Source of the DNA: Nitrospirota bacterium | GTDB taxonomy: Bacteria; Nitrospirota; Nitrospiria; JACQBW01 | NCBI GenBank assembly: GCA_016194305.1 | Contig: JACQBW010000006.1 | Span: forward strand, 1 to 64,000 | Direction: 5' to 3' | Length of the DNA stretch: 64,000 nucleotides | Shown: positions 1 through 64,000 of the stretch, one piece after another | How positions within the stretch are numbered: position 1 is the stretch's first letter | Layout: each line of letters begins with the position of its first letter | Notes under the pieces: model-generated | What the model was told of the DNA's origin: nothing | Database searches by the model: none | The model's input: only the letters and a program-made list of their open reading frames with translations | Translations under genes and position numbers: made by a program

Positions 1-96
1 AAAACAGAACTCAATGATTTCATTGAAAAGGGCTTTCCGACTATCATTCATGGGCCACTCGTGAATCCGGTAATACCGCCGTTCAAGCCAGCCTGA
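1..96 (+). CDS. C-terminal end of a truncated upstream gene
   Basis: An open frame enters from the left edge and stops with TGA at 94-96, giving 31 residues ending in a proline-rich tail (PVIPPFKPA). The frame starts with codon 1-3. Nothing in this fragment identifies a family, and without the upstream sequence even the coding status is only probable. It converges on the hydrolase gene on the other strand, 38 bases further on. Confidence 0.35.
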   Translation, partial: KTELNDFIEKGFPTIIHGPLVNPVIPPFKPA

Positions 97-134
97 CAAA
101 TCGGAATTTTAAAGCATTCCACATTTCGAATGAA

Positions 135-1364
135 TTACTTCTGATCAGGTAACAGATCGATATACTGACTTAAACTCTTTTCGAGGGATTCAAAATTAGG
201 GTTATACATGAGTCTTCGAATCACCCCTTTTTTTAGATTCTCCTCGCTGATTTCTCCCAAATAATCCTCTTTTTTATTCTTGCACTGATTATATTTGTCC
301 ATGTCCTTCGGAAAATAGTGATTGCAGTAAGTGTAATCGCCATTTGCGCCGTAGTGGGATGAACTGCCGGGAAGAACAAGCGCCGTATGGGCGGATGACA
401 GGATATGCTGTTCCGGAAAATAACTGTTGACCCGGTCAATTTTACCCGAAGAACTTCCCGGTTTTGTCGTATAAACGATCATTTTGTTATTGGAATGAGT
501 CGCGCTTTCAAAAAAATCAACCGTTCCCGAAAAGATGACCGTCGAGTCGTCTTCGCTGGCAGCAATAAAAGTGGGAATAGTCACCTTCTTCCTTTGCAAT
601 TCTGATCTAACCGCTAAAGTCAGAAGGTAAATCTGGTAAGCCGCATTATTCGGAAAAGACTCGTATTTAAACGGATCTTCGTCGTTCATCAAGTCAATCC
701 ATTTCCCGTCAGGAATGGCCCAACTATAAACCGTGTGTAAATTCGCGAGAGAAGCGAGCCAGGTAATTTGCATTGCCGGTGAAAACAGGAATAATCCTTT
801 CACGCGGGAGTCCTGGAGGCTTTGATTGACACTGAGCGTCGCTCCGGTTGAAAAACCCATTAAGTAGACTTCGTCCGCCTCCGATGCCAGAGCATCGGTT
901 CCAAAAGCCTCCGCCTTGGCCCATTCCTGCCAAGTCACATTCAGCAGATCTCCCGGGCGGGTTCCATGACCCGGCAAGACAATCGCCATAACCCTGAAAC
1001 AGTGTTCCTGAAAAAATTGTCCCAGTTGACGTGTCGAATAAGGTGAGTCGGTCAGTCCATGACTGAGTAATATCCCTCTCCGATATCGTTTTATCTTCCC
1101 GGGGGAACAAGAGGGAGGGGGTTCCAGTTCATACGGTGAATTCCCGTCGACAATATCTTCCCGATTACTCCCGTTTAAATCCGTTCTCGAATCGGAAATA
1201 ATTTTCCGGTTCGCCTGGATGTAATTCTCAAACGTGAGGCCTTCGTATTTGATTAGAGACTGAATTCCAGACGGTCGATGCCGGTCGGCTAGTCCGCCAT
1301 TAACGGATTGTGCCGTCGTCGCACACCCGTAAAGGAATAAAATAAAAATCAGCGTAAATCGCAT
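135..1364 (-). CDS. Alpha/beta-hydrolase lipoprotein (serine esterase/lipase-like)
   Basis: 409 residues. The N-terminus is a lipoprotein signal peptide with lipobox LYGC (Cys14), so the protein should be anchored in the envelope. From about residue 97 it has the alpha/beta-hydrolase pattern of monoacylglycerol-lipase and esterase-like enzymes: an oxyanion-hole HG at 102-103 (LLSHGLTDSPYS), a PGHG turn at 131-134, and the nucleophile elbow GFSTG with Ser172. The acid and histidine are probably in the second half, where EDD near 270 and SSHYG near 335 are candidates. The long linker between residues 20 and 95 and the tail after residue 340 (several Cys, Lys-rich) are not explained by the core fold. 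Substrate unknown. It stands alone, convergent with the left-edge fragment. The family call is firm; the activity is inferred. Confidence 0.8.
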   Translation of the reverse strand: MRFTLIFILFLYGCATTAQSVNGGLADRHRPSGIQSLIKYEGLTFENYIQANRKIISDSRTDLNGSNREDIVDGNSPYELEPPPSCSPGKIKRYRRGILLSHGLTDSPYSTRQLGQFFQEHCFRVMAIVLPGHGTRPGDLLNVTWQEWAKAEAFGTDALASEADEVYLMGFSTGATLSVNQSLQDSRVKGLFLFSPAMQITWLASLANLHTVYSWAIPDGKWIDLMNDEDPFKYESFPNNAAYQIYLLTLAVRSELQRKKVTIPTFIAASEDDSTVIFSGTVDFFESATHSNNKMIVYTTKPGSSSGKIDRVNSYFPEQHILSSAHTALVLPGSSSHYGANGDYTYCNHYFPKDMDKYNQCKNKKEDYLGEISEENLKKGVIRRLMYNPNFESLEKSLSQYIDLLPDQK

Positions 1365-1642
1365 TAAATTAATCCCTTATCTATATTCCCAAGGCCTTTT
1401 CAACTATAAGTCCAGTAGGGCATCACCTTTCTTTCAAAGAAAGTACACATTTACTGGTTCTTAATCAACTTTTAATTTGAAAACTCAATTCCACGTCACA
1501 CTAAGTCACCCATCCAGTCAAATCTCCGGATAATGATAATAATGATGATATTGACACCACAAAATGAGATTTCAGATTGAGCTTTTATATTAATAAATGC
1601 TTTCCATTTCATTTGCAATCAATTCAGGAGGAGCAGATAATC

Positions 1643-1687
1643 ATGCTTAACAAGGATGATTGTGGAGACCTGCTATGGAAGCATTAA
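1643..1687 (+). CDS. Possible 14-residue leader ORF
   Basis: ATG at 1643 follows the best Shine-Dalgarno in this stretch (AGGAGGAG, 1626-1633) and encodes MLNKDDCGDLLWKH before TAA. Its stop lies 12 bases past the start of the next gene (ATG 1675), in a different frame. It may be a leader peptide that couples translation, or the true start of a gene broken by a one-base indel. No amino-acid bias typical of attenuation leaders is seen. Confidence 0.3.
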   Translation: MLNKDDCGDLLWKH

Positions 1688-1941
1688 TTAAAAAAGAGGT
1701 CGAGCGAATTATTTTGGTGATTATGAATCTTAACGACGATATTGAAATGGCATGTGATACTTATTCGTCCTTGAACCAGGTGGATGACATCAAAGCGCAG
1801 GCGCACGAGGTTCTATCAAAATATAACAATCTTCTGAGCAAAGCAAGTCCGGAAGAAAAGAACGACCTGACGCGGGGGGTGGGAACCAAGATTGCGGAAT
1901 TAGAAGAACATCTGTCGCGTTTGAAAGAAGCCCCCGAGTAA
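1675..1941 (+). CDS. Small helical protein of unknown function
   Basis: 88 residues from ATG 1675, preceded by GTGGAGA (1662-1668) at good spacing; an upstream in-frame TTG at 1660 has no better site. The sequence is charged and predicted wholly helical (MEALIKKEVERI... and EEHLSRLKEAPE), acidic, without signal peptide or cysteine beyond one. It resembles short cytoplasmic coiled-coil proteins but I do not recognise a family. It ends 18 bases from the stop of the convergent chemoreceptor gene. Expression may depend on the small ORF overlapping its start. Confidence 0.55.
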   Translation: MEALIKKEVERIILVIMNLNDDIEMACDTYSSLNQVDDIKAQAHEVLSKYNNLLSKASPEEKNDLTRGVGTKIAELEEHLSRLKEAPE

Positions 1942-1959
1942 AAAGAATGGCTGATTGAA

Positions 1960-4020
1960 CTAACTGTTTGTCTCCGAAGAGACCTTGAAACGGCTGACCT
2001 CGTTCTTCAGAAGTTCCGCTTCGTTGACCAGGCTTTTTACAGCAGAATTAACTTCTGAAGATAGGGTAGCGTTTTGACTTGTAATGCTGCCGATTTCGGA
2101 GACCGATGAGACAATTTTATCGCCCGCGACTTTCTGCTCTTCCGCGGAGTTCAAGACTTCCCTCGTTTTCTCTTGAACCGTGGCGACCGCATCATTGATC
2201 AGCTGGGCTCCTTTCGTCTGTTCTGTAATCGCCCGATTGACCTGTTCCGCGGTACTCTGCATCTTTTGAACAGCGGAAACGATTAACGATGTGCCCTTTT
2301 TGTGTTCCTGTGTCGAGTTCTTAATCTGCTTGAGCGTGCCGGTAATCCGAACCGTTGCTTCATCGACCTGCCTGATGCCAATAGCCTGCTCCTTCATCGC
2401 TCTTTCAATTTCTGAAATCATTTTAAAAGATTGGTCCGAACTTTCTCCTATTGTCTCCAGGGCCACAAACGCCTCCTGGGAAACCTGGACGCCATCTTCG
2501 ACAGTGGCCATTCCTTTTTTCATTGATTCGATCGCATTGGTAATTCCAGATTGAATGGAACTGATGATCTCGGCGATTTCTTTCGTTGATAGGGCCGTCT
2601 GGTCCGCCATATGTTTAATTTCGTCTGAGACCACTGCAAACCCTTTTCCTCCTTCCCCCGCCTGAGCGGCCAAAATAGCCGAATTTAGTGCAAGAAGATT
2701 CGTCTGACGGGTCACTTCTTCAATGACGGTTAGAATTTTCCCAATTTCAAGCGATTTGTTCGCCAGGTCATTGATAATCACTGAGGAAGTTTTCACATCT
2801 TCCCGAATCTTGTTCATTCCTTCTATCGTCTTTTTGACCGCGCGCATTCCGAGACTGGATGCATCACTCGTCACCGATTTGGAAAGCCGGGTCGCCTCCT
2901 TCGTGCTTACTTCCACTGTTTTTATGGTCGCATTGATCTCATTTAACGAAGCGGAGGTTTCTTCTGCAGAAACCAGGAGAATACTGATACTATCGGCAAT
3001 TCCGTTCACCGTAAAAGACATTTCTTCTATTGAAGAAGACGTGGTATGGATAGCTTCCATGAGAATCCGTATCAGACTCGACATCTCCTTGATGGACGCC
3101 GTCATTTCAAGAATCGAAGACGAAGTATCATTTGATAATTTATAGAGAGAGCCGACCAGATTATTAGACCCTGCAAGCGAATGATTCATCTGTGAAAGGG
3201 AGGTGGACGTCACTTCAATCGCCTGGGTCTGTATACCCGCCCCATCAAACAATTTTTTGGATGTGGCCGTTAACTGGTCAGACGTTGCGGCAACATTGCT
3301 GACAGCGGTGCCGATCCGGGTGATAATACTTTTTAGATCGTTCACCATCTTGTTAAGGGAACTCACCAGAACCACAATTTCATTATTCGAAAGTCCACTT
3401 CTTTCTGAACCATCCGCAGGGGAAAAAATGATCGGGCGTACGTTTACCTTGGAATGTTCCGACTTTCTAACATACGGATAATATAAGAGAATCACAGCCA
3501 CCATTAAAATTTCCAACAGGCCGATGATCACGACGCCAATAATCTGCCGTGTCGTTCCCTGGTTGATCCACTTTTTATTCAATCCGATCTTAACCCATCC
3601 AAGGGTTTCATTTGCGGAGCGTACCGGGAGCCGAATTTCGGTTAAGTCCGCGGCAGACTGAAATTGAGCGATGCGTTGGCGGACCTCTTCTTTTTCAGGA
3701 TTTAAGGCAGAAAAGTTCGAGTTTTCATTGTTGAAATACCAGGAGACAGGACGTTCCTTATTTTCAATCAATATATAGAGAATGTCTCTCTCCTTTGGAA
3801 CTTGACGGAGATATTGATCCATCGCGGGGCGATCTCCCGCGGAAAGCGATGACGGGACCAGTTCTGCTAACAAACCGGCAAGAGTCTGGCCTTGCGTCGT
3901 CAGAAGCTCTGAATACCCTTTTTTCTGGGTATTGACGACATAAATTCCAACCCATAGCATCATAAAGAAAATGGTCAATACGACTACAGAAATCAATCTA
4001 ACGACTTTTGAACTATCCAT
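1960..4020 (-). CDS. Methyl-accepting chemotaxis protein
   Basis: 686 residues. One membrane helix at about 10-30, a periplasmic sensor region of ~125 residues, a second helix at about 155-178, then a HAMP-like connector (NEIVVLVSSLNKMVNDL) and a long methyl-accepting helical hairpin. The signalling tip is recognisable (QTNLLALNSAILAAQAGEGG followed by KGFAVVSDEIKHMADQT), with Gln/Glu-rich methylation helices on both sides. The periplasmic part matches no named sensor family that I can identify. Such proteins sit in the inner membrane and control CheA through CheW. No che genes are in this window, so it is an orphan receptor. It is transcribed away from the cache-domain gene at 4298; the ~280-base gap holds both promoters. 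Confidence 0.92.
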   Translation of the reverse strand: MDSSKVVRLISVVVLTIFFMMLWVGIYVVNTQKKGYSELLTTQGQTLAGLLAELVPSSLSAGDRPAMDQYLRQVPKERDILYILIENKERPVSWYFNNENSNFSALNPEKEEVRQRIAQFQSAADLTEIRLPVRSANETLGWVKIGLNKKWINQGTTRQIIGVVIIGLLEILMVAVILLYYPYVRKSEHSKVNVRPIIFSPADGSERSGLSNNEIVVLVSSLNKMVNDLKSIITRIGTAVSNVAATSDQLTATSKKLFDGAGIQTQAIEVTSTSLSQMNHSLAGSNNLVGSLYKLSNDTSSSILEMTASIKEMSSLIRILMEAIHTTSSSIEEMSFTVNGIADSISILLVSAEETSASLNEINATIKTVEVSTKEATRLSKSVTSDASSLGMRAVKKTIEGMNKIREDVKTSSVIINDLANKSLEIGKILTVIEEVTRQTNLLALNSAILAAQAGEGGKGFAVVSDEIKHMADQTALSTKEIAEIISSIQSGITNAIESMKKGMATVEDGVQVSQEAFVALETIGESSDQSFKMISEIERAMKEQAIGIRQVDEATVRITGTLKQIKNSTQEHKKGTSLIVSAVQKMQSTAEQVNRAITEQTKGAQLINDAVATVQEKTREVLNSAEEQKVAGDKIVSSVSEIGSITSQNATLSSEVNSAVKSLVNEAELLKNEVSRFKVSSETNS

Positions 4021-4297
4021 AATTCAAACCGGACCCCCTCTCTTTCTCTTTTGCGAATCCGGGAAGTTCCTCCTTCTATCGCATGACCGTTTGAATAACA
4101 CAACTTTCCATAAATAAGATTACCCGAATCCAGGAGCCTGTCAAGGAAGATGAATTCGACACTGAATTGGACCCCAATTGACGATTTAAAATTAGTTGTT
4201 ATACTTCACAAAAGAGGTCCATTGAGGAAACGGGATCTTCAGCTCAAGGGGGAAGCGCCTCGTAAACATTAAAATTCTGTTAATGGAGACACAAAGT

Positions 4298-4879
4298 ATG
4301 GGAAATACATTTTATACAAAAGTTTTCGTCATGATCGGCTTTCTCATGTTCGCATTATCGGCTCATGCCGGCAATTTTGAGATGACACCGACAGTGCAGG
4401 CTCAGCTCGACAAAGAAAAGGCGGTCATTGCCTCCTGGGCGTCCGACCCGCTCATTGTTAAAGCGGTTCAACTTCAAAACAAGAAAGGTCCCATTCCCGG
4501 TATCGATAACGCCGCCTGGAAGGTGACGCGGCGGTCAGATCCTGTCATTAAAGCATTTCAGGAAAATCCAGTTGGCCAGTTTCTTAAAGACAAGATTGAG
4601 ACTAAAGATTCAGCCTTCAGTGAAGCTTTTTTGAGTGCGGGCAAGGGTGAAAAGGTCGCCTTTGTAGAAAAGACAACTTACTATATCCACAAAGGAATGC
4701 CAAAATTTGATATACCCTTTAATGAGGGAAAAACCTGGCAGGGGAAACCGGAGTTTGACGAATCAAGTCAAACCTATGCAGTTCAAGTTTCGACGCCGAT
4801 TCTCTCGGAAGGAAAGCCGATCGGCGTTCTGGTCGTCGGTGTGAACCTATCTTTTCTCGAAAAAGTGAGTAAAAAGTAG
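4298..4879 (+). CDS. Periplasmic cache-like (PDC) sensor protein
   Basis: 193 residues from ATG 4298, chosen because GGAG at 4286-4289 is correctly spaced for it and the product then begins directly with a Sec signal peptide (FVMIGFLMFALSAHA/GNF). An in-frame ATG at 4283 would add five residues. The mature part carries the pattern of single-cache sensors: a long N-terminal helix (VQAQLDKEKAVIASWASDP), a middle sheet, and the end STPILSEGKPIGVLVVGVNL typical of PDC/cache folds. There is no membrane anchor or output domain, so it is a free periplasmic ligand-binding protein. The next gene, 45 bases downstream, is a receptor cut off after HAMP; the pair probably forms one operon, and the soluble cache protein may work with a receptor. 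Confidence 0.75.
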   Translation: MGNTFYTKVFVMIGFLMFALSAHAGNFEMTPTVQAQLDKEKAVIASWASDPLIVKAVQLQNKKGPIPGIDNAAWKVTRRSDPVIKAFQENPVGQFLKDKIETKDSAFSEAFLSAGKGEKVAFVEKTTYYIHKGMPKFDIPFNEGKTWQGKPEFDESSQTYAVQVSTPILSEGKPIGVLVVGVNLSFLEKVSKK

Positions 4880-4924
4880 AGGCATTTCAAGACAAATAAG
4901 TTCATTCCAAAGAAAGTTCTCACG

Positions 4925-5707
4925 ATGAATAGATTCATCTTTGAATTAACAAATCACCCGAAAGATTTCTCTGTACGACTCAAGCTTCTCTTCGCCTGCG
5001 GATTGCTGGCCCTCATGACAGGTATTGTCGGGAGCCTTGCAATCTGGGCGCTTTCAAGTTCGAATTATTCGTTTCAAGCCATGGTGGATCAAGACGTTCC
5101 TTCCATTATCTATCTGGAGCAGGCTGAACGGGATATGCTCGAAGCGCAAGTCCCCGAACGAAGCCTGATGTTCATGAAAATGGGAACTCCCGAATCAAAC
5201 GCCATGATACGGGAACACCAGGAGAATATCCGGCAGGTTGAAGAGGGCTGGGAAAAATACAAGAGTCTGTCAACCAGCGAAAATGAAAAAAAGCTTTGGA
5301 ATCCCTTTGAAGTGGCCTGGAGAGACTGGAAGAAATCCTCAAACGAAGTTCTGAAGGTTTTATCGGAAGATACACCTTCCGCTCGTCGCGACGCAATCGA
5401 TATCGCCATGGGCGAGAGCGCCGTCAAGTTCGTGGCCGCCCGAGATCTCCTCGACAAAGTAACTGAACATCAGATCCTGGAAGCCAAAATTCAGGCTCAG
5501 CGCGGACGAACTCAAGCCTCTATCTTTCTCGCGTGGGTCATAGGAATTGTGATTGCCGCCTTTTTTCTTGCGCTTCTCTTCAGCCTATTGCTCGCCCGTT
5601 CCATTTCCATTCCGCTTGGAAAAGTTGCCACGACACTCCACCGCGTTGCAGAAGGTGATCTGACGGTCACATTGGATATCGGGGCGTCCAAACCGGTTGT
5701 CAAATAA
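4925..5707 (+). CDS. Truncated chemoreceptor: 4-helix-bundle sensor plus HAMP only
   Basis: 260 residues. TM1 at about 20-45, a periplasmic four-helix-bundle MCP-type domain to about 190, TM2 (IFLAWVIGIVIAAFFLALLF), then a HAMP domain (LARSISIPLGKVATTLHRVAEGDLTV) that ends at residue ~250 followed by ten residues and TAA. The methyl-accepting signalling domain of ~300 residues expected after HAMP is absent, and no remnant of it is visible in any frame downstream; the zinc-ribbon gene on the other strand ends 14 bases later. So this is either a receptor gene that lost its 3' part by deletion or a stand-alone membrane sensor acting through another receptor. The reading frame itself is intact. 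Confidence 0.75.
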   Translation: MNRFIFELTNHPKDFSVRLKLLFACGLLALMTGIVGSLAIWALSSSNYSFQAMVDQDVPSIIYLEQAERDMLEAQVPERSLMFMKMGTPESNAMIREHQENIRQVEEGWEKYKSLSTSENEKKLWNPFEVAWRDWKKSSNEVLKVLSEDTPSARRDAIDIAMGESAVKFVAARDLLDKVTEHQILEAKIQAQRGRTQASIFLAWVIGIVIAAFFLALLFSLLLARSISIPLGKVATTLHRVAEGDLTVTLDIGASKPVVK

Positions 5708-5720
5708 AACAGTGTCGATC

Positions 5721-5915
5721 TTATTTGTACGTTCTTCCCCTGCTTCTTGATCCCTGACAAGATGGCCGATTTTTTCGATGTGATTTAATCATCGGGTCCG
5801 AGATATTTCCACAACTCAGGCATCGCCACCCCACAAAAAGATTCCGGCTAGCCGTTTCCAGATGATCCTGAAATGACTCAAAGACCATGAGTCCTCTGCA
5901 TTTTGAACATTCCAT
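5721..5915 (-). CDS. Small zinc-ribbon protein
   Basis: 64 residues from the second of two close ATGs; AGGA lies six bases before it, whereas it abuts the first ATG at 5921. The protein has two CxxC knuckles, MECSKCRGLM at the N-terminus and WRCLSCGNISDPMI about 30 residues later, followed by a basic tail (SHRKNRPSCQGSRSRGR). This is the layout of a widespread family of tiny zinc-ribbon proteins seen in Nitrospirota, NC10 and Deltaproteobacteria-like genomes; function unknown, nucleic-acid or protein binding is likely. It converges with the truncated receptor gene. Confidence 0.7.
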   Translation of the reverse strand: MECSKCRGLMVFESFQDHLETASRNLFVGWRCLSCGNISDPMIKSHRKNRPSCQGSRSRGRTYK

Positions 5916-6102
5916 TTCCATTCCTTATTTGTCCCCATTTCCTATCTAAAGGTTCCCTTCCGTATGTCAGCTGGCCATAAACAATATCTTGTGGATTGTA
6001 GAATCAATATAGCCACAAGTCTTTTCGCAAAGGTAATTCTTTGTAACAAATTGTATCTTCTCGATTTTTCTTACCTTTTGGATTCCGCAACCGGATTGAC
6101 CA

Positions 6103-6111
6103 TGGTAAAAT
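6103..6111 (+). promoter_or_regulatory. Extended -10 promoter of the OmpR-type regulator, possibly leaderless
   Basis: TGGTAAAAT forms an extended -10 element. Transcription would start near 6118, at the GTG (6119)/ATG (6122) start of the response regulator, and no ribosome-binding site is present in front of it. No good -35 at 17 bases is seen. Confidence 0.35.
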
Positions 6112-6118
6112 ATGACCG

Positions 6119-6841
6119 GTGATGGAAAATAAAACGCTCAATATTTTTATGATCGACGACGACGAAAAGTTGTCCGGATTAATGGGAAATTTTTTAAGAG
6201 AGTTCAATATACAACTCACTTCAGCAACGCATCCCAAAGACGGCCTAAAAAAGTTTTTTCAAGGGAATTACCGTTTACTCATTTTGGATATCATGCTCCC
6301 GGAAATGGATGGATTTCAGCTCTGCAGGGAAGTTCGAAAAGAATCCAATGTGCCGATCATTATGCTGACCGCCAGAGGCGAGGTTGCCGATCGCATTGTG
6401 GGACTTGAAATGGGAGCGGACGACTATCTCTCCAAGCCTTTTGAACCTCGAGAACTTGTCGCCAGGATTCAGTCCATTCTCCGGAGAACCTTGACCCCTG
6501 AAAAGATCGAGTTCTCGACATGGGTCAGTGGCGATCTCACCGTAGATCTGTTCTCTCGCGAAGTCTTCCTGAATCGGATTCCCTTACAACTCACCACAAC
6601 TGAATTCGAACTTCTCAAGCTCTTCATGGCCAATTCTGGAAAGGCCATGAACCGGGATTTCATCATGGACGAACTAAAAGGGATTGATTGGGATGTGTTT
6701 AATCGTTCCATTGACATTGCCATCAGCCGGCTCAGACACAAACTGAAAGATACCCCCAGGAATCCCAAGTTCCTCAAAACCATCTGGGGCGAGGGTTATA
6801 TGTTCATTTCTCCCGTTCAAAAGTCTGAGAAAGCGGGATGA
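6119..6841 (+). CDS. OmpR/CpxR-family response regulator
   Basis: 240 residues (GTG 6119; ATG 6122 is equally possible). Receiver domain at 8-122 with the acidic pocket IDDDE (13-15), phospho-acceptor Asp57 in LILDIMLPEMDG, Thr84 in IMLTARGE and Lys106 in LSKPF. A winged-helix trans_reg_C domain follows at about 135-232 (TTTEFELLKLFMANSGKAMN and the recognition helix DIAISRLRHKL). All catalytic residues are present. It is translated with the kinase gene through a 4-base ATGA overlap, so the two form a two-component system. Resemblance to CpxR suggests an envelope-stress role, and the envelope lipoprotein operon that follows would fit, but the target is inferred. Confidence 0.93.
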   Translation: MMENKTLNIFMIDDDEKLSGLMGNFLREFNIQLTSATHPKDGLKKFFQGNYRLLILDIMLPEMDGFQLCREVRKESNVPIIMLTARGEVADRIVGLEMGADDYLSKPFEPRELVARIQSILRRTLTPEKIEFSTWVSGDLTVDLFSREVFLNRIPLQLTTTEFELLKLFMANSGKAMNRDFIMDELKGIDWDVFNRSIDIAISRLRHKLKDTPRNPKFLKTIWGEGYMFISPVQKSEKAG

Positions 6842-8139
6842 TCTGGCCCCGATCCCTTCATGCCAAGATATTCACCATTTTTTTTACGACCACTCTCTTA
6901 ATCATTCTTTCGATCTTTTTTTTCGCCCGCTCCCTGGACACTTCCCGGAAAAGCGGTTTCCTATCGGTTAGAAAAAATCTGTCCGTGCACCTTCGCTCCC
7001 AGATTGAAAAAATCGGCGTTCCCCCCGATCTTCAAAAAGCGGCGGCCATCGCAAAAGAGCTGGATCTCAAGATCGGCATTTCGGGACCCGGAACGACTTG
7101 GAAGTCTGATCCTCTTCTGGATGATTCAGAGTTTCTCACCGCGAAGCCGGATTCTCATTTCAGAGATTTCCGATTTGGACGAATCAAAGGCCGTCTCTTT
7201 GCCGTTTCTGAAAGAAATGGATTTACCTATGAATTTGAATTCCTATCCAGTGAATTTTTCACCTTTCCTTATCGCCTGATCATCGCATTGGCTACGATCG
7301 TTATGATTATTCTCCTGATGAGTTTTGTTGTCACCCGCTGGGTCATGAATCCTGTGAGGCCGCTGGTGACAGGAGTGGAAGAACTCTCAAAAGGCAATTT
7401 CGAGTATCGGATCCAGTTTCAGCAAAACGATGAATTCGGATTCTTTGCAAAAATTTTTAACAAGATGGCGGAACAGATTCAGCAAATGCTGAAAGCCAAA
7501 GATAAGCTTCTATTAGATGTGAGCCACGAGCTGAGAAGTCCTCTTGGAAGAATGAAAGTCGCCTCTGAAATGATACAAGAGGAAGCGATGAAATCTTCTT
7601 TGAAAGAAGATATTCACGATATGGAATTTATGATCGATGAAATTCTGGAAGGATACAGGCTCCATGTCCCCCAGGGAGCCTTGAAACTGGAGCGAATCGA
7701 CTTAGCCGTACTCCTGGAAGAGTTGACGGGTCTTTATCGATTCTCGGGCGTTGGGGTATCGTTTCGGAATACCCTTTCGGGTCAGGCCTGGATTCTGGGA
7801 GACGCCATCCGGCTAAAAAAAGCTTTTACCAATCTCATTGAGAATGGAATAAAGTTTTCAGAGTGTGCGCTGTCTCCGGTTGAACTGGTCCTCACAGAAG
7901 AAGGTCGCGCTTTCGGCGTCAAAGTGATCGACCATGGATCCGGAATCAGGGAGTCCGAACTGAATCTCGTCTTTGAGCCCTTTTATAAAATGGACAGCGC
8001 CAGAGAAAAGAAGGGCGGCGGCTATGGACTGGGATTAAGCATTTGCAAGGAGATTATCTCGGCTCACGAAGGACTAATCTCCGTAACAAGCCGCGAGAAT
8101 GATTTTACCCAATTCGCCATTCTTCTTCCGAAAGCTTGA
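6838..8139 (+). CDS. Sensor histidine kinase (CpxA/EnvZ type)
   Basis: 433 residues. TM1 at about 11-30, a ~110-residue periplasmic sensor domain, TM2 at about 147-167, HAMP at 168-220 (NPVRPLVTGVEELSKGNFEY), HisKA with His230 in LLLDVSHELRSPLG, and a HATPase_c domain with the N-box (NLIENGIKFSE), G1 (DHGSGI) and G2 (KKGGGYGLGLSI) motifs. Complete kinase, partner of the preceding regulator with which it overlaps by four bases. The periplasmic domain has no recognised family. Signal unknown. Confidence 0.93.
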   Translation: MIWPRSLHAKIFTIFFTTTLLIILSIFFFARSLDTSRKSGFLSVRKNLSVHLRSQIEKIGVPPDLQKAAAIAKELDLKIGISGPGTTWKSDPLLDDSEFLTAKPDSHFRDFRFGRIKGRLFAVSERNGFTYEFEFLSSEFFTFPYRLIIALATIVMIILLMSFVVTRWVMNPVRPLVTGVEELSKGNFEYRIQFQQNDEFGFFAKIFNKMAEQIQQMLKAKDKLLLDVSHELRSPLGRMKVASEMIQEEAMKSSLKEDIHDMEFMIDEILEGYRLHVPQGALKLERIDLAVLLEELTGLYRFSGVGVSFRNTLSGQAWILGDAIRLKKAFTNLIENGIKFSECALSPVELVLTEEGRAFGVKVIDHGSGIRESELNLVFEPFYKMDSAREKKGGGYGLGLSICKEIISAHEGLISVTSRENDFTQFAILLPKA

Positions 8140-8335
8140 TCATTTCGAGCCTGTCATTCGGGCGGATCATCTTTCCAGTTTCCAATCAATTTACATGCCC
8201 GGGTCACTCGTCGCCCATTTTTTGATTGAATGAGAAGACAACCCCAAATAGAATCGGAACGGTATCGCAACCTCCATAAAAGAGTTTCAATTTCGATGAC
8301 GATCGAATATATTAATTTTTCAACAAAGGGCATTT

Positions 8336-9739
8336 ATGAAAGTATTTCCGATTTTGGGAGCATCGATTGGCGTGCTGTGGATTACCGGTTGCGCTTCGAT
8401 GCACTACGACTCAAAAATGTCCCAAACCACCGACTATCTGAAATCGGGAAAGGTCGACCTTGCTCTGGCCGATCTGGAGTCCCACAATCCCTTGCCGGAC
8501 AAGGGTCTCCTTTACTATCTTGAAAAAGGAGAGCTCCAAAGAATAAAAGGGAGCCTGGTCGAAAGCCGGGCTTCCTGGCTCAAAGCCGATTACCTGGTCC
8601 GAAAATGGGAAGATCAGGTCAAACTGGATTTTTCCAAATTGATGGGTGACGTCGGGTCTTTTCTGATCAACGACACGACGCGACGTTACGACGGAAGAGA
8701 CTATGAGAAAGTCCTCTTAAATGTTGAACTGGCTCTCAATCATCTCGCTTTGAACCATTGGGATGACGCCAGAATTGAAATAAAAAAGATGCACGAGCGG
8801 GAAGCCATCATTGCCGAGTTTCGCGCCAAGGAACTTGAAAACGCCAAAGAAAAAGCTTCAAACAAAGGAATTCAGGCAACGTCGTTTAAGGAATTGAAAG
8901 GATATCCCATTGAAACGCTAGAGGCTCCGGAAGTTCGAGAGCTGAAAAATTCGTACGAATCGGCCTTTGCGAACTACCTGGCAGGCTTTGTCTACGAATC
9001 CCTGGGTGAAGTTTCTCTTGCGGCTCCGGGATACCGCAGGGCGGCAGAGATGCGTCCCAATATTCCGCTGATTGATGAGGGCCTCCTCGGCCTTGACGAG
9101 AGGATTCGATCCGCGCACCCAGACGTGACCGACACCCTTTTTGTGATTGAATCCGAATTTGCGCCCGCGATTCAATCCCAGGAATTCGGCCTCTTTTTGC
9201 CAATCGCCTGTAAAAACGGCTATTGCCCGGAACTGGTCCAGATTTCATGGCCGGTCATCAGGCTCCAGGCAAGCGCTGCTTTAACGTCGTCCATCACGGT
9301 CGATCATCAATCATTTCCTGTTGTGATGATGACCAGCGTCGACGCGATGGCGCGCCGCGCCTTATCGGATGAGATGCCGGTGATTATCGCAAGAACCGCA
9401 ATCAGAGCCATCGCAAAAACGGTCGTCCAGAAAGGGATCGATGATAAAACATCGGATCTGGGATTGCCCGGTCTTCTGGTCAGCATCGGGGCAAAAATCG
9501 GAACGGCCGTTTCAGAAACGGCGGACGAACGGGCCTGGAGGACACTTCCCGGCTATTATTCCATCGCCCGGGCAAGGCTCCCTGCGGGGGCACATCATAT
9601 CGGAATCCAAACTTCTGTCGGCGAACAGGATCTGGAAGTTCGTCTTTCAGGAGGTTACGCGGTTGTTTCATTGCGCACTCTGGGAGGGAGGATCCATCTA
9701 TTGAACTCTTCTGACGAAAAAGCTCAAACAGATCATTAA
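8336..9739 (+). CDS. COG3014-family lipoprotein with TPR-like region
   Basis: 467 residues, ATG 8336 with AAAGGG upstream. Lipoprotein signal peptide with lipobox ITGC (Cys19). The N-terminal half is helical and tetratricopeptide-like (YLKSGKVDLALADLE, YEKVLLNVELALNHLALNHWDDARIEIKK, NYLAGFVYESLGEVSLAAPGYRRAAEMRP). The second half is beta-rich and contains a hydrophobic stretch around 340-375. This is the pattern of the uncharacterised COG3014 lipoproteins, which in Gammaproteobacteria sit next to YcfL- and LpoB-like genes, as here. Together they are thought to act in peptidoglycan or envelope assembly. First gene of a four-gene operon; spacing to the next gene is 75 bases. Confidence 0.8.
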   Translation: MKVFPILGASIGVLWITGCASMHYDSKMSQTTDYLKSGKVDLALADLESHNPLPDKGLLYYLEKGELQRIKGSLVESRASWLKADYLVRKWEDQVKLDFSKLMGDVGSFLINDTTRRYDGRDYEKVLLNVELALNHLALNHWDDARIEIKKMHEREAIIAEFRAKELENAKEKASNKGIQATSFKELKGYPIETLEAPEVRELKNSYESAFANYLAGFVYESLGEVSLAAPGYRRAAEMRPNIPLIDEGLLGLDERIRSAHPDVTDTLFVIESEFAPAIQSQEFGLFLPIACKNGYCPELVQISWPVIRLQASAALTSSITVDHQSFPVVMMTSVDAMARRALSDEMPVIIARTAIRAIAKTVVQKGIDDKTSDLGLPGLLVSIGAKIGTAVSETADERAWRTLPGYYSIARARLPAGAHHIGIQTSVGEQDLEVRLSGGYAVVSLRTLGGRIHLLNSSDEKAQTDH

Positions 9740-9814
9740 ATTGCTTAATCGTCTCAATTTGGATATTCTAAATAAACAGGAATTTTAATGACAGGTCAGA
9801 AAAGTGAGGGAAAT

Positions 9815-10192
9815 ATGGGAAAAATTCTAATTCGCCTGGTCTTATTGATAGCACTCTGCCAGGGCTCAATTGCCCTTGCCGATTCGGTCGAAGCAAAAGT
9901 CGAGCAGCATGGTACTTCCAAATATCTGGAAATTATCGGAATCAGTTCCAAGGTCACTGATCATCTGTTGACCATTCATCTCCAGATTAAAAACAAAGAC
10001 AACGGCGATAATCGCGGCTATTATCGGGCGAGCTGGCTTGATGAGTCAGGAGAGCCTGTGTGGGATGAGGAGGCCTGGAAACCGCTGCTGCTTCATGGAA
10101 ATCAGAAAATGAATATCAAGCTGGTGGCTCCGACCACAAAAGCCAAAGATTATAAAATCGAATTCAGCGCAGAAGAAAATTACCGGGAATAA
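9815..10192 (+). CDS. YcfL-like periplasmic protein (DUF1425 family)
   Basis: 125 residues from ATG 9815, preceded by GTGAGGG; an in-frame ATG at 9788 would add nine polar residues in front of the signal peptide. The signal peptide ends in IALA/DS, without the lipobox cysteine present in E. coli YcfL, so the mature protein should be soluble in the periplasm. The core shows the single beta-sandwich expected of the family (LTIHLQIKNKD, YYRASWLDESGEPV, WKPLLLHGN). Its position between a COG3014 lipoprotein and an LpoB-like lipoprotein is the conserved context that supports the call. Confidence 0.75.
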   Translation: MGKILIRLVLLIALCQGSIALADSVEAKVEQHGTSKYLEIIGISSKVTDHLLTIHLQIKNKDNGDNRGYYRASWLDESGEPVWDEEAWKPLLLHGNQKMNIKLVAPTTKAKDYKIEFSAEENYRE

Positions 10193-10235
10193 GCAATCTT
10201 ATTTCATTTTTATAAACAGCTGGGGTGAGGTCACT

Positions 10236-10832
10236 ATGATGATCAGATCAAATAGTATAAAAATTCTTTTATTATTCGCGTTCGTCTTCTCCTGGGGCTG
10301 CGCGGCGACGACTCCTTCCGTAGGAGACAATGTCCATTATGGCAATGCCAAGGATGTCGAACAGGTTACCACCGAATTTGGCTCAACAGACCTGCAGTTG
10401 ATCGCCGAAGCGATGGCCCGATCTCTCGCTCAATCAGCAAGTGGAAATAAGGAAAAAATATTGGTCACCATCGCCGATGTGAAGAATAAGACAGACGAAT
10501 ATATTGACACCAAATCCATAACCGATTCCATCCGGGTCCAGTTGCTCAAGGGAGGTACGATGCGATTTGCCACCGACTTGTCCGATATGAAAAGCCAGAC
10601 GGATGAGTTGAACCGGCAAGACAGCGGACTTTACAAGAAAGAAACGACGGCCAAGATGGGGAAAATGGAAGGGGCGCAGTATCGTATCGAAGGGAATATC
10701 ACCTCCATTGTAAAGAGGGCTGACAATATCAAGGATGTTTATTACAAATTCACTCTGATGATGACCAATATTGAATCAGGAACCATTGAATGGACTGACG
10801 AGAAAGAGATCCGAAAAACAGCAAAACGTTAA
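10236..10832 (+). CDS. lpoB: LpoB-like penicillin-binding-protein activator lipoprotein
   Basis: 198 residues, start at the first of two adjacent ATGs with GGGGTGAGG upstream. Lipobox SWGC (Cys22) predicts outer-membrane anchoring. The C-terminal ~135 residues match the LpoB fold: AEAMARSLAQS, ILVTIADVKNKTDEYIDTKSITDSI, GAQYRIEGNITSIVK, and YYKFTLMMTNIESGTIEWTDEKEIRK. In E. coli LpoB reaches through the peptidoglycan and stimulates the bifunctional synthase PBP1b. Here the linker after the lipobox is short. Identification is by family pattern; activation of a class A PBP is inferred, and no PBP gene is in the window. Confidence 0.82.
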   Translation: MMIRSNSIKILLLFAFVFSWGCAATTPSVGDNVHYGNAKDVEQVTTEFGSTDLQLIAEAMARSLAQSASGNKEKILVTIADVKNKTDEYIDTKSITDSIRVQLLKGGTMRFATDLSDMKSQTDELNRQDSGLYKKETTAKMGKMEGAQYRIEGNITSIVKRADNIKDVYYKFTLMMTNIESGTIEWTDEKEIRKTAKR

Positions 10833-10860
10833 GGGACTTTTCAGTGCGGAAAGGAAAATC

Positions 10861-11397
10861 ATGAATAAAAAGCTAGTCGCTATTCTCATCTGTTTGTTCG
10901 CTTCCTCTTTGACCCTGCAGGCAAAAGGCGCCGGTTTCTACGCGGGTGCGGGACTGGGAGAGAGCCGGACCTCCCTCTCCGCCTCTTTAGACAAAGATCG
11001 CGATACCGCATTTAATCTGTTTGGAGGAATTCAAATCAATCCCAATCTCGCCACCGAGCTTGAATACCTGAATCTGGGCAAAGTGACCCTCGGGAACGGT
11101 TCCGGCAATTCCGATGGATGGGCCGCGTCAATGGTCGGTATTCTCCCGATGAGAGGGAACATCTCTTTATTTGGAAAGTTTGGGCTGGCCCGAATCAATA
11201 CCACCTGGGACTCCAGCTCCGGCATTTCTCCCGACACCCAAACTGAAACGGGAGTCACTTTGGGACTGGGGGGGGAACTCGATTTTTCACCCAGAAACGG
11301 AGCCCGTCTCTCTTACGATGCCTATCAAGTCGGAACCACTGATCCGGTCACGGGGCATAGTCATACCCTGAAGCTCTCTCTTCTCTACCGTTTTTAA
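10861..11397 (+). CDS. Outer-membrane beta-barrel protein (OmpA-like N-domain fold)
   Basis: 178 residues from ATG 10861, with AAGGAA seven bases upstream; the frame is open further left to 10771 but that part overlaps lpoB. Signal peptide ending LTLQAKGA, then alternating amphipathic strands (GFYAGAGLGESRTSL, ATELEYLNLGKVTL, LFGKFGLARINTTW, GVTLGLGGELDF, LKLSLLYRF) and a C-terminal Phe, the hallmark of BAM-inserted barrels. Size suggests eight strands with no periplasmic peptidoglycan-binding domain. Last gene of the envelope operon, 28 bases after lpoB. Function unknown beyond the barrel fold. Confidence 0.8.
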   Translation: MNKKLVAILICLFASSLTLQAKGAGFYAGAGLGESRTSLSASLDKDRDTAFNLFGGIQINPNLATELEYLNLGKVTLGNGSGNSDGWAASMVGILPMRGNISLFGKFGLARINTTWDSSSGISPDTQTETGVTLGLGGELDFSPRNGARLSYDAYQVGTTDPVTGHSHTLKLSLLYRF

Positions 11398-11452
11398 TGA
11401 TGTCACCTGCCTCTCCCCTCTTGTCTGACCTGAAAGTAGTTCCTCTCATCTC

Positions 11453-11481
11453 TTGACTTACGGATAATTTACGGTTATTAT
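11453..11481 (+). promoter_or_regulatory. lexA promoter with an 11-bp-period direct repeat (candidate SOS box)
   Basis: TTGACT (11453-11458), 17 bases, TATTAT (11476-11481). The start codon of lexA is at 11488, so the transcript should begin at or next to the ATG. Between the boxes TTACGG occurs twice, at 11458-11463 and 11469-11474, one helical turn apart, in the position expected of an autoregulatory LexA operator. The direct-repeat geometry recalls the alphaproteobacterial GTTC-N7-GTTC box rather than a palindrome. Confidence 0.6.
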
Positions 11482-11487
11482 TTCCCC

Positions 11488-12090
11488 ATGTCCATCACGC
11501 CCAAGCAAAAAAAGATTTTAGAGTTTATCTCCCACTATACGGCTCAGAGCGGCTACTCTCCCTCCCAACAGGAGATCGCCGAAGCATTCGGATACAAGTC
11601 ACTGGGCACGGTTCAAGACTTTCTGATCCGGCTTCAAAAAAACGGTTATCTGGAAAAGCCCTGGAATGCCAAAAGAGGGATTAAGGTTCGTTCCCAGAGT
11701 GCTTCTCTTCCGTTGTTAGGCAAGGTTGCCGCGGGGACTCCTATTGAACATCTGATTCATCAGGAACAGATTGAAGTTCCTCCGAAGATGATCAAAAAAG
11801 GGGGAGATTATTACGCGCTTCTGGTCAAGGGGGACTCCATGAAAGACGACGGCATTCTGGATGGAGATTATGTCATTGTCCGAAAACAGTCCACCGCCGA
11901 GAATGGTCAAAAGATCATTGCGATTATCGACAACGGAGCGACGATCAAAAACTATTTCAAGCGGAAGGAAAGGCTTGAATTAAAGCCTGCCAACGAGACA
12001 TTCGACCCGATCCTTCTTGACCCTTCCGCCTCGTTTAGAATCGAGGGGCTCTTTGTCGGCCTGATCCGGTTTACCCAGGAGAAAAGATGA
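11488..12090 (+). CDS. lexA: LexA SOS repressor
   Basis: 200 residues. N-terminal winged helix (QKKILEFISHYTAQSGYSPS, then QEIAEAFGYKSLGTVQDFL) and a C-terminal S24 peptidase domain with the Ala82-Gly83 self-cleavage bond (VAAGTP), nucleophile Ser117 in KGDSMKDDGI and general base Lys154 in ATIKNYF. RecA filament-stimulated self-cleavage derepresses the SOS genes. It is the first gene of a tight lexA-imuA-imuB-dnaE2 cassette, overlapping imuA by four bases; LexA in such cassettes usually regulates its own operon. The recognition helix (SLGTVQDFLIRLQ) differs from the E. coli one, in keeping with an unusual operator. Confidence 0.95.
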   Translation: MSITPKQKKILEFISHYTAQSGYSPSQQEIAEAFGYKSLGTVQDFLIRLQKNGYLEKPWNAKRGIKVRSQSASLPLLGKVAAGTPIEHLIHQEQIEVPPKMIKKGGDYYALLVKGDSMKDDGILDGDYVIVRKQSTAENGQKIIAIIDNGATIKNYFKRKERLELKPANETFDPILLDPSASFRIEGLFVGLIRFTQEKR

Positions 12091-12605
12091 CCCGAACTTT
12101 TTCTGAACTGAAGCATTTAATCGGAACACTGGAGAGTTCTCCCCTCCGGGAGACGTGGCCTTGTCCGGATACCGATACAGGATTACCCAAGGGAGCCATT
12201 ACCGAGATCTGCGGCGCCGGGAAAACAGAATTTGTCGTGCAATTCCTGAGGGAGCATTCAGACTTGAGCGTGGCCTGGGTTGAACCGGATCTTTCCATTT
12301 ATCCCACGGGACTTCTCCAAAGAAAGGTCCAATTGAACCGGATTTTATTTATCGAGGCAGAAAATGAATTTCCATGGGTCGTTCAACAACTCTTTAAGAG
12401 CAATCTATTTGAAATCGTCATTCTGTTCTCCACCCTTTCAGATCCTAAAATGTTACGCAGATTTCAGCTTTCTGCCGAGAAAGCGCATGCTTCCCTGATT
12501 CTCCTCTCAGAGGTTTTCTCAAAGGGATGGCCTGTGGCATTGCAACTCAAAAGCTCACGAAAAGAGGGAGGACGGATTCACGTTGATTTGATTCGTAAAC
12601 GATAA
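12087..12605 (+). CDS. imuA: ImuA, RecA/SulA-like mutasome protein
   Basis: 172 residues, start overlapping the lexA stop as ATGA. RecA-like core with a shortened phosphate loop (CGAGKTEFV, 42-50) after the typical ImuA lead-in GLPKGAITEI. Shorter than most ImuA proteins (about 200-250 residues). In Caulobacter, Pseudomonas and Mycobacterium (ImuA') it works with ImuB and DnaE2 in error-prone lesion bypass. Context fixes the identity: imuB starts on the last base of its stop codon (TAATG), so all are translationally coupled. Confidence 0.88.
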   Translation: MTRTFSELKHLIGTLESSPLRETWPCPDTDTGLPKGAITEICGAGKTEFVVQFLREHSDLSVAWVEPDLSIYPTGLLQRKVQLNRILFIEAENEFPWVVQQLFKSNLFEIVILFSTLSDPKMLRRFQLSAEKAHASLILLSEVFSKGWPVALQLKSSRKEGGRIHVDLIRKR

Positions 12606-13867
12606 TGCGTGTTGTTGTTCTTCTTTACTCCAATCCAACCCCTCTCTCCCCGATCGCGGAAGCCTGTCATCAATGGACGCCTCAGATTTCTATCAGCCAT
12701 GAAGCGGTTTTTCTGGAAATCGGAAAATGTCATCGGCTCTATCGGGAAGAGAGCCTCCTTCTGCGGCTTCAGGTTTTAAATAAACGCTTTGGAATCAAAC
12801 CTAAAATAGGCGTGGCGAATGATCCCCCCACAGCGCTGGCCATGGCCCGATTTCAGGTCTCTCAACGAAAAGTACTCCCGATTGAAGCCGCCCTGGATTA
12901 TTTCTCTCCCTGGAAACCCACCGATGTTTTAAATACCATGATCGCGTCTCTCAAAAAACTCGGCATTCTGAAACTGGAAGATTTCTTATCCCTCCCTGCA
13001 AAAACGCTCTCTTCAAGGTTTGGAAAAGAGGCCATCGAAACGACCCGAAGGATTCAAGAGGCGGACCAGACCCTCTGGCCTCCCTTTGTTCCAAAAGAAA
13101 CCATCCTGGAAAAAATGGAAATGGAACCCGAAGAACGGTTGACCCGTCTTGAGCCGCTTCTCTTTTTGACTAAAACAATCATTGACCGGGCCATGATTCG
13201 GCTCAAGGGGAGGGACAAAAAGGCCTCCCTCATTCAATTCACCCTCGAGCAGGAAGCCTACTCCAAAATAAAAGAGCCGGTCCGGTCGTATTCCATCCCT
13301 CTTTCCGTCCCTCAGGGAAGAGCGGCAGGATTGTTGACGATCCTCAAAGACCGGCTGGAATTCGAATGGATTAAAAATCCGCTTGCGGCGCCTCTGGTCT
13401 CGATTACTTTTCAAATATTAGAAGCGGTGCCGGCCCAAGAAACAGAACGGGATTTTTTTCATCAGAAAGAAGAGGAAAAGGAGGCGTGGGGCTGTCTGGT
13501 ATCGAGACTCTCTGAAAAACTCGGAAAAGAAAAGGTCTTTATCGCATCCGGAATTGAACGGTATCTTCCTGAAAAAAACTGGATCAAACAGGAGAATCCG
13601 TCTTTCAAACAGCCTCTCCCTTTTCCCTCAAGACCTTTACGTCTGTTCAAATCTCCCCTGGCCATTACGTTTTCCGGAAAGAATCTTTATGCCGGCCAGA
13701 AACGGTGGGAGATTGAAGCGATCGAGGGACCCGAACGTCTCTCGGGAGAATGGTGGCTTGAATCGTTTGAAAGAGATTATTTTAAAGTCACCAGCCGCTC
13801 AGGAGAAGCGCTCTGGATTTATAAAACAGCAGGGTCACAATATTATCTTCATGGGATTTTCGATTAG
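12605..13867 (+). CDS. imuB: ImuB, catalytically inactive Y-family polymerase homologue
   Basis: 420 residues. Y-family polymerase-like fold: N-terminal MRVVVLLYS replaces the DxDxF metal-binding motif of active Y-family polymerases, and the palm continues through KIGVANDPPTALAMA. A thumb/HhH part follows (LGILKLEDFLSLPAKTLSSRFG). The C-terminal end (ERDYFKVTSRSGEALWIYK to YYLHGIFD) is the small domain often found at the end of ImuB. ImuB is the scaffold that links DnaE2 to the sliding clamp. Coupled to imuA by TAATG and followed 16 bases later by dnaE2. Confidence 0.9.
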   Translation: MRVVVLLYSNPTPLSPIAEACHQWTPQISISHEAVFLEIGKCHRLYREESLLLRLQVLNKRFGIKPKIGVANDPPTALAMARFQVSQRKVLPIEAALDYFSPWKPTDVLNTMIASLKKLGILKLEDFLSLPAKTLSSRFGKEAIETTRRIQEADQTLWPPFVPKETILEKMEMEPEERLTRLEPLLFLTKTIIDRAMIRLKGRDKKASLIQFTLEQEAYSKIKEPVRSYSIPLSVPQGRAAGLLTILKDRLEFEWIKNPLAAPLVSITFQILEAVPAQETERDFFHQKEEEKEAWGCLVSRLSEKLGKEKVFIASGIERYLPEKNWIKQENPSFKQPLPFPSRPLRLFKSPLAITFSGKNLYAGQKRWEIEAIEGPERLSGEWWLESFERDYFKVTSRSGEALWIYKTAGSQYYLHGIFD

Positions 13868-13883
13868 GTGGGCGTCTCCATCC

Positions 13884-16800
13884 ATGTATGCCGAGCTTCA
13901 ATGCAAGACCCACTATTCCTTTCTTCGAGGCGCTTCGTCCCCTGAAGAGCTGATTCATCGCGCCGCTGAAATCGGGTTAACTGCAATCGCCATCACAGAT
14001 CGCGATGGCGTCTATGCCATTCCCAAAGCCTACCAGGCCGTTCGAGATCACCCTCTTCTCAAACTGATTGTCGGAGCCGATTTGACGCTTGAAAATCATC
14101 CCCGCCTGACGCTGCTGGCCCAGAACCGGAGGTCCTATGGATTATTATGCCGCATCCTGACCGCAAGCCATGCCGGCCGTCCAAAAGGGGAACCGCTCCT
14201 TTCGCTGGAAAGACTATGTCAACTTATGTCTTTACCCGGAAACGAAGGGCTCGTCGCGCTTTCCGAGGCGGGGTCTGACTTTAACTTGCTCAAAGAGCTG
14301 TTCCAGTCGAGATTATTTATTCCCCTCTCCCGGTTTCAAGACGGATTTGACAAAGAGAAAACCCAAAGAACCATCCAGATTTCTAAAACCTATGACTGCA
14401 GAATCGTGGCCACCAATGATGTTCACTATCACATTCGAAAACGGAGACCGCTTCAGGATGTCGTCACTTCCATCCGTGAAGGGAAGCCGCTGACCCATGC
14501 CGGGTATCAGCTCTTTTCAAACGGAGAACGCTATCTGAAATCGCCCCGGCAGATGACCGATTTATTTAAAGAGCTCCCCGAAACCCTCTCCCAGTCCCTT
14601 TTGATCTCGGAGGCCTGTACCTTTTCTCCGGCTGAATTAAGGTACCGGTATCCTTCTGAGTGGATTCCCGCCGGTTATACAGGAGAACGCTATCTGGAAG
14701 AACTCGTCTGGAAAGGAGCCCAGGAACGATACGCCTCCGGTATCCCTCCCGAGGTCAAAAATCAGATTCAACATGAATTATCCGTCATTCAACAGCTGCA
14801 ATTTGCAGATTATTTTTTAACCCTTTACGAAATTGTCGAATTTGCCCGTCAGAAAAAGATCCTTTGCCAGGGAAGAGGATCCGCGGCCAACAGCGTCGTC
14901 TGTTACTGTCTCGGAATTACAGCCATTGATCCGGTACGGATGAATCTCCTGTTCGAACGATTCATTTCGGCAGAACGGAATGAACCGCCCGATATCGACG
15001 TGGATTTTGAACATGAACGGAGAGAAGAGGTCATTCAACATATTTATGAAAAATACGGGAGAGAGCGGGCCGCGATGGTCAGCGCCGTCGTCACCTACCG
15101 GAGAAGATCGGCATTTCGGGAGATCAGCAAGGCGTTTGGCGTGGAGGTCGGATCACTCTCTTCAAAAACCGTGGAGAAAGAATTTGAAACCTTGTCCACA
15201 CATTCCGGGATACCCGACTGCAGGAAATGGATAGAAGACTTATCCGAAGAGATGGCCGGATTTCCGAGGCATTTATCCATTCATAGCGGCGGGTTTACTT
15301 TATCCGCTGATCCCATTATTGAAATGGTTCCTGTCGAGCCGGCTCGAATGGAGGGAAGGACCATCATCCAGTGGGACAAATATGATCTGGATATTTTAGG
15401 TCTTCTCAAAGTCGATATCCTGTCGCTCGGAATGCTTTCCGCCCTGAGAAAGACTCTGGATGCCGTGGGAATGAACCTGCAGCAGATTCCCCCGGAAGAC
15501 CTCTCCACCTATAAAATGATCCAGAAAGGGGATACGGTCGGAACCTTTCAGGTCGAAAGCCGGGCACAGATGTCGATGCTCGGAAGGCTTCAACCTCGAA
15601 ATTTTTACGATCTGGTCATTGAAGTAGCGATCGTTCGCCCCGGCCCCATTGTGGGGCAGATGGTTCATCCCTATTTAAGACGGAGGCAGGGTCTTGAAAA
15701 AGTTGAATATGACCATCCCAAACTCAAAACGATTCTGAGTAAAACTTTAGGAATCCCTTTATTCCAGGAACAGGTGATGAAAATCGCCATTGATTTGGCC
15801 GGTTTCACACCCGGGGAGGCCGATTCTTTAAGAAGAGCAATCGGGGCCTGGAGGTCAAACGGGTCGATTGAAAAGATTGGGAAAAAGCTGAAGGAAGGAC
15901 TGATCAAGAGCGGATTGTCAGAATCCTTTTGTGAACGGATTTTTCAGCAACTCAAGGGATTCGCCCAGTACGGGTTTCCAGAAAGTCACGCCGCAAGTTT
16001 TGCGCTTCTGGCTTACGCTTCCTGTTATCTGAAGTGCCATTATCCCGCTGAGTTTATCACGGCCGTGCTCAACTCCCAGCCGATGGGCTTTTATGCTTCT
16101 CATACACTTATTGACGACGCCAAACGGCATGGGGTAACCGTCTATCCGGTCGATCCCAACCAATCAGATTGGAACTGCCAGGTGGAGAATGAGGGAATTC
16201 GCCTGGGCTGGAAAACGGTGAAGGGCCTTGCCCGGAAAGAGGCGGATGAAATTCTGGCCCGGAAACCCTTTCAGAATTTAGGCGATTTTTTATCCAAAAC
16301 CCGCCTTCGCCGGAATAGTTTATTCAGGCTTGCCCTGGGAGATGTTTTTAAAGAGTTTGGACTGGATCAACGACACGCGCTCTGGAAAATCCTGGCGTTT
16401 CAGCGCGAACCGGATCAACCGCAGAAAATCCTCTTTCCGGAGCACCTCTTTGAATCCGAAGAGCCGCTCCATTTTAAAAAACTGGATACCTATGAAGCCA
16501 TTCGAGAAGAATATGCGGCATTCAATCTTTCAACCCGGGGGCATCCGATGGAAGGGATCCGGCAACGGATCTCCCTCCCTAAAATGACCACGTTTCAGGC
16601 AAGACGCTCTCCTCCCGATACCCGGATCACCCTCGCGGGACTCTTGTTGATCAGGCAACGGCCTTCTACGGCAAAAGGCGTGACATTTGGGACGTTAGAG
16701 GACGAGCATGGATTTCTCGATATGATTCTATGGCCGGACGTTTCTGAAAGATTCAAGGAGACTTTCTTGTACGACTGTTTTCTCATCGTCAGCGGAAAGA

Positions 16801-16913
16801 TTCAGCGGGATGGGCAGAGCGTCAGCCTCCTGGTTCAATCGATCCGGCCGATCTGGAAAGAGTCAAAAAAGTCAGAAAACGGGTTCATGATCGAACCGTA
16901 TCAATATTTTTAG
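13884..16913 (+). CDS. dnaE2: DnaE2, error-prone DNA polymerase III alpha subunit
   Basis: 1009 residues from ATG 13884 (MYAELQCKTHYSFLRGASSPEEL), the usual DnaE2 beginning; AGGTGG lies at 13865-13870. The frame is open upstream but that part overlaps imuB. PHP domain (1-~230), then the C-family polymerase core with QGRGSAANSVVCYCLGI, the catalytic acids in PPDIDVDFEHERREEV and the fingers motif GVPLFQEQ-like GIPLFQEQVMKIA; an HhH region and a C-terminal OB fold (ITLAGLLLIRQRPSTAKGVTFGTLEDEHG). In imu cassettes it extends mismatched termini during SOS mutagenesis. Length is normal for the family. Confidence 0.95.
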   Translation: MYAELQCKTHYSFLRGASSPEELIHRAAEIGLTAIAITDRDGVYAIPKAYQAVRDHPLLKLIVGADLTLENHPRLTLLAQNRRSYGLLCRILTASHAGRPKGEPLLSLERLCQLMSLPGNEGLVALSEAGSDFNLLKELFQSRLFIPLSRFQDGFDKEKTQRTIQISKTYDCRIVATNDVHYHIRKRRPLQDVVTSIREGKPLTHAGYQLFSNGERYLKSPRQMTDLFKELPETLSQSLLISEACTFSPAELRYRYPSEWIPAGYTGERYLEELVWKGAQERYASGIPPEVKNQIQHELSVIQQLQFADYFLTLYEIVEFARQKKILCQGRGSAANSVVCYCLGITAIDPVRMNLLFERFISAERNEPPDIDVDFEHERREEVIQHIYEKYGRERAAMVSAVVTYRRRSAFREISKAFGVEVGSLSSKTVEKEFETLSTHSGIPDCRKWIEDLSEEMAGFPRHLSIHSGGFTLSADPIIEMVPVEPARMEGRTIIQWDKYDLDILGLLKVDILSLGMLSALRKTLDAVGMNLQQIPPEDLSTYKMIQKGDTVGTFQVESRAQMSMLGRLQPRNFYDLVIEVAIVRPGPIVGQMVHPYLRRRQGLEKVEYDHPKLKTILSKTLGIPLFQEQVMKIAIDLAGFTPGEADSLRRAIGAWRSNGSIEKIGKKLKEGLIKSGLSESFCERIFQQLKGFAQYGFPESHAASFALLAYASCYLKCHYPAEFITAVLNSQPMGFYASHTLIDDAKRHGVTVYPVDPNQSDWNCQVENEGIRLGWKTVKGLARKEADEILARKPFQNLGDFLSKTRLRRNSLFRLALGDVFKEFGLDQRHALWKILAFQREPDQPQKILFPEHLFESEEPLHFKKLDTYEAIREEYAAFNLSTRGHPMEGIRQRISLPKMTTFQARRSPPDTRITLAGLLLIRQRPSTAKGVTFGTLEDEHGFLDMILWPDVSERFKETFLYDCFLIVSGKIQRDGQSVSLLVQSIRPIWKESKKSENGFMIEPYQYF

Positions 16914-16955
16914 CTTTGTCTTGAGAAGACGGGGAAAATTTGATAAAAGAAGTCT

Positions 16956-17639
16956 ATGTGTGGAAGAACCTATAAAACCTATACCCAAGAAGAGCTCGCT
17001 TACCGGTATCTCAATCTCAAACCCGTCGCCTTCCCTGAAATCAAACCCAATTACAACATGGCCCCTACGCAGGAAACCTGGGTGTTGAGAGAAATCAACG
17101 GGGAAAGGGAATTTGCGTCCATGCGCTGGGGACTTGTCCCCTTCTCGGCCAAAGATATACAGAGCGCTGACCGGTACAGCCTGATTAATGCAAAATCTGA
17201 AGAGATCAGCGAAAAAAGAAGTTTCAAAACCGCTTATCAGAAAAGGCGGTGCATCATTCCGATGAGCGGATTTTTTGAATGGAAAAAAGAGGGAGCAGAA
17301 GGCAAACAACCCTACTGCATTCACCTCAAAAATGACCCCATCATGAGTCTGGCCGGAATCTGGGAGCACTGGAAATCAAAGGAAGGAAACCAGGAGACAA
17401 CCTCCTACGCCATCATCACCATCGCGGCTAACGAAGTGATGAAAACCATCCATCCCCGCATGCCGGTCATTCTGGATCGTCATGATGAAGAAAAATGGCT
17501 TCATTCCGAAATTGAGGTCGACGTCAAGGAACTGCTAAAACCCTGTCCGTCCGAATGGATGGAATATTATCCAGTCACCATCGCAGTCAACTCTCCAAAA
17601 AACAATCGGCCGGAAGTACTTCAACCTGCCTCTCATTGA
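16956..17639 (+). CDS. yedK: SRAP/HMCES-family DNA-protein crosslink protein
   Basis: 227 residues beginning MCGR, so Cys2 becomes the N-terminal nucleophile after methionine removal. The other active-site residues of the family are visible: Asn in LINAKSEEI, Glu in MSGFFEWKK and His in IHPRMPVIL. SRAP proteins form a thiazolidine crosslink with abasic sites in single-stranded DNA and protect them from error-prone processing. Placed 42 bases after dnaE2, it is probably part of the same SOS unit; SRAP genes often accompany imu cassettes. Confidence 0.93.
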   Translation: MCGRTYKTYTQEELAYRYLNLKPVAFPEIKPNYNMAPTQETWVLREINGEREFASMRWGLVPFSAKDIQSADRYSLINAKSEEISEKRSFKTAYQKRRCIIPMSGFFEWKKEGAEGKQPYCIHLKNDPIMSLAGIWEHWKSKEGNQETTSYAIITIAANEVMKTIHPRMPVILDRHDEEKWLHSEIEVDVKELLKPCPSEWMEYYPVTIAVNSPKNNRPEVLQPASH

Positions 17640-17663
17640 AAACACTCCACGTAAGGGAACACC

Positions 17664-18353
17664 ATGTCTACCGACTCTTATTTTAACACCCTCTTTTTCA
17701 AATTTCTAAACGAGTTAAAATTAAACAACAATCGGGAGTGGTTTACGGCAAATAAAATGCGATACCTCGCGGAGGTGCGCGAACCCTGTCTCAACTTTAT
17801 CCGGGACTTTAGGCCCTATTTGGAAAACATTAGCCGGCACTTTGTCGCGGATGCCCGTCCCGCAGGCGGTTCCCTTTTCCGAATCCATCGGGATACGCGC
17901 TTCTCAAAAGATAAGAGTCCCTATAAAACCATGGCCGGAATTCATTTTCGACATGAAATGGCAAAAGATGCGCATGCCCCCGGTTTCTATCTTCATCTTG
18001 AACCGGGCAATGTTTTTGCGGGAGCCGGAATCTGGCACCCTGAGAAGGAAACTCTTCAGATAATACGAGAGGCCATTGTGTCGCATCCAGGAAAATGGAA
18101 AGAGATTCTGGCCGATAAAAAATTCAAGAAGACGCATCAACTCGCCGGAGATTCTCTGGTTCGCCCGCCCGCCGGATTTGATCCAAATCACCCTTTAATA
18201 GAACATCTAAAGCGAAAAGATTTTATTTCAATTGCCGAGCTAACCGAAAAAGATGTCCGTTCGCCCGATTTTATCGAACAGTTCGCCAGACTCTGCAAAA
18301 CGACGGCGCCATTGATGAAATTTCTGACTGTGACCCTCAATCTGCGTTGGTAA
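17664..18353 (+). CDS. DUF2461-family protein
   Basis: 229 residues. The family signature is clear: FFKFLNELKLNNNREWFTANK at the start, then SLFRIHRDTRFSKDKSPYKT and GFYLHLEPGNVFAGAGIWHPE. Members are cytoplasmic single-domain proteins of unknown function. GTG-free ATG start, 24 bases after yedK; the next gene begins five bases after its stop, so transcription with both neighbours is likely. Confidence 0.85.
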   Translation: MSTDSYFNTLFFKFLNELKLNNNREWFTANKMRYLAEVREPCLNFIRDFRPYLENISRHFVADARPAGGSLFRIHRDTRFSKDKSPYKTMAGIHFRHEMAKDAHAPGFYLHLEPGNVFAGAGIWHPEKETLQIIREAIVSHPGKWKEILADKKFKKTHQLAGDSLVRPPAGFDPNHPLIEHLKRKDFISIAELTEKDVRSPDFIEQFARLCKTTAPLMKFLTVTLNLRW

Positions 18354-18358
18354 GATCG

Positions 18359-19201
18359 ATGACCCGTTCAAGAAGAAGTTGGATTTTTTTCCTGAAGGCC
18401 TTAAATCGCTTTTTTGCGGTCGATGGACTCTTTCTTGCTTCGGGACTAGCTTTTGAACTCCTGCTTTCCTGTATTCCCTTTCTTTTTCTGGTTGCCTCTG
18501 CTCTTGGTTTTTTTCTCTTTAAGAAGGATCTGGAAATGGTCTGGCTACAGGAAATTCTTCACAACCTGTTGCCTTCCACCCGCCAAACATTCACGGAAGT
18601 TCTTTCAACGATTACCGACAACCGGAATTCGTTTGGCCTCGCCGGTTTTCTCTTTTTCTTTCTATTTAGCAGTTCCATGTTTGGATCTGTACGTACCGTT
18701 CTGGATCGGATCTTTGAGTTGAAGCAGGACCGCCATTTTCTGATGGATAAACTCTGGGATTTAATCGTCATGTTCATGGCGTCTATTTTATTTGTCCTCG
18801 CGATGGGAATCGAATCTCTATTATTAATCATGGAGAGAATCGGTGAACGAAGTCACATTTTCAAAACCCTTATTGCCCAGGAGTGGACGGCAACTAGTTT
18901 TTTGCTCGGGCTCGGCTTCACCATCTCATTATTTCTTATTTTGTATCGATTTTGTCCCTCTATCCGGATCGGAAATAAAGCGCTATGGATAACTTCAATA
19001 ACCGGAACGATTCTATTTGAAATTTCAAAGCTTGTTTTTAACTGGTATATGACGCTTTCGACTAACTATACACTTCTCTTCGGCACTTTAAGCGGCGTTT
19101 TATTTTTTATTTTATGGATATATTACTCTTGTTTGGTATTTGTTCTTTCCGCAGTAGTGGGATGGACAATCGAGAATTCTCTGATGGATAAGGGATCATA
19201 G
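18359..19201 (+). CDS. YihY/BrkB-family inner-membrane protein
   Basis: 280 residues from ATG 18359. Six hydrophobic segments in the pattern of YihY (once mis-assigned as RNase BN): a first helix ASGLAFELLLSCIPFLFLVAS, then FLFFFLFSSSMFGSVRTVLD, two central helices, and a last pair including LLFGTLSGVLFFILWIYYS. Function of the family is unsettled; transport or envelope roles are proposed. End of the 11.5-19.2 kb gene run, convergent with kup. Confidence 0.85.
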   Translation: MTRSRRSWIFFLKALNRFFAVDGLFLASGLAFELLLSCIPFLFLVASALGFFLFKKDLEMVWLQEILHNLLPSTRQTFTEVLSTITDNRNSFGLAGFLFFFLFSSSMFGSVRTVLDRIFELKQDRHFLMDKLWDLIVMFMASILFVLAMGIESLLLIMERIGERSHIFKTLIAQEWTATSFLLGLGFTISLFLILYRFCPSIRIGNKALWITSITGTILFEISKLVFNWYMTLSTNYTLLFGTLSGVLFFILWIYYSCLVFVLSAVVGWTIENSLMDKGS

Positions 19202-19295
19202 GTCGATTCCAGTAATCTTCGGTCCTCTCCGAAAATATAGCAGTTGCTAAACAATAATTTCATTGACATCTAAGTTTGAGTCTTTAAATGGAGAG

Positions 19296-21155
19296 TTAAA
19301 TCTCGATCTGGCGTCCAATTTCAACGACCTGATTCCTGGGCAGGCTAAAGTATTCGCTTATTTGGGCTGAGTTTCGTTGCAAAAAAGAATAAACATTCTC
19401 TTTCCAGGCAGGAAGGGCGGACCCTGTCCCATGTAAAACGGTCTCATGTCCGATGTAGTAGGTTACATCGCTTAAATCAAGTCGGCATTCCGTTTCCGAC
19501 CTCTTTAATAGTTCCGGGATATCAATCGTCTCCATAAAACCGTAATCAGCAACAATCCGCCAGAAATTTTCCCCAAGTTTTTCAATTTTTAAGCGATTTT
19601 CAGGTTTTACCCACGGCGTATGCCTCACAACAATCGCGAGGGCAACTACCTGAGAATGGAGTGCCCTGTTATGGGTAACATGCCAGATGATAATGGGCGG
19701 AGTCTGCTCTGTCAGTTTATCCATAAAGACAGCGACCCCGGGAACCCGGGGAATATGTTGGTCGGAAATGTCTTTTATAAAAGATTCCACCGGAACAGCA
19801 TGGCTTCTCATTTTGTTCCCAACAGCCGATGCGCCCAAGTGCCAAGTTCTCATTAAAAAGAATACCCCGCTGGCCAAGAGCAACGGCACCCATCCTCCCT
19901 CCAGGATTTTCATCAGGTTCCCGGAAAGAAACGCCAGGTCGACAAGGCAAAATAATCCAGCCAGAAGGAGACTCACCCACAATGACCACTCCCAATTCTC
20001 CCTCATGGTGAAAAAAAGAAGAATGGTCGTCAGAAACATCGTCAGGGAAACTGCAATACCATATGCGCCGGCAAGTCGATCGGAACTCCCGAATGACGCG
20101 GTGAGTATTAGAGTGACGAGCATGAGAAGCCAGTTGATAGAACCAATGTAGATCTGACCATAGCTTTCGGAGGATGTCTGTCGAATATGGAGGCGCGGAG
20201 ACCAGCCTAGTTGAATCGCCTGTCGAGTCATTGAAAAAATACCCGTGATGATTGACTGGCTGGCAACGATTGTGGCCAGAGTTGCGACGCAAATCACAGG
20301 AACAAGGAAACCCGAAGGCGATAGGCGATAAAAGATGCTATCATCGAGATTACTTCCTGACATTACCAGAGCCGTTTGGCCCGCATAATTCAGAAGAAGG
20401 GATGGTAAGACAAGACCATACCAGGCCATACGGATAGGTCGGACACCGAAATGTCCCATATCAGCATATAGCGCCTCTGCTCCAGTTACCGCAAGAAACA
20501 CCCCGCCCAATACGAGGAATCCAGAATGCCCGCTTGTTAAGAGAAATTTAATGGCATGCCAGGGGTTTAATGCCGCCAAGACTCCCGGATAAATCAGGAT
20601 CCCCCTGATTCCCAAAATCGCAAGAATAATAAACCACAAAACCATGATCGGCCCAAAGATCCAGCCGATTTTCGCTGTTCCTAGGAACTGGACAGCAAAA
20701 AGAACAATGAGAATGGCAAGAGAAAGTGGAAGAACGTAATGGGAGATGCCCGGATCTACGATTTTGATCCCTTCTACGGCTGATAGCACGGATATCGCAG
20801 GAGTCAGAACTCCATCTCCATATATCAGGGCCGCGCCAAACAACCCTATTGCGATCGTAAGACCCCTGCGCATCTTGTTTCCTTTAAGCAAGGCCATCAA
20901 AGCTAAAATGCCCCCTTCGCCCTGGTTATCAGCACGCATCACGAAAAGGACATATTTGACAGAGACCGTAATCAACAAAGCCCAGATGATCAGTGAAAGG
21001 AGGCTAAGCGCAACTTCAGGCGAAGGTTTCCCTCCGGCAAGATCTACCACTACCCTCAAGGTATATAGCGGGCTTGTCCCGATATCTCCAAAGACAATGC
21101 CAATTGCGGCAAGAAGAAGCGTTGGAAAATCCTTTTGATGAGTACGTGTTTTCAT
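19296..21155 (-). CDS. kup: Kup potassium uptake transporter
   Basis: 619 residues. The N-terminus has the Kup signature GIVFGDIGTSPLYTL, followed by about twelve membrane helices up to residue ~430 (for example GEGGILALMALL, AALIYGDGVLTPAISVLSAVEG, GAEALYADMGHFG) and a cytoplasmic tail of ~190 residues that includes THNRALHSQVV and FMETIDIPELL. It is a proton-coupled K+ importer of the inner membrane. Length is typical. No ribosome-binding site is obvious before the ATG. The upstream ~235 bases up to the insertion sequence hold no recognisable riboswitch. Confidence 0.95.
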   Translation of the reverse strand: MKTRTHQKDFPTLLLAAIGIVFGDIGTSPLYTLRVVVDLAGGKPSPEVALSLLSLIIWALLITVSVKYVLFVMRADNQGEGGILALMALLKGNKMRRGLTIAIGLFGAALIYGDGVLTPAISVLSAVEGIKIVDPGISHYVLPLSLAILIVLFAVQFLGTAKIGWIFGPIMVLWFIILAILGIRGILIYPGVLAALNPWHAIKFLLTSGHSGFLVLGGVFLAVTGAEALYADMGHFGVRPIRMAWYGLVLPSLLLNYAGQTALVMSGSNLDDSIFYRLSPSGFLVPVICVATLATIVASQSIITGIFSMTRQAIQLGWSPRLHIRQTSSESYGQIYIGSINWLLMLVTLILTASFGSSDRLAGAYGIAVSLTMFLTTILLFFTMRENWEWSLWVSLLLAGLFCLVDLAFLSGNLMKILEGGWVPLLLASGVFFLMRTWHLGASAVGNKMRSHAVPVESFIKDISDQHIPRVPGVAVFMDKLTEQTPPIIIWHVTHNRALHSQVVALAIVVRHTPWVKPENRLKIEKLGENFWRIVADYGFMETIDIPELLKRSETECRLDLSDVTYYIGHETVLHGTGSALPAWKENVYSFLQRNSAQISEYFSLPRNQVVEIGRQIEI

Positions 21156-21451
21156 TTTCAGATTTTAGTAAAGTTTCCGGGTATACTTGATCACTTACAA
21201 ACTCTTTCGGATTGAGTCGCAATATTTGCGTGGTTATTTTAAATCGGGTCATAGTAACACCCGTTACATCAATTAATCAATTTACTTTAAAAACAGATGC
21301 TGAGTTTCAAAGAATGCCATTTTGAGAGGAAAACCATTTTTTCCCCGCTGGTATCGGGCCCACGCCTGTTTTATCGATATCATGATAAGAGGGTTACTCC
21401 CCTATTTTACGGACACATCTAAAAAGGTTATATTAGCACAGGAGGTGTGTC

Positions 21452-21727
21452 ATGTTAACAAGACGGAAATTCAGCAAGGAGTTTAAGCGTGAGGCGGTAG
21501 AACTGGTGAAATCCAGTTCAAAGCCGGCAAGGGATCTGGGGATAGGTGTCAATATCCTGAGCCGCTGGTGCCGGGAGATGGAAAAAGAGGGGGGAAAAGC
21601 CTTTCGGGGTCAGGGAATTCCGAGAGATGAGGAGCTAGCCACCCTGAAGCGTGAGCTGAACCAGGTTAAGAAGGAACGGGATTTTTTAAAAGAAGCGGCG
21701 GCGTTCTTCGCGAGAGGATCGAAGTAA
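21452..21727 (+). CDS. IS3-family transposase OrfA
   Basis: 91 residues, preceded by a strong AGGAGGTG. Helix-turn-helix (FSKEFKREAVELVKSSSKPARDLGI... ILSRWCREME) and leucine-zipper region (LATLKRELNQVKKERDFLKEAAAFF), the usual OrfA layout that binds the inverted repeats and dimerises. Near its end lies a slippery heptamer that moves ribosomes into the OrfB frame. Confidence 0.9.
   Translation: MLTRRKFSKEFKREAVELVKSSSKPARDLGIGVNILSRWCREMEKEGGKAFRGQGIPRDEELATLKRELNQVKKERDFLKEAAAFFARGSK
21685..21691 (+). promoter_or_regulatory. -1 frameshift slippery site T_TTA_AAA
   Basis: In the OrfA frame the bases read T TTA AAA G, a canonical X XXY YYZ heptamer. A -1 slip gives a continuous frame through ...VRFRAIECC... 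and YPIRLMCRCLNVSPSSYYGW, which is the expected OrfB beginning. This produces the OrfAB transposase. Confidence 0.75.
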
Positions 21728-21771
21728 GATTCCGGGCGATTGAGTGTTGCCGCGATAGCTATCCGATTCGA

Positions 21772-22593
21772 TTGATGTGCCGGTGTCTGAATGTGTCTCC
21801 CAGTAGTTATTACGGCTGGAGAGACCGCCCACTAAGTAAAAGGGCCCAAGAGAATCAACGATTATTGAATCGGATCAAGGTTCTTCATGCCGAAAGTGAT
21901 GGGGTCAAGGGAAGAGGGAGAATCTGGGAGGATTTGCGCTATGACGGGGAATCCTGCAGCAAGCATCGGATCGCTCGGCTCATGCAAAGATCGGGCATTC
22001 AGGGAATCCTGCAGCGGCGACGTTGGAAGAAGAAGGACTCGGGTCGACGACCTGTGGGAGTGGAGAATCACCTCGAACGTGACTTTAAGGCAGATGAACC
22101 GAATACCAAGTGGGTAACCGATATTACCTATATTCGGACTGCAGAGAGGTGGTTATACCTGTGTGTTGTACTGGATCTGCACTGTGGGATTGTCGTGGGC
22201 TGGTCGATGAGCCATCAGCAAGAGAAGCAACTGGTCCTCCAAGCTGTGTTGATGGCCTTATGGCAACGGAAAGATCGGCAACCGGTTATTCTGCATTCTG
22301 ATCGCGGGGGCCAGTTTATCAGCGATGAATACCAGGGCTTTCTCTCAGGTCACAACCTGGTCTGCAGCATGAGTACAGTAGGCAGTTGTGCTGACAATGC
22401 GGCAATGGAAGGATTCTTCGGGATGTTAAAACGCGAACGGGTAAACCGACGACAGTATCGGACTCGTAACGAAGCCAGAGCGGATATATTTGACTATATC
22501 GAGTGCTTTCACAATCCGAGGCGAAGAAGGAAGCTTGAAGAAGTTAAACAGAATAATTTACTCTTAACTCAACTGTTCGTGAAAACAGGGTAG
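21772..22593 (+). CDS. IS3-family transposase OrfB (DDE integrase domain)
   Basis: 273 residues from ATG 21772, but the frame is open back to the slip site at 21691, so the working protein is the OrfAB fusion. It has the HTH_21 region (VSPSSYYGWRDRPLSKRAQEN) and an rve integrase core with the DDE triad: Asp in KWVTDITYI, Asp in ILHSDRGGQF and Glu in NAAMEGFFGMLKRE, followed by the typical ending YIECFHNPRRRRKL. No internal stop. Confidence 0.92.
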   Translation: MMCRCLNVSPSSYYGWRDRPLSKRAQENQRLLNRIKVLHAESDGVKGRGRIWEDLRYDGESCSKHRIARLMQRSGIQGILQRRRWKKKDSGRRPVGVENHLERDFKADEPNTKWVTDITYIRTAERWLYLCVVLDLHCGIVVGWSMSHQQEKQLVLQAVLMALWQRKDRQPVILHSDRGGQFISDEYQGFLSGHNLVCSMSTVGSCADNAAMEGFFGMLKRERVNRRQYRTRNEARADIFDYIECFHNPRRRRKLEEVKQNNLLLTQLFVKTG

Positions 22594-22682
22594 AACCCGT
22601 GAGAGATAAATAGCTAAAAAAGAGGTCATATTTCTGCTATAAAAGTTCTCAGTATACATCTGGGTAAAAGAACGTGCACACA

Positions 22683-23306
22683 ATGGACATTAAAATGAGT
22701 TTTCCCAAGTTGAGAACATGGGTTATATTGAGCGTAATTCTATGTGCCTGTGTTCACACTTATCATTTGAAAGACGATTACGATCTGCGTGCAAAAATAA
22801 GAACAGCAGAAGAATTCAATGATGCCGAAGGTTCTAGGAACGCGTACGGAATGGCCCTCGAAAAAGCCCGTCAGTATAACGCCGATCCTCAAGAACTAGC
22901 GACTTTGAATTATGAATATGGACGTGCTTCCGGCATTGTGTGCAATTTTGTGGAGGCAGAGAATCATCTATTGGAGGCGATGAAACTTGATGAACAATCA
23001 TCTGGACCCGTTCATATGGATCTAGTTGAACTGGCCAGGCTAAACTATGATCAAAAGAAGTATTCTCAAGCCATTCCGTATTTCGAACGCGCCATTCTCG
23101 TCCTCCAACAAATGAATGGACCTAAACTAGCACCAATAGGTCTTGCCGATATCCTCGATGAATATTCCCATGCCCTAATTGAAATCGGAAAGTCCGAGGA
23201 GTCCAGAAATGTGCATGAGCGGGCAGAAAGGTTAAGAAGAGATAATCCCATGGGTGAATCCATTACTGACAGAACACCATACGGAACCAAATGCGATAAA
23301 CACTAG
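22683..23306 (+). CDS. TPR-like lipoprotein
   Basis: 207 residues from ATG 22683 (GTG 22674 and ATG 22695 are in frame; none has a clear ribosome-binding site). Lipoprotein signal peptide with lipobox ILCAC. The rest is helical with tetratricopeptide-like pairs (ELATLNYEYGRASGIVCNFVEAENHLLEAMKLDE and VELARLNYDQKKYSQAIPYFERAILVLQ, each split into A and B helices). Role unknown, probably protein binding at the envelope. Lies 85 bases after the insertion sequence; the following lipoprotein gene overlaps its end by 53 bases. Confidence 0.65.
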   Translation: MDIKMSFPKLRTWVILSVILCACVHTYHLKDDYDLRAKIRTAEEFNDAEGSRNAYGMALEKARQYNADPQELATLNYEYGRASGIVCNFVEAENHLLEAMKLDEQSSGPVHMDLVELARLNYDQKKYSQAIPYFERAILVLQQMNGPKLAPIGLADILDEYSHALIEIGKSEESRNVHERAERLRRDNPMGESITDRTPYGTKCDKH

Positions 23307-23934
23307 AGCCATTTTGAAATTATTTCTAATTCTCCTACTTTTACTATTAGGATCTCCTTTATTTTCTGGATGTGTGCACCTGCCTCCTCCAGCCATGGCA
23401 CCTCCGATTTCTCCTGTACTCAATTCTTCGGAACGATTCAAATTCAAAGGTTATTCCATATTACCTCCGCCTGGAGGCGATTGGGGATACAGAGCAATGG
23501 AACCTTGGGACATTGTCTTTTTCAAAAGATTGGAGTCTAAATTGCACACATTTACCGCTAATGCCGTAGCTACTCCATATATCATTAAATTTGAAAAACC
23601 TGAAGATTTCTTGGAATATGTGAAAAGCATAAAAAAACGAGATACAGTTTCCGACCGCTTCAAAGTGTTGGAACAGGAGGCCCACATAGATCCAACATTT
23701 GGCCGTTATTGCGTACGCTTATTCCTAAAATCTGAAGATCACGCAGCGCCGAATGTAGATGCGCCCATATTAATATTGGAGATTCATGATCTTACCTGTG
23801 TTCATCCAGATACTCCAGACTGGGTTATTTCGGTAGGCTACTCTGAAAGATATGAACCAGGGAGAGGCAATGCGGAATTGAATCAAGTGGGCGAGCAATT
23901 TTTGAAAAGTCTTCAATTCATGCCAATTGAATGA
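23254..23934 (+). CDS. Putative lipoprotein of unknown function
   Basis: 226 residues from GTG 23254. A hydrophobic run LFLILLLLLLGSPLFSGC ends in a lipobox with Cys40; a TTG at 23311 would give a shorter and more usual signal peptide and remove the long overlap with the preceding gene. The mature part is alpha/beta (GYSILPPPGGDWGYRAMEP, YIIKFEKPEDFLEYVKSIKK, ILILEIHDLTCVHPDTPDWVISVGYSERY) and looks like small domains of secreted proteins that follow GYSxLPPPG, but I cannot name the family. Confidence 0.6.
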   Translation: MNPLLTEHHTEPNAINTRAILKLFLILLLLLLGSPLFSGCVHLPPPAMAPPISPVLNSSERFKFKGYSILPPPGGDWGYRAMEPWDIVFFKRLESKLHTFTANAVATPYIIKFEKPEDFLEYVKSIKKRDTVSDRFKVLEQEAHIDPTFGRYCVRLFLKSEDHAAPNVDAPILILEIHDLTCVHPDTPDWVISVGYSERYEPGRGNAELNQVGEQFLKSLQFMPIE

Positions 23935-24014
23935 AAGTGTATGTAAGATGCAACAAACAACTCTTACTTCCAGTAAGTCACACCTAATTGCCCACCTGTT
24001 TGATAGCGGACTTT

Positions 24015-24036
24015 AAACGGCAATCCTCACCTGTTT
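24015..24036 (+). repeat. Dispersed short repeat, copy 1 (GGCAATCCT type)
   Basis: AAACGGCAATCCTCACCTGTTT. A small imperfect palindrome (AAAC..GG / CC..GTTT) around CAATCCTCA, repeated in related form at 24758, 26786 and 29758. Confidence 0.45.
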
Positions 24037-24148
24037 GTTATTATTACAACAGAGATTGACCTTAAACCACCTATCGTATAGATTCTAATCTGAGGCAAAA
24101 AATAATACCTGTCATGGTAATACCATAATAACTAGCCATTTAAAACAT

Positions 24149-24664
24149 TTGAAACGAATAGTCATTATATTTGCCGTCATCTCAATTGCCGGAATCCTCG
24201 TCTGGGCAAATTGGCCTATTTCTCCACTTCCGGATGGCAGTGTATCTAACTATCTTATAATTACAAAATCAACTCGATCTCTTGAGCTCTATAAAGACCA
24301 TACGCTCCTGCGCTCATACCACGTTTCTATAGGTCGTCACTCAGTGGGTCCGAAACAAAAAGAGGGTGACGGACGTACACCGGAAGGGACATATACAATT
24401 GATTACCACAAGCAGGCCAGTTCCTTTCACAAAGCTCTTCATATTTCCTATCCCTCGAATTCTGAAACAGCGCAGGCATTGGCAAGGGGTGATAAACCCG
24501 GTGGACTGATTATGATTCACGGCATGAGAAACGGGCTTGGCTTTCTCGGACGATTACACACTTTCTTGGATTGGACCGATGGGTGTATCGCTGTCACAAA
24601 TCATGAGATAGAAGAGATTTGGCGAGTGGTTCCTGATGGCACTCCGGTTAATATTCGACCATGA
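24149..24664 (+). CDS. L,D-transpeptidase (YkuD domain), membrane-anchored
   Basis: 171 residues from TTG 24149 (no nearby ATG). One N-terminal membrane helix (VIIFAVISIAGILVWANW), then a YkuD domain: LIITKSTRSLELYKD opens it, and the catalytic part reads MIHGMRN with His124 and WTDGCIAVTN with Cys146, the conserved HG...(S/T)xGC motif. Such enzymes cross-link peptidoglycan or attach proteins to it in the periplasm. Length is that of a minimal single-domain member, with no LysM or PG-binding domain. Similar to YafK/ErfK-type proteins. Confidence 0.85.
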   Translation: MKRIVIIFAVISIAGILVWANWPISPLPDGSVSNYLIITKSTRSLELYKDHTLLRSYHVSIGRHSVGPKQKEGDGRTPEGTYTIDYHKQASSFHKALHISYPSNSETAQALARGDKPGGLIMIHGMRNGLGFLGRLHTFLDWTDGCIAVTNHEIEEIWRVVPDGTPVNIRP

Positions 24665-24757
24665 TATGGTGACAAGAATTCTTCTACGGAAGGATCTCTT
24701 GTTTAATCCTTCCAGTTATCCTCAGGTTCTCAGTTCGCCATTCCATCCAACCTTATT

Positions 24758-24776
24758 AATGGCAATCCTTACCATT
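24758..24776 (+). repeat. Dispersed short repeat, copy 2
   Basis: AATGGCAATCCTTACCATT, a perfect stem AATGG/CCATT around CAATCCTTA. CCTTCCAG lies about 50 bases upstream, as it does in copies 3 and 4. Confidence 0.45.
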
Positions 24777-24902
24777 GATTCTCTGCAATTGCAATTTTGC
24801 CATAACGCAGTATAATGCAATAAAACTTTTTCCGAAACTTCTCTTATCGATAATAAAACCGGTCGAATCTTTGTTTATCTATTAAATTGACATTAAGCAC
24901 TT

Positions 24903-25709
24903 ATGAATAAAAAACCCAGAAGTTGGTGGATTGCAGGTTTGCTAAGCCTTATTATTCCGGGATTAGGACAGATTTATAATGGACAGGCTCGAAAGGGACT
25001 TATTTTCTTTATCATTGCCGATATTGTTTTTGCTTGGTCCTATGTTGCTCCATGACAGCAAGAATGTCGTCATTATTATTCCCGCTCTTTATCTAGTATC
25101 CTTGGCTTACCGCATCATAGTGATTTGGGATTCGATCAGGACCGCACGAATAACGAGCCCTGAATTTTTATTAAAAAAATATAATAAAATACCTATATAT
25201 ATTGGTTTAATGTCCTTTGTATTTATCATTTACATTGGGCTTACTGCTTTTATCAAAAATAATTATTTGCAGGCATACCGAATACCTGCAGCCAGCATGG
25301 AGCCAACACTGATTATCGGTGACAAAATTCTCGTAGACAGACATTCTTCTGGACGAATCCCTAATCGAGGAGACCTGATTGTTTTCGAATACCCCAGAGC
25401 TACCAACGTAGATTTAATTAAACGTGTAGTGGCAATCGGGGGTGATACTGTGGAAGTTCGTAATAAGTTCCTTTTAATGAATGGCCAAGAGGTAACTGAA
25501 CCTAATGTTGTTCACAGGGACCCGAATGTAATTCCTGAACGTGACAATTTCGGCCCCGTAAAGGTTCCTGACGTAAAATCTTTGTCATGGGCGATAACCG
25601 GGATAAGAGTCTTGACAGTAGATTCTGGGGTTTCCTTGATAAGTCAAAAATAAAAGGTACAGTCATGGGCATCTATCTGCCACTGAATCGTTTAGGTCCT
25701 GTGTATTAG
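24903..25709 (+). pseudogene. lepB: Signal peptidase I gene with two compensating frameshifts
   Basis: Three pieces of one gene lie in two frames. Frame A from ATG 24903 gives the usual N-terminus of this LepB subtype (WIAGLLSLIIPGLGQIYNG) and stops at 25054. Frame B continues from about 25040 with LYLVSLAYRIIVIWDSIRTAR, the catalytic Ser in PAASMEPTLIIGDKILVDR and the catalytic Lys in LIKRVVAIGGD. Near 25572 the gene returns to frame A, which carries the conserved box MGDNRDKSLDSRFWGF and ends at TAG 25709. A one-base change near 25572 would restore VPDRKIFVMGDNRD. As written no single frame encodes a working enzyme; frame B alone ends at 25653 without the last box. Either true decay or assembly error. 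A full copy elsewhere would be expected since LepB is essential. Confidence 0.8.
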
Positions 25710-25731
25710 AATAAAAACCTGGTTATTCATT

Positions 25732-25767
25732 CCCGCGCGGTTGAAATAATCAAGCGCGGGATTTTCT
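25732..25767 (+). terminator. Rho-independent terminator after the lepB pseudogene
   Basis: CCCGCGC at 25732-25738 pairs with GCGCGGG at 25754-25760, extended by TTGA/TCAA across a short bulge, and is followed by ATTTTCTT. The seven G-C pairs make it the strongest hairpin in this AT-rich stretch. Confidence 0.7.
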
Positions 25768-26005
25768 TATGGTGTAGGAGCATCCCTTTGATGTTCTTCT
25801 ATTTGATCCTTCCAGTAGTTCAGCATTGATCGAAAATAAAACACTTCGTAGATTCCATCCCGTATTCCGCACACAACGTCGTTTTTTATCAGTTATTTGC
25901 ATTTTTAACAAGAAGCATCTCAAATGTCTACTGCGGCCTTTCTCATTGATCTCTAAATCGAAATTGACTAGTTGGTTAGAAAATTCCATAATCGCATCAA
26001 ATCTT

Positions 26006-26725
26006 ATGAGGACATCTTTTTTAAAATCTGTTTTCCTGTTTCTTTTGACTGATATCTTCCTCTTGTGTCTCTATGACACCGTACTATTCGGTGCGGATAC
26101 AAAAGGATCTGTGACTGGTACTGTTCGATATTTTGGAATAGCCCCTCTCCCTGATTCTGAAACCGTTAAGGCCGATCCTGAAGTGTGCGGAACGAATTAT
26201 TTAGAGGAAACGTCAGTTAATTTTAGAAATAAGGGAGTCAAAAATGCCATTATTAGCCTAAAAAAGAAAACGGATGGTATGAATCCTATAGGGGATGAAA
26301 AGAGAATTTACCTAATCAGTAGAAACTGTCATTTTGAACCATATGTAACTGCAATACAGGTTGAAAACAGTTTAAATATCGAGAATAAAGATCCAATACT
26401 TCATGTTTTGAAATTTTCTAAGAAAGATCAAGTTCTATTTACTTTACCTCTGCCGGCACACGGAAATCTTGTCAGAAAAATCGACCAATTAGGTCTTATT
26501 CAAATAAAATGTGTTATTCATCCTTTTATGAAATCATATATCGCGGTCCTAGATACTCCTAATTATTTACACAGCGATTACAATGGTTCATTCCGTTTCC
26601 CAGAGCTTGATCCCGGTCAATATAGTTTAGCCATCTGGCATAAAGCATTTGGATCGATAGAAAAGGAAATTGAAGTCCCACCGGGAAAGGTCTTAAACCT
26701 GGATTTCGAATTGAATCAAAAATAG
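26006..26725 (+). CDS. Secreted cupredoxin-like / carboxypeptidase-regulatory-like protein
   Basis: 239 residues from ATG 26006, which directly begins a signal peptide (LKSVFLFLLTDIFLLCLY...FGA); the frame is open upstream to 25826 but that part is not convincing. The mature protein starts with GSVTGTVRYFG and contains a plastocyanin-type ligand set, His in ILHVLKF and the C-x2-H-x2-M loop CVIHPFM, followed by a short beta domain (GSFRFPELDPGQYSLAIWHKAFG) as in carboxypeptidase regulatory-like modules. This two-part layout is common in uncharacterised bacterial proteins that probably bind one copper ion in the periplasm. No obvious operon partner. Confidence 0.7.
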   Translation: MRTSFLKSVFLFLLTDIFLLCLYDTVLFGADTKGSVTGTVRYFGIAPLPDSETVKADPEVCGTNYLEETSVNFRNKGVKNAIISLKKKTDGMNPIGDEKRIYLISRNCHFEPYVTAIQVENSLNIENKDPILHVLKFSKKDQVLFTLPLPAHGNLVRKIDQLGLIQIKCVIHPFMKSYIAVLDTPNYLHSDYNGSFRFPELDPGQYSLAIWHKAFGSIEKEIEVPPGKVLNLDFELNQK

Positions 26726-26785
26726 TTTTTTAAAGTCCTTCCAGAAAGCTTCATTCTAGCCTTATTCTAGAAACCTGTAGATTAG

Positions 26786-26805
26786 AAACGGTATTCCTCG
26801 CTTTT
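26786..26805 (+). repeat. Dispersed short repeat, copy 3 (degenerate)
   Basis: AAACGGTATTCCTCGCTTTT, with CCTTCCAG about 45 bases upstream. Differs from copy 4 (AAACGGCAATCCTCGCCATTTT) at a few positions and has lost part of the stem. Confidence 0.35.
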
Positions 26806-26961
26806 AGATACCCACCTATTTATAATGCTTTAGTGAAAATGGTATTATGTGTTATGGCAAAAACGAAAAAAGAACAGCGCACCATATTATTATGATTCCG
26901 GAGTATTTTTCGATTAAAAAAGATTAAAAATATTTTTATATGGATTGGCCAGTTCTCAAAG

Positions 26962-29385
26962 TCAGAGATGTTCGGGGTGGACATCCTTCTCAGCGGCGTA
27001 AACTGCATACCTGTTTCTCTGTTTTTTGGCTCTATACATCGCCATATCAGCACGGCTAATTAGGATGCCAGCAGCTTCACCATGCTCTGGAAAGAATGCA
27101 ATCCCAAGACTGGCAGTCACATTTAGAGAGCGACCTTCCACTGTGAAGGGTTGTTGCAGAGTATTCAGGATTTTCTGCGAGACCCGAATCGTACCCTCCT
27201 GATCAGTATTTGGTAACAATATTCCGAACTCGTCGCCGCCCAGACGCGCCAAAGTATCGGACTCCCGTAATGCGACACGAATTCTCGGCCCTATCTGTTT
27301 CAAAATCTCATCTCCACAAAGATGTCCATGTGAATCGTTAATTTCTTTGAAAAAATCTAGATCTAAAATTCCAAACGCACCTGTCCGATTCTCGCGTTGA
27401 CCAGCCTGGATTGCTTGGTGCAGGCGATCAAAGAGCAGGATTCGGTTAGGAATACCGGTCAGCGGATCACGCATTGCTTGAATTTCCAGTTCGGAAGCAT
27501 GGCGTTCAACTTGTTCATACAGGCGGGTCTGTTGAATAGCCACTGCCAAAAGGTCAGCCATCTCACGGGCGATTTCCACGTCTTCGAATGTAAAACTGTT
27601 TGGATGCTCCGATCCCAAATTAAGTGTTCCAATTAATCGGCTCTGGCATATTAAGGGAACATTCAGGTAGGCGCGCACCCCATCAGCTTTCAGAAGTTCA
27701 ATTGCCGGTGTCGGCTGTATCAGGGAGTGGATGTCCTCAACACTATGAAAGTTGCCTTGCGTAAGCTGTCGAATATCCAGGAAATCAAAAGCTTCCAGTG
27801 GAAGACTTGCTCCCACTTTTACCCGACTGGTGCTTTGGCTATCCATAGCAAGAACGGTGGCTTCGTGGATTTTAAGGTCGAACAAGACTACACTTGCTCG
27901 ATAATAGGGAATGAGCTGCTTCATTCGATCGATTGCCACCTGTGCAACCCCTTCTGATGACTGCACCGATAGAATGGCCCGATCAATCTCATGAAGTATT
28001 TTCAGTCGATCTGAGTAGCGGCGAAGAGACTGTTCAACTCCCTTTCGTTCGGAAATATCTCGAATTACGGCAGTGAAAGTGGTTCGTCCCCCTTGATTGA
28101 GTTTGGATATTGCAGCTTCAGCTGGAAACTCGGATCCGTCCTTCCGTCGACCGAATACCTCTTTCCTCTCGCCCATACGTCGGACTTTTACGGGACTGGC
28201 TGAAAAATCCTGGAGGTGCTGGCGATGAACTTCGGTGAAGCGTAAAGGGAGGAGCTGGCTAAGCGGGCGGCCCAGAATTTCTTGAGGGGAATAACCGAAG
28301 ATTTGTTCAGCAATCTGATCAAACTGTATTATTTTCTGGGATTCATCTACAGAAATGAGGGCCGCCTCAGCGATATTCAACGCTCCAACCAAACGCCGTT
28401 CCGATGAACGCAACGCCTCATCCGTTCGTTCACGATCCCTAAGGGCCGCCGACAGCACGAGTCCTGTTATACAAATGATACTGATAAACGATTGTAAAAG
28501 CATAAGCGATTCATTGAATTTTTCCCTCACAAAAGGACCAGATCCCATGTTGGTGCCCCAGATGGAAAGGCCGGTAAGGAATAGCGTCAGTACAACCACG
28601 CCGCCTGAGCCAAACCGTAGTGCGACCCAAACCATGAACGGGATGAAAAGAAAGGCCACCGGCAGATGACTAATGCCGATGTAAGAGTTGCCGCTGAAGA
28701 TGACAGATCCAGATATAAGCAATAATGTAAGGATTAGTGCTGCTTCAGCAATCCGCCGGGATGCCCAGCGGTTCTGAGGACAGCGGCTCAACACCAGCAA
28801 GAAAGGTGTGATGGTCATGATTCCGACAAAATCGCCAAGCCACCATGTCCACCACGAGCTGGAATAGTTCTCCCATTCGCTAAATCCTGAAACCGCCATA
28901 CTCGTCGTGCCGATCGAGGATGCTACCAGACAGGAAACCATCTCGATACCCACAAACTGGAAGATTGATGAAACAGAATCAATGGGATTGCGGGTACCGG
29001 TCAGCCGATGGATCAAAAACGCGCCAATCAGCGCCTGCGCCGCAGAGCCTGCAGCAATAACCCCGGAGATCGCTATGGAAAGGTGGCTAACCGATGCATG
29101 ACTGGCGAAAAACCAGTTGTTGACCACGAATGAGCCGAGCCAGATCCCTGGCCAAACGCGGCTTCCCAATAGCAGGACTGCAGCCAGAGAGATTCCCGAG
29201 GGCGGCCAAACGGCCGTTATATTTCCGGGTGGGATGGCCATTAAGAAGCCGATCTTTCCAGTCACAGTATATAGAGTGGCGATCCCAACAATTTCTACTA
29301 ACCGTTTCATCGAATTTGAGGATGAGGTGGTCATCGGAAACGCCTTTAGAATGAAATGGAGAATTGGGGATAAGCTTTGATGCAC
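26962..29385 (-). CDS. MASE1-PAS-GAF-GGDEF diguanylate cyclase
   Basis: 807 residues (a second start, MTTSSSNS, 17 residues in, is possible). MASE1 membrane sensor with about eight helices at 30-310 (GKIGFLMAIPPGNITAVWPPSGISLA split over its first segment), a PAS domain at about 325-440 (NIAEAALISVDESQKIIQFDQIAEQIFGY), a GAF domain at about 460-605 and a C-terminal GGDEF domain with the intact active site RLGGDEFGILLP. The product-inhibition site RESD lies five residues before GGDEF. It should make c-di-GMP from GTP in response to membrane and cytoplasmic signals. No EAL domain. A lone gene on the minus strand between accessory genes. Confidence 0.92.
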   Translation of the reverse strand: MHQSLSPILHFILKAFPMTTSSSNSMKRLVEIVGIATLYTVTGKIGFLMAIPPGNITAVWPPSGISLAAVLLLGSRVWPGIWLGSFVVNNWFFASHASVSHLSIAISGVIAAGSAAQALIGAFLIHRLTGTRNPIDSVSSIFQFVGIEMVSCLVASSIGTTSMAVSGFSEWENYSSSWWTWWLGDFVGIMTITPFLLVLSRCPQNRWASRRIAEAALILTLLLISGSVIFSGNSYIGISHLPVAFLFIPFMVWVALRFGSGGVVVLTLFLTGLSIWGTNMGSGPFVREKFNESLMLLQSFISIICITGLVLSAALRDRERTDEALRSSERRLVGALNIAEAALISVDESQKIIQFDQIAEQIFGYSPQEILGRPLSQLLPLRFTEVHRQHLQDFSASPVKVRRMGERKEVFGRRKDGSEFPAEAAISKLNQGGRTTFTAVIRDISERKGVEQSLRRYSDRLKILHEIDRAILSVQSSEGVAQVAIDRMKQLIPYYRASVVLFDLKIHEATVLAMDSQSTSRVKVGASLPLEAFDFLDIRQLTQGNFHSVEDIHSLIQPTPAIELLKADGVRAYLNVPLICQSRLIGTLNLGSEHPNSFTFEDVEIAREMADLLAVAIQQTRLYEQVERHASELEIQAMRDPLTGIPNRILLFDRLHQAIQAGQRENRTGAFGILDLDFFKEINDSHGHLCGDEILKQIGPRIRVALRESDTLARLGGDEFGILLPNTDQEGTIRVSQKILNTLQQPFTVEGRSLNVTASLGIAFFPEHGEAAGILISRADMAMYRAKKQRNRYAVYAAEKDVHPEHL

Positions 29386-29792
29386 TGATATCGATGCATT
29401 ATTGGCCTTAACCCCGCTTAGATGCAGGCGGGCTCATCAATCATCCGTACGAATGGATGAAATTGAAATGACAACTGGAACAGCACTTATAAGAGTTCAA
29501 TTACTGTTCGGCCGTTTAAAACATAATCAAGGTATATTTTAGAAAGAATATTACAAACCTTACGATACAGTCAAGAAAACCAAGATGAGGTTAGATATAC
29601 CCCCGGGAACCATTTCAAGTAACGGCTGGTTCCAGATCCAGATCTCTGGGGGAAACAAGTTACTCTGCCGAAAAATGGGTCCAGAAACGGGACTCGGAGC
29701 TCTTAAACTCTTCCAGAAATCGACGGGGTTCCCCTTCTTCATTTTATATAAGACTATAAACGGCAATCCTCGCCATTTTCTAAAATAAGCAC
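29386..29792. other. Intergenic region without a supported gene
   Basis: About 400 bases upstream of the cyclase gene. Short open frames exist on both strands at 29560-29800 but mirror each other, have no ribosome-binding site and resemble no family. The region holds the fourth copy of the GGCAATCCT repeat and the distal part of the toxin promoter region. Confidence 0.5.
29758..29779 (+). repeat. Dispersed short repeat, copy 4
   Basis: AAACGGCAATCCTCGCCATTTT, with GGC/GCC pairing around AATCCTC; CTCTTCCAG lies about 50 bases upstream. Confidence 0.45.
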
Positions 29793-29821
29793 TTGACATA
29801 TAGTAACCTATGCGTTACCTT
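29793..29821 (+). promoter_or_regulatory. Toxin-antitoxin promoter with palindromic operator
   Basis: TTGACA (29793-29798), 17 bases, TACCTT (29816-29821), with the toxin ATG five bases later. GTAAC (29803-29807) and GTTAC (29814-29818) form an inverted repeat between and over the promoter boxes, a likely binding site for the antitoxin. The transcript would be nearly leaderless. Confidence 0.55.
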
Positions 29822-29826
29822 AAGTT

Positions 29827-30153
29827 ATGCCAAAGAGAAAGGTCCTCGAATTCTTAGAAGGAAATATATCTCCCTTTGGTAAATGGTTTGCCAAAATTGA
29901 TAGTCAAGCTGCCGCTAAGGTAAGTACGGCGTTATATAGATTGGAGCAGGGCCACTCGTCGAATATAAAATCGGTAGGCGGAGGAGTCTTTGAATACAAA
30001 ATAGACTTTGGACCAGGTTATCGGATTTATTTTGGGCGAGAAGGTGATCAGATCGTAATCCTTCTCGCCGGTGGTTCAAAGAAAAGTCAAAATAATGATA
30101 TCAAAATCGCTCAGGAGAGATGGATTAAATATAAATTGAGAAGAAAGGCATAG
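29827..30153 (+). CDS. higB: HigB/RelE-type toxin
   Basis: 108 residues of the RelE/ParE superfamily, in the HigB-like subgroup often named addiction module killer protein: beginning FLEGNISPFGKWFAKIDSQAAAKV, central YRLEQGHSSNIKSVGGGVFEYKIDFGPGYRIYFG and ILLAGGSKKSQNNDI near the end (each within the expected strand order). Members cut mRNA at the ribosome. The toxin gene precedes the antitoxin by ten bases, the order typical of higBA. Confidence 0.88.
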   Translation: MPKRKVLEFLEGNISPFGKWFAKIDSQAAAKVSTALYRLEQGHSSNIKSVGGGVFEYKIDFGPGYRIYFGREGDQIVILLAGGSKKSQNNDIKIAQERWIKYKLRRKA

Positions 30154-30163
30154 GGGAACAATT

Positions 30164-30490
30164 ATGGCATTAACCAGAACTTTTCGAAAAACGATCATGG
30201 AACGCGCTTCAAACGATTCCAAGTTTCGTCAACACTTGCTTTCTGAAGCCATTACCGAGTTTTTGATTGGAGACCTTGCAGCTGGAAAAGCGATGCTCCG
30301 GGATTACATTAATGCCACCATTACGTTCGAAGGTCTTGCGAAGGAATTAAAAAAATCGAGCAAAAGCATTCATAGGATGCTTGGACCTGGCGGAAATCCC
30401 CGGGCAGACAGTATTTTTGGAATTATTAAAGTCCTACAAATCTATGAGAAGGTTAATCTTCTTGTGAAAGCTAACAAAATCGCTGCCTAA
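30164..30490 (+). CDS. higA: HigA-type antitoxin (HTH)
   Basis: 108 residues, GGGGAACA upstream. Helix-turn-helix of the probable addiction-module antidote family (TFEGLAKELKKSSKSIHRML, then GPGGNPRADSIFGIIKVLQ), preceded by a helical part FRQHLLSEAITEFLIGDLAAGKAMLRDY. It should bind and neutralise HigB and repress the operon through the palindrome at 29803-29818. Confidence 0.87.
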   Translation: MALTRTFRKTIMERASNDSKFRQHLLSEAITEFLIGDLAAGKAMLRDYINATITFEGLAKELKKSSKSIHRMLGPGGNPRADSIFGIIKVLQIYEKVNLLVKANKIAA

Positions 30491-30695
30491 TTAAATAAAA
30501 TCAATGTGTTGAAAAACTGACCCCAAAGACCGGTTTTGTTGTTATCTTTCATGCAGCGTGTCCATCCACCGAATCGCTTCTGAATCGCTCACTTTCCCCA
30601 GATAGATCCATTTTTAAAATGAAAGTGATAGATAAAATCACAATTTCTTCTGATTGGCCGGTAACACTGTCTTCTCCGGCCGGAAGGACTTCAAC

Positions 30696-32102
30696 CTATT
30701 TCCAGCCGCCTCCCAGGGCCTTGAACAGATCGACTGTCGCGGCAAGCTGTGCACGCTGGGCCTCAATCCGGCTCAGCTCCGCATCCAAGAGACCCCGTTC
30801 CGCATCCAGAACATCCAGTTGGCTGGCCACCCCGTTATCATAACGGATCTTGGCAAGGTTTAGCGCACTCTCAAGTGCTTTTGCTCTCTTGAATTCCGCC
30901 TCCAGCGTCTCTCTGGATTTGCGCTGGGCAACCAATGCATTCAGCGTATCTCGAAAAGCATTTTGGATCGCCGATTGATAGGCCGCCAGCATTTCCCGCT
31001 GACGCGCTTTTGCTGCTTCGACATTCGACCCGGTGCGGCCGGCGTCAAAGATTTTCTGACTGACCGAAGAGGAGACCTGCCAGACCGCGGCAGGCGCGGA
31101 AAATAAATCTGTCAGATTGGGACTCTCTCCTCCCAGAAAACCGGTCAATGAAATCGAAGGAAAGTAGGCCGCCTTGGCCTGTCCAATCCGCGCATTGGCT
31201 GCTACAAGTTGCTGTTCCGCCTGCCGGATATCCGGACGAAACTCCAGCAGATCGGAAGGGAGTCCCGCGGGTACCGGAGGAGGTACGGTTAAGGCTTCTA
31301 GCGCGGAACCCCGTTCAACCGGTAAATTGACGATCTCTCGAGGCGTGCGGCCAAGGAGTACCGAGAGGGCGGTTTCCTGCTGGCCCAACTGGTTTTCAAG
31401 CGTCGGCAAAAGTGCCTCGGCTGCTGCAGTTTCCGCTTCCACCTGCCTGAGTTCAAGCTCAGAAGCAAGACCTGCCTCATATCTCAAGCGCTGCAAATTC
31501 AGGGAAACAAGACGGCTGGACAGCGTCGTTCGTGTCACCGCGACTTTTGCATCAAGCGCACGAAGATTAAAATAGCCGCGCGCGACCTCCGATATGAGCG
31601 CCAGCTTGACCGATTCACGGTTAAATTCCGTCGCGAGGAGATTGGCTCGCGCGGCTTCACTCGCACGCCGGTATTTCCCCCAAAGGTCAATCTCAAACGA
31701 AGTATTCAAGGTCGCTCGAATATTGTCATAAACCGGGTCGGTTCCCTGCGGTATCCCCAGTACACTCGACTGGCTCCCCCGGTTTCTCGACCGGATTCCG
31801 CTGACAGAGAAGTCGGGTAACTGGTCCGCCCGAGTCAATCCCAGGGTGCCGCGCGCTTCGTCCACTCTGGCAATGGCCAGTGCGAGATCCAAATTGTGCA
31901 AAAGTGAGTCTTCGACTATTTTCTCAAGACCAGGATCATGGTAAACTTTCCACCATTCCGCGGAGAGAGAATGGTTCGTCGTCTGTCCCGGCCACACCTC
32001 CGGAGTATCGATTTTTGGCCGGACATAGTCCGGCCCCAGGCCCATGCATCCGGAAAGAAGAAACGTCATGATCGTGATTTTAATGACTCGATTGAGTTTC
32101 AT
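30696..32102 (-). CDS. RND efflux outer-membrane factor (NodT/OprM family lipoprotein)
   Basis: 468 residues. Lipobox LLSGC (Cys19). Family beginnings GPDYVRPKIDTPEVWPG and WWKVYHDPGLEKIVEDSLLHNLDLALAIARVDEA in the first helices, and the duplicated OEP repeat (ATEFNRESVKLALISEVARGY; then LEFRPDIRQAEQQLVAANARIGQAKAAYFPS). Trimeric outer-membrane channel of a tripartite pump. Its start overlaps the pump gene stop by four bases, so it is the last gene of the marR-mfp-rnd-omf operon. C-terminus is normal. Confidence 0.94.
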   Translation of the reverse strand: MKLNRVIKITIMTFLLSGCMGLGPDYVRPKIDTPEVWPGQTTNHSLSAEWWKVYHDPGLEKIVEDSLLHNLDLALAIARVDEARGTLGLTRADQLPDFSVSGIRSRNRGSQSSVLGIPQGTDPVYDNIRATLNTSFEIDLWGKYRRASEAARANLLATEFNRESVKLALISEVARGYFNLRALDAKVAVTRTTLSSRLVSLNLQRLRYEAGLASELELRQVEAETAAAEALLPTLENQLGQQETALSVLLGRTPREIVNLPVERGSALEALTVPPPVPAGLPSDLLEFRPDIRQAEQQLVAANARIGQAKAAYFPSISLTGFLGGESPNLTDLFSAPAAVWQVSSSVSQKIFDAGRTGSNVEAAKARQREMLAAYQSAIQNAFRDTLNALVAQRKSRETLEAEFKRAKALESALNLAKIRYDNGVASQLDVLDAERGLLDAELSRIEAQRAQLAATVDLFKALGGGWK

Positions 32103-35100
32103 GACCCCCTCTCTTTCCGCTTGTGCTGTTCGATTTCATCTCTCATTTGGGAAGTTGACCGCTTTTCGGTCAGGTGACGGTCGGTCATGAGTTTAAAAAA
32201 CATCGGGACAAAGAATATCGCAAGGAAGGTTGCGGCCAACATTCCCCCCATCACACCTGTTCCTACGGAAATTCGCGCACCGGCCCCGGCACCTGTTGAA
32301 AAGGCTAACGGCGACACCCCTAGAATAAAGGCTAACGAGGTCATCAAAATCGGTCGGAAACGGAGCCGGGAGGCTTCCAGTGCCGCAGCAGAGGGAGAAA
32401 GTCCCTCCTGATTTTTAAGAAGCGCGTATTCGACGATCAGAATCGCATTCTTGGCGGCCAGACCGAGAAGGGTCACCAATCCAATCTGGAAATAGACATC
32501 GTTTGTTAAGCCCCTGATCCAAACTGCAGAGAGGGCCCCAAAAGTACCAAACGGGAGCGCCATCAAAACCGAAAACGGCAATGACCATCTTTCATATTGG
32601 GCGGCCAGAATCAAAAAAACCATCACGACCGCCAGACCCAATGCAAACGCGGAAGTCCCTGTCGCTTTCTTTTCCTGAAACGAGGCTCCCCCCCAGTCAT
32701 AGCTGAAATCCTTGGGAAGAACCTCTTTCGCAATCTTTTCGACCTCCTGAATCGCCTGTCCGGAAGAAACACCCCGCGCGCCTTGACCCATCAGTTTGAC
32801 TGAAGGGAGATTATTAAATCGATCGAGAGAATCGGGTCCGGATGTGTAGGAGACTTTTGCCAATGCTCGGACCGGAATCATCTCCCCTTTATCGGACCTT
32901 ACATAAAGATCTCCTATCGAATCCGGACGGTTTCGGAATGAAGGTTCCGCAGACATCAGCACTTCCCAGGTTCGGCCAAAGCGGTTAAAATCGTTGACAT
33001 AATATGAACCGAGCGTGGCAGAGAGGGTATCAAAAAATTCGTTGATCGGAACGCCCAATGCCTTGGTCTTCTCACGGTCCACATCGATAAATAACTGCGG
33101 GACATTCGATCGCCAGAGAGTCTGGACGCCTCCGAGTCTCGGATCCTTGTTGGCTGCCGCCAGAAACTGATCCTTCACCTGGGCCAGTCGCCCTGCGCCC
33201 CCTTCGCCCCGATTTTGAATGTAGAATTCAAATCCGCCGGCATTTCCCAAGCCAAATATCGGCGGCGGGGCAAATGCAATGACCAATCCCTCTTTGATGT
33301 AGGCTGTTTTCATAAAATAATCACCAATGAGCTGGTGCGTGTTTGTTTTTCGTTCGTCCCAGTGTTTTTGCGGTACAAAGATAGTCGCCGCGTTGTTTCG
33401 ATAACCACCACCGATGAAATCAAGCCCGGTAAAGGCGACTGCAAACTCGTTATCAGGATTGGATTGAATCGCTTTGACCACTTCTCCGACCACTTTATCG
33501 GTACGCTGTAACGTCGCTCCGTCTGGTAAAAATACCACGCCAATATAATAGCCCTGATCTTCATCCGGCACGAGACTGCCCGGTGTGATCTTCCAGAGCC
33601 CCACTGCAACCACCACCATGACGGCAAAGAGAGAAACTCCGATAACGCCATGGCGAATGATCCATGCGACGCCATCGCTGTAATGACCGGTCACACGGTG
33701 AAACCAGTTGTTAAACCAGGTAAAAAAACGGCCCGGCGTTTTATGTTCTCTCTTCAGAATCAGCGCAGTCAATGCGGGGGTGAGCGTCAATGCAACAATC
33801 CCGGAAAGGACGACCGCTATGGAGATGGTCACCGCAAACTGACGGTAGAGTTCTCCGGTCAATCCCCCCAGAAAAGCAATCGGGATAAATACCGCACAGA
33901 GCGTCAGAACAATGGCAACAATCGGGCCCGAGACTTCACCCATCGCCTTCAGCGCAGCTTCTCGAGCCGGCAGATGCTCTTCATGCATAATTCTTTCTAC
34001 ATTCTCGAGCACGACAATGGCATCATCCACGACGATACCGATGGCCAGGACCATGCCAAAAAGGGTTAACGTATTGATCGAGTAACCCAAAAGGAAAAGT
34101 CCGGCAAAGGTACCAATCAACGAAACCGGAACCGCGGCAAACGGGATTAACGTCGCCCGCCAGTTTTGAAGAAATAGAAATACAACCCCAAAAACCAGAA
34201 TCATCGCCTCGGCCAAAGTCTTGACCACTTCACGTATGGAAACCTTGACGAACCGTGTCGTGTCATAAGGAATGGAAAAGGCCAGACCGGGCGGAAACCG
34301 GCCGGAGATTTCCGTCATCGTCTTTCCGACTTCAGCGGCCACATTTAACGCATTGGCTCCGGGCTGAAGAAAGATTCCGATCAGCGTCGCTTCTTTACCA
34401 TTGACTCTGCCGATAAAATTGTAATCTTTTGAGGCGAGTTCGACCCGGGCGACATCTTTCAGTCGAAGCGCTGACCCGTCCGGGTTCGAACGGATCAAAA
34501 TATTCTCGAATTCCTTTACATCAGAAAGCCTCCCGCGCGTGGTCACGGAGTAAACCAGTTCCTGAGGACCTCCCGTAGGCGATTCCCCTACCTTGCCCGC
34601 TGCAAACTGGGCATTTTGTTCATTTAAAACCCTGAGGAGGTCGCCCGTGGTCAGTTTCAATTGGGCCATCCGGTCTGGCCTCAGCCAGATCCGCATCGCA
34701 TAATCCTTTGCTCCAAAAATTTGAACATTGGTTGTCCCTGGAATCCTTTTGATCGTATCCAGCACATTGAGCGTCACATAATTGCTTGTATAAAGGCCGT
34801 CAAACGTTCCGTCGGGTGAATAAAAGGCCAACACCTGCAAAAAAGCCGATGAGTTCTTTTCAACAGTCACCCCTTGCCGCCGGACTTCTTGAGGCAATCG
34901 CGACTCGACCTGTTTGACACGATTATTGACATTGATCGTTGCCTGGTCAATTTTGGTGCCAATGTCGAAGGTCACATTGATCGTAACGATGCCGTCCGAG
35001 GTCGAATTCGAACTCATATAGAGCATGTTTTCAACGCCGTTAATCTGAGTTTCAATCGGAGCGGCTACGGTCTGTTCGAGGACTTCTGCGGACGCGCCCG

Positions 35101-35251
35101 GATAAACAGCCCGAACAGTAACGATTGGAGGAGCAATCTCCGGATATTGTGCAACCGGGAGTGTTCGAATCGCGGACAAGCCTGCCAAAACCAAAAAAAT
35201 CGAGAGAACGACCGCAAAAATCGGGCGATCAATGAAAAATCGGGAGAGCAT
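32099..35251 (-). CDS. HAE1-family RND multidrug efflux pump (AcrB-like)
   Basis: 1050 residues, the usual AcrB length. N-terminus MLSRFFIDRPIFAVVLSIFLV, porter domains, the proton-relay helices with GIVVDDAIVVLENVERIM, the duplicated second half (ITPGSLVPDEDQGYYIGVVFLPDG) and a twelve-helix inner-membrane layout. Proton-driven export of hydrophobic compounds. 15 bases after the adaptor gene, overlapping the outer-membrane factor gene. All three pump parts are intact. Confidence 0.96.
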   Translation of the reverse strand: MLSRFFIDRPIFAVVLSIFLVLAGLSAIRTLPVAQYPEIAPPIVTVRAVYPGASAEVLEQTVAAPIETQINGVENMLYMSSNSTSDGIVTINVTFDIGTKIDQATINVNNRVKQVESRLPQEVRRQGVTVEKNSSAFLQVLAFYSPDGTFDGLYTSNYVTLNVLDTIKRIPGTTNVQIFGAKDYAMRIWLRPDRMAQLKLTTGDLLRVLNEQNAQFAAGKVGESPTGGPQELVYSVTTRGRLSDVKEFENILIRSNPDGSALRLKDVARVELASKDYNFIGRVNGKEATLIGIFLQPGANALNVAAEVGKTMTEISGRFPPGLAFSIPYDTTRFVKVSIREVVKTLAEAMILVFGVVFLFLQNWRATLIPFAAVPVSLIGTFAGLFLLGYSINTLTLFGMVLAIGIVVDDAIVVLENVERIMHEEHLPAREAALKAMGEVSGPIVAIVLTLCAVFIPIAFLGGLTGELYRQFAVTISIAVVLSGIVALTLTPALTALILKREHKTPGRFFTWFNNWFHRVTGHYSDGVAWIIRHGVIGVSLFAVMVVVAVGLWKITPGSLVPDEDQGYYIGVVFLPDGATLQRTDKVVGEVVKAIQSNPDNEFAVAFTGLDFIGGGYRNNAATIFVPQKHWDERKTNTHQLIGDYFMKTAYIKEGLVIAFAPPPIFGLGNAGGFEFYIQNRGEGGAGRLAQVKDQFLAAANKDPRLGGVQTLWRSNVPQLFIDVDREKTKALGVPINEFFDTLSATLGSYYVNDFNRFGRTWEVLMSAEPSFRNRPDSIGDLYVRSDKGEMIPVRALAKVSYTSGPDSLDRFNNLPSVKLMGQGARGVSSGQAIQEVEKIAKEVLPKDFSYDWGGASFQEKKATGTSAFALGLAVVMVFLILAAQYERWSLPFSVLMALPFGTFGALSAVWIRGLTNDVYFQIGLVTLLGLAAKNAILIVEYALLKNQEGLSPSAAALEASRLRFRPILMTSLAFILGVSPLAFSTGAGAGARISVGTGVMGGMLAATFLAIFFVPMFFKLMTDRHLTEKRSTSQMRDEIEQHKRKERGS

Positions 35252-35266
35252 GCGTCAAGTCCTTTC

Positions 35267-36442
35267 TTATTTTTTTTCAGAAACAGGGGAACCGGCGCCC
35301 GCCGTCGCGGGAACTGGGATTGCGGATGCCTCGGTGGTCTTTACCGGCGATCCCGGAGGGGCTTTAAAAAGTCCATCGACAATGACCTTGTCCCCTGGAT
35401 TGAGTCCGCCCGTGATAACCCATTCCTCTCCTGTCCAGTCTCCGACCTGGACCGGACGGGGTTCCACAATCCCTTTTTCATTCACAGTCATCACCATTTT
35501 GGTATTAGGTCCTTCTATCACAGAGCGCTGTGGAATAGCGATGGCCCCTGGACGAACCCCGCCGGAAAGTTTCACCCGCGCAAACTGACCGGGACGAAGA
35601 ATGTGCTTCGGATTCGAGACCACAGCACGGGCCTCGATGGTGCCAGTACTGGGATTGACCCGCACATCGGTAAAGTCCACTTTTCCGGAGCCGGAGTATT
35701 CGCTTCCATCAGCCAATTTCAAGGTCACGTCGAATTTTCCGCCTTTGGGAAGTTTAAGACGTCCTTCGGACACAGCACGGGTAAATTTCAGGTGCTCGGC
35801 CTCCGTAAAACTAAAAATAACGTTGATGGGATTGATCTGCGAGATCGTCGTCAGAAGCGTCTGCTGGGCTTCAACGAGGCTCCCTTCCGATTTGAGCGCT
35901 CGACTGGTAATGCCTGAAATAGGGGCTTCGACATGGGTGTAAGAGAGATTGAGCTTCGCCTCGGTCACCGCCGCTTCTGCGGACTTCAAATTCGCTGAGG
36001 CGATCTGTTCGGATGAAATGGCATCGTCATAATCTTTCTGACTGACCGCCTTGGCTTCCCAAAGCGGCTTCAGCCGGCCTGCGTTGCGGGACGCCTGGAA
36101 AAGAGTGGCCTGAGAACTGGCCAGATCAGCATCCGCTTTGGCCAAAGCCGCTGCGAAGGGTGCAGAATCAATTTCAAACAACTTCTGACCCGCCTGAACC
36201 GTCGAACCCTCTCTGTAGTTCCAATGCTCCAGGATGCCGGAAACCCGCGGCCGTACCTCGACCTCCCTCACACCAGCAATTTGCCCTACGTATTCAAATG
36301 TGGCTGGAAGATCGCGTGCAGAAAGTGTGACAATCGCAACTTCCGGAAGTTGCGGTGGAGCCGCGGAACGGGCTTGCTGGCTACATCCCAGAGTCCCCAA
36401 TATCATCATTCCCAAGAAAATCCTGACTCCGTTGAGCTTCAT
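35267..36442 (-). CDS. RND periplasmic adaptor (AcrA-like, lipoprotein)
   Basis: 391 residues. Lipobox TLGC (Cys20). Lipoyl/barrel-sandwich halves VRPRVSGILEHWNYREGSTVQAG and LSYTHVEAPISGITSRALKSEGSLV flank a helical hairpin; the beta-barrel and membrane-proximal domains follow (RPGQFARVKLSGG, GDWTGEEWVITGGLNPGDKVIVDG). Links pump and channel. Ala/Pro-rich tail. Second gene of the operon, 68 bases after marR. Confidence 0.95.
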   Translation of the reverse strand: MKLNGVRIFLGMMILGTLGCSQQARSAAPPQLPEVAIVTLSARDLPATFEYVGQIAGVREVEVRPRVSGILEHWNYREGSTVQAGQKLFEIDSAPFAAALAKADADLASSQATLFQASRNAGRLKPLWEAKAVSQKDYDDAISSEQIASANLKSAEAAVTEAKLNLSYTHVEAPISGITSRALKSEGSLVEAQQTLLTTISQINPINVIFSFTEAEHLKFTRAVSEGRLKLPKGGKFDVTLKLADGSEYSGSGKVDFTDVRVNPSTGTIEARAVVSNPKHILRPGQFARVKLSGGVRPGAIAIPQRSVIEGPNTKMVMTVNEKGIVEPRPVQVGDWTGEEWVITGGLNPGDKVIVDGLFKAPPGSPVKTTEASAIPVPATAGAGSPVSEKK

Positions 36443-36510
36443 CCGCTTCTCCTCTGTTTTAGATTTTCAAAAAATGTGGTTTCGATCCTATTACCATATC
36501 TTTAAATGGA

Positions 36511-36960
36511 TTATTTTAATTTCGTTAACACATTGTTGAGCATTTTGGCATCCATTGTTGAGAGGTGTTTTAACAATCTCTGTTGCACCTCTCTCAGCTT
36601 TTCTACCCCCAGAGCGTGTCGTTCGCGTCCGAGTTCAGTAAGTGCCGCTTTCACCCCTCGACGATCGGAGGGATCCTCTTCACGTTTCACAAGGCCATCG
36701 GCTTCGAGCCGGTCTACCAGCTGGGTAATGTTTGATCTGACACAAGTTAATCGAGATGCCAGGTCGCTTAAGGTCAGGGCTTCACCTTCATCTACAAGTT
36801 TCGAGAGGGCTCCCATTTTTGCAAGCGACAATGCCACCTCTTCCAAAGCTGTTTCGAGATGCGATTCAAGGGCATGTCCAATTTGGACGAGAAGAAAAAT
36901 GACGTTATTTTCAGTACAGGATGAACTGCTCATCTGTTTACCGGAATCTAATTCATTCAT
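36511..36960 (-). CDS. MarR-family transcriptional regulator
   Basis: 149 residues. Winged-helix MarR core: LSDLASRLTCVRSNITQLVDRLEADGLVKRE with the wing DPSDRRGVKAALTELGRE. Helices at both ends form the dimer interface. First gene of the efflux operon and most likely its repressor, acting on the GTCAAT/ATTGAC sites that overlap its own promoter. Ligand unknown. Confidence 0.92.
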   Translation of the reverse strand: MNELDSGKQMSSSSCTENNVIFLLVQIGHALESHLETALEEVALSLAKMGALSKLVDEGEALTLSDLASRLTCVRSNITQLVDRLEADGLVKREEDPSDRRGVKAALTELGRERHALGVEKLREVQQRLLKHLSTMDAKMLNNVLTKLK

Positions 36961-36966
36961 AGATGA

Positions 36967-36995
36967 ACTATACAGGTGTGATGTTTCCTTGTCAA
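36967..36995 (-). promoter_or_regulatory. Efflux-operon promoter, leaderless start of marR
   Basis: Read on the minus strand: TTGACA (36995-36990), exactly 17 bases, TATAGT (36972-36967), then six bases to the marR ATG at 36960. Transcription should begin at the start codon. This is the closest match to the sigma-70 consensus in the window. Confidence 0.7.
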
Positions 36996-37023
36996 TTTTT
37001 TTATTGACGACTAGGCAATTGAC
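36991..37023 (-). promoter_or_regulatory. Candidate MarR operator
   Basis: GTCAAT (36991-36996) and ATTGAC (37003-37008) form an inverted repeat around six T, overlapping the -35 box; a further ATTGAC lies at 37018-37023. Repression by the neighbouring MarR protein would follow from this position. Confidence 0.5.
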
Positions 37024-37053
37024 ACAATCTTTAATTGAAAAAGGGAGAGGAAA

Positions 37054-38358
37054 TCAAAAATGATAAGAGATTTCGGTATAACTTGCGGTATTTTTGCTCA
37101 AACTCCCAAAAAACGAGTCATCCGGACCTCGATAAATATCTGCGGCAACGACTATTTTCCATTGGTCGGTGATGGCATAGGTCGCCTTTGGGCGTATAAG
37201 GGTGTCATGGCGTGTCCAGGTTCCAATTCCGGCGAGTTCCGCTTCAAGCGTTTCATTAAACCATTTGTTGCTTACCCTTATCGAAGCACCTTCCGAAATT
37301 CGGTCCAGCTGGTTGTTGAAGAGCGCTTCCTCCGTGGCGACGGAGCGGGCAATGGGATCTGCTATACCTCCGGGATCTTGATAATCTAAGACCTCTCTAA
37401 AAATAAACTGGAGGTTAATATTGAGGTAGTCCAGGAATGTCCGCTCTCCTCCGAGGACGAAAAAAAGAAAGGGACTTTTTATAAACGGATTCGAACTGTC
37501 GGAATTTTCAGTAAGCGTATAGGCGGCCTCCCCTCTCAATCCGAATCTTTCGACTGCCGCCGCGCCATCGATACCGAAGGTCTGGATTCGGTGGTGGCTC
37601 AGGAGAATGTTCAATGGCGGGGGTTGAATGGAAAGGACGGACAAGGAATCAAGAGAAAGATCGGGATCAAGATCGAACCCATCATAGTAGGATATGGAAC
37701 CATCCCAGTTTCTCCCGGTTGATTCCACTTTCACACCCCATTGCCCAACGGCATTGTCAGGCTCTTGTTCGCGAAAGGTCAACTGTGCAGAAGATTGGGG
37801 TAAGGGAAGGTGATTGGGCTTAAAGAAGGGGATCCAGTAACCTTGAACATAGTAAGCTCCAATATTCGTCGAGCCCTTTAATCCAATTGAACCGAATCGT
37901 TGGTCATTTTCGTCCGGAAATAAAAGTGTGTAATCCCGGGGACTTAAATGATCCGTCGGATTGACCTGATCCGCTCTTCCCCAGACAATGATCTGTTTTC
38001 CAATCCGGAAATCAAACGGGCCGGCGGCCAAATCAATATAGCCTTCCCGAAGCATACTCATCGTTTCGTTTCCCTGGAATAAATCGGAGTTAATGATCCA
38101 CCCTTCGAAATGGCCCTTTGCAAGGGAACCGATGGCAGGGGCGGTTTTGATCCAGAGTGAAGCGGTCTTCAGATCCTCCCGGTCATCAAGACTTCTTGAG
38201 CCGGTCCAATAACCTCCCTGGGCCGAGCCGGTAACGGGAAAGGGGGGTACTTCTTCACCCCTTGCCTGGAAGGAATACAAAATAAATAGAATTAAAGGAA
38301 CCCAACGGAACCATCTCCTAGTCCTCTTTTTCAAGATACCGGATGGTAAAGAACTCAT
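37054..38358 (-). CDS. DUF1302-like outer-membrane beta-barrel protein
   Basis: 434 residues. Signal peptide (LILFILYSFQARG/EE), then a barrel of amphipathic strands with the DUF1302-type segment LREGYIDLAAGPFDFRIGKQ and IIVWGRADQVNPTDHLSPRD, ending TEISYHF with a C-terminal Phe. Relatives occur beside MMPL-type transporters and are suspected channels for hydrophobic compounds. Its first 41 bases overlap the end of the transporter gene, so translation is coupled. No ribosome-binding site is evident inside the overlap and a later start (MSSLPSG is the first ATG) cannot be excluded. Confidence 0.8.
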   Translation of the reverse strand: MSSLPSGILKKRTRRWFRWVPLILFILYSFQARGEEVPPFPVTGSAQGGYWTGSRSLDDREDLKTASLWIKTAPAIGSLAKGHFEGWIINSDLFQGNETMSMLREGYIDLAAGPFDFRIGKQIIVWGRADQVNPTDHLSPRDYTLLFPDENDQRFGSIGLKGSTNIGAYYVQGYWIPFFKPNHLPLPQSSAQLTFREQEPDNAVGQWGVKVESTGRNWDGSISYYDGFDLDPDLSLDSLSVLSIQPPPLNILLSHHRIQTFGIDGAAAVERFGLRGEAAYTLTENSDSSNPFIKSPFLFFVLGGERTFLDYLNINLQFIFREVLDYQDPGGIADPIARSVATEEALFNNQLDRISEGASIRVSNKWFNETLEAELAGIGTWTRHDTLIRPKATYAITDQWKIVVAADIYRGPDDSFFGSLSKNTASYTEISYHF

Positions 38359-41300
38359 CTTTAATTCCCTGGTTGCTTTTAAAATTCTCTAAGTGAATGA
38401 TTGAACGATGGCCGCTGTCGAGATTGAGAGCTTCCATTTTCATGGCCTGCCATTTTCCTTTCGCCTGATCGACCAGCTCGACCTCGCCGAATTGAAAAGA
38501 TTTGTAGGGTTGACCCGAAGGGTCCCAGGTTTCACCTTTGATCATCACGAAATTATCTTTTCGTATCCAGCTGAGTCGTTTTGAATAGCCATTTGTCGAC
38601 CGAACCAGATCATTCTTGGGCAAGGATTCAATGAGATAACAGGCCTGGTGATCGATTTCTTCTTCCTTAAGAATCTGATGATGCCAGTCGCTCACTTTAT
38701 AACCGATCACATCTCCGTAGGAGAAGTCCGTTCCCATAAAGCTCTCTTTCTTGTTGGATGAAACGAGCCTGCGTACCTTCCTGAGAGCCGGAAGATAGAC
38801 CCAGATTTCATCCTCCTGATCAGCATGTTCGATGATGAGGGTCGAGGTCCCTTTGACATCGGAAGGCGAATTAAACCGGGTCATTCGCATATTGTCAATT
38901 CCGTTGGATTGTAATTTTGTCGTTCCAAAAGTCTTTCGAATCCGTTCCTGTCCCCCTTTGTTGACTAAAGTGAAGGTCGCATTCGAAACCGAATCCTGGA
39001 CTTTGGCGATTTTGAAGTTTTTTTCCATGATTTCCTCACCCGACAATTCAGCCGCAGTTGCCTGGGGAATCAAAAGGAAATAAAATCCGGCCGCAAGGAG
39101 AATCGCCACGGTAATTTCTTTGGACCGGATTGCACGGGCGCGTTTCTGATTAAAAATGAAATCCGGCTTCAAAGTATAGACCAGGGCAGGCAATATGGTG
39201 AGCGCCGCAAAAGAGCTGAAAAACATGGCCGCCGCGGTCAGCATGCCAAACCAGAGATGAATATAAAATCCAAATGAAAAAAGGAGCACGCCATATCCAA
39301 TTGAAACGGCCGTCGCGACGTAAAGGACTCCTTTTCCGGCCGTGGTCAGCGCTATTTGAAAGGCCCGATCGATGTCTCCTCCCCGTTCAATCTCTTCTCT
39401 TAACCGGTAAATCAGATAAATTGCGTAATCGGTGCCGATCCCAACCGTCATGGCCAGAATCACCGACGTCCCGATATTCAATCGAATGCCACCATAACCC
39501 ATGATCGCGAAATTACCCACCGCAGCTAACAGGAGGGGAACCAATACAAAAAAGCCGGCAAAGAATGAGCGAAAAACCAGAGACGAGATTAGATAGATGA
39601 CACCACCAATTTGCAATACATTAAGAATTTTTCCCTGAACGATGACCTCATTCATGGCGGCACCCGAGGGGGCTCCGCCTCCAACACTGACTCGTACCCG
39701 TCCGTTTTGTCTAAACGCCGTCGACATAAAAGGATTGAGTTTACTGACAAGTTTTTGGAGATAAACGCTGTTATCGGTCTTCAAGAAACCCTTTATTTCG
39801 GCATTCTGGTATCCATTGTCGACATAACTGTCAAAATCAAGGGGATCGCCCGACATGGAATAAAGGAGAAGATACTGGGAAATGAGTTCCTGGCTATCAG
39901 GTATGACGGCAAATTTCGGATCATCTCCGTTCATCGCCTGGTTCATCCGCTTGATGAAGTCAGCCAGCGATATCGTCTTCCCGACATACGGCTGTTGATT
40001 GAGGAATTGTTCTGTGTCGTCCATGGCTTTGAGAATTTTGGGGTTCTTGATCGCATCTTCCTCTCCTCCTTCTACCAGGATGTGAAAATCAGCCGTTCCT
40101 CCCAGTTGTTCATTAAGTCGGGCATCTTCTTTTTGAAAATCGAGATTTTTGGAAAAATATTGCTTGTTGGCATTTTCAATGGTCACCCGAAACATTCCAA
40201 CAAGGCCAACAACCAGGAACATTCCGGCAAACAGGTATATTTTCCATCTCGACGGTGATGTAATCCATTGGGCAAACGACGCTGTTACGCGATCCCAAAT
40301 TCTCTCTTCTCTTTCCCGGATTTCTTCCCTTTCTTTTGGAGGCGGAAGCAGAGAACGAAGCGAAGGAATAAAAGTCATTTCAAGAATCAACGCGCATAAA
40401 ATACCGAGTCCGGTAAAAATCCCAAATGTCTTGATGACTGTCATTTTAAATACGATCAGCGAGAAGAAACCGAGAACAGCGACCATTCCGGCAGTCAGCA
40501 TCACATATCCGATGCGCAACATCGATTCGGATATTGCCTTTTGACTTGCCTCTTCCGGTGTCAGGAGCGTGGTCTGACGTAGTCGATGGTATTCTTCGTA
40601 ATATCGCTTGAGGATCTGAACGGCATGTCCTGCAGCCACCGCCAAAATGAGAATGGGCGTACTTGCATTAAAGGCGTCCATCGGGACACCTGAAAGCCCC
40701 ATAATTCCCACCCCCCAGACGACAGCCAGCAGAGAAGTCACGAGCGGGAGTATGAGTCCTTGAAAGGTCCGAAAGGCCTCATAATGAATCAATCCGATTA
40801 ACAAAACGGCCAGCGGAAACAAGAAGCCCATTCTTTGCGAGTAACGTTCAAATTCAGCGCCATAAACCGGCCATCCCCCTACAGCGATATCTACCGTTGT
40901 ATCGCGTTGGGGATCCACAATCGCTCTGATTTTACCCATGATCTCCTGGTAACCATTTTTAGGATCTTTGAGTTCGATAATAATGGATGCGGTTCTCTCG
41001 TCCTTTGAAATAATCAAGTTATAGAAAATAGGATTGGACCGGATCCGATTGCGGAGTGTCTCGAGTGCTTCCGGGCTTTCAGGAATTTTTTCATCGAGAA
41101 ATGGTTTAACTTCCATTCCGTCTGCCGTCCCTTTTATCCATTTGGCTTTCGAGGCGGCGATCGAGAGGACATTCTCCTTGACGATTCCCTGCGTTGACAT
41201 CAGACTTGTGGTCATTTCTTTTACTTTTTCCAAAACATCGTGTTGGAATGCATCGCCCCGATTCGGGGTCACGCCAATAACAATAATGTTTTTGGAACTA

Positions 41301-41479
41301 AACCATTTTTCAATTTTGTTCGTCGTGATGACATAAGGATGGTCCTGGGGCAGATTGGTATTCGGATCGATGACGACATGCAGATTGCGAATCTGAAAAC
41401 CCAAAAAGAGCGTGACCAGAATGGTGATGGCGATAACGAACTTTCGGTATTTTAAAATAAATTCTATATACGTTTTCAC
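38318..41479 (-). CDS. MMPL/RND-type transporter fused to a LolA-like lipoprotein-sorting domain
   Basis: 1053 residues from GTG 41479, chosen because AAGGAG lies six bases upstream; the frame is open a further 14 codons. Residues 1-~795 form a hydrophobe exporter of the RND superfamily: TM1 VIAITILVTLFLGFQI, two periplasmic porter domains, two blocks of membrane helices (DAFNASTPILILAVAAGHAVQILKR in the first; VILAMTVGIGTDYAIYLIYRL in the second, both split around Gly-Asp motifs). Then comes a hydrophobic segment (ITVAILLAAGFYFLLIPQATA) that looks like a former signal peptide, and a ~240-residue outer-membrane lipoprotein-sorting-like domain (IWVYLPALRKVRRL, GTDFSYGDVIG). These two parts are normally separate adjacent genes. 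Probably moves lipid or another hydrophobic ligand to the periplasm or outer membrane, with the DUF1302-like barrel as partner. Confidence 0.88.
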   Translation of the reverse strand: MKTYIEFILKYRKFVIAITILVTLFLGFQIRNLHVVIDPNTNLPQDHPYVITTNKIEKWFSSKNIIVIGVTPNRGDAFQHDVLEKVKEMTTSLMSTQGIVKENVLSIAASKAKWIKGTADGMEVKPFLDEKIPESPEALETLRNRIRSNPIFYNLIISKDERTASIIIELKDPKNGYQEIMGKIRAIVDPQRDTTVDIAVGGWPVYGAEFERYSQRMGFLFPLAVLLIGLIHYEAFRTFQGLILPLVTSLLAVVWGVGIMGLSGVPMDAFNASTPILILAVAAGHAVQILKRYYEEYHRLRQTTLLTPEEASQKAISESMLRIGYVMLTAGMVAVLGFFSLIVFKMTVIKTFGIFTGLGILCALILEMTFIPSLRSLLPPPKEREEIREREERIWDRVTASFAQWITSPSRWKIYLFAGMFLVVGLVGMFRVTIENANKQYFSKNLDFQKEDARLNEQLGGTADFHILVEGGEEDAIKNPKILKAMDDTEQFLNQQPYVGKTISLADFIKRMNQAMNGDDPKFAVIPDSQELISQYLLLYSMSGDPLDFDSYVDNGYQNAEIKGFLKTDNSVYLQKLVSKLNPFMSTAFRQNGRVRVSVGGGAPSGAAMNEVIVQGKILNVLQIGGVIYLISSLVFRSFFAGFFVLVPLLLAAVGNFAIMGYGGIRLNIGTSVILAMTVGIGTDYAIYLIYRLREEIERGGDIDRAFQIALTTAGKGVLYVATAVSIGYGVLLFSFGFYIHLWFGMLTAAAMFFSSFAALTILPALVYTLKPDFIFNQKRARAIRSKEITVAILLAAGFYFLLIPQATAAELSGEEIMEKNFKIAKVQDSVSNATFTLVNKGGQERIRKTFGTTKLQSNGIDNMRMTRFNSPSDVKGTSTLIIEHADQEDEIWVYLPALRKVRRLVSSNKKESFMGTDFSYGDVIGYKVSDWHHQILKEEEIDHQACYLIESLPKNDLVRSTNGYSKRLSWIRKDNFVMIKGETWDPSGQPYKSFQFGEVELVDQAKGKWQAMKMEALNLDSGHRSIIHLENFKSNQGIKDEFFTIRYLEKED

Positions 41480-41603
41480 GTGATACTCCTTACAACAGGT
41501 AACCCGCCAAGTCCAGTTCACTGACCTGTCTCATCAACGATTTGACAGAAGAACTGCTCTAAGTGACTTCGTCCTGATGTTCTGGAATAAAACTATAACA
41601 AAA

Positions 41604-41647
41604 AATGAGGAACAGAGCCAACTACATGTTAGGCTCTGTTCCTCATT
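41604..41647 (-). terminator. Terminator of the multicopper-oxidase gene
   Basis: A perfect 16-bp inverted repeat (41604-41619 with 41632-41647, ATGAGGAACAGAGCC and complement) with a 12-base loop. On the minus strand it is followed by TTTTTGTTATAGTTTT, as expected of an intrinsic terminator about 90 bases beyond the stop of the 41740 gene. Confidence 0.8.
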
Positions 41648-41739
41648 AACCGGAATCACCCGCTGAAGTTTCGAATGAAGGTGACTTTCAAATCTGTAAG
41701 AATATTATGACAAGCGCGTCACACAAACTGCCATTTTGT

Positions 41740-44700
41740 TCATGGACATTTCAATAATGTCTTAAGACTTTTTGCCGCTAAAATAAGAAGATTCGCCTGA
41801 TTGGGTGTCAGCGTCTTTCCAGAAGCCGCCTGGACAGTTGAAATGAATTGATTCAGGATCTGGCAACCTGCTTTGCTTGTATTTCCTGCCTTATCCGTAG
41901 CCAATGCATTGAAGACTTGAGAGAGTCCCGAGCCTTCCGCCGCGATAACGATCGGATTGGGGCAAGTCGAAACACCGGACAGAGGATCTGAACAGGTAAA
42001 GGTCACCTTTACGGTACCTTTATCCCCCTTCTTAGGATCCGGGACAATGGTATATGCCGTGTTAATGACAGGCGGCGTCTTATCCAAATTAATCGTCACC
42101 GAGGTGGAAGCACTGTTTCCGACATTGTCGACCGCAGTACCTGAAATCAGTTGGCCCGCCCCCTCATTGGAAACGGTCACCGGTCCAGGACACGAGGCAA
42201 TTCCCTGACCGGTATCGGAACAGGTAAATGTGACCACGGTATTCGAACGGATCCAGCCGGACGCATTGGCGAGCTGGGAAACATTCGCCTGGATTGAGGG
42301 GGGAGGGGTAGTAATTAGGCGGGTAATCACAAAAGGTGAAAGACTCGAAGTGACGCCGCAGACTTGATGGTTGGCAGTATCCAGCGAAGTGGTAATATTG
42401 CTCCAGACGCCATTTCCCGAATTATGCAATAGAACAATCTGGGATCCTGCCGGAAAAAAAGAAGGGTCATAGGTATTGCAAATGGATACATTCCCCGAAA
42501 AAACTGCATCCGTTGCAATGTTGAAATAAGCGGATCGAGTACTATCAAATCCGGAAGGAAGAGGAGGGAGTCCCGACTTGGGCGGAAGAGGATTAACCAC
42601 TGTATTACCAGCCTGGATCACATTGTCATAGAGAAGTGAGAAAAATGGGTACGGATTCACGAGGACACCCAATCCGAATTTAGTCCTCCCGTTTGAAATG
42701 ACCAGTTCCGATACCATGCCACCTGCGGCGTGGGATTGAATGTGACAATGGAATAACCATCGTCCAGTCGGATCACCAAAATGTGTTGTGGATGGATCAA
42801 GGGCGTCAAGTGTTTCTTTCACCAGATCCTTAATGGCGACCTTAAAAAAGAGAGAGACATGGGGCGGGACGCTAACGACATCTACAAACTCTGTTCCTCC
42901 GTAATTCCAACGCTTCCCGGCAGCGGTGAAATAAAGGGGCTGCATTGAAAATCCATGCAAGTGAAACGGATGATCATCATCTGTATCGTTATAGACCTCC
43001 CATAGAATGACGTCGTTGAGATTAGCATATTTGGCGGATGGCGGATGAGGGAGCGTATGCAGCCAGGAGAAGTCGTTAATACCGGGTTCGCCATTGGCGC
43101 TATAAGTGAACGTCGATCTTGCACTACCGATAAATTGTCTATTATCAGTTCCCAGTGGAGCCACTGCGTTCGCCTCGGACAACATGACCTGGCCCTCGGA
43201 CAAAGCAAGAGGTATTAAACGGGAATTCGATGTGAATTGAAAATTCAAAAGAGGAAAGCTTGGATCAATCGCCTCGGTTGGCATTATTGCCGGATTGAGA
43301 TCCGGAGTCGGCCTTAAAAGTCTGGTCAGCATCAGAGATTGAATCTGGCCAGTCGAGCCGACTGGAATGATCACCACATGGGCCCGCTGGCCCGGCGCCA
43401 AAACGATAGAACCCTGTGGATAACCCAGATCGATCGTCCCACCTGAAGGATCTGTATTGGCTACGCTACCCCCTTCGATTCGAACGCTGTTTAACAATCC
43501 ACCTTCTCCCCCAATTCGATAAATCGTGCCGGGAAAATCGAACCGATAATAAGCCTGAGTCGTTTCATTGATTAATTGCAACCGAATCCCATCTCCTGAA
43601 TTCAGCTTAACGATTTCTCCCTTGGCTTCATTCTTAGCAGCCGATACCGTAACATCCGTAAGCGGTACTACTTTCTCAGTAGCGGGAAGAACTCCGCTGT
43701 CAATGAGGCTCTGCAAGGGTGTGATCTGACCTGCTCCGGCATAATCGTCAACAACCAAAACACCTGCAAGACCTGCCGCCATCTGGTCGAAGGCTAATGT
43801 GGAATGAGGATGGTAAAAAAAGGTGCCTGCCCGGGGAACGAAAAAATCATATAAAAAATCATCTCCAGGCATGACAGGAGATTGAGTCACATGCGTGCCA
43901 TCACTGGCATTGTTCCCTTCAATACCATGCCAATGGATCGTTGTATCATTGTAAACATCAGGCATCCAGGAATAGGGGACTGCGGGAAGCCGGTTCTGAA
44001 AATGAACAATGACATGATCCCCTTTTTTTACCCGGATCGTAGGCCCTGGCACAGAATTATTATATCCATAAACCGTTTGCCCATTTTGCACCTGCTCGGC
44101 AGTCAAAGTCGTTTCAAATACATTCGGACTCGTTGTGTTATTGCTTGCGTCCGTGGTTGAGATTACGGGGAAATAGGAGAGTTTTGCGACAAAGGCATCC
44201 TGGTAGCCTCCACCGTAAGTTCCCTGGACAGGGTTAGTCAAAGAAAAATTAGTCGCAGAAGTTCCTCCGGTCAAGTATGCATTCCCTGCTGAATCCACGG
44301 CAATGCTGGAGCCAAAGTCCTGGTAACTTCCTCCAAGAAAGGTGGCGTAACCCAGGGCAGAAGCATCCGCATTCAGCTTCGCCACAAACACCGCTTCTCC
44401 TGTCAGCGTGTGTTGAATCGGAAGTCCCGCTATGGGGAAATTGGAAGAACTGGTTCCTCCCGTCACATAGGCATTACCTGCGTCATCCACTCCGATGCCA
44501 TAACCATTGTCTTCGCCGCTGCCGCCCAAATAGGTCGAGTAGATCAAGTCCGACCCCGAGGAATCAAACGGATGGATCTTCGCGACAAATACATCTGTCC
44601 CCCCGCCAAATGTACCTTGAAAAGAAGTCCCTGCCAGAGGGAAGTTCGTCGATCGGGTGGAACCTGTCATATAAATATTGTGAGCGCCATCGAGGACAAT

Positions 44701-46404
44701 ATGCCAGCCTATGTCATAGTCGCTTCCACCCAGAAAAGTGGAATAGATTTCGGCGGACCCGGCCGCATCGAGTTCCGTCAGGAAGGCATCAAAATTTCCA
44801 CCAATTTGGTCCTGAATGTGGCGGCTCGTTATGGGAAAGTTAACGGATTTTGTTTCGCCAGAGACAAATGCATTGCCCGAAGCATCTATCGCTATGCTGT
44901 GCGCATCATCATAATCACTCCCTCCCAGATAAGTCGAGTAATCCAATGCCGTCCCCGCGGCATTGATCTTTGTCACAAAGGCATCCAGAATGCCGCCGCC
45001 GTACTGAGCCTGAAACGGGTTAACGGTAGGAAAATTAAGGGAACGCGTTTCCCCGGTCACATAAGCATTTCCGGAAGAGTCGATTGCGATGCCCGTGGCA
45101 TCATCGTCATCGTTTCCTCCGAGATAGGTGGAATAAATCAGCGAATAACCCGTAGAATTGATCTTCGCGATGAATGCGTCCGAGTATCCGCCCCCGTAAG
45201 TGCCCTGCACGGGACTGGCCATGGGGAAATCGGTTGAACTGGTAATTCCCGTGACATAGGCATTTCCGGCGGAATCGACTGATATGCTAGCGCCATAATC
45301 ATCCGCACTCCCTCCCAAATAAGAGGAGTACACCAGGGCGGTACCCGTTGAATTAAATTTGGCCACAAAAGCGTCCTGGTGAACCCCAATTCCGCCTAAT
45401 CTAAACTGGAAAGGGTGTCCCGCTAATGGAAATACCGTAGAAGTCGTCGCGCCTGTCACATAGATATTTCCTCCGGCGTCCAGAGCAATTGCCAAACCCA
45501 TATCATCGATATTCCCCCCAAGATAGCTGGAATAATTCAATACCGGATCAATGGTGAGGGGTTGTTTTTTATCAAAATTGCCCACTTCAAATGAATATGC
45601 AAATTTGCCCGATTCTCGTAATATTTTGAATTTTCCTCCCAGTTCGATCCGTTTACCGTCGATTTCCTGATACACAAGGGGCTTTTTCTGAAGGATTTTG
45701 CCATCATTTAATTCAATTTCAAGATCCCCATTTTTTGTTAAAACCAGATTCTTGATCCCTTCGTAGGCCAGTTTTATTTTTGAAAGGTCACCTCCCGGTT
45801 TCACGATAATGTCATACTCCATCTCACTGTTGTTACCATAGAATTTAATATCGATACCGGGATAGATTTCTCGGTAAACAATTTTCTGGTAGGATGACAA
45901 ATTTCTTTTCCACTTTTCAGGATCATTGCCGATAAAATAATTGACCTTTCCCTCCTGCTCACCTTCGGCAACGATCTGGAATTTTTTATTTGCTTGCAAC
46001 GGAACCAGTTTAAGGAAAGTGACCTGGTTGCCGTCGTTTGATCCATCAACCCGATCTTCCGCCATTCGGTTTTGCGTCACGATTTGGCTCCCATTGGCCA
46101 GATTAAAATAAATGCCCTCTTGCGTGAAGTAAGTAGAATGACCTTTCCCCTTTTCAAAAAAGGCAACTTCTGGTTGTACAGTTCCATTATTTTGGATGAA
46201 AGAAAGTGGAAGCTTGCCATAGGATTCGTCGAGCTGAACTTTCTTGACCTTTTTTGAGTTCTGAAGGGGCCTGTCTTTTGACTCAGGCATGACATGTGAT
46301 CCTGGCATAGCGAACGCTGGAACGGCGGACCAGATCCATGGTGCCGCAATCCCGATAAGCATTAATAAAAAACGCTGTTTATATAAAACCATTACTCGAC
46401 TCAT
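41740..46404 (-). CDS. SBBP-repeat beta-propeller fused to a multicopper oxidase
   Basis: 1554 residues with signal peptide (IGIAAPWIWSAVPAFA). Residues ~55-290 are the domain that usually precedes SBBP repeats (SFIQNNGTVQPEVAFFEKG). Seven SBBP repeats follow at ~295-755, each with a Y(S/A)xxLGG strand and (G)NxYVTGxT, consistent with a seven-bladed propeller. Residues ~760-1260 are a complete multicopper oxidase with all four copper motifs: HWHG (~823), FYHPHS (~863), HPFHLHG (~1146) and HCHIQSHAAGGM (~1220), including the axial Met. Two Ig-like domains with paired Cys (VVTFTCSDTGQGIASCPGP; VKVTFTCSDPLSGVSTCP) and a helical tail end it. Secreted or surface-bound metal or phenol oxidase; substrate unknown. 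Single gene with its own terminator. Confidence 0.88.
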   Translation of the reverse strand: MSRVMVLYKQRFLLMLIGIAAPWIWSAVPAFAMPGSHVMPESKDRPLQNSKKVKKVQLDESYGKLPLSFIQNNGTVQPEVAFFEKGKGHSTYFTQEGIYFNLANGSQIVTQNRMAEDRVDGSNDGNQVTFLKLVPLQANKKFQIVAEGEQEGKVNYFIGNDPEKWKRNLSSYQKIVYREIYPGIDIKFYGNNSEMEYDIIVKPGGDLSKIKLAYEGIKNLVLTKNGDLEIELNDGKILQKKPLVYQEIDGKRIELGGKFKILRESGKFAYSFEVGNFDKKQPLTIDPVLNYSSYLGGNIDDMGLAIALDAGGNIYVTGATTSTVFPLAGHPFQFRLGGIGVHQDAFVAKFNSTGTALVYSSYLGGSADDYGASISVDSAGNAYVTGITSSTDFPMASPVQGTYGGGYSDAFIAKINSTGYSLIYSTYLGGNDDDDATGIAIDSSGNAYVTGETRSLNFPTVNPFQAQYGGGILDAFVTKINAAGTALDYSTYLGGSDYDDAHSIAIDASGNAFVSGETKSVNFPITSRHIQDQIGGNFDAFLTELDAAGSAEIYSTFLGGSDYDIGWHIVLDGAHNIYMTGSTRSTNFPLAGTSFQGTFGGGTDVFVAKIHPFDSSGSDLIYSTYLGGSGEDNGYGIGVDDAGNAYVTGGTSSSNFPIAGLPIQHTLTGEAVFVAKLNADASALGYATFLGGSYQDFGSSIAVDSAGNAYLTGGTSATNFSLTNPVQGTYGGGYQDAFVAKLSYFPVISTTDASNNTTSPNVFETTLTAEQVQNGQTVYGYNNSVPGPTIRVKKGDHVIVHFQNRLPAVPYSWMPDVYNDTTIHWHGIEGNNASDGTHVTQSPVMPGDDFLYDFFVPRAGTFFYHPHSTLAFDQMAAGLAGVLVVDDYAGAGQITPLQSLIDSGVLPATEKVVPLTDVTVSAAKNEAKGEIVKLNSGDGIRLQLINETTQAYYRFDFPGTIYRIGGEGGLLNSVRIEGGSVANTDPSGGTIDLGYPQGSIVLAPGQRAHVVIIPVGSTGQIQSLMLTRLLRPTPDLNPAIMPTEAIDPSFPLLNFQFTSNSRLIPLALSEGQVMLSEANAVAPLGTDNRQFIGSARSTFTYSANGEPGINDFSWLHTLPHPPSAKYANLNDVILWEVYNDTDDDHPFHLHGFSMQPLYFTAAGKRWNYGGTEFVDVVSVPPHVSLFFKVAIKDLVKETLDALDPSTTHFGDPTGRWLFHCHIQSHAAGGMVSELVISNGRTKFGLGVLVNPYPFFSLLYDNVIQAGNTVVNPLPPKSGLPPLPSGFDSTRSAYFNIATDAVFSGNVSICNTYDPSFFPAGSQIVLLHNSGNGVWSNITTSLDTANHQVCGVTSSLSPFVITRLITTPPPSIQANVSQLANASGWIRSNTVVTFTCSDTGQGIASCPGPVTVSNEGAGQLISGTAVDNVGNSASTSVTINLDKTPPVINTAYTIVPDPKKGDKGTVKVTFTCSDPLSGVSTCPNPIVIAAEGSGLSQVFNALATDKAGNTSKAGCQILNQFISTVQAASGKTLTPNQANLLILAAKSLKTLLKCP

Positions 46405-46517
46405 GACATCCTCCTAAAAGTTGAATTTCCTAAGAAATCAGTTATTCAATTCATATCTAATAAAAAAAACGATTGCTTCCATCTGGGCCTAAATCATCAT
46501 CCACACATCGAATAAAA

Positions 46518-46570
46518 AAGCCGAACTGCCGAGATCATCAATATCATTGATCACCTCGGCAGTTCGGCTT
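46518..46570. terminator. Bidirectional terminator hairpin
   Basis: AAGCCGAACTGCCGAG (46518-46533) pairs perfectly with 46555-46570 (16 bp); the 21-base loop itself contains GATCA/TGATC pairing. A-run on the left (AATAAAAAA) and TTTCTT on the right allow function in both directions. For the minus strand it lies 260 bases past the His-rich gene. The rest of the 46405-46831 gap shows no gene. Confidence 0.75.
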
Positions 46571-46831
46571 TCTTAAAAACATTAAGACCCGTAACTTTGC
46601 GCACTGCCGTCACCAGCAGTTTGCCTTTATAGAAGGTTTATTTCAAGTCTGTTAAATCTTATTCTTAATATCGATATCCCATTATTATTACGTATCAGAT
46701 TGTCATCAATTCATTCATTAAGAGAAATGAACATGAATTTTTACGATTGTAATGGAAATTTCTAACCGGAGTCAACCGGGGAGTTTGGAACAACTTTTAA
46801 AAAATGACAAACGGTGAGTGGTTGTTACCCG

Positions 46832-47362
46832 TTATCTTATTTCACGATCATGTCTTTCGCCATCGTGTCTCTTGTCATTATGGTTTTCCCCACTATGTTT
46901 CCCACGATCGTGTCTTTCCCGAGGCTCTTCAGCCCGGAAATGTCTTCCACGATAACGATCTTCGTGGCCACGATATTCTCTGAAGGCATGTTCACGATGC
47001 TCCCTTATTTCCTCAAGCCGATGCTCCCGGAGGCCACGAGGGATTCTTCTCATTTCGGTGCGGACCCATGGACCTCTATAATAGCCAGAACGGTACCAAT
47101 TTCGGTTCACGTAGTAGTAATAAAAGTTGTTGTTAAAAAAGAGATCATGCGGTATCCCAATTGCGATATAAACCCTGAGCCCTTCATCATAAATCATTTC
47201 CGGAGGTGCCTGAAGTTCAATTGGAGGTGGTTCATTGATCATTGGAGGGGAAGGAACAGGCTGATCACCAAGATGAATATCGAGGCTTACCTGAGCTTGA
47301 ACCACTGTGGGGGAAAAACCCAAGCCAAATAAACTCAATCCAAAGAGTATTTCTTTTATCAT
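46832..47362 (-). CDS. Exported protein with His/Arg-rich tail
   Basis: 176 residues. Signal peptide (LFGLSLFGLGFSPTVVQA/QV). A Pro-rich stretch (VPSPPMINEPPPIELQAPPE) leads to a short aromatic domain (FFNNNFYYYYVNRNWYRSGYYRGPW) similar to small envelope proteins with YYxxxWY motifs. The last ~75 residues are highly charged with many Arg, Glu and His (GHEDRYRGRHFR, HDRGKHSGENHNDKRHDGERHD), suggesting metal or polyanion binding. Lies upstream of the multicopper-oxidase gene in the same direction but is separated by a terminator. Function unknown. Confidence 0.65.
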   Translation of the reverse strand: MIKEILFGLSLFGLGFSPTVVQAQVSLDIHLGDQPVPSPPMINEPPPIELQAPPEMIYDEGLRVYIAIGIPHDLFFNNNFYYYYVNRNWYRSGYYRGPWVRTEMRRIPRGLREHRLEEIREHREHAFREYRGHEDRYRGRHFRAEEPRERHDRGKHSGENHNDKRHDGERHDREIR

Positions 47363-47531
47363 GATTTTCCTTAATTTTAAAAGTTTATAATTAGCGATTC
47401 TAATACTTTATCTCGAAGTAACGAGCAAAAAGGACTTCCAGTTCTCTACCCGAACTCTTAACCTCCAGAAATCAAGCGATCCAGATAAAAAGAGAAATCC
47501 CCCTTTACATATTGTGAATATACTGAATATA

Positions 47532-48095
47532 TCAGCCGGTCAGTTTATTGACCAGGAGTTCTTTGACTTTGTTCGGAAGGATCTTGGTGTAAGTCTGAAA
47601 TAGATTGGCTTTTTTTGTCTCGTATTCACCTTGAGATAATAGCCCGGCTTCTTTCATTTTCTCCAACAGGCCCAGTTTTTCAAGGAGAGATTCCTGGACG
47701 TCTTTGTTGAGGTTACTAACTAGGAGTATGTTCCGGTCCATTTGTTTTGCGCGAAATAGTTTCAATAGTTTTTGAACCAGATATGCTGTGATTCCGGCCA
47801 CCAAAAGTGGAATTACGATTGAAAGAAACCGGTACATTGAACTGCCAACTACGTGTCTTCCTCCGTTGATAAGACCCCATGAAGCTAGCTGGGCTTTGAT
47901 CGGAGAGGTCGTAAACGTGGAAGCAATCCACGTTCCTGTAATCAATGCTGCAATGGCGCTGATTCCGGGGATTTGATTGTAAATCTGTTTAAGAAATTGG
48001 AAGGAAAATTCTCTTGATTCCTTTATTATTTTTGCTCTATCCAATTTTTTCAGACCCAAAAACACTTCAATGATCCTATTTATTAATTTGTGCAA
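47532..48095 (-). CDS. Membrane protein with C-terminal SHOCT-like helix pair
   Basis: 187 residues. Cytoplasmic N-terminus, TM helices at about 43-63 (ISAIAALITGTWIASTF) and 88-108 (FLSIVIPLLVAGITAYLV), then a charged region containing a SHOCT-type pattern (LEKMKEAGLLSQGEYETKKANLF cut to its core LLSQGEYETKKA). SHOCT domains are short oligomerisation motifs found at the end of many membrane proteins. The hydrophobic pair with Ser/Gly-rich loop between them matches no family I can name. Confidence 0.6.
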   Translation of the reverse strand: MHKLINRIIEVFLGLKKLDRAKIIKESREFSFQFLKQIYNQIPGISAIAALITGTWIASTFTTSPIKAQLASWGLINGGRHVVGSSMYRFLSIVIPLLVAGITAYLVQKLLKLFRAKQMDRNILLVSNLNKDVQESLLEKLGLLEKMKEAGLLSQGEYETKKANLFQTYTKILPNKVKELLVNKLTG

Positions 48096-48259
48096 GAATT
48101 AAATCTACTCTAATTTGAAATATTGTCAAAAAGTAAGTTTCATTCCGCTTTCTGAATTCCTGTATTTCAATTCACCCCAATTCAGAGAGGTTCTTTGCAA
48201 CCTGTTGGTCCTGAGAAAAAACTCCCGTAACCTGGTGATGTTCCCTAAAGAAGGTGTTC

Positions 48260-49447
48260 CTACGGAGTTGCCGTCAAAGTGAAATCATGGATGACGTCGC
48301 CAGAACTGATGTCAACAGTCGCACTTTGTTTCACATAGCCTATGGCAGAAGCTTCTACCAGAAAACTTCCTGCAAGAGATGCATCGGCTGTTAACAGGAT
48401 CGGAAGGGGCCCGTAATTCCCTAGTGAAGGGGGGCCAGTGGGAAGGGTTAACGAGTAACTTCCTGTTGTGGAGTTTGCTGAAATAAATCCGACCGCCATG
48501 GTAGGACCGGAAGGAAACGTCTGTAGAGCTCGAATATTTGCCTCAGCACTTCCAGGAAGAACTGTCCCATTGACGACGTGAGTGGAAGAACTGTTCAGAC
48601 TGATAGGATTCGTAATATCGCTAATTGTGGACGTAACTTGAGCTGTAACGGGTACCGACTGGATTATAGCCGACGCATGATTATCAGCCGTTATGACCAC
48701 ATCATATTGTCCGGCTGTGCTGCTCTGTTGAAGGGGAGAAAGAATAAAGTTTCCTGTTCCATCCGGAACAGTTGATTTAATAATCGTTCCACCCTGTTCT
48801 GCAAAGACTATCGGCTTGGCATTGAGAAGTGCCGAATCGAGTCTCCCCACAATCCTGCCACTAATACCCATGGGAATTACGGTGACGACCGGTTTTAAAG
48901 CATATCCTCCGTTTCCTTTTTGGACAATGGAATGACAGGCATCAAAATCTAAAGCAAGATCTACAAGCGAGTCAGCAGCAACATCGAATGCGTGAATTAG
49001 TTTGATACCACTTTGGACGGCACTCGGTGTATCGAGGGCCGTTTCTATTCCACCAGTGGGGATTATGGAGTTATTGAAAGGTCCACTTTGAGAGTTGGGA
49101 ACCAAAACAAGACGGACTTGTGTATAATGTCCTGCCGGTAACGCCGTTTGTCCAAAATCCTCTAATACGCCATTTACGAGAGAAGTTAGATCGATCTTTT
49201 TTGACGGAGTGAGCGTGATGTCACTCCAGCCGTTGTCGCTCTGGCTGGCTGTAGCGCTTTGATGGACGCGTATTTTGGAGACCGTAACATTGACATGGTC
49301 AAATCCACAAGTAGGCATATCGGTAAGGGAAACGGATAAGCTCCCCATTCCGCCGGAAATTCCAGAACTACATCCAGTTAGAAGCAGAACTAAGGAAGTT
49401 ATCATTTTAATTTTTCTAAATATCAAGTTCATCATCATTCTCCTCAT
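48260..49447 (-). CDS. DUF4382-domain lipoprotein
   Basis: 395 residues. Lipobox LLLTGC. The DUF4382 domain follows directly (GSLSVSLTDMPTCGFDHVNV, VTVSKIRVH, LPAGHYTQVRLVLVPNS, LIHAFDVAADSLVDLALDFDAC). The second half has carboxypeptidase-regulatory-like beta units (GTGNFILSPLQ, GSYSLTLPTGP) and ends with a PEGA-like strand (VEASAIGYVKQSATVDIS). Such lipoproteins are envelope or surface proteins of unknown role. Several alternative ATGs lie in the first fifteen codons. Stands alone. Confidence 0.8.
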   Translation of the reverse strand: MRRMMMNLIFRKIKMITSLVLLLTGCSSGISGGMGSLSVSLTDMPTCGFDHVNVTVSKIRVHQSATASQSDNGWSDITLTPSKKIDLTSLVNGVLEDFGQTALPAGHYTQVRLVLVPNSQSGPFNNSIIPTGGIETALDTPSAVQSGIKLIHAFDVAADSLVDLALDFDACHSIVQKGNGGYALKPVVTVIPMGISGRIVGRLDSALLNAKPIVFAEQGGTIIKSTVPDGTGNFILSPLQQSSTAGQYDVVITADNHASAIIQSVPVTAQVTSTISDITNPISLNSSSTHVVNGTVLPGSAEANIRALQTFPSGPTMAVGFISANSTTGSYSLTLPTGPPSLGNYGPLPILLTADASLAGSFLVEASAIGYVKQSATVDISSGDVIHDFTLTATP

Positions 49448-49988
49448 GTAGCATCAATATGCTATCTATTCTAGACTTTCATTTTAAAGTTTGCACCCTG
49501 ATTGGGTTTGTAGATAGGGAATTGATAAAAGTATACAGAGACATTTAAAAGCAATGTTTGTGCCCTTATATTTGAAGGGGGAAAGTCTGTAGAATTAAAG
49601 AGTTAAAAGCCCCACTCTAGGCTTTAAGGTGCCAGATATTCGGCAAAACAAAATTTTGCCAAATTAATTCTATTAACTTCCAAAGATCGAGATTACGGAA
49701 TATCAGTCCCGGTTCTTTCAAAACCATAATATATACTTTCCGGAACTCGTTATTATTCCATAACCCATTCCCCACATTCGTGTATAGTTATTGATATCTG
49801 GCAGGATCAATTATCATGTCGTGACAAAACATGGCAATCTTGGGAATCGATGTTGACGAGTTGAAACCATCGATCAATTAGAAAAAGTTCGGGAAAAGAC
49901 CGACTATAATCTGGAATTAGGCAAGGCGATCAAAGGGACGGGTACATCGCACAACAGGGAGCGGTATCCAATAATGAAAGGTTGGCAG
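49448..49988. other. 540-base intergenic region with hairpin and a possible gene remnant
   Basis: Contains a perfect 7-bp hairpin GGCAAAA/TTTTGCC (49642-49660). At 49831 an ATG starts MAILGIDVDELKPSIN and then stops; the stretch 49879-49973 is open in frame with the next gene (EKVREKTDYNLELGKAIKG) and might be a fossil of an older coding sequence. No supported gene. Confidence 0.4.
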
Positions 49989-50708
49989 ATGAAAAAGAAA
50001 ATGATTATTTTCGTAGTTATACTACTGATTCTGCTCATCGCCGGCACCGTAGTCTACGTTCTCACGAACTTCAACTCCATCGTGAAAGGAGCGATAGAAA
50101 AATACGGCACCCGTGCAACGAAAACGGCTGTCCGAGTATCCTCAGTGAAAATAAAACTCAGAAACGGAGAGGGCGCAGTCCTTGGATTGAAGGTGGCAAA
50201 TTCTTCCGGCTTTTCTTTTCCGTTCATCATTACTCTTGACAACATAGCAGTCCGGATCGAAGTGACCTCAGTCACGAACACGCCCATTGTTATCGATAAT
50301 ATTCTGATTTCTGGTCCTGAAGTGTTCTATGAAATGAAGGAAAACGGGACAACGAATGTGGATGTCCTGAAGAGAAATCTCACACCTTCAGCTTCCCATT
50401 CAGAAGAGCTGCCACAAAAAAACCCCCGGGACAAAGAGATCAAACTGATTGTCAGAAAGCTCGTATTCGAGAAGGGAAAGATCCACGTTCGCATTGCAAA
50501 GCTGGTGGATAATCCTTATATAGTCGAGCTGCCCCGTTTGGAGTTGACCGATATCGGCAAGAACGGGGAAGCCACTCCTTCGGAGATCGCGCATATCATG
50601 GCTACCCTTCTAGCTGAAGAGACTGCAAAGTCCGTTGCCAGGACCCAGGGCGAGCATTTGCTCCGTAAGGGTGCGGAAGAACTTTTCAACAAGTTTCTCA
50701 GCAAGTGA
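49989..50708 (+). CDS. AsmA-like single-span envelope protein
   Basis: 239 residues from ATG 49989, which has AAAGG seven bases upstream; an ATG at 49974 is in frame. One N-terminal membrane helix (MIIFVVILLILLIAGTVVYVL), then a region resembling the start of AsmA/DUF748-type proteins: YGTRATKTAVRVSSVKIKLRNGEGAV with a repeating beta pattern (GLKVANSSGFSFPFIITLDNIAVRI, VIDNILISGPEVFYEMKENGTTNVDVL). A helical tail ends it (HIMATLLAEETAKSVAR). Much shorter than AsmA (600+ residues). Probably an inner-membrane protein facing the periplasm; role unknown. Confidence 0.7.
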   Translation: MKKKMIIFVVILLILLIAGTVVYVLTNFNSIVKGAIEKYGTRATKTAVRVSSVKIKLRNGEGAVLGLKVANSSGFSFPFIITLDNIAVRIEVTSVTNTPIVIDNILISGPEVFYEMKENGTTNVDVLKRNLTPSASHSEELPQKNPRDKEIKLIVRKLVFEKGKIHVRIAKLVDNPYIVELPRLELTDIGKNGEATPSEIAHIMATLLAEETAKSVARTQGEHLLRKGAEELFNKFLSK

Positions 50709-50878
50709 GCCGGACTGGTTGACCGTGTTCGGCGGAGCAACAACGCAGTTTTCAGACTTGTTCGTGAAGTGAAATACTTCCTGGAATCGAGCATTGGCCT
50801 AAAATAAAAAAAATCCATAGAGTTCGAGCGCCCACCCTCCCACAAAAATTAAAATCGTTAGCCCTTGTGACATTTCCT

Positions 50879-51229
50879 TCAGATGTTGGGTCCGGAGACT
50901 TTGAACGCAAATGCAAAGAACGCAGCCAGGCAGAGAAAGACGAACGCAACGATATAGTTCCATGCGAGTTTCTCTTTTAGAAACGTGATCGCGAAAACAG
51001 TGAAAACAGCAAGCGTGATGATCTCTTGAATAATCTTGAGCTGGAATCCAGAAAACTGACCATAACCGAAACGATTCGCTGGCACCGCCAGGCAGTATTC
51101 GAAAAATGCGATCGCCCACGAGACAACTATTGCTTTCCAGAGAGACCAGTCGTGTCCATATTTCAAGTGTCCATACCACGCGAAAGTCATGAAGATATTC
51201 GATAAAACCAGTAGAAGAATTGTAGTCAT
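50879..51229 (-). CDS. DUF486-family small membrane protein (DMT-like)
   Basis: 116 residues with four hydrophobic helices. The family signature is FMTFAWYGHLKY near the start, FFEYCLAVPANRFGY in the middle and GFQLKIIQEIITLAVF after it. DUF486 proteins resemble half of an EamA/DMT transporter and are thought to work as dimers; substrate unknown. A second open frame overlapping on the same strand is a shadow. Convergent with the AsmA-like gene. Confidence 0.85.
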   Translation of the reverse strand: MTTILLLVLSNIFMTFAWYGHLKYGHDWSLWKAIVVSWAIAFFEYCLAVPANRFGYGQFSGFQLKIIQEIITLAVFTVFAITFLKEKLAWNYIVAFVFLCLAAFFAFAFKVSGPNI

Positions 51230-51454
51230 CTAGTTGTTACTCCCAAAGTATGAAATTAGAAATAACTGATTTTCCAACGTATTTCAGAGCTTAGCACGCT
51301 GCAGGAATAGAGGCAAATATAGGATGGATTCCGAAATAATTTTTAGTCCGGTTATTTCAATAGTCTCGTGTATTTCCAGAACGACCCCCACCCCTCGTTG
51401 AGGGCACTGACAACCGGAACCTCTACATTCAAGTTCATTAATTTCATGAGGTGG

Positions 51455-52288
51455 TTAGAAAGACTTTACGCAACGAAATCCAATAGTAAATGTCTTCGTG
51501 GAAGGATCCATACCTGTCCGTGTTGCTGTCCTGAGGGCAAGTGGATCATCGTTCCAGGAGCCTCCGCGGACAACTTTATGTACTCCCTTCAATGGCCCGG
51601 AAGGATTATAAATTGGACTATGGAGATAATACCCCGGGTCCCACCAATCGGCGACCCATTCCATGACATTTCCTCCCATTTGATAAACGCCGTAAGGGCT
51701 ATTCCCTTCAGGGAAAGCATTCACGTCGACCAGGGGAGGATAAAGACTTTCCTTTATCAGCTCAATGGACAAATTTGAATTTATCAGTTGCTTTCCGAAA
51801 TTGGCCAGAGTGGGATCCGCTGGTTGATTCCCCCAAGGATAGTTGATTTCATTTACTCCCCTCGCGGCTTTTTCCCATTCAGCTTCTTTGGGAAGCCGTT
51901 TTCCATTATTATGGCAAAATTCAACTGCGTCAAACCAGCTCACTCCCGCTACGGGGTGATTTGCAATCTCAACCGGGAAGCGGGATTCTTTCCAGTAAAC
52001 AGGAGATTTACGATGTGTCCTGAGGATAAACCGTAGGTATTGAGTATTGCTGACTTCATATCGATCCATCTGAAAAGTACTCAGAAAGACGGAATGCAGG
52101 GGCTGTTCTGTTGCATATCCTCCCTTATTTTCTTTTGTACTACTTCCCATTTGAAACCATCCCGAGGGAATAGTAACCAATCCTTCATAGGTTTCGAGTG
52201 GTGGCTGGGATGACGGATAAACTTCCGTTGCACCCGCAACAGATACCGCAGTCACAGTCATAAAATAGACAAGAAAATATTTCATCAT
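51455..52288 (-). CDS. SUMF1/FGE-sulfatase-domain exported protein
   Basis: 277 residues. Signal peptide (YFLVYFMTVTAVSVAGA/TE), then a full formylglycine-generating-enzyme-like domain: IPSGWFQMGS, YEVSNTQYLRF, VAGVSWFDAVEFCHNNGKRLPKEAEWEKAARG split across its core, NVMEWVADWWD, VVRGGSWND and GFRCVKSF. The pair of active-site cysteines that follow RGGSF in true formylglycine-generating enzymes is absent here (NDDPLALRTATR instead), so it is one of the many non-catalytic or differently acting members, exported to the periplasm. Next to a CBS protein; no sulfatase nearby. Confidence 0.88.
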   Translation of the reverse strand: MMKYFLVYFMTVTAVSVAGATEVYPSSQPPLETYEGLVTIPSGWFQMGSSTKENKGGYATEQPLHSVFLSTFQMDRYEVSNTQYLRFILRTHRKSPVYWKESRFPVEIANHPVAGVSWFDAVEFCHNNGKRLPKEAEWEKAARGVNEINYPWGNQPADPTLANFGKQLINSNLSIELIKESLYPPLVDVNAFPEGNSPYGVYQMGGNVMEWVADWWDPGYYLHSPIYNPSGPLKGVHKVVRGGSWNDDPLALRTATRTGMDPSTKTFTIGFRCVKSF

Positions 52289-52419
52289 AACAAGTTGATG
52301 TGATAACCGTCTCCCTTTTCGACGACTATTCAGACTTCAAAGGTTAAATCAGTCGAGAGTATTTTTTCTTAATGATCCAATCTCATTTCGTTAAATTTCC
52401 CAATTTTAATAATTCAGTC

Positions 52420-52809
52420 TTATGCCCAGAATGATTTACCTAAATAAATCGGGCGAATTAAATCGAGCATGGAAACTATTCCGGAAATGGTGGAATTCGA
52501 AGAGACAGCCAAATGTCTCACATTATGTTGATTCATCATGTCACTGGCTTCATTATCCGATCTTTCTTCATCAATGATAAAAGGAATAGACATCACTTTT
52601 TCCACTCTTGTGACATAGGGATTTAAGTCTTCTGCCAAAACATTTCTGATAATATCGGATTCTTCCAAAATTCCAATGACTTCCCCTCTTTTGCAAACAA
52701 GGAGGCTTCCCAATTTCACTTGAGCCATCAGGATACTCGCATCACGAACTGTTTTATCCGCTTCTATCTTTACTGGATTGGTTGTCATAATCTCTTTTAA
52801 TTTCATCAT
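52420..52809 (-). CDS. CBS-domain-pair protein
   Basis: 129 residues made of two CBS motifs: MKLKEIMTTNPVKIEADKTV with LLVCKRGEVIGILEESDIIRNVL, and VEKVMSIPFIIDEERSDNEA with VRHLAVSSNSTISGIVSMLDLIR (each read as first and second half). Small stand-alone CBS pairs bind adenine nucleotides or related ligands and sense energy state. No fused enzyme. Minus-strand neighbours are a SUMF1-like gene and a PilZ gene; all are probably separately transcribed. Confidence 0.88.
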   Translation of the reverse strand: MMKLKEIMTTNPVKIEADKTVRDASILMAQVKLGSLLVCKRGEVIGILEESDIIRNVLAEDLNPYVTRVEKVMSIPFIIDEERSDNEASDMMNQHNVRHLAVSSNSTISGIVSMLDLIRPIYLGKSFWA

Positions 52810-52982
52810 AGGGAAATGATCCTTTCTTACAATAAACTCATTGAAGTTAGAGGGCTCTAAATAGGAGATTGGGCTCCTGTAATGGCAAACATTAATCCGT
52901 AGATCGCCTGCAGCATTTTTTCCATGCCGATTTCTTTTACCGATTTACCATATTTTTAGACCGTGAAACGACCAATAAGGCT

Positions 52983-53489
52983 TTATGGTGTTTCCGCAGT
53001 TGAGATCCTGCGAAAGTGATTAAAATCAGACTCCGTAATTACCCCTTTAAAAACAATTCCCAGAATGGAGAGTTTACCGTAATTCAGGCAAAAAACGACG
53101 CTGCCTTCTACTCGGGTCTCATAGACATTTGTCGACAATCCAAACCAGCTCAGTCCCATGGATATGGTAGATCCTTTTCCAAGCCATTTTGGCGAAACGA
53201 TGCAAATACCGCTTCTGCTGATATTCCAAACGGTTGACTGGAATGTGATTCCAAGGGAGGGAATCTCCGCCTGAACCATTCCCGGAAGAGTAATTCTTTG
53301 ATAACTTCTACGACGCTCATTCAAATCCGCTTGAAATGAATATTGAGTTGAATTTTGAGACCGATCAGGCCCAAATACTTCAATTGAGATCAAAACCATT
53401 CCGCCAAAGAAAATGAGACCGGTTAAAATTGCGAGTAGAGTCAAATCATTTTGCAGCATCGAAATGCCAAATTTCATATAGGTTTCCAT
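52983..53489 (-). CDS. Membrane-anchored PilZ-domain protein (c-di-GMP receptor)
   Basis: 168 residues, start at ATG 53489 with GGAGG five bases upstream. One N-terminal membrane helix (LTLLAILTGLIFFGGMVLISI), then a PilZ domain with both c-di-GMP motifs: the arginine motif ERRRSYQR (about 53-60) and NISRSG (about 88-93, the D/NxSxxG motif), followed by barrel strands GICIVSPKWLGKGSTISMGL in two pieces and ILGIVFKGV. It should respond to c-di-GMP. It lies just downstream of the stressosome locus, which carries a diguanylate cyclase, so a shared circuit is plausible. Confidence 0.78.
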   Translation of the reverse strand: METYMKFGISMLQNDLTLLAILTGLIFFGGMVLISIEVFGPDRSQNSTQYSFQADLNERRRSYQRITLPGMVQAEIPSLGITFQSTVWNISRSGICIVSPKWLGKGSTISMGLSWFGLSTNVYETRVEGSVVFCLNYGKLSILGIVFKGVITESDFNHFRRISTAETP

Positions 53490-53672
53490 TTTTCCTCCTA
53501 TAAAAACACTTTTCTAGCTTTATTTAATTTAAACAATGGTTGAAACTGACAGTTCATAAAGATATAGAAAAACAAGATCCATAATGTATTCTCCCGTCTC
53601 TAATTTATATTTCTCCCGGGAGTTTTTTATCAGTCCCGGGTTGGACTCAATTTTACGGGTATAGAAATATAA

Positions 53673-53716
53673 GGACAATCAGGTAAAACCCTGAATTCTG
53701 ACCTCGAAGATCACTG
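53673..53716 (-). repeat. CAATTCAGGG-type repeat, copy 1
   Basis: On the minus strand reads CAGTGATCTTCGAGG... AATTCAGGGTTTTACCTGATTG. Closely related to copies at 60927 and 61540 on the plus strand. Lies just beyond the last gene of the stressosome operon. Confidence 0.55.
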
Positions 53717-53748
53717 AAAGAAAAGGGAGGAAAATACCATCTTGACTC

Positions 53749-54381
53749 TTAAGGCTGAATCAAACCTTGGCGAATGGCATAACGAACAAGTCCGACCGTT
53801 CCATGAATATCGAGCTTATCCATAATCCTTCCCCGGTGGGATTCGGCGGTTTTTGGACTGACCCCCAAAAACTGGGCAATTTCCTTTGTGCTGTTTCCTT
53901 CCGCCACCAATTGAAGGACCTGACGCTCTCGGGAGGTAAGAGGATCTGAAGGGAGTTCTTTTTTATCTAAAAAAGCTTCTACCACTATCTTGGAAATTCC
54001 CGGACTCAAATAAACCGATCCGCGGGAAACCTGGTCTATAGCCTGGAGAAGATCTTCCCCGGCCTGTTGTTTCAGGACATAACCGCTAATTCTGGCCCGT
54101 TGGGCCTCCAGAACATAAAGGTCTTCGTCATGTATGGTTAGAATAATGGTTTTTGTCTTCGGACAGACCCGATGAATCTCCTTCGCCGCATCAATACCAT
54201 TTAAAATTGGCATTGAGAGATCCAGAATGGCAATATCCGGTAAATACTTTTGTGCCATCTGGATTGCTTCATCTCCAGACGCGGCCTCTGCGATGATCTG
54301 GAATCCTTTCCTCTCCAGATAAGCTTTCACTCCTTCCCGAAAAATACCGTGGTCATCGGCTAGGAGAATATCCAGACCCAT
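53749..54381 (-). CDS. NarL/FixJ-family response regulator, end of stressosome operon
   Basis: 210 residues. Receiver domain with acidic pair DD (9-10), Asp54 in AILDLSMPILNG, Thr in ILTIHDED and Lys in YVLKQQAG; LuxR-type HTH at about 145-205 (LTSRERQVLQLVAEGNSTKE, then VSPKTAESHRGRIMDKL). Overlaps the kinase gene by 29 bases, so it is the cognate regulator. Last gene of the rsbR...RR operon and its probable transcriptional output. Target genes unknown. Confidence 0.92.
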   Translation of the reverse strand: MGLDILLADDHGIFREGVKAYLERKGFQIIAEAASGDEAIQMAQKYLPDIAILDLSMPILNGIDAAKEIHRVCPKTKTIILTIHDEDLYVLEAQRARISGYVLKQQAGEDLLQAIDQVSRGSVYLSPGISKIVVEAFLDKKELPSDPLTSRERQVLQLVAEGNSTKEIAQFLGVSPKTAESHRGRIMDKLDIHGTVGLVRYAIRQGLIQP

Positions 54382-55330
54382 TCCGTGCCTCCCGTGGAAT
54401 AAAAATAAACAATCCTGTACCTTGGCCTGACATGGATTGAATTTTTAAAGTCCCGCCATAACTCTTAAGCAGTTCACGAATCCCTGTTAACCCCAGTCCT
54501 TTTTCTTCCTCGCAATCGGAAAGTGTTGTTTCCTTCATTCCAATACCATCATCTTGAATCGAACATTGAATTCCCTGATCTTCCTGGTACACACGAATGA
54601 CCACCTCCTTTGCGCAGGCATGTCTTACGACATTTGTCAGGGCCTCCCGCACAATCCGATAGATCAAAGTTTCAACTAGGGGCTGGAGACGTCCCTGCAA
54701 TAATCCTTTAACCGGGATCACCAATCCTGATCGTTTCGAGACACCACGAGCCAGGAATTCTAAAGCCGGTAGAAGCCCCAGATCATCTAGAACGGTCGGT
54801 CTTACCTCGTGGACAAGACGTCGCAAATGCTGTTCACTGAGCTGAAGGAGATTTCTTATTTTTTGAAAACCTTCTTGAAAATGCAGCGGTACCTGGCATT
54901 CAACTTCCTTCAGCGCCAGGTAGGTTGCAGCAAGAAGCTGTCCGGCCTCGTCGTGAAGGACGTGTGTGATCCGACGGGTCTCTTCTTCCAGCATCTGATT
55001 CATCCTGCGAAGGCCCGCGTTCGAATCCCGAAACGCACGATGAGTAATTTCAAATGAAGAAAGGCTTTCTAAAAAGAATTCGGCTCCCTTAAGAATGCGA
55101 TCGACTTCCTCAGGTCTCAGATTGCCCGGCAATGTTTTTCTAACCGCTTCCTTGTAAATGGCAACAAGATCCAGCACACCGATGTCCGACGAGACCGCTT
55201 GGCGTCCCAATTCATAGCCGCGTCCCAGAGCGCCTTCTCCGACGCCTTCCAGATAATCCTGAAATGCTAAAAAATAGCGCTCATGGAAATCATTTAGGGT
55301 TTCTTTCATTACCTGGGCTCTGATTTCCAT
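54353..55330 (-). CDS. Histidine kinase with RsbU_N-like N-terminal domain
   Basis: 325 residues (or 318 from ATG 55309, whose A is shared with the upstream stop as TAATG). The first ~100 residues are the helical domain shared with the neighbouring GGDEF protein and with the kinase at 59705: YFLAFQDYLEGVGEGALGRGYELGRQ and GVLDLVAIYKEAVRKTL in its first half, EFFLESLSSFEITHRAF at its end. This matches the pattern of the RsbT-binding N-domain of RsbU. A HisKA_3 helix with His126 (VLHDEAGQLLAATYLAL) and a HATPase_c domain (DDGIGM, GLGLTGIRELL) follow. Cytoplasmic, no membrane helix. Likely controlled by RsbT and phosphorylates the next regulator. Confidence 0.9.
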   Translation of the reverse strand: MEIRAQVMKETLNDFHERYFLAFQDYLEGVGEGALGRGYELGRQAVSSDIGVLDLVAIYKEAVRKTLPGNLRPEEVDRILKGAEFFLESLSSFEITHRAFRDSNAGLRRMNQMLEEETRRITHVLHDEAGQLLAATYLALKEVECQVPLHFQEGFQKIRNLLQLSEQHLRRLVHEVRPTVLDDLGLLPALEFLARGVSKRSGLVIPVKGLLQGRLQPLVETLIYRIVREALTNVVRHACAKEVVIRVYQEDQGIQCSIQDDGIGMKETTLSDCEEEKGLGLTGIRELLKSYGGTLKIQSMSGQGTGLFIFIPREARNGSGYSPSR

Positions 55331-56565
55331 TCTATCGAAGGTTTTCTATAAGAACTGTCGCAGTCCGGAGAATATATTTTATAACCGCCATGAACTTTCT
55401 TTGCGGCATACATAGCGGCATCCGCCCGGCGCATGAGGAGATCCGCAGTTGTCCCGTGCCAGGGGAAAAGAGCAATTCCGATACTTGCACCAATCTCAAA
55501 TCGTGCAGATTCAACAGAAAAAGGCTGCTCAATAATCTCCAGTATCTTGTTTACTGCAAGTTCCGTCCCTTCTATCGAAGTTGAGGGCAACAGTACTGCG
55601 AATTCGTCTCCTCCAAGACGCGCCAAAGTATCGGATTCACGTAACACTGAATGCAATCGAGGTCCCAGCTGTTGAAGAACTGCGTCGCCTTTGTCATGTC
55701 CATAATCGTCGTTAACTTCTTTAAAACGGTTTAGATCGAGTAAAAGTAGCGCCGTTGTGGAGAGATCTCGTCGACCAGTCTGCAGGGCATGTTGAAGACG
55801 ATCTTGAAACAGGAGACGATTGGGTAACCCGGTCAGATTATCGTGATAAGCGAGATGGGTTAACACTTCCATCTGTTTACGTTCAGTTAGATCAAGTGTC
55901 ACTACCAGACAAATCCTTTCCTGACCTTGTTCAATAAGCTGGAAATGCTCTTCCACGGGGTATTCTGACCCGTCTGATTTACAATGTTGGGTCTGCACAA
56001 CCAGTTTCTTTTTTTGCCCTTCCAGCAAAGGATAAAGCAATGATTTGAACGCAGTCTCGTCATATCCCAAGATCAAATCGAGAGGACTCATTTTCTGGAC
56101 GTTCTCCAGGGAACAGCCGAAATTTCGAAGGACACGCGCGTTGACATAAAGAAAGTGAAGCGTTTTCACATCAAACATATAAATTTCGTTTGAACTCGCA
56201 TCGAGAACATTCAATAGCCTAATCAACTCTTGATTCTGACGTTTAAGTGTTTTATGGAGATCGGTAAGGGTATTATAAGCTTCATGCAAGCCGCGCTGAA
56301 CCATGTCAAAGGGAGAAAGAATCTCTGCAAAAAATTCAGTCACTCGAATCATTTTACGGCTTTTATGGGATTCTCGCGTCTCGGATAGAATTGCTCCCAG
56401 CGCTTCTTCATGAACGGTGATCATTTCTAACACACCGATACGGTCGGCAACAGCCTTACGACCCAACTCATATGCCTGTTTTAAAGCTTCTTCCTTTCCA
56501 TGGGAAAGGTAGTCCTTTAAAGCCAAAAGATAGGGCTCGCCAATGTTTCGCGAAAGATCATTCAT
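55309..56565 (-). CDS. RsbU_N-like / PAS / GGDEF diguanylate cyclase
   Basis: 418 residues. N-terminal helical domain (YLLALKDYLSHGKEEALKQAYELGRKAVADRIG in two helices, EFFAEILSPFDMVQRGL) of the RsbU_N type, a PAS domain at about 120-240 (NEIYMFDVKTLHFLYVNARVLRNFG), and a GGDEF domain with RLGGDEFAVLLPS intact and the inhibition site RESD five residues ahead. Cytoplasmic. It begins inside the stop of the PP2C gene (ATGA) and runs into the kinase gene, so all are co-translated. Inferred role: c-di-GMP synthesis switched by RsbT released from the stressosome. Confidence 0.92.
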   Translation of the reverse strand: MNDLSRNIGEPYLLALKDYLSHGKEEALKQAYELGRKAVADRIGVLEMITVHEEALGAILSETRESHKSRKMIRVTEFFAEILSPFDMVQRGLHEAYNTLTDLHKTLKRQNQELIRLLNVLDASSNEIYMFDVKTLHFLYVNARVLRNFGCSLENVQKMSPLDLILGYDETAFKSLLYPLLEGQKKKLVVQTQHCKSDGSEYPVEEHFQLIEQGQERICLVVTLDLTERKQMEVLTHLAYHDNLTGLPNRLLFQDRLQHALQTGRRDLSTTALLLLDLNRFKEVNDDYGHDKGDAVLQQLGPRLHSVLRESDTLARLGGDEFAVLLPSTSIEGTELAVNKILEIIEQPFSVESARFEIGASIGIALFPWHGTTADLLMRRADAAMYAAKKVHGGYKIYSPDCDSSYRKPSIEWKSEPR

Positions 56566-57191
56566 ATGGATTGCTCCATATAGCGAATGATCAGCACCAA
56601 CGCGTCATCCATTGGATTTCTGTGTCTTGCAAGAATCTGAGAAGCCAATTGTTGGGGCGGAATATTTTGCGGGAGCTCTTCGGCAAAAGTGTCCTTAATT
56701 CCATCTGTTGCAAGAATCAACTGATCTCCCGGCGAAATCGAAACGGAAGTGGTTCTTAAAATAGGAAGTTTATAGCCCACTGTTCCGGCATTGAGCAAAA
56801 TCCATTCAGTTCGAGGATTTGCATTCTGATTTGTGTGGATTAACAGCCCTTCGACATTTCCCACAGCCAGCCACTCTATTTTGGTCCTTTTCTGTTCTTG
56901 TTTTCCCAGTCCCTGAAATGACACCATGGTCATGGCGACACCACGCATTCTCAGTAAATTCCTGTGACACCGGTTGATCAGACTGGCAAGAGGTTCGTCC
57001 GGATGATTTCCAAGCGTTTTAACAGCAGCTTCAGCCGATTCGGCCGCTTCACGTCCATGACCCAGCCCATCTACAACCGCGGCCAGCGCTCCTTCATCAA
57101 ACAATGAAACCAGATGACGATCCCCGGATTCGCACTGGCCGTCCATCGCTTTGAAAGCCACTCCCCAATCGATATGCCTAAATCCGCTCAT
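56562..57191 (-). CDS. rsbX: RsbX-like PP2C/SpoIIE phosphatase
   Basis: 209 residues, one small SpoIIE-type PP2C domain. Metal-binding acids are visible in AAVVDGLGHGREAAESAE and LILATDGIKDTF, and the last motif in MDDALVLIIRY. In Bacillus, RsbX removes phosphates from RsbS and RsbR and resets the stressosome; position right after rsbT supports the same role. No regulatory domain is attached, as in RsbX and unlike RsbU. 33 bases after rsbT. Confidence 0.88.
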   Translation of the reverse strand: MSGFRHIDWGVAFKAMDGQCESGDRHLVSLFDEGALAAVVDGLGHGREAAESAEAAVKTLGNHPDEPLASLINRCHRNLLRMRGVAMTMVSFQGLGKQEQKRTKIEWLAVGNVEGLLIHTNQNANPRTEWILLNAGTVGYKLPILRTTSVSISPGDQLILATDGIKDTFAEELPQNIPPQQLASQILARHRNPMDDALVLIIRYMEQSI

Positions 57192-57224
57192 TGATCCAGT
57201 AAATCCCCGTCAAATTGTGTTTTC

Positions 57225-57644
57225 CTACTCAACCGAACCATTCCGGCGAAGCCATTTTTTCATCTTCACCGTTGTACCCTTCCTGACCTCGGATTGAATT
57301 TCAAACTCGTCCATCAACCGTTTTGCGCCCGGCAATCCAAGCCCGAGTCCGTTTCCAGTTGAATAACCATCCTGGAGAGCCCGGTCAATATCTGCGATTC
57401 CGGGGCCTTCATCCTGGGCAATAATGAATATTCCCTTTAGACGACTTTCTTGTACCGGTCCCAGAATAATTTCACCTTTTCCGGCATATTCAACGATGTT
57501 TCGGGCAACTTCCGAAATGGCCGTCGCTATGATGGTCAGGTCGCTTCCGGTAAACCCGATCTGTGACGCCAAAGTCCGGCCATGGGCCCGTGCTGTCACA
57601 ATATCGGTGGAGCAAATAATCTGGACACGAGTTTCATGTTTCAT
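57225..57644 (-). CDS. rsbT: RsbT-like switch kinase
   Basis: 139 residues from ATG 57644 (the frame is open further but overlaps rsbS). GHKL/HATPase fold of the RsbW/RsbT group: N-box AISEVARNIVEYA (Glu45, Asn49), G1 box DEGPGI (78-83), G2 box NGLGLGLPGAKRL (98-110). RsbT sits on the stressosome, phosphorylates RsbS and RsbR after stress, then leaves to activate an RsbU_N-bearing partner. Eleven-base overlap with rsbS. All ATP-binding residues are present. Confidence 0.93.
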   Translation of the reverse strand: MKHETRVQIICSTDIVTARAHGRTLASQIGFTGSDLTIIATAISEVARNIVEYAGKGEIILGPVQESRLKGIFIIAQDEGPGIADIDRALQDGYSTGNGLGLGLPGAKRLMDEFEIQSEVRKGTTVKMKKWLRRNGSVE

Positions 57645-58014
57645 TTGCGATGCCCGTATTTGTCTCAGAACTGTGATCCAAATGGGCAAGTCCCTCTTCC
57701 AAATCCAAAGCCGTCGCCACGCCGCCCATATCAAGACCGAGCTGAACCATCGAAAAAGCAATCTCGGGCCGGATACCCACAATGACGGTCTCCGCACCCC
57801 GAAACCGAATCATATTGGCAATATTTTTCAAAGTTCGAACAGCAAACGAATCGATCACATCCAGCGCAGTGACGTCAATAATAGCACCACGCGAGCGGAA
57901 CTTTCCCACCCGAGCCACCAGATCGCCCTGGAATTGTTTCAGATCTTCGTCGCTCAGTGCGGATTGAACCGTTGCGATCAAATAATCATGTTGTTTAAGA
58001 ATCGGTACATTCAT
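57634..58014 (-). CDS. rsbS: RsbS-like stressosome scaffold (STAS)
   Basis: 126 residues, a single STAS domain. The phospho-acceptor region AIIDVTALDVIDSFAVRTL contains Ser56 at the place of Bacillus RsbS Ser59. RsbS and RsbR form the large stressosome shell that holds RsbT. Overlaps rsbR by four bases (ATGA) and rsbT by eleven. Confidence 0.93.
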   Translation of the reverse strand: MNVPILKQHDYLIATVQSALSDEDLKQFQGDLVARVGKFRSRGAIIDVTALDVIDSFAVRTLKNIANMIRFRGAETVIVGIRPEIAFSMVQLGLDMGGVATALDLEEGLAHLDHSSETNTGIANET

Positions 58015-58922
58015 CTTTCGCTTTCTCTATATTTCTGGTCCCGTCCGCTAAGCTCTTCCAAAATCACTTTATATCCTAATAACTTTTCTGCTTCTTCAAT
58101 CCCCCCCTGTAAATCTCCCACCGTTTTCATTTTCCCGAATTCCACGCCGATGTTGACTAGCGTTTGGGCAATCTCAGACGACAAACCGGTGACGATCACC
58201 GTGGCTCCCATCAAACGAGACGCATCCATGGTTTGTACCAGATGATTTGCCACCGTCGCGTCAACCGAGGGAACACCTGTAATGTCCATCACCACTACTT
58301 TGGCACGGTTTGAACGAATGCCTCTGAGCAACTGTTCGGTTAACTGACGTGCCCTTTGCGGATCGATGACCCCGATAATAGGAAGGATCAATAGACGTTC
58401 TCGGACTTGCAATACTGGAGTAGAGAGCTCGCGAATCGCTTCCTGCTGTTGCCGAATGATACGTTCACGTTCCTGAACAAATCCGACGCCTACTGTATTG
58501 GCAATCCGGTTTGCTGCCGGCTCATAGGCATCCAGGACACGATTCAAAAGTCCAAAATCAGTCTGATACTTCTTGAAGAGAGAACGCGCCAACACATCGC
58601 GAAGTAATAAAACAATTCCAAGGACCTCGTGGGTTTCCACACCCCTTGGGATAATCCTTTCCGAAAGGTCTCGGGCGTAAGCCTGAAGCGCTTCGACTGA
58701 ACCGGTTTCCAGCACCGCGACATAGTTATCATAAACGGTCGTCGCCTCTTTAAAAATCTCCTCTTTGGTCATAGATGTTAAAAGTCCGGCCTCTGTGATG
58801 CGTCGCGCCCATTCTTCTCGAAGCTCGGTGCGGTTTTCCCTAAGATGCGCCACCAGTTCGCGAAGCAAGGCCCGAGTTTCCGGTACGGCTTGAAGAAGAG
58901 TCGATTCTTCTCTTTTTGGCAT
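58011..58922 (-). CDS. rsbR: RsbR-like stressosome sensor (RsbR_N-STAS)
   Basis: 303 residues from ATG 58922, with AGGAG seven bases upstream. Non-heme globin-like RsbR_N domain at 10-165 (ELREEWARRITEAGLL, VLGIVLLLRDVLARSLF) forming the turret, a linker helix and a STAS domain at 170-280 (VVMDITGVPSVDATVANHL). The two Thr phosphorylated in Bacillus RsbRA do not align with Thr here: IDPQRA has Pro188 where the first is expected, and VDATV has Ala222 at the second with Thr223 next to it. First gene of the stressosome operon. Cytoplasmic. Confidence 0.93.
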   Translation of the reverse strand: MPKREESTLLQAVPETRALLRELVAHLRENRTELREEWARRITEAGLLTSMTKEEIFKEATTVYDNYVAVLETGSVEALQAYARDLSERIIPRGVETHEVLGIVLLLRDVLARSLFKKYQTDFGLLNRVLDAYEPAANRIANTVGVGFVQERERIIRQQQEAIRELSTPVLQVRERLLILPIIGVIDPQRARQLTEQLLRGIRSNRAKVVVMDITGVPSVDATVANHLVQTMDASRLMGATVIVTGLSSEIAQTLVNIGVEFGKMKTVGDLQGGIEEAEKLLGYKVILEELSGRDQKYRESER

Positions 58923-59035
58923 GGTTTTTCTCCTCATTGAAAGATTGTGATAAACAGTTCTTATGGATTCTATCGGATTTTACAAAAAAGGGTATCAGCC
59001 GGAGACTGATTCTGATGTAGGAATTAGTGAGATTG

Positions 59036-59060
59036 CCTTGTCGGTGCTTTCCCGACAAGG
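59036..59060. other. Hairpin between the upstream regulator gene and rsbR
   Basis: CCTTGTCGG (59036-59044) pairs perfectly with 59052-59060 around a seven-base loop. It lies 16 bases past the stop of the 59076 gene. There is no U-run on the minus-strand side, so it may be a weak terminator, an RNA-processing or stability element separating the two operons. Confidence 0.5.
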
Positions 59061-59075
59061 AATAAAAAGGATCAT

Positions 59076-59708
59076 TTAATCAACCAGCTTGTTTCGAATT
59101 CCATACTGAATCAGATCCGCGTTTGTCTTCATCTTCATTTTCTCAAGAATCCGGGACCGGTAAGTACTCACTGTCTTTATGGAAAGGACCATCTGTTCAG
59201 CAATCTGTTTGATGCTCTTACCCTCTGCAATCAAACACATTACCTGATATTCCCGGTCAGAAAGGAGCTCATGAAAAGGTTTTTCAGAGTCCAATCGCAA
59301 GTCCTGCACCAATTGTTCCGCAAGGCAAGAGCTGATATATTTTCCTCCACCAGCAACTTTTCGTATTGCATTGATTAGATCATCCGGTGCGCTTTCCTTA
59401 GTCATGTAACCGGAAGCTCCTGCTCTAAGCAGACGGACCGCATACTGGTCCTCAGAATGCATGCTCAATACCAGAACGGGAAGATCCGGCTGTTCTCCCT
59501 TAATTTCTTTAAGCAGATCGAGTCCTGTCTTGCCAGGCATCGCCATATCCAGGACAACCACATTCCAGCTTTGGCTGCGAACCTGTTTCATGACCTCTTG
59601 TCCGTTGCCAGCTTCTCCGGCCACTTTAAGATCTGAAGTCGTTTGGAGAATATTCTTGATACCCTGACGCACCACCGCATGATCATCGGCAATTAAAATA
59701 TTTATCAT
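59076..59708 (-). CDS. NarL/FixJ-family response regulator
   Basis: 210 residues. Receiver with DD at 8-9, Asp54 in VVLDMAMPGKTGLD, Ser in VLSMHSED and Lys in YMTKESAPDD; LuxR-type HTH (LLSDREYQVMCLIAEGKSIK, QMVLSIKTVSTYRSRIL). Starts inside the kinase stop (ATGA), so it is the partner of the 59705 kinase. It has the same length and layout as the regulator at 53749 and may be its paralogue. A hairpin follows before rsbR. Confidence 0.92.
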   Translation of the reverse strand: MINILIADDHAVVRQGIKNILQTTSDLKVAGEAGNGQEVMKQVRSQSWNVVVLDMAMPGKTGLDLLKEIKGEQPDLPVLVLSMHSEDQYAVRLLRAGASGYMTKESAPDDLINAIRKVAGGGKYISSCLAEQLVQDLRLDSEKPFHELLSDREYQVMCLIAEGKSIKQIAEQMVLSIKTVSTYRSRILEKMKMKTNADLIQYGIRNKLVD

Positions 59709-60715
59709 GACAACTCTCCCACAAAAGGAATCTGAACAGTCACTTTTGTCCCTTTTCCGGGTCGCCCCGCTATACGTATTTCGCCGCCCAAAAAGGATGC
59801 CCGTTCCCTCATTCCTAGAAGTCCAAGGGACCTGACAGCCGAAATTTCAGCCGTCGTAATTCCTATTCCGTTATCATGGACATCAAGGATTATTTTGGCA
59901 CCTTTTTTCCGTAGGGAAATCCTTAAAGCAGTTGCCTGAGCGTGCCGGGCCGTATTGGTCAAAATCTCCTGAAAAATACGGAAAAGTGAACTGGATCTCT
60001 TTTGATCGATTGCGAGATCCCGTGAAGGCAAATTCAAATTAAACTGTATACCTGTTCTAGCTTGAAAATCCCTCAACTGCCATTCAATTGCGGCTTCCAG
60101 ACCAAGATCGTCCAGAATCGGTGGTCTTAACGCTGACGCAATTTGTCGTACCATCTGAATGGTTTCATCAATCAGCTTTACCATCCTATCCGTTTTATCC
60201 AGCACCGAGATTGGTTCAACGGTTGGATCCCCAGATGAATTTTGATCCTGTGGACAATTGCTATGTTTTTCTGTACGAAAACGTTTTTGAAGTCCTGAAA
60301 GGTCGTATTTCAAACAGGTTAACGATCGTCCCAGATCATCATGGATATCACGGGCAATTCTCGCCCGTTCCTCTTCCCTAATAGATTGGAGACGTTCAGA
60401 TAGGAGACGAAGTCTTGTATTTTTTTCTCGATATCCACGATAGATGACCTCAAATGGCGAAAGCGACTCGACAAGAAATTCCACTGCCCGAATAACGCGC
60501 GCCTGATCAGAGGGTTTTAGGCGGATAATTAAACTCTTCTCCAGAGCCTGACGGTAGATGTCAATCGCCTCCAATACTCCGACTCCGTTTAATGCGGCTT
60601 CGCGGCCAAGTTCATATCCCCGGTCCAACGCTGACTCACCCACTCCCGTCAAATATTCTCTCAGAGCCAGGAGGTAACATTCATTTAATTGTTGTAATGA
60701 TTGTCGAGCCATCAT
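59705..60715 (-). CDS. Histidine kinase with RsbU_N-like N-terminal domain (second copy)
   Basis: 336 residues. First ~105 residues are the third copy of the shared helical domain (CYLLALREYLTGVGESALDR, GVLEAIDIYRQALEKSL, EFLVESLSPFEVIYRGYREK). HisKA_3 with His125 in ARDIHDDLGRSLTCLKYDL and HATPase_c with N-box region ILTNTARHAQA, DNGIGI and SLGLLGMRERASFLGG. Cytoplasmic kinase without any other sensor domain, which implies that its input comes through the N-terminal domain, presumably RsbT. Has its own promoter upstream. Confidence 0.9.
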   Translation of the reverse strand: MMARQSLQQLNECYLLALREYLTGVGESALDRGYELGREAALNGVGVLEAIDIYRQALEKSLIIRLKPSDQARVIRAVEFLVESLSPFEVIYRGYREKNTRLRLLSERLQSIREEERARIARDIHDDLGRSLTCLKYDLSGLQKRFRTEKHSNCPQDQNSSGDPTVEPISVLDKTDRMVKLIDETIQMVRQIASALRPPILDDLGLEAAIEWQLRDFQARTGIQFNLNLPSRDLAIDQKRSSSLFRIFQEILTNTARHAQATALRISLRKKGAKIILDVHDNGIGITTAEISAVRSLGLLGMRERASFLGGEIRIAGRPGKGTKVTVQIPFVGELS

Positions 60716-60779
60716 TTTATCCGAAAATCCTTAATAAACACTTTTTGGACAAAGGACTGTTTTTTTTAATACATCTAAA

Positions 60780-60809
60780 ATAGTAAATTAAAAAAATGAT
60801 TTTTGCCAA
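60780..60809 (-). promoter_or_regulatory. Likely promoter of the kinase/regulator pair upstream of rsbR
   Basis: On the minus strand TTGGCA (60809-60804), 18 bases, TACTAT (60785-60780); the start codon is 65 bases further, leaving room for a normal leader. The region is strongly A+T-rich. Confidence 0.45.
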
Positions 60810-60926
60810 TTAAAATGGATAAATCCTAATCCATATTTTTGTTTGGTGCCCGCTAATAAGAGATCAAATCTTTCAAAGTAAAAAACCATAATCGCTTCCC
60901 ATTCATAGATCTGATGAATGTTATAT

Positions 60927-60968
60927 CAGTGATCTTCCTGGCCACAATTCAGGACTTTGCCTAATGGT
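60927..60968 (+). repeat. CAATTCAGG-type repeat, copy 2
   Basis: CAGTGATCTTCCTGGCCACAA... with ATTCAGGACTTTGCCTAATG. Same unit as copy 1 but on the opposite strand, so the two flank the whole stressosome locus as an inverted pair. The 60716-61133 gap otherwise holds only promoter sequence. Confidence 0.55.
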
Positions 60969-61133
60969 TACTGACAGTATGAGTCTGTAAGATGTGAGTC
61001 GCCGCTTTGTCCAAAAATGCCTCATAATCCGCTGATGACAAGTGAAGGGGAGAATAAATTCTATTTAGATTGTCTGATTTGAAATTTGTGTTTGAAGAAA
61101 CAGATGGAAATAAAACCTTATGAGGAGCTAACG

Positions 61134-61505
61134 ATGAAACTTCATGAAATTGAAATTCTTAAAGGAAAAATTGTCCGACTTCGTCCGGTATCCCGCGAAA
61201 TCGTTCAGTCCAGGCATATGATCGTTGATGATATCTGGATGGTGAAGAAAATTACTGATATGGAAATATTATTATACAATTTCAGGAATGGCCTTGAAAC
61301 GAATATCCATTTGGACTTCTTAGAAGGTTATAAAGAAAATGGGACCACAAGAAATCTCACTCAGACTCATTTCATTTTAAATTTAAAAGTACAGGTCACC
61401 ATTCTTAATAATAAGACAATCGATCTCAGGCCTCCGCTTGCAGGAACCCGGAAGGAACAACCCGGTCCACCGGATCATCCCATGAGAAGAATGAATCGCC
61501 GCTGA
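61134..61505 (+). CDS. Unknown 123-residue protein
   Basis: Start at ATG 61134 with GAGGAG six bases upstream; the frame is open 16 codons further left without a better site. The sequence is mostly beta in its first 90 residues (IEILKGKIVRLRPVSREIVQ, MIVDDIWMVKKITDMEILLYNF, FILNLKVQVTILNNKTIDLRP) and ends in a basic, Pro-rich tail (PGPPDHPMRRMNRR). No signal peptide, no cysteine. I recognise no family. It lies between two copies of the CAATTCAGG repeat, next to the stressosome locus. Confidence 0.55.
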   Translation: MKLHEIEILKGKIVRLRPVSREIVQSRHMIVDDIWMVKKITDMEILLYNFRNGLETNIHLDFLEGYKENGTTRNLTQTHFILNLKVQVTILNNKTIDLRPPLAGTRKEQPGPPDHPMRRMNRR

Positions 61506-61539
61506 TCCTGGAATCGTTCTAACTTCAATATAAAAGAAC

Positions 61540-61582
61540 TCGGTAATCCTCCAGGTCACAATTCAGGGTTTTACCGGATTGT
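61540..61582 (+). repeat. CAATTCAGGG-type repeat, copy 3
   Basis: TCGGTAATCCTCCAGGTCAC followed by AATTCAGGGTTTTACCGGATTG; nearly identical in its core to copy 1 and in direct orientation with copy 2, with the 61134 gene between them. Confidence 0.55.
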
Positions 61583-61739
61583 GGTTCTTTTAGTTATGCC
61601 CTAAGCTTGAACGTACTGGCCGAAGAAAACACTTAAGTTGTTTCGGGCACTTCATCGCCCACTTTTCGGTATTTTATTTGATTTCTGGTTTTTTGCCAGA
61701 TGTCAAATATTAAAACCTTAAAATGTTTATTTTAGATGA

Positions 61740-61775
61740 ATGACTTAGGTGGGCATTCATTTTGCTTTAAGTCAT
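61740..61775 (+). promoter_or_regulatory. Stem-loop in the leader of the ankyrin gene
   Basis: ATGACTTA (61740-61747) pairs with TAAGTCAT (61768-61775) around 20 bases, 34 bases before the start codon. Could affect mRNA stability or translation; no known riboswitch class fits. Confidence 0.3.
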
Positions 61776-61809
61776 CAAGCGTCTACAACAAAAAAAAGGA
61801 GAACCTGAT

Positions 61810-62721
61810 ATGAAGACATCGTGGCCACGATTTCTACTTTTTTCGCTGTTATTTAGTTTCAAATTAATTTTTGGAATCTCTTTGGTAGAGGCGGCTGAAT
61901 CTCAATTTGTCAATTCTGAAACTGTTTCTCGTGAATTTGGCCAAGAGGAATTTATGAAGGCTGTAGAAAAAGACGACTTGGGAAAGGTCAAAGAAATGAT
62001 ACTGGATTACCATCTTTATGTCGATGCCAAAGACAATGAGGGAGCCACTGCGCTACATATTGCCGCAAGAACTGGAGATAAACCACTCGTCCTTTTCCTT
62101 CTGGCCCAAAAAGCCGATGTCAATGCCAGGGATCGTGATGGCGCGACACCTCTTCATCGGGCTGTCGGATGGAACCAAGGGGAAATTGCAAGACTTTTGG
62201 TAGAACATCATGCCGACGTTAACGCCAGAGATAAGGACGAAGAAACACCCCTGCATTGGGCTACGACAGGAGGTTACAAAGACTTAGCCGAGTTTTTGCT
62301 GAACCATCAGGCCGAAATCAATGCCAAAGGAACTAGCGGAGAGACACCTTTACACCTTGCGGCCAGAAACTCTCATAAAGAGATCGTCGAACTTCTGATT
62401 GCCCGTCATGCCAATGTCAATACCAAAGATATAACGGGAGAAACACCACTCCATTGGGCCGTTGAAGGAGGTCATGGGGAGGTGGCAGCACTTCTACTGA
62501 GTCATGATGCCGATGCCAACGCGATGCGTAGCGATGGCGACACCCCTCTTCATCGAGCTGCTGGATGGGGTTCAAAAGGGATTATCAAGCTTCTTTTAGA
62601 CCGTGGAGCAAACCGGAATGTTAAAAACAATTACGGAGAAACACCGCTACAACGGGCTACCCAATACGCTAATAAAGATGCTGTTAAACTCTTGGGTAAA
62701 GCTGTATCAATGGGAGGCTAA
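61810..62721 (+). CDS. Exported ankyrin-repeat protein
   Basis: 303 residues, AAAGGAG seven bases before the ATG. Signal peptide (FLLFSLLFSFKLIFGISLVEA/AE), a short helix (EEFMKAVEKDDLGKVKEMIL) as capping repeat, then about seven canonical ankyrin repeats with the G(A/E)TPLHxA motif (ATALHIAARTGDK, ATPLHRAVGWNQG, ETPLHWATTGGYK, ETPLHLAARNSHK, ETPLHWAVEGGHG, DTPLHRAAGWGSK, ETPLQRATQYANK). A periplasmic protein-binding scaffold. Partner unknown; the next gene, 147 bases on, is a membrane-bound trehalose-phosphate synthase. Confidence 0.88.
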   Translation: MKTSWPRFLLFSLLFSFKLIFGISLVEAAESQFVNSETVSREFGQEEFMKAVEKDDLGKVKEMILDYHLYVDAKDNEGATALHIAARTGDKPLVLFLLAQKADVNARDRDGATPLHRAVGWNQGEIARLLVEHHADVNARDKDEETPLHWATTGGYKDLAEFLLNHQAEINAKGTSGETPLHLAARNSHKEIVELLIARHANVNTKDITGETPLHWAVEGGHGEVAALLLSHDADANAMRSDGDTPLHRAAGWGSKGIIKLLLDRGANRNVKNNYGETPLQRATQYANKDAVKLLGKAVSMGG

Positions 62722-62868
62722 TAAAACGGAAAATTGGCGTATGAGCGAGAGCCAATGTCCGGTTAATCAGACCCAGAAAATTAAATGACGTTATATTTTA
62801 GCGTAAGCATGGGTCGTTTTCGGTCAGCATGGAGTAGCGGCAGCCTAGTCAAGGGGCAGAGGGATTAT

Positions 62869-64000
62869 ATGCATATCACATTTCGGCTCATTGTTTCTTT
62901 AATCATAGTCATGGCGGTGGCGGCAGCTTCTTTTGCCTATATCCAGGTCCATGAGGAAAAAACCAGACTGCAGGAGGAACTGGAAAAGCGGTCCAGGCTT
63001 CTAGCAGATAGCCTCGAGGACACAGTGGACACCCTTCTTGAGAAAGGGTCTTTCCAAAATCTCCAAAAACTACTTGAAAAACTCGGAAACCGCGAAAGGC
63101 TTTCGGGTGTTGCGGTATATAACGAAAAGGGAACTCTTCTGGCCATAACCACGAGCCTCACCCCTCTTCTTCAAACCACTCCAAAGGAGGTTCTAAATGT
63201 CCTGGAAAAAGATACAGATTCAAGCAGTTTTGATTCCTTGCCAAATAAAGAAAATTATCTCTATGCCGTACCCTTGCATCAAGAGGACAAAGTTGTCGGT
63301 GCTTTAGCAATTTTTCACAATACGGCATATATTCAGGCCAGATTTTTTCACATCTGGCGAGATGCCTTCCAGAGGTTGTTGGTTCAGATGGTTTTGATTT
63401 CCATGGTCACCCTCCTTTTCATTCGCTGGAGCATCGAGAGCCCAATCGCCAGAATGGCCGAACGGATCAAAAAACTTCGCATGGGTGAAACAAACGAACC
63501 CTTTATCGTTTTTAAAAGAGACCCCCTCGCCCCACTGGCAAGAGAAATAACCCAAATGGCCAAAAGTCTCAAGGTTGCTCGGACTACAGCAGAGATGGAA
63601 GCCCGACTTCGGCAATCAGCAGATTCTAAATGGACCCCGGAGCGGCTAAAAGAACATGTTCGCATTCAACTTCGGGGCAAGCCCCTTTTCGTTATCTCCA
63701 ACCGCGAGCCTTATATGCATGTCCGAAAAGGCAATCAAATTGAATACGTCGTCCCCGCCAGTGGTTTGGTCACCGCACTGGAACCGGTTCTTCGAGCCTG
63801 TGAGGGAACCTGGATCGCACATGGAAGTGGAGAAGCGGATACGGAGACTGTGGACGAAACGGGAAAAATGCGTGTTCCTCCAGAAGAGCCCCAATATATC
63901 CTCAAGCGAGTCTGGCTTACGAAAGAGGAAGAGAACGGTTACTATTATGGATTTGCCAATGAAGGTCTCTGGCCCCTCTGTCATATTGCACACACCCGGC
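62869..64000 (+). CDS. otsA: Membrane-sensor-like protein fused to trehalose-6-phosphate synthase (partial)
   Basis: 377 codons are in the window; the gene runs off the right edge. ATG 62869 is preceded by GAGGG. TM1 at about 4-25 (LIVSLIIVMAVAAASFAYI), a periplasmic domain of ~145 residues with a helix rich in Glu/Lys and a cache-like strand pair (LSGVAVYNEKGTLLAITT), TM2 at about 173-190 (LVQMVLISMVTLLFI) and a HAMP-like connector (SPIARMAERIKKLRMGE). From residue ~270 the GT20 domain begins: FVISNREPYMHVRKG, VPASGLVTALEPVLRACEGTWIAHGSG and GFANEGLWPLCH, all typical of OtsA. It should make trehalose-6-phosphate from UDP-glucose and glucose-6-phosphate at the membrane, possibly under control of the sensor part. 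The rest of the catalytic domain cannot be checked. Confidence 0.85.
   Translation, partial: MHITFRLIVSLIIVMAVAAASFAYIQVHEEKTRLQEELEKRSRLLADSLEDTVDTLLEKGSFQNLQKLLEKLGNRERLSGVAVYNEKGTLLAITTSLTPLLQTTPKEVLNVLEKDTDSSSFDSLPNKENYLYAVPLHQEDKVVGALAIFHNTAYIQARFFHIWRDAFQRLLVQMVLISMVTLLFIRWSIESPIARMAERIKKLRMGETNEPFIVFKRDPLAPLAREITQMAKSLKVARTTAEMEARLRQSADSKWTPERLKEHVRIQLRGKPLFVISNREPYMHVRKGNQIEYVVPASGLVTALEPVLRACEGTWIAHGSGEADTETVDETGKMRVPPEEPQYILKRVWLTKEEENGYYYGFANEGLWPLCHIAHTR

Follow-up and report, generated by a model that had tools for sequence, protein, structure and literature searches.

Among the closest known counterparts of the enzyme considered here are the three-domain laccases and metallo-oxidases, such as McoC from C. 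jejuni (3zx1), the laccase from T. thermophilus (2xu9), and CotA (1gsk). They have the same fold and copper motifs as its multicopper oxidase (MCO) part, but are ~17–22% identical to it over the fold alignment and carry no fused scaffold. The scaffold has relatives of its own in Nitrospirota, which carry DUF7948 and SBBP repeats (e.g., L010, L011, and L151 among the loci compared), are 42–52% identical to it in the front half, and possess up to seven blades. However, these proteins have other kinds of C-termini, and the MCO motif was present in none of those seen. We found no paper on SBBP in combination with a multicopper oxidase, on DUF7948, or on a laccase fused to an NHL repeat.

Here, we describe a gene that joins the two parts in a 64,000-nucleotide stretch of Nitrospirota DNA (designated as the window; assembly GCA_016194305.1, contig JACQBW010000006.1). 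We favor, with a probability of roughly 0.7, the reading that its product is a secreted modular laccase-type oxidase built by domain shuffling. What is new is how known domains are combined; the fusion does not represent a new kind of system. Should it prove real and active, it would be without precedent as a DUF7948-SBBP propeller linked to a complete MCO, within the scope of the genomes and papers searched.

Architecture of the fusion protein

The gene is an uninterrupted ORF on the minus strand of the window (46404→41740), with an ATG start, 1554 codons, and no internal stops; all protein features given below are encoded on this strand. The product has a mass of 165 kDa (161.7 kDa minus the putative signal peptide) and consists, in order, of a putative signal peptide, DUF7948, seven SBBP blades, a three-domain MCO, and two Cys-paired Ig-like repeats. 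The first-pass annotation had described a single frame with a leader domain, seven SBBP repeats, an MCO, and an Ig-like tail; its coordinates were exact, and Pfam and the motifs agree with it. It had also called the protein a giant, secreted enzyme of ~160 kDa. The size holds for the ORF of 1554 aa but is not exceptional, since related loci hold MCOs of 1100–1600 aa; the mass was borne out as well, while export is suggested by a likely signal peptide. This putative Sec signal peptide (residues 1–32, ...SAVPAFA|MPG; 46309..46404) was recognized by eye on the translation, and has a basic start, a hydrophobic core, and an A-x-A end, with no twin Arg.

DUF7948 occupies residues 69–288 (45541..46200; PF25778, E 1.2e-62, 212 bits vs. 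a cut-off of 27) and is followed by the SBBP β-propeller at residues 291–745 (44170..45534; PF06739, E 1.9e-48). Six SBBP stretches exceed the Pfam cut-off singly, and the seventh blade is evident on visual inspection, with a spacing of 64–68 aa; the blades start at residues 291, 359, 424, 489, 554, 622, and 686, giving one full propeller. In a model of residues 50–1245, the strands are grouped in fours for six blades, and both ends apparently close the seventh. The domains fold in this longer model (pLDDT 73.8, pTM 0.49), which does not fix the placement of the propeller relative to the MCO. The protein thus has what characterizes an SBBP + DUF7948 protein: repeats above the Pfam cut-off that amount to one propeller and stand behind DUF7948. 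Such a front half is common in the phylum: at E 1e-60, it was found in 55 of the 396 genomes sampled, among them that of the window; it is locally up to ~55% identical to those of phylum relatives, and the C-terminal modules behind the scaffold vary. As for other SBBP genes, the sole one found in the window genome (G000:C37; L070:5743-7830) encodes a 696-aa protein with SBBP and CARDB and without an MCO, and the genome of bacterium 3_bin.21 (G510) has more than 15 frames of SBBP-like proteins.

A phmmer search of the propeller against the PDB gave no match, and a profile search gave only weak matches, to designed Pizza propellers and PknD. The Foldseek list of the longer model includes the propeller enzyme CylK (7ron/7fh6), presumably matched to the propeller part. 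CylK differs in that the match is one of fold alone (21–22% identity), is absent from the sequence-profile PDB search, and involves a protein without an MCO. Because the match was by fold only, we rejected CylK as a functional guide to the propeller.

The C-terminal tail (residues 1246–1554; 41743..42669) has matches in many proteins of the class, among them one of 1637 aa from a same-family genome (L066), with 43% identity over residues 1255–1509. It carries two FTCSD...CP repeats with the pairs Cys1395/1405 and Cys1471/1481, in Ig-like repeats that span residues ~1363–1520; judged by sequence, these agree with the two disulfide-type Ig-like domains noted earlier. The tail has eight Cys residues (the four in the repeats and four further ones), and none occurs upstream of the copper Cys.

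The multicopper oxidase domain

The MCO spans residues 746–1240 (42685..44169), where Pfam detects Cu-oxidase_3 at residues 774–887 (E 2e-26) and Cu-oxidase_2 from residue 1121 (E 8e-15). All four copper motifs were identified by motif reading and alignment: HWHG (residues 824–827; 43924..43935), HPHS (residues 865–868; 43801..43812), HPFHLH (residues 1145–1150; 42955..42972), and HCHIQSHAAGGM (residues 1219–1230; 42715..42750), the last of which contains the type 1 Cys1220 and the axial Met1230. Their His and Cys residues are invariant or nearly so across 28 aligned sequences. The middle MCO domain (PF00394) was not detected in the protein by the Pfam sequence search; nonetheless, an AlphaFold model made with 28 sequences shows the full three-domain fold (mean pLDDT 85.1, pTM 0.88), with low confidence in model segments 298–302, 348–356, and 364–372. 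The top Foldseek matches of this model were C. jejuni McoC, the T. thermophilus laccase, Pediococcus laccases, and CotA (E 1e-33 to 1e-30). The domain therefore has the features of a three-domain laccase-like MCO, namely four copper motifs with the type 1 Cys and its His and three predicted cupredoxin domains. Both the intact motifs, including the axial Met, and the confident model uphold the first-pass description of a complete MCO.

In a phylogenetic tree, the domain diverges early, on a long branch (1.17), close to the base of a clade with strong support (100/100) that includes members from Nitrospira, Acidobacteriota, Bacteroidota, and proteobacteria; it does not group among the Nitrospira enzymes. 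The subfamily is widespread across many phyla.

Occurrence and genomic setting

The search for the same fusion covered samples only, i.e., 270 genomes of the class, 396 genomes of the phylum, 347 genomes from the phylum to which an acidobacterial locus belongs, and 77 named loci drawn from many phyla; no other MCO of the subfamily joined to a DUF7948-SBBP propeller was found in them. A whole-protein scan of the named genome collection gave no relative, and a scan with the MCO alignment was used in its place. The MCO part was matched in 47 of the 270 class genomes at E 1e-12. The class members of the subfamily are mostly stand-alone genes of ~650–720 aa, mainly from Nitrospira, one of 814 aa having FG-GAP repeats; SBBP motifs occurred in the same frame as the MCO in none of the class loci read. 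Searching the phylum sample with the MCO alignment revealed no further fusion, and a pattern search for an MCO frame with SBBP motifs was negative for all 77 named loci, the verrucomicrobial L088 (see below) coming nearest to an exception. The 347 genomes contained two strong MCOs (957 and 1023 aa), both without SBBP. Fourteen genomes behind the named loci were also queried with the complete protein; in several, SBBP proteins and an MCO were both present, at separate sites in every case.

Two apparent fusions were rejected: a 1331-aa Nitrospira frame (G121), in which an unknown base (X in the translation) truncates an MCO and the frame continues into the next gene, that of a propeller, and a 1371-aa frame of G141, which represents two neighboring genes (667 and 703 aa). 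The first-pass annotation had stated that SBBP propellers and MCOs normally occur in separate proteins. This is true of SBBP, which was encoded separately in every other genome examined, including those with both, but not of propellers at large, for which there are NHL and FG-GAP fusions and adjacent YVTN genes. Since the fusion was found in a single genome, its upkeep by selection cannot be inferred from comparison.

The gene adjoins another fusion at 38318-41521 (minus strand), where an MMPL transporter and a LolA-like/DUF1329 protein form one 1067-aa ORF; in a same-family genome, they are two adjacent genes of ~799 and ~281 aa. In a sister genus, the MMPL/LolA block is present together with a 435-aa gene resembling the neighbor of the fusion, and the giant gene is absent beside them. 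Farther away (54353-60715, minus strand) is an RsbU_N-domain cluster, in which two histidine kinases and a GGDEF protein have this N-terminal domain.

Proposed function and comparison with known systems

Domain shuffling within this lineage is the simplest reading of where the parts came from: a DUF7948-SBBP scaffold that is frequent in the phylum precedes a laccase-type three-domain MCO, and an Ig-like tail shared across the class follows it. Given the conserved copper sites and the established chemistry of MCOs, the enzyme probably oxidizes its substrate with reduction of O2. After export, which we infer along with copper loading, activity, and the role of the propeller, a reduced substrate would donate electrons singly to the type 1 copper of the enzyme, whose ligands by motif are His1145, Cys1220, His1225, and the axial Met1230. 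The electrons would then cross the His-Cys-His bridge to a trinuclear site formed by His824/826/865/867/1148/1150/1219/1221, where O2 would be reduced to water. The use of oxygen is plausible in view of a bd-type oxidase family member encoded in the genome; the sole COX1 match there is a frame of 139 aa that stays below threshold. The most likely role of the propeller and Ig repeats would be to tether the enzyme to the surface of the cell, to the matrix, or to a partner. The substrate oxidized by this axial-Met enzyme is most likely organic or a metal ion.

A more specialized role, that of a dedicated cell-surface Mn(II)/Fe(II) oxidase with the propeller as a mineral or substrate platform, appears unlikely. 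It is in keeping with the best fold match, C. jejuni McoC, which is titled a metallo-oxidase in the PDB, and with the facts that MCOs oxidize Mn(II) in heterotrophs and that members of Manganitrophaceae, in the same phylum, have two MCOs each (PMC9040806). For a part in Mn lithotrophy, the latter enzymes would need to pass electrons to a periplasmic carrier and not directly to oxygen (PMC9040806). However, MCOs of this subfamily are found widely, in many phyla, and no metal-oxidation marker was found beside the gene, whose neighborhood comprises an MMPL/LolA and DUF1302 block as well as an RND efflux operon. These RND/HlyD efflux genes (window 30696-36442), together with weak matches to the CopA and CueO models, could instead point to a cuprous oxidase of the CueO/CopA type that confers copper tolerance from a scaffold. 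We regard this as quite improbable: the scores are far below the NCBIfam cut-offs (78.7 vs. 479 bits for CopA and 62.2 vs. 525 bits for CueO), no Met-rich insert was found in the MCO (8 Met in 500 aa), the pump could be placed only in the general ACR_tran family, and a further MCO candidate lies elsewhere in the genome (C1:77711, a 547-aa frame). The MCO also missed the cut-offs of the NCBIfam laccase (TIGR03389, 72.4 vs. 559 bits) and ascorbate oxidase (TIGR03388, 79.2 vs. 615 bits) models.

That only one of the genomes searched carries the fusion might also raise the suspicion of an assembly or binning chimera of an SBBP gene and an MCO gene, which we consider highly improbable. Short-read misassembly is unlikely because the gene contains no N, its longest exact repeat is 12 nt, its longest exact stretch in common with the region of the genome's only other SBBP gene is 15 nt, the propeller and MCO are joined in frame at a domain border, and neither GC3 (0.43–0.52) nor codon use (r 0.89–0.93 vs. 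other genes of the window) varies much from one segment to the next. The tail shared with the same-family protein likewise argues against a chimera.

If real and active, the fusion hints at a recurrent association of one MCO subfamily with propellers. Other relatives bear FG-GAP repeats (fused to the subfamily MCO at a Nitrospirales locus), dockerin, Big_3_5, or NHL and BACON. Such an association would make it possible to test concretely how SBBP and YVTN propellers serve an enzyme. We tentatively raise the rather unlikely proposal, with the fusion as a Rosetta-stone case, that subfamily MCOs and secreted propellers (SBBP, YVTN, NHL, and FG-GAP) constitute an unrecognized cross-phylum extracellular oxidase system, in which the propeller would deliver substrate or electrons or anchor the MCO; the recurrence may reflect either a functional link or the mere modularity of secreted proteins.

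The most striking case is a conserved two-gene unit of Nitrospira, in which a YVTN-propeller gene lies directly downstream of the subfamily MCO in 18 of 18 named loci. The downstream protein (~700 aa) has YVTN-type repeats, which score below the NCBIfam beta_rpt_yvtn cut-off, and matches the surface-layer protein 1l0q in the PDB; by eye, it has a cupredoxin-like N-terminal stretch, and the protein gave no Pfam match (L060:910-3018; loci among L098-L139). The stand-alone Nitrospira MCO (~665 aa) is 36–38% identical to the fused one and resembles it in subfamily, in having all copper motifs, and in its association with a propeller, here encoded downstream. The unit differs in that it consists of two genes, uses a YVTN/surface-layer propeller rather than SBBP, and is without DUF7948 or an Ig tail; no match to the YVTN-propeller gene was obtained in the window genome. 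A verrucomicrobial protein (L088, 1612 aa) is similar in combining an MCO of the same subfamily with β-propeller repeats in one polypeptide. It is encoded by the first of two large tandem MCO genes (671-5506 and 5545-9102 of that locus; 1612 and 1186 aa), and its whole-protein SBBP score is 36 bits vs. a cut-off of 20.5, with no single stretch passing. Unlike the fusion described here, the verrucomicrobial protein has its MCO first, a propeller of the NHL type, no DUF7948, and BACON repeats in place of the Ig tail, and it belongs to a different branch of the clade.
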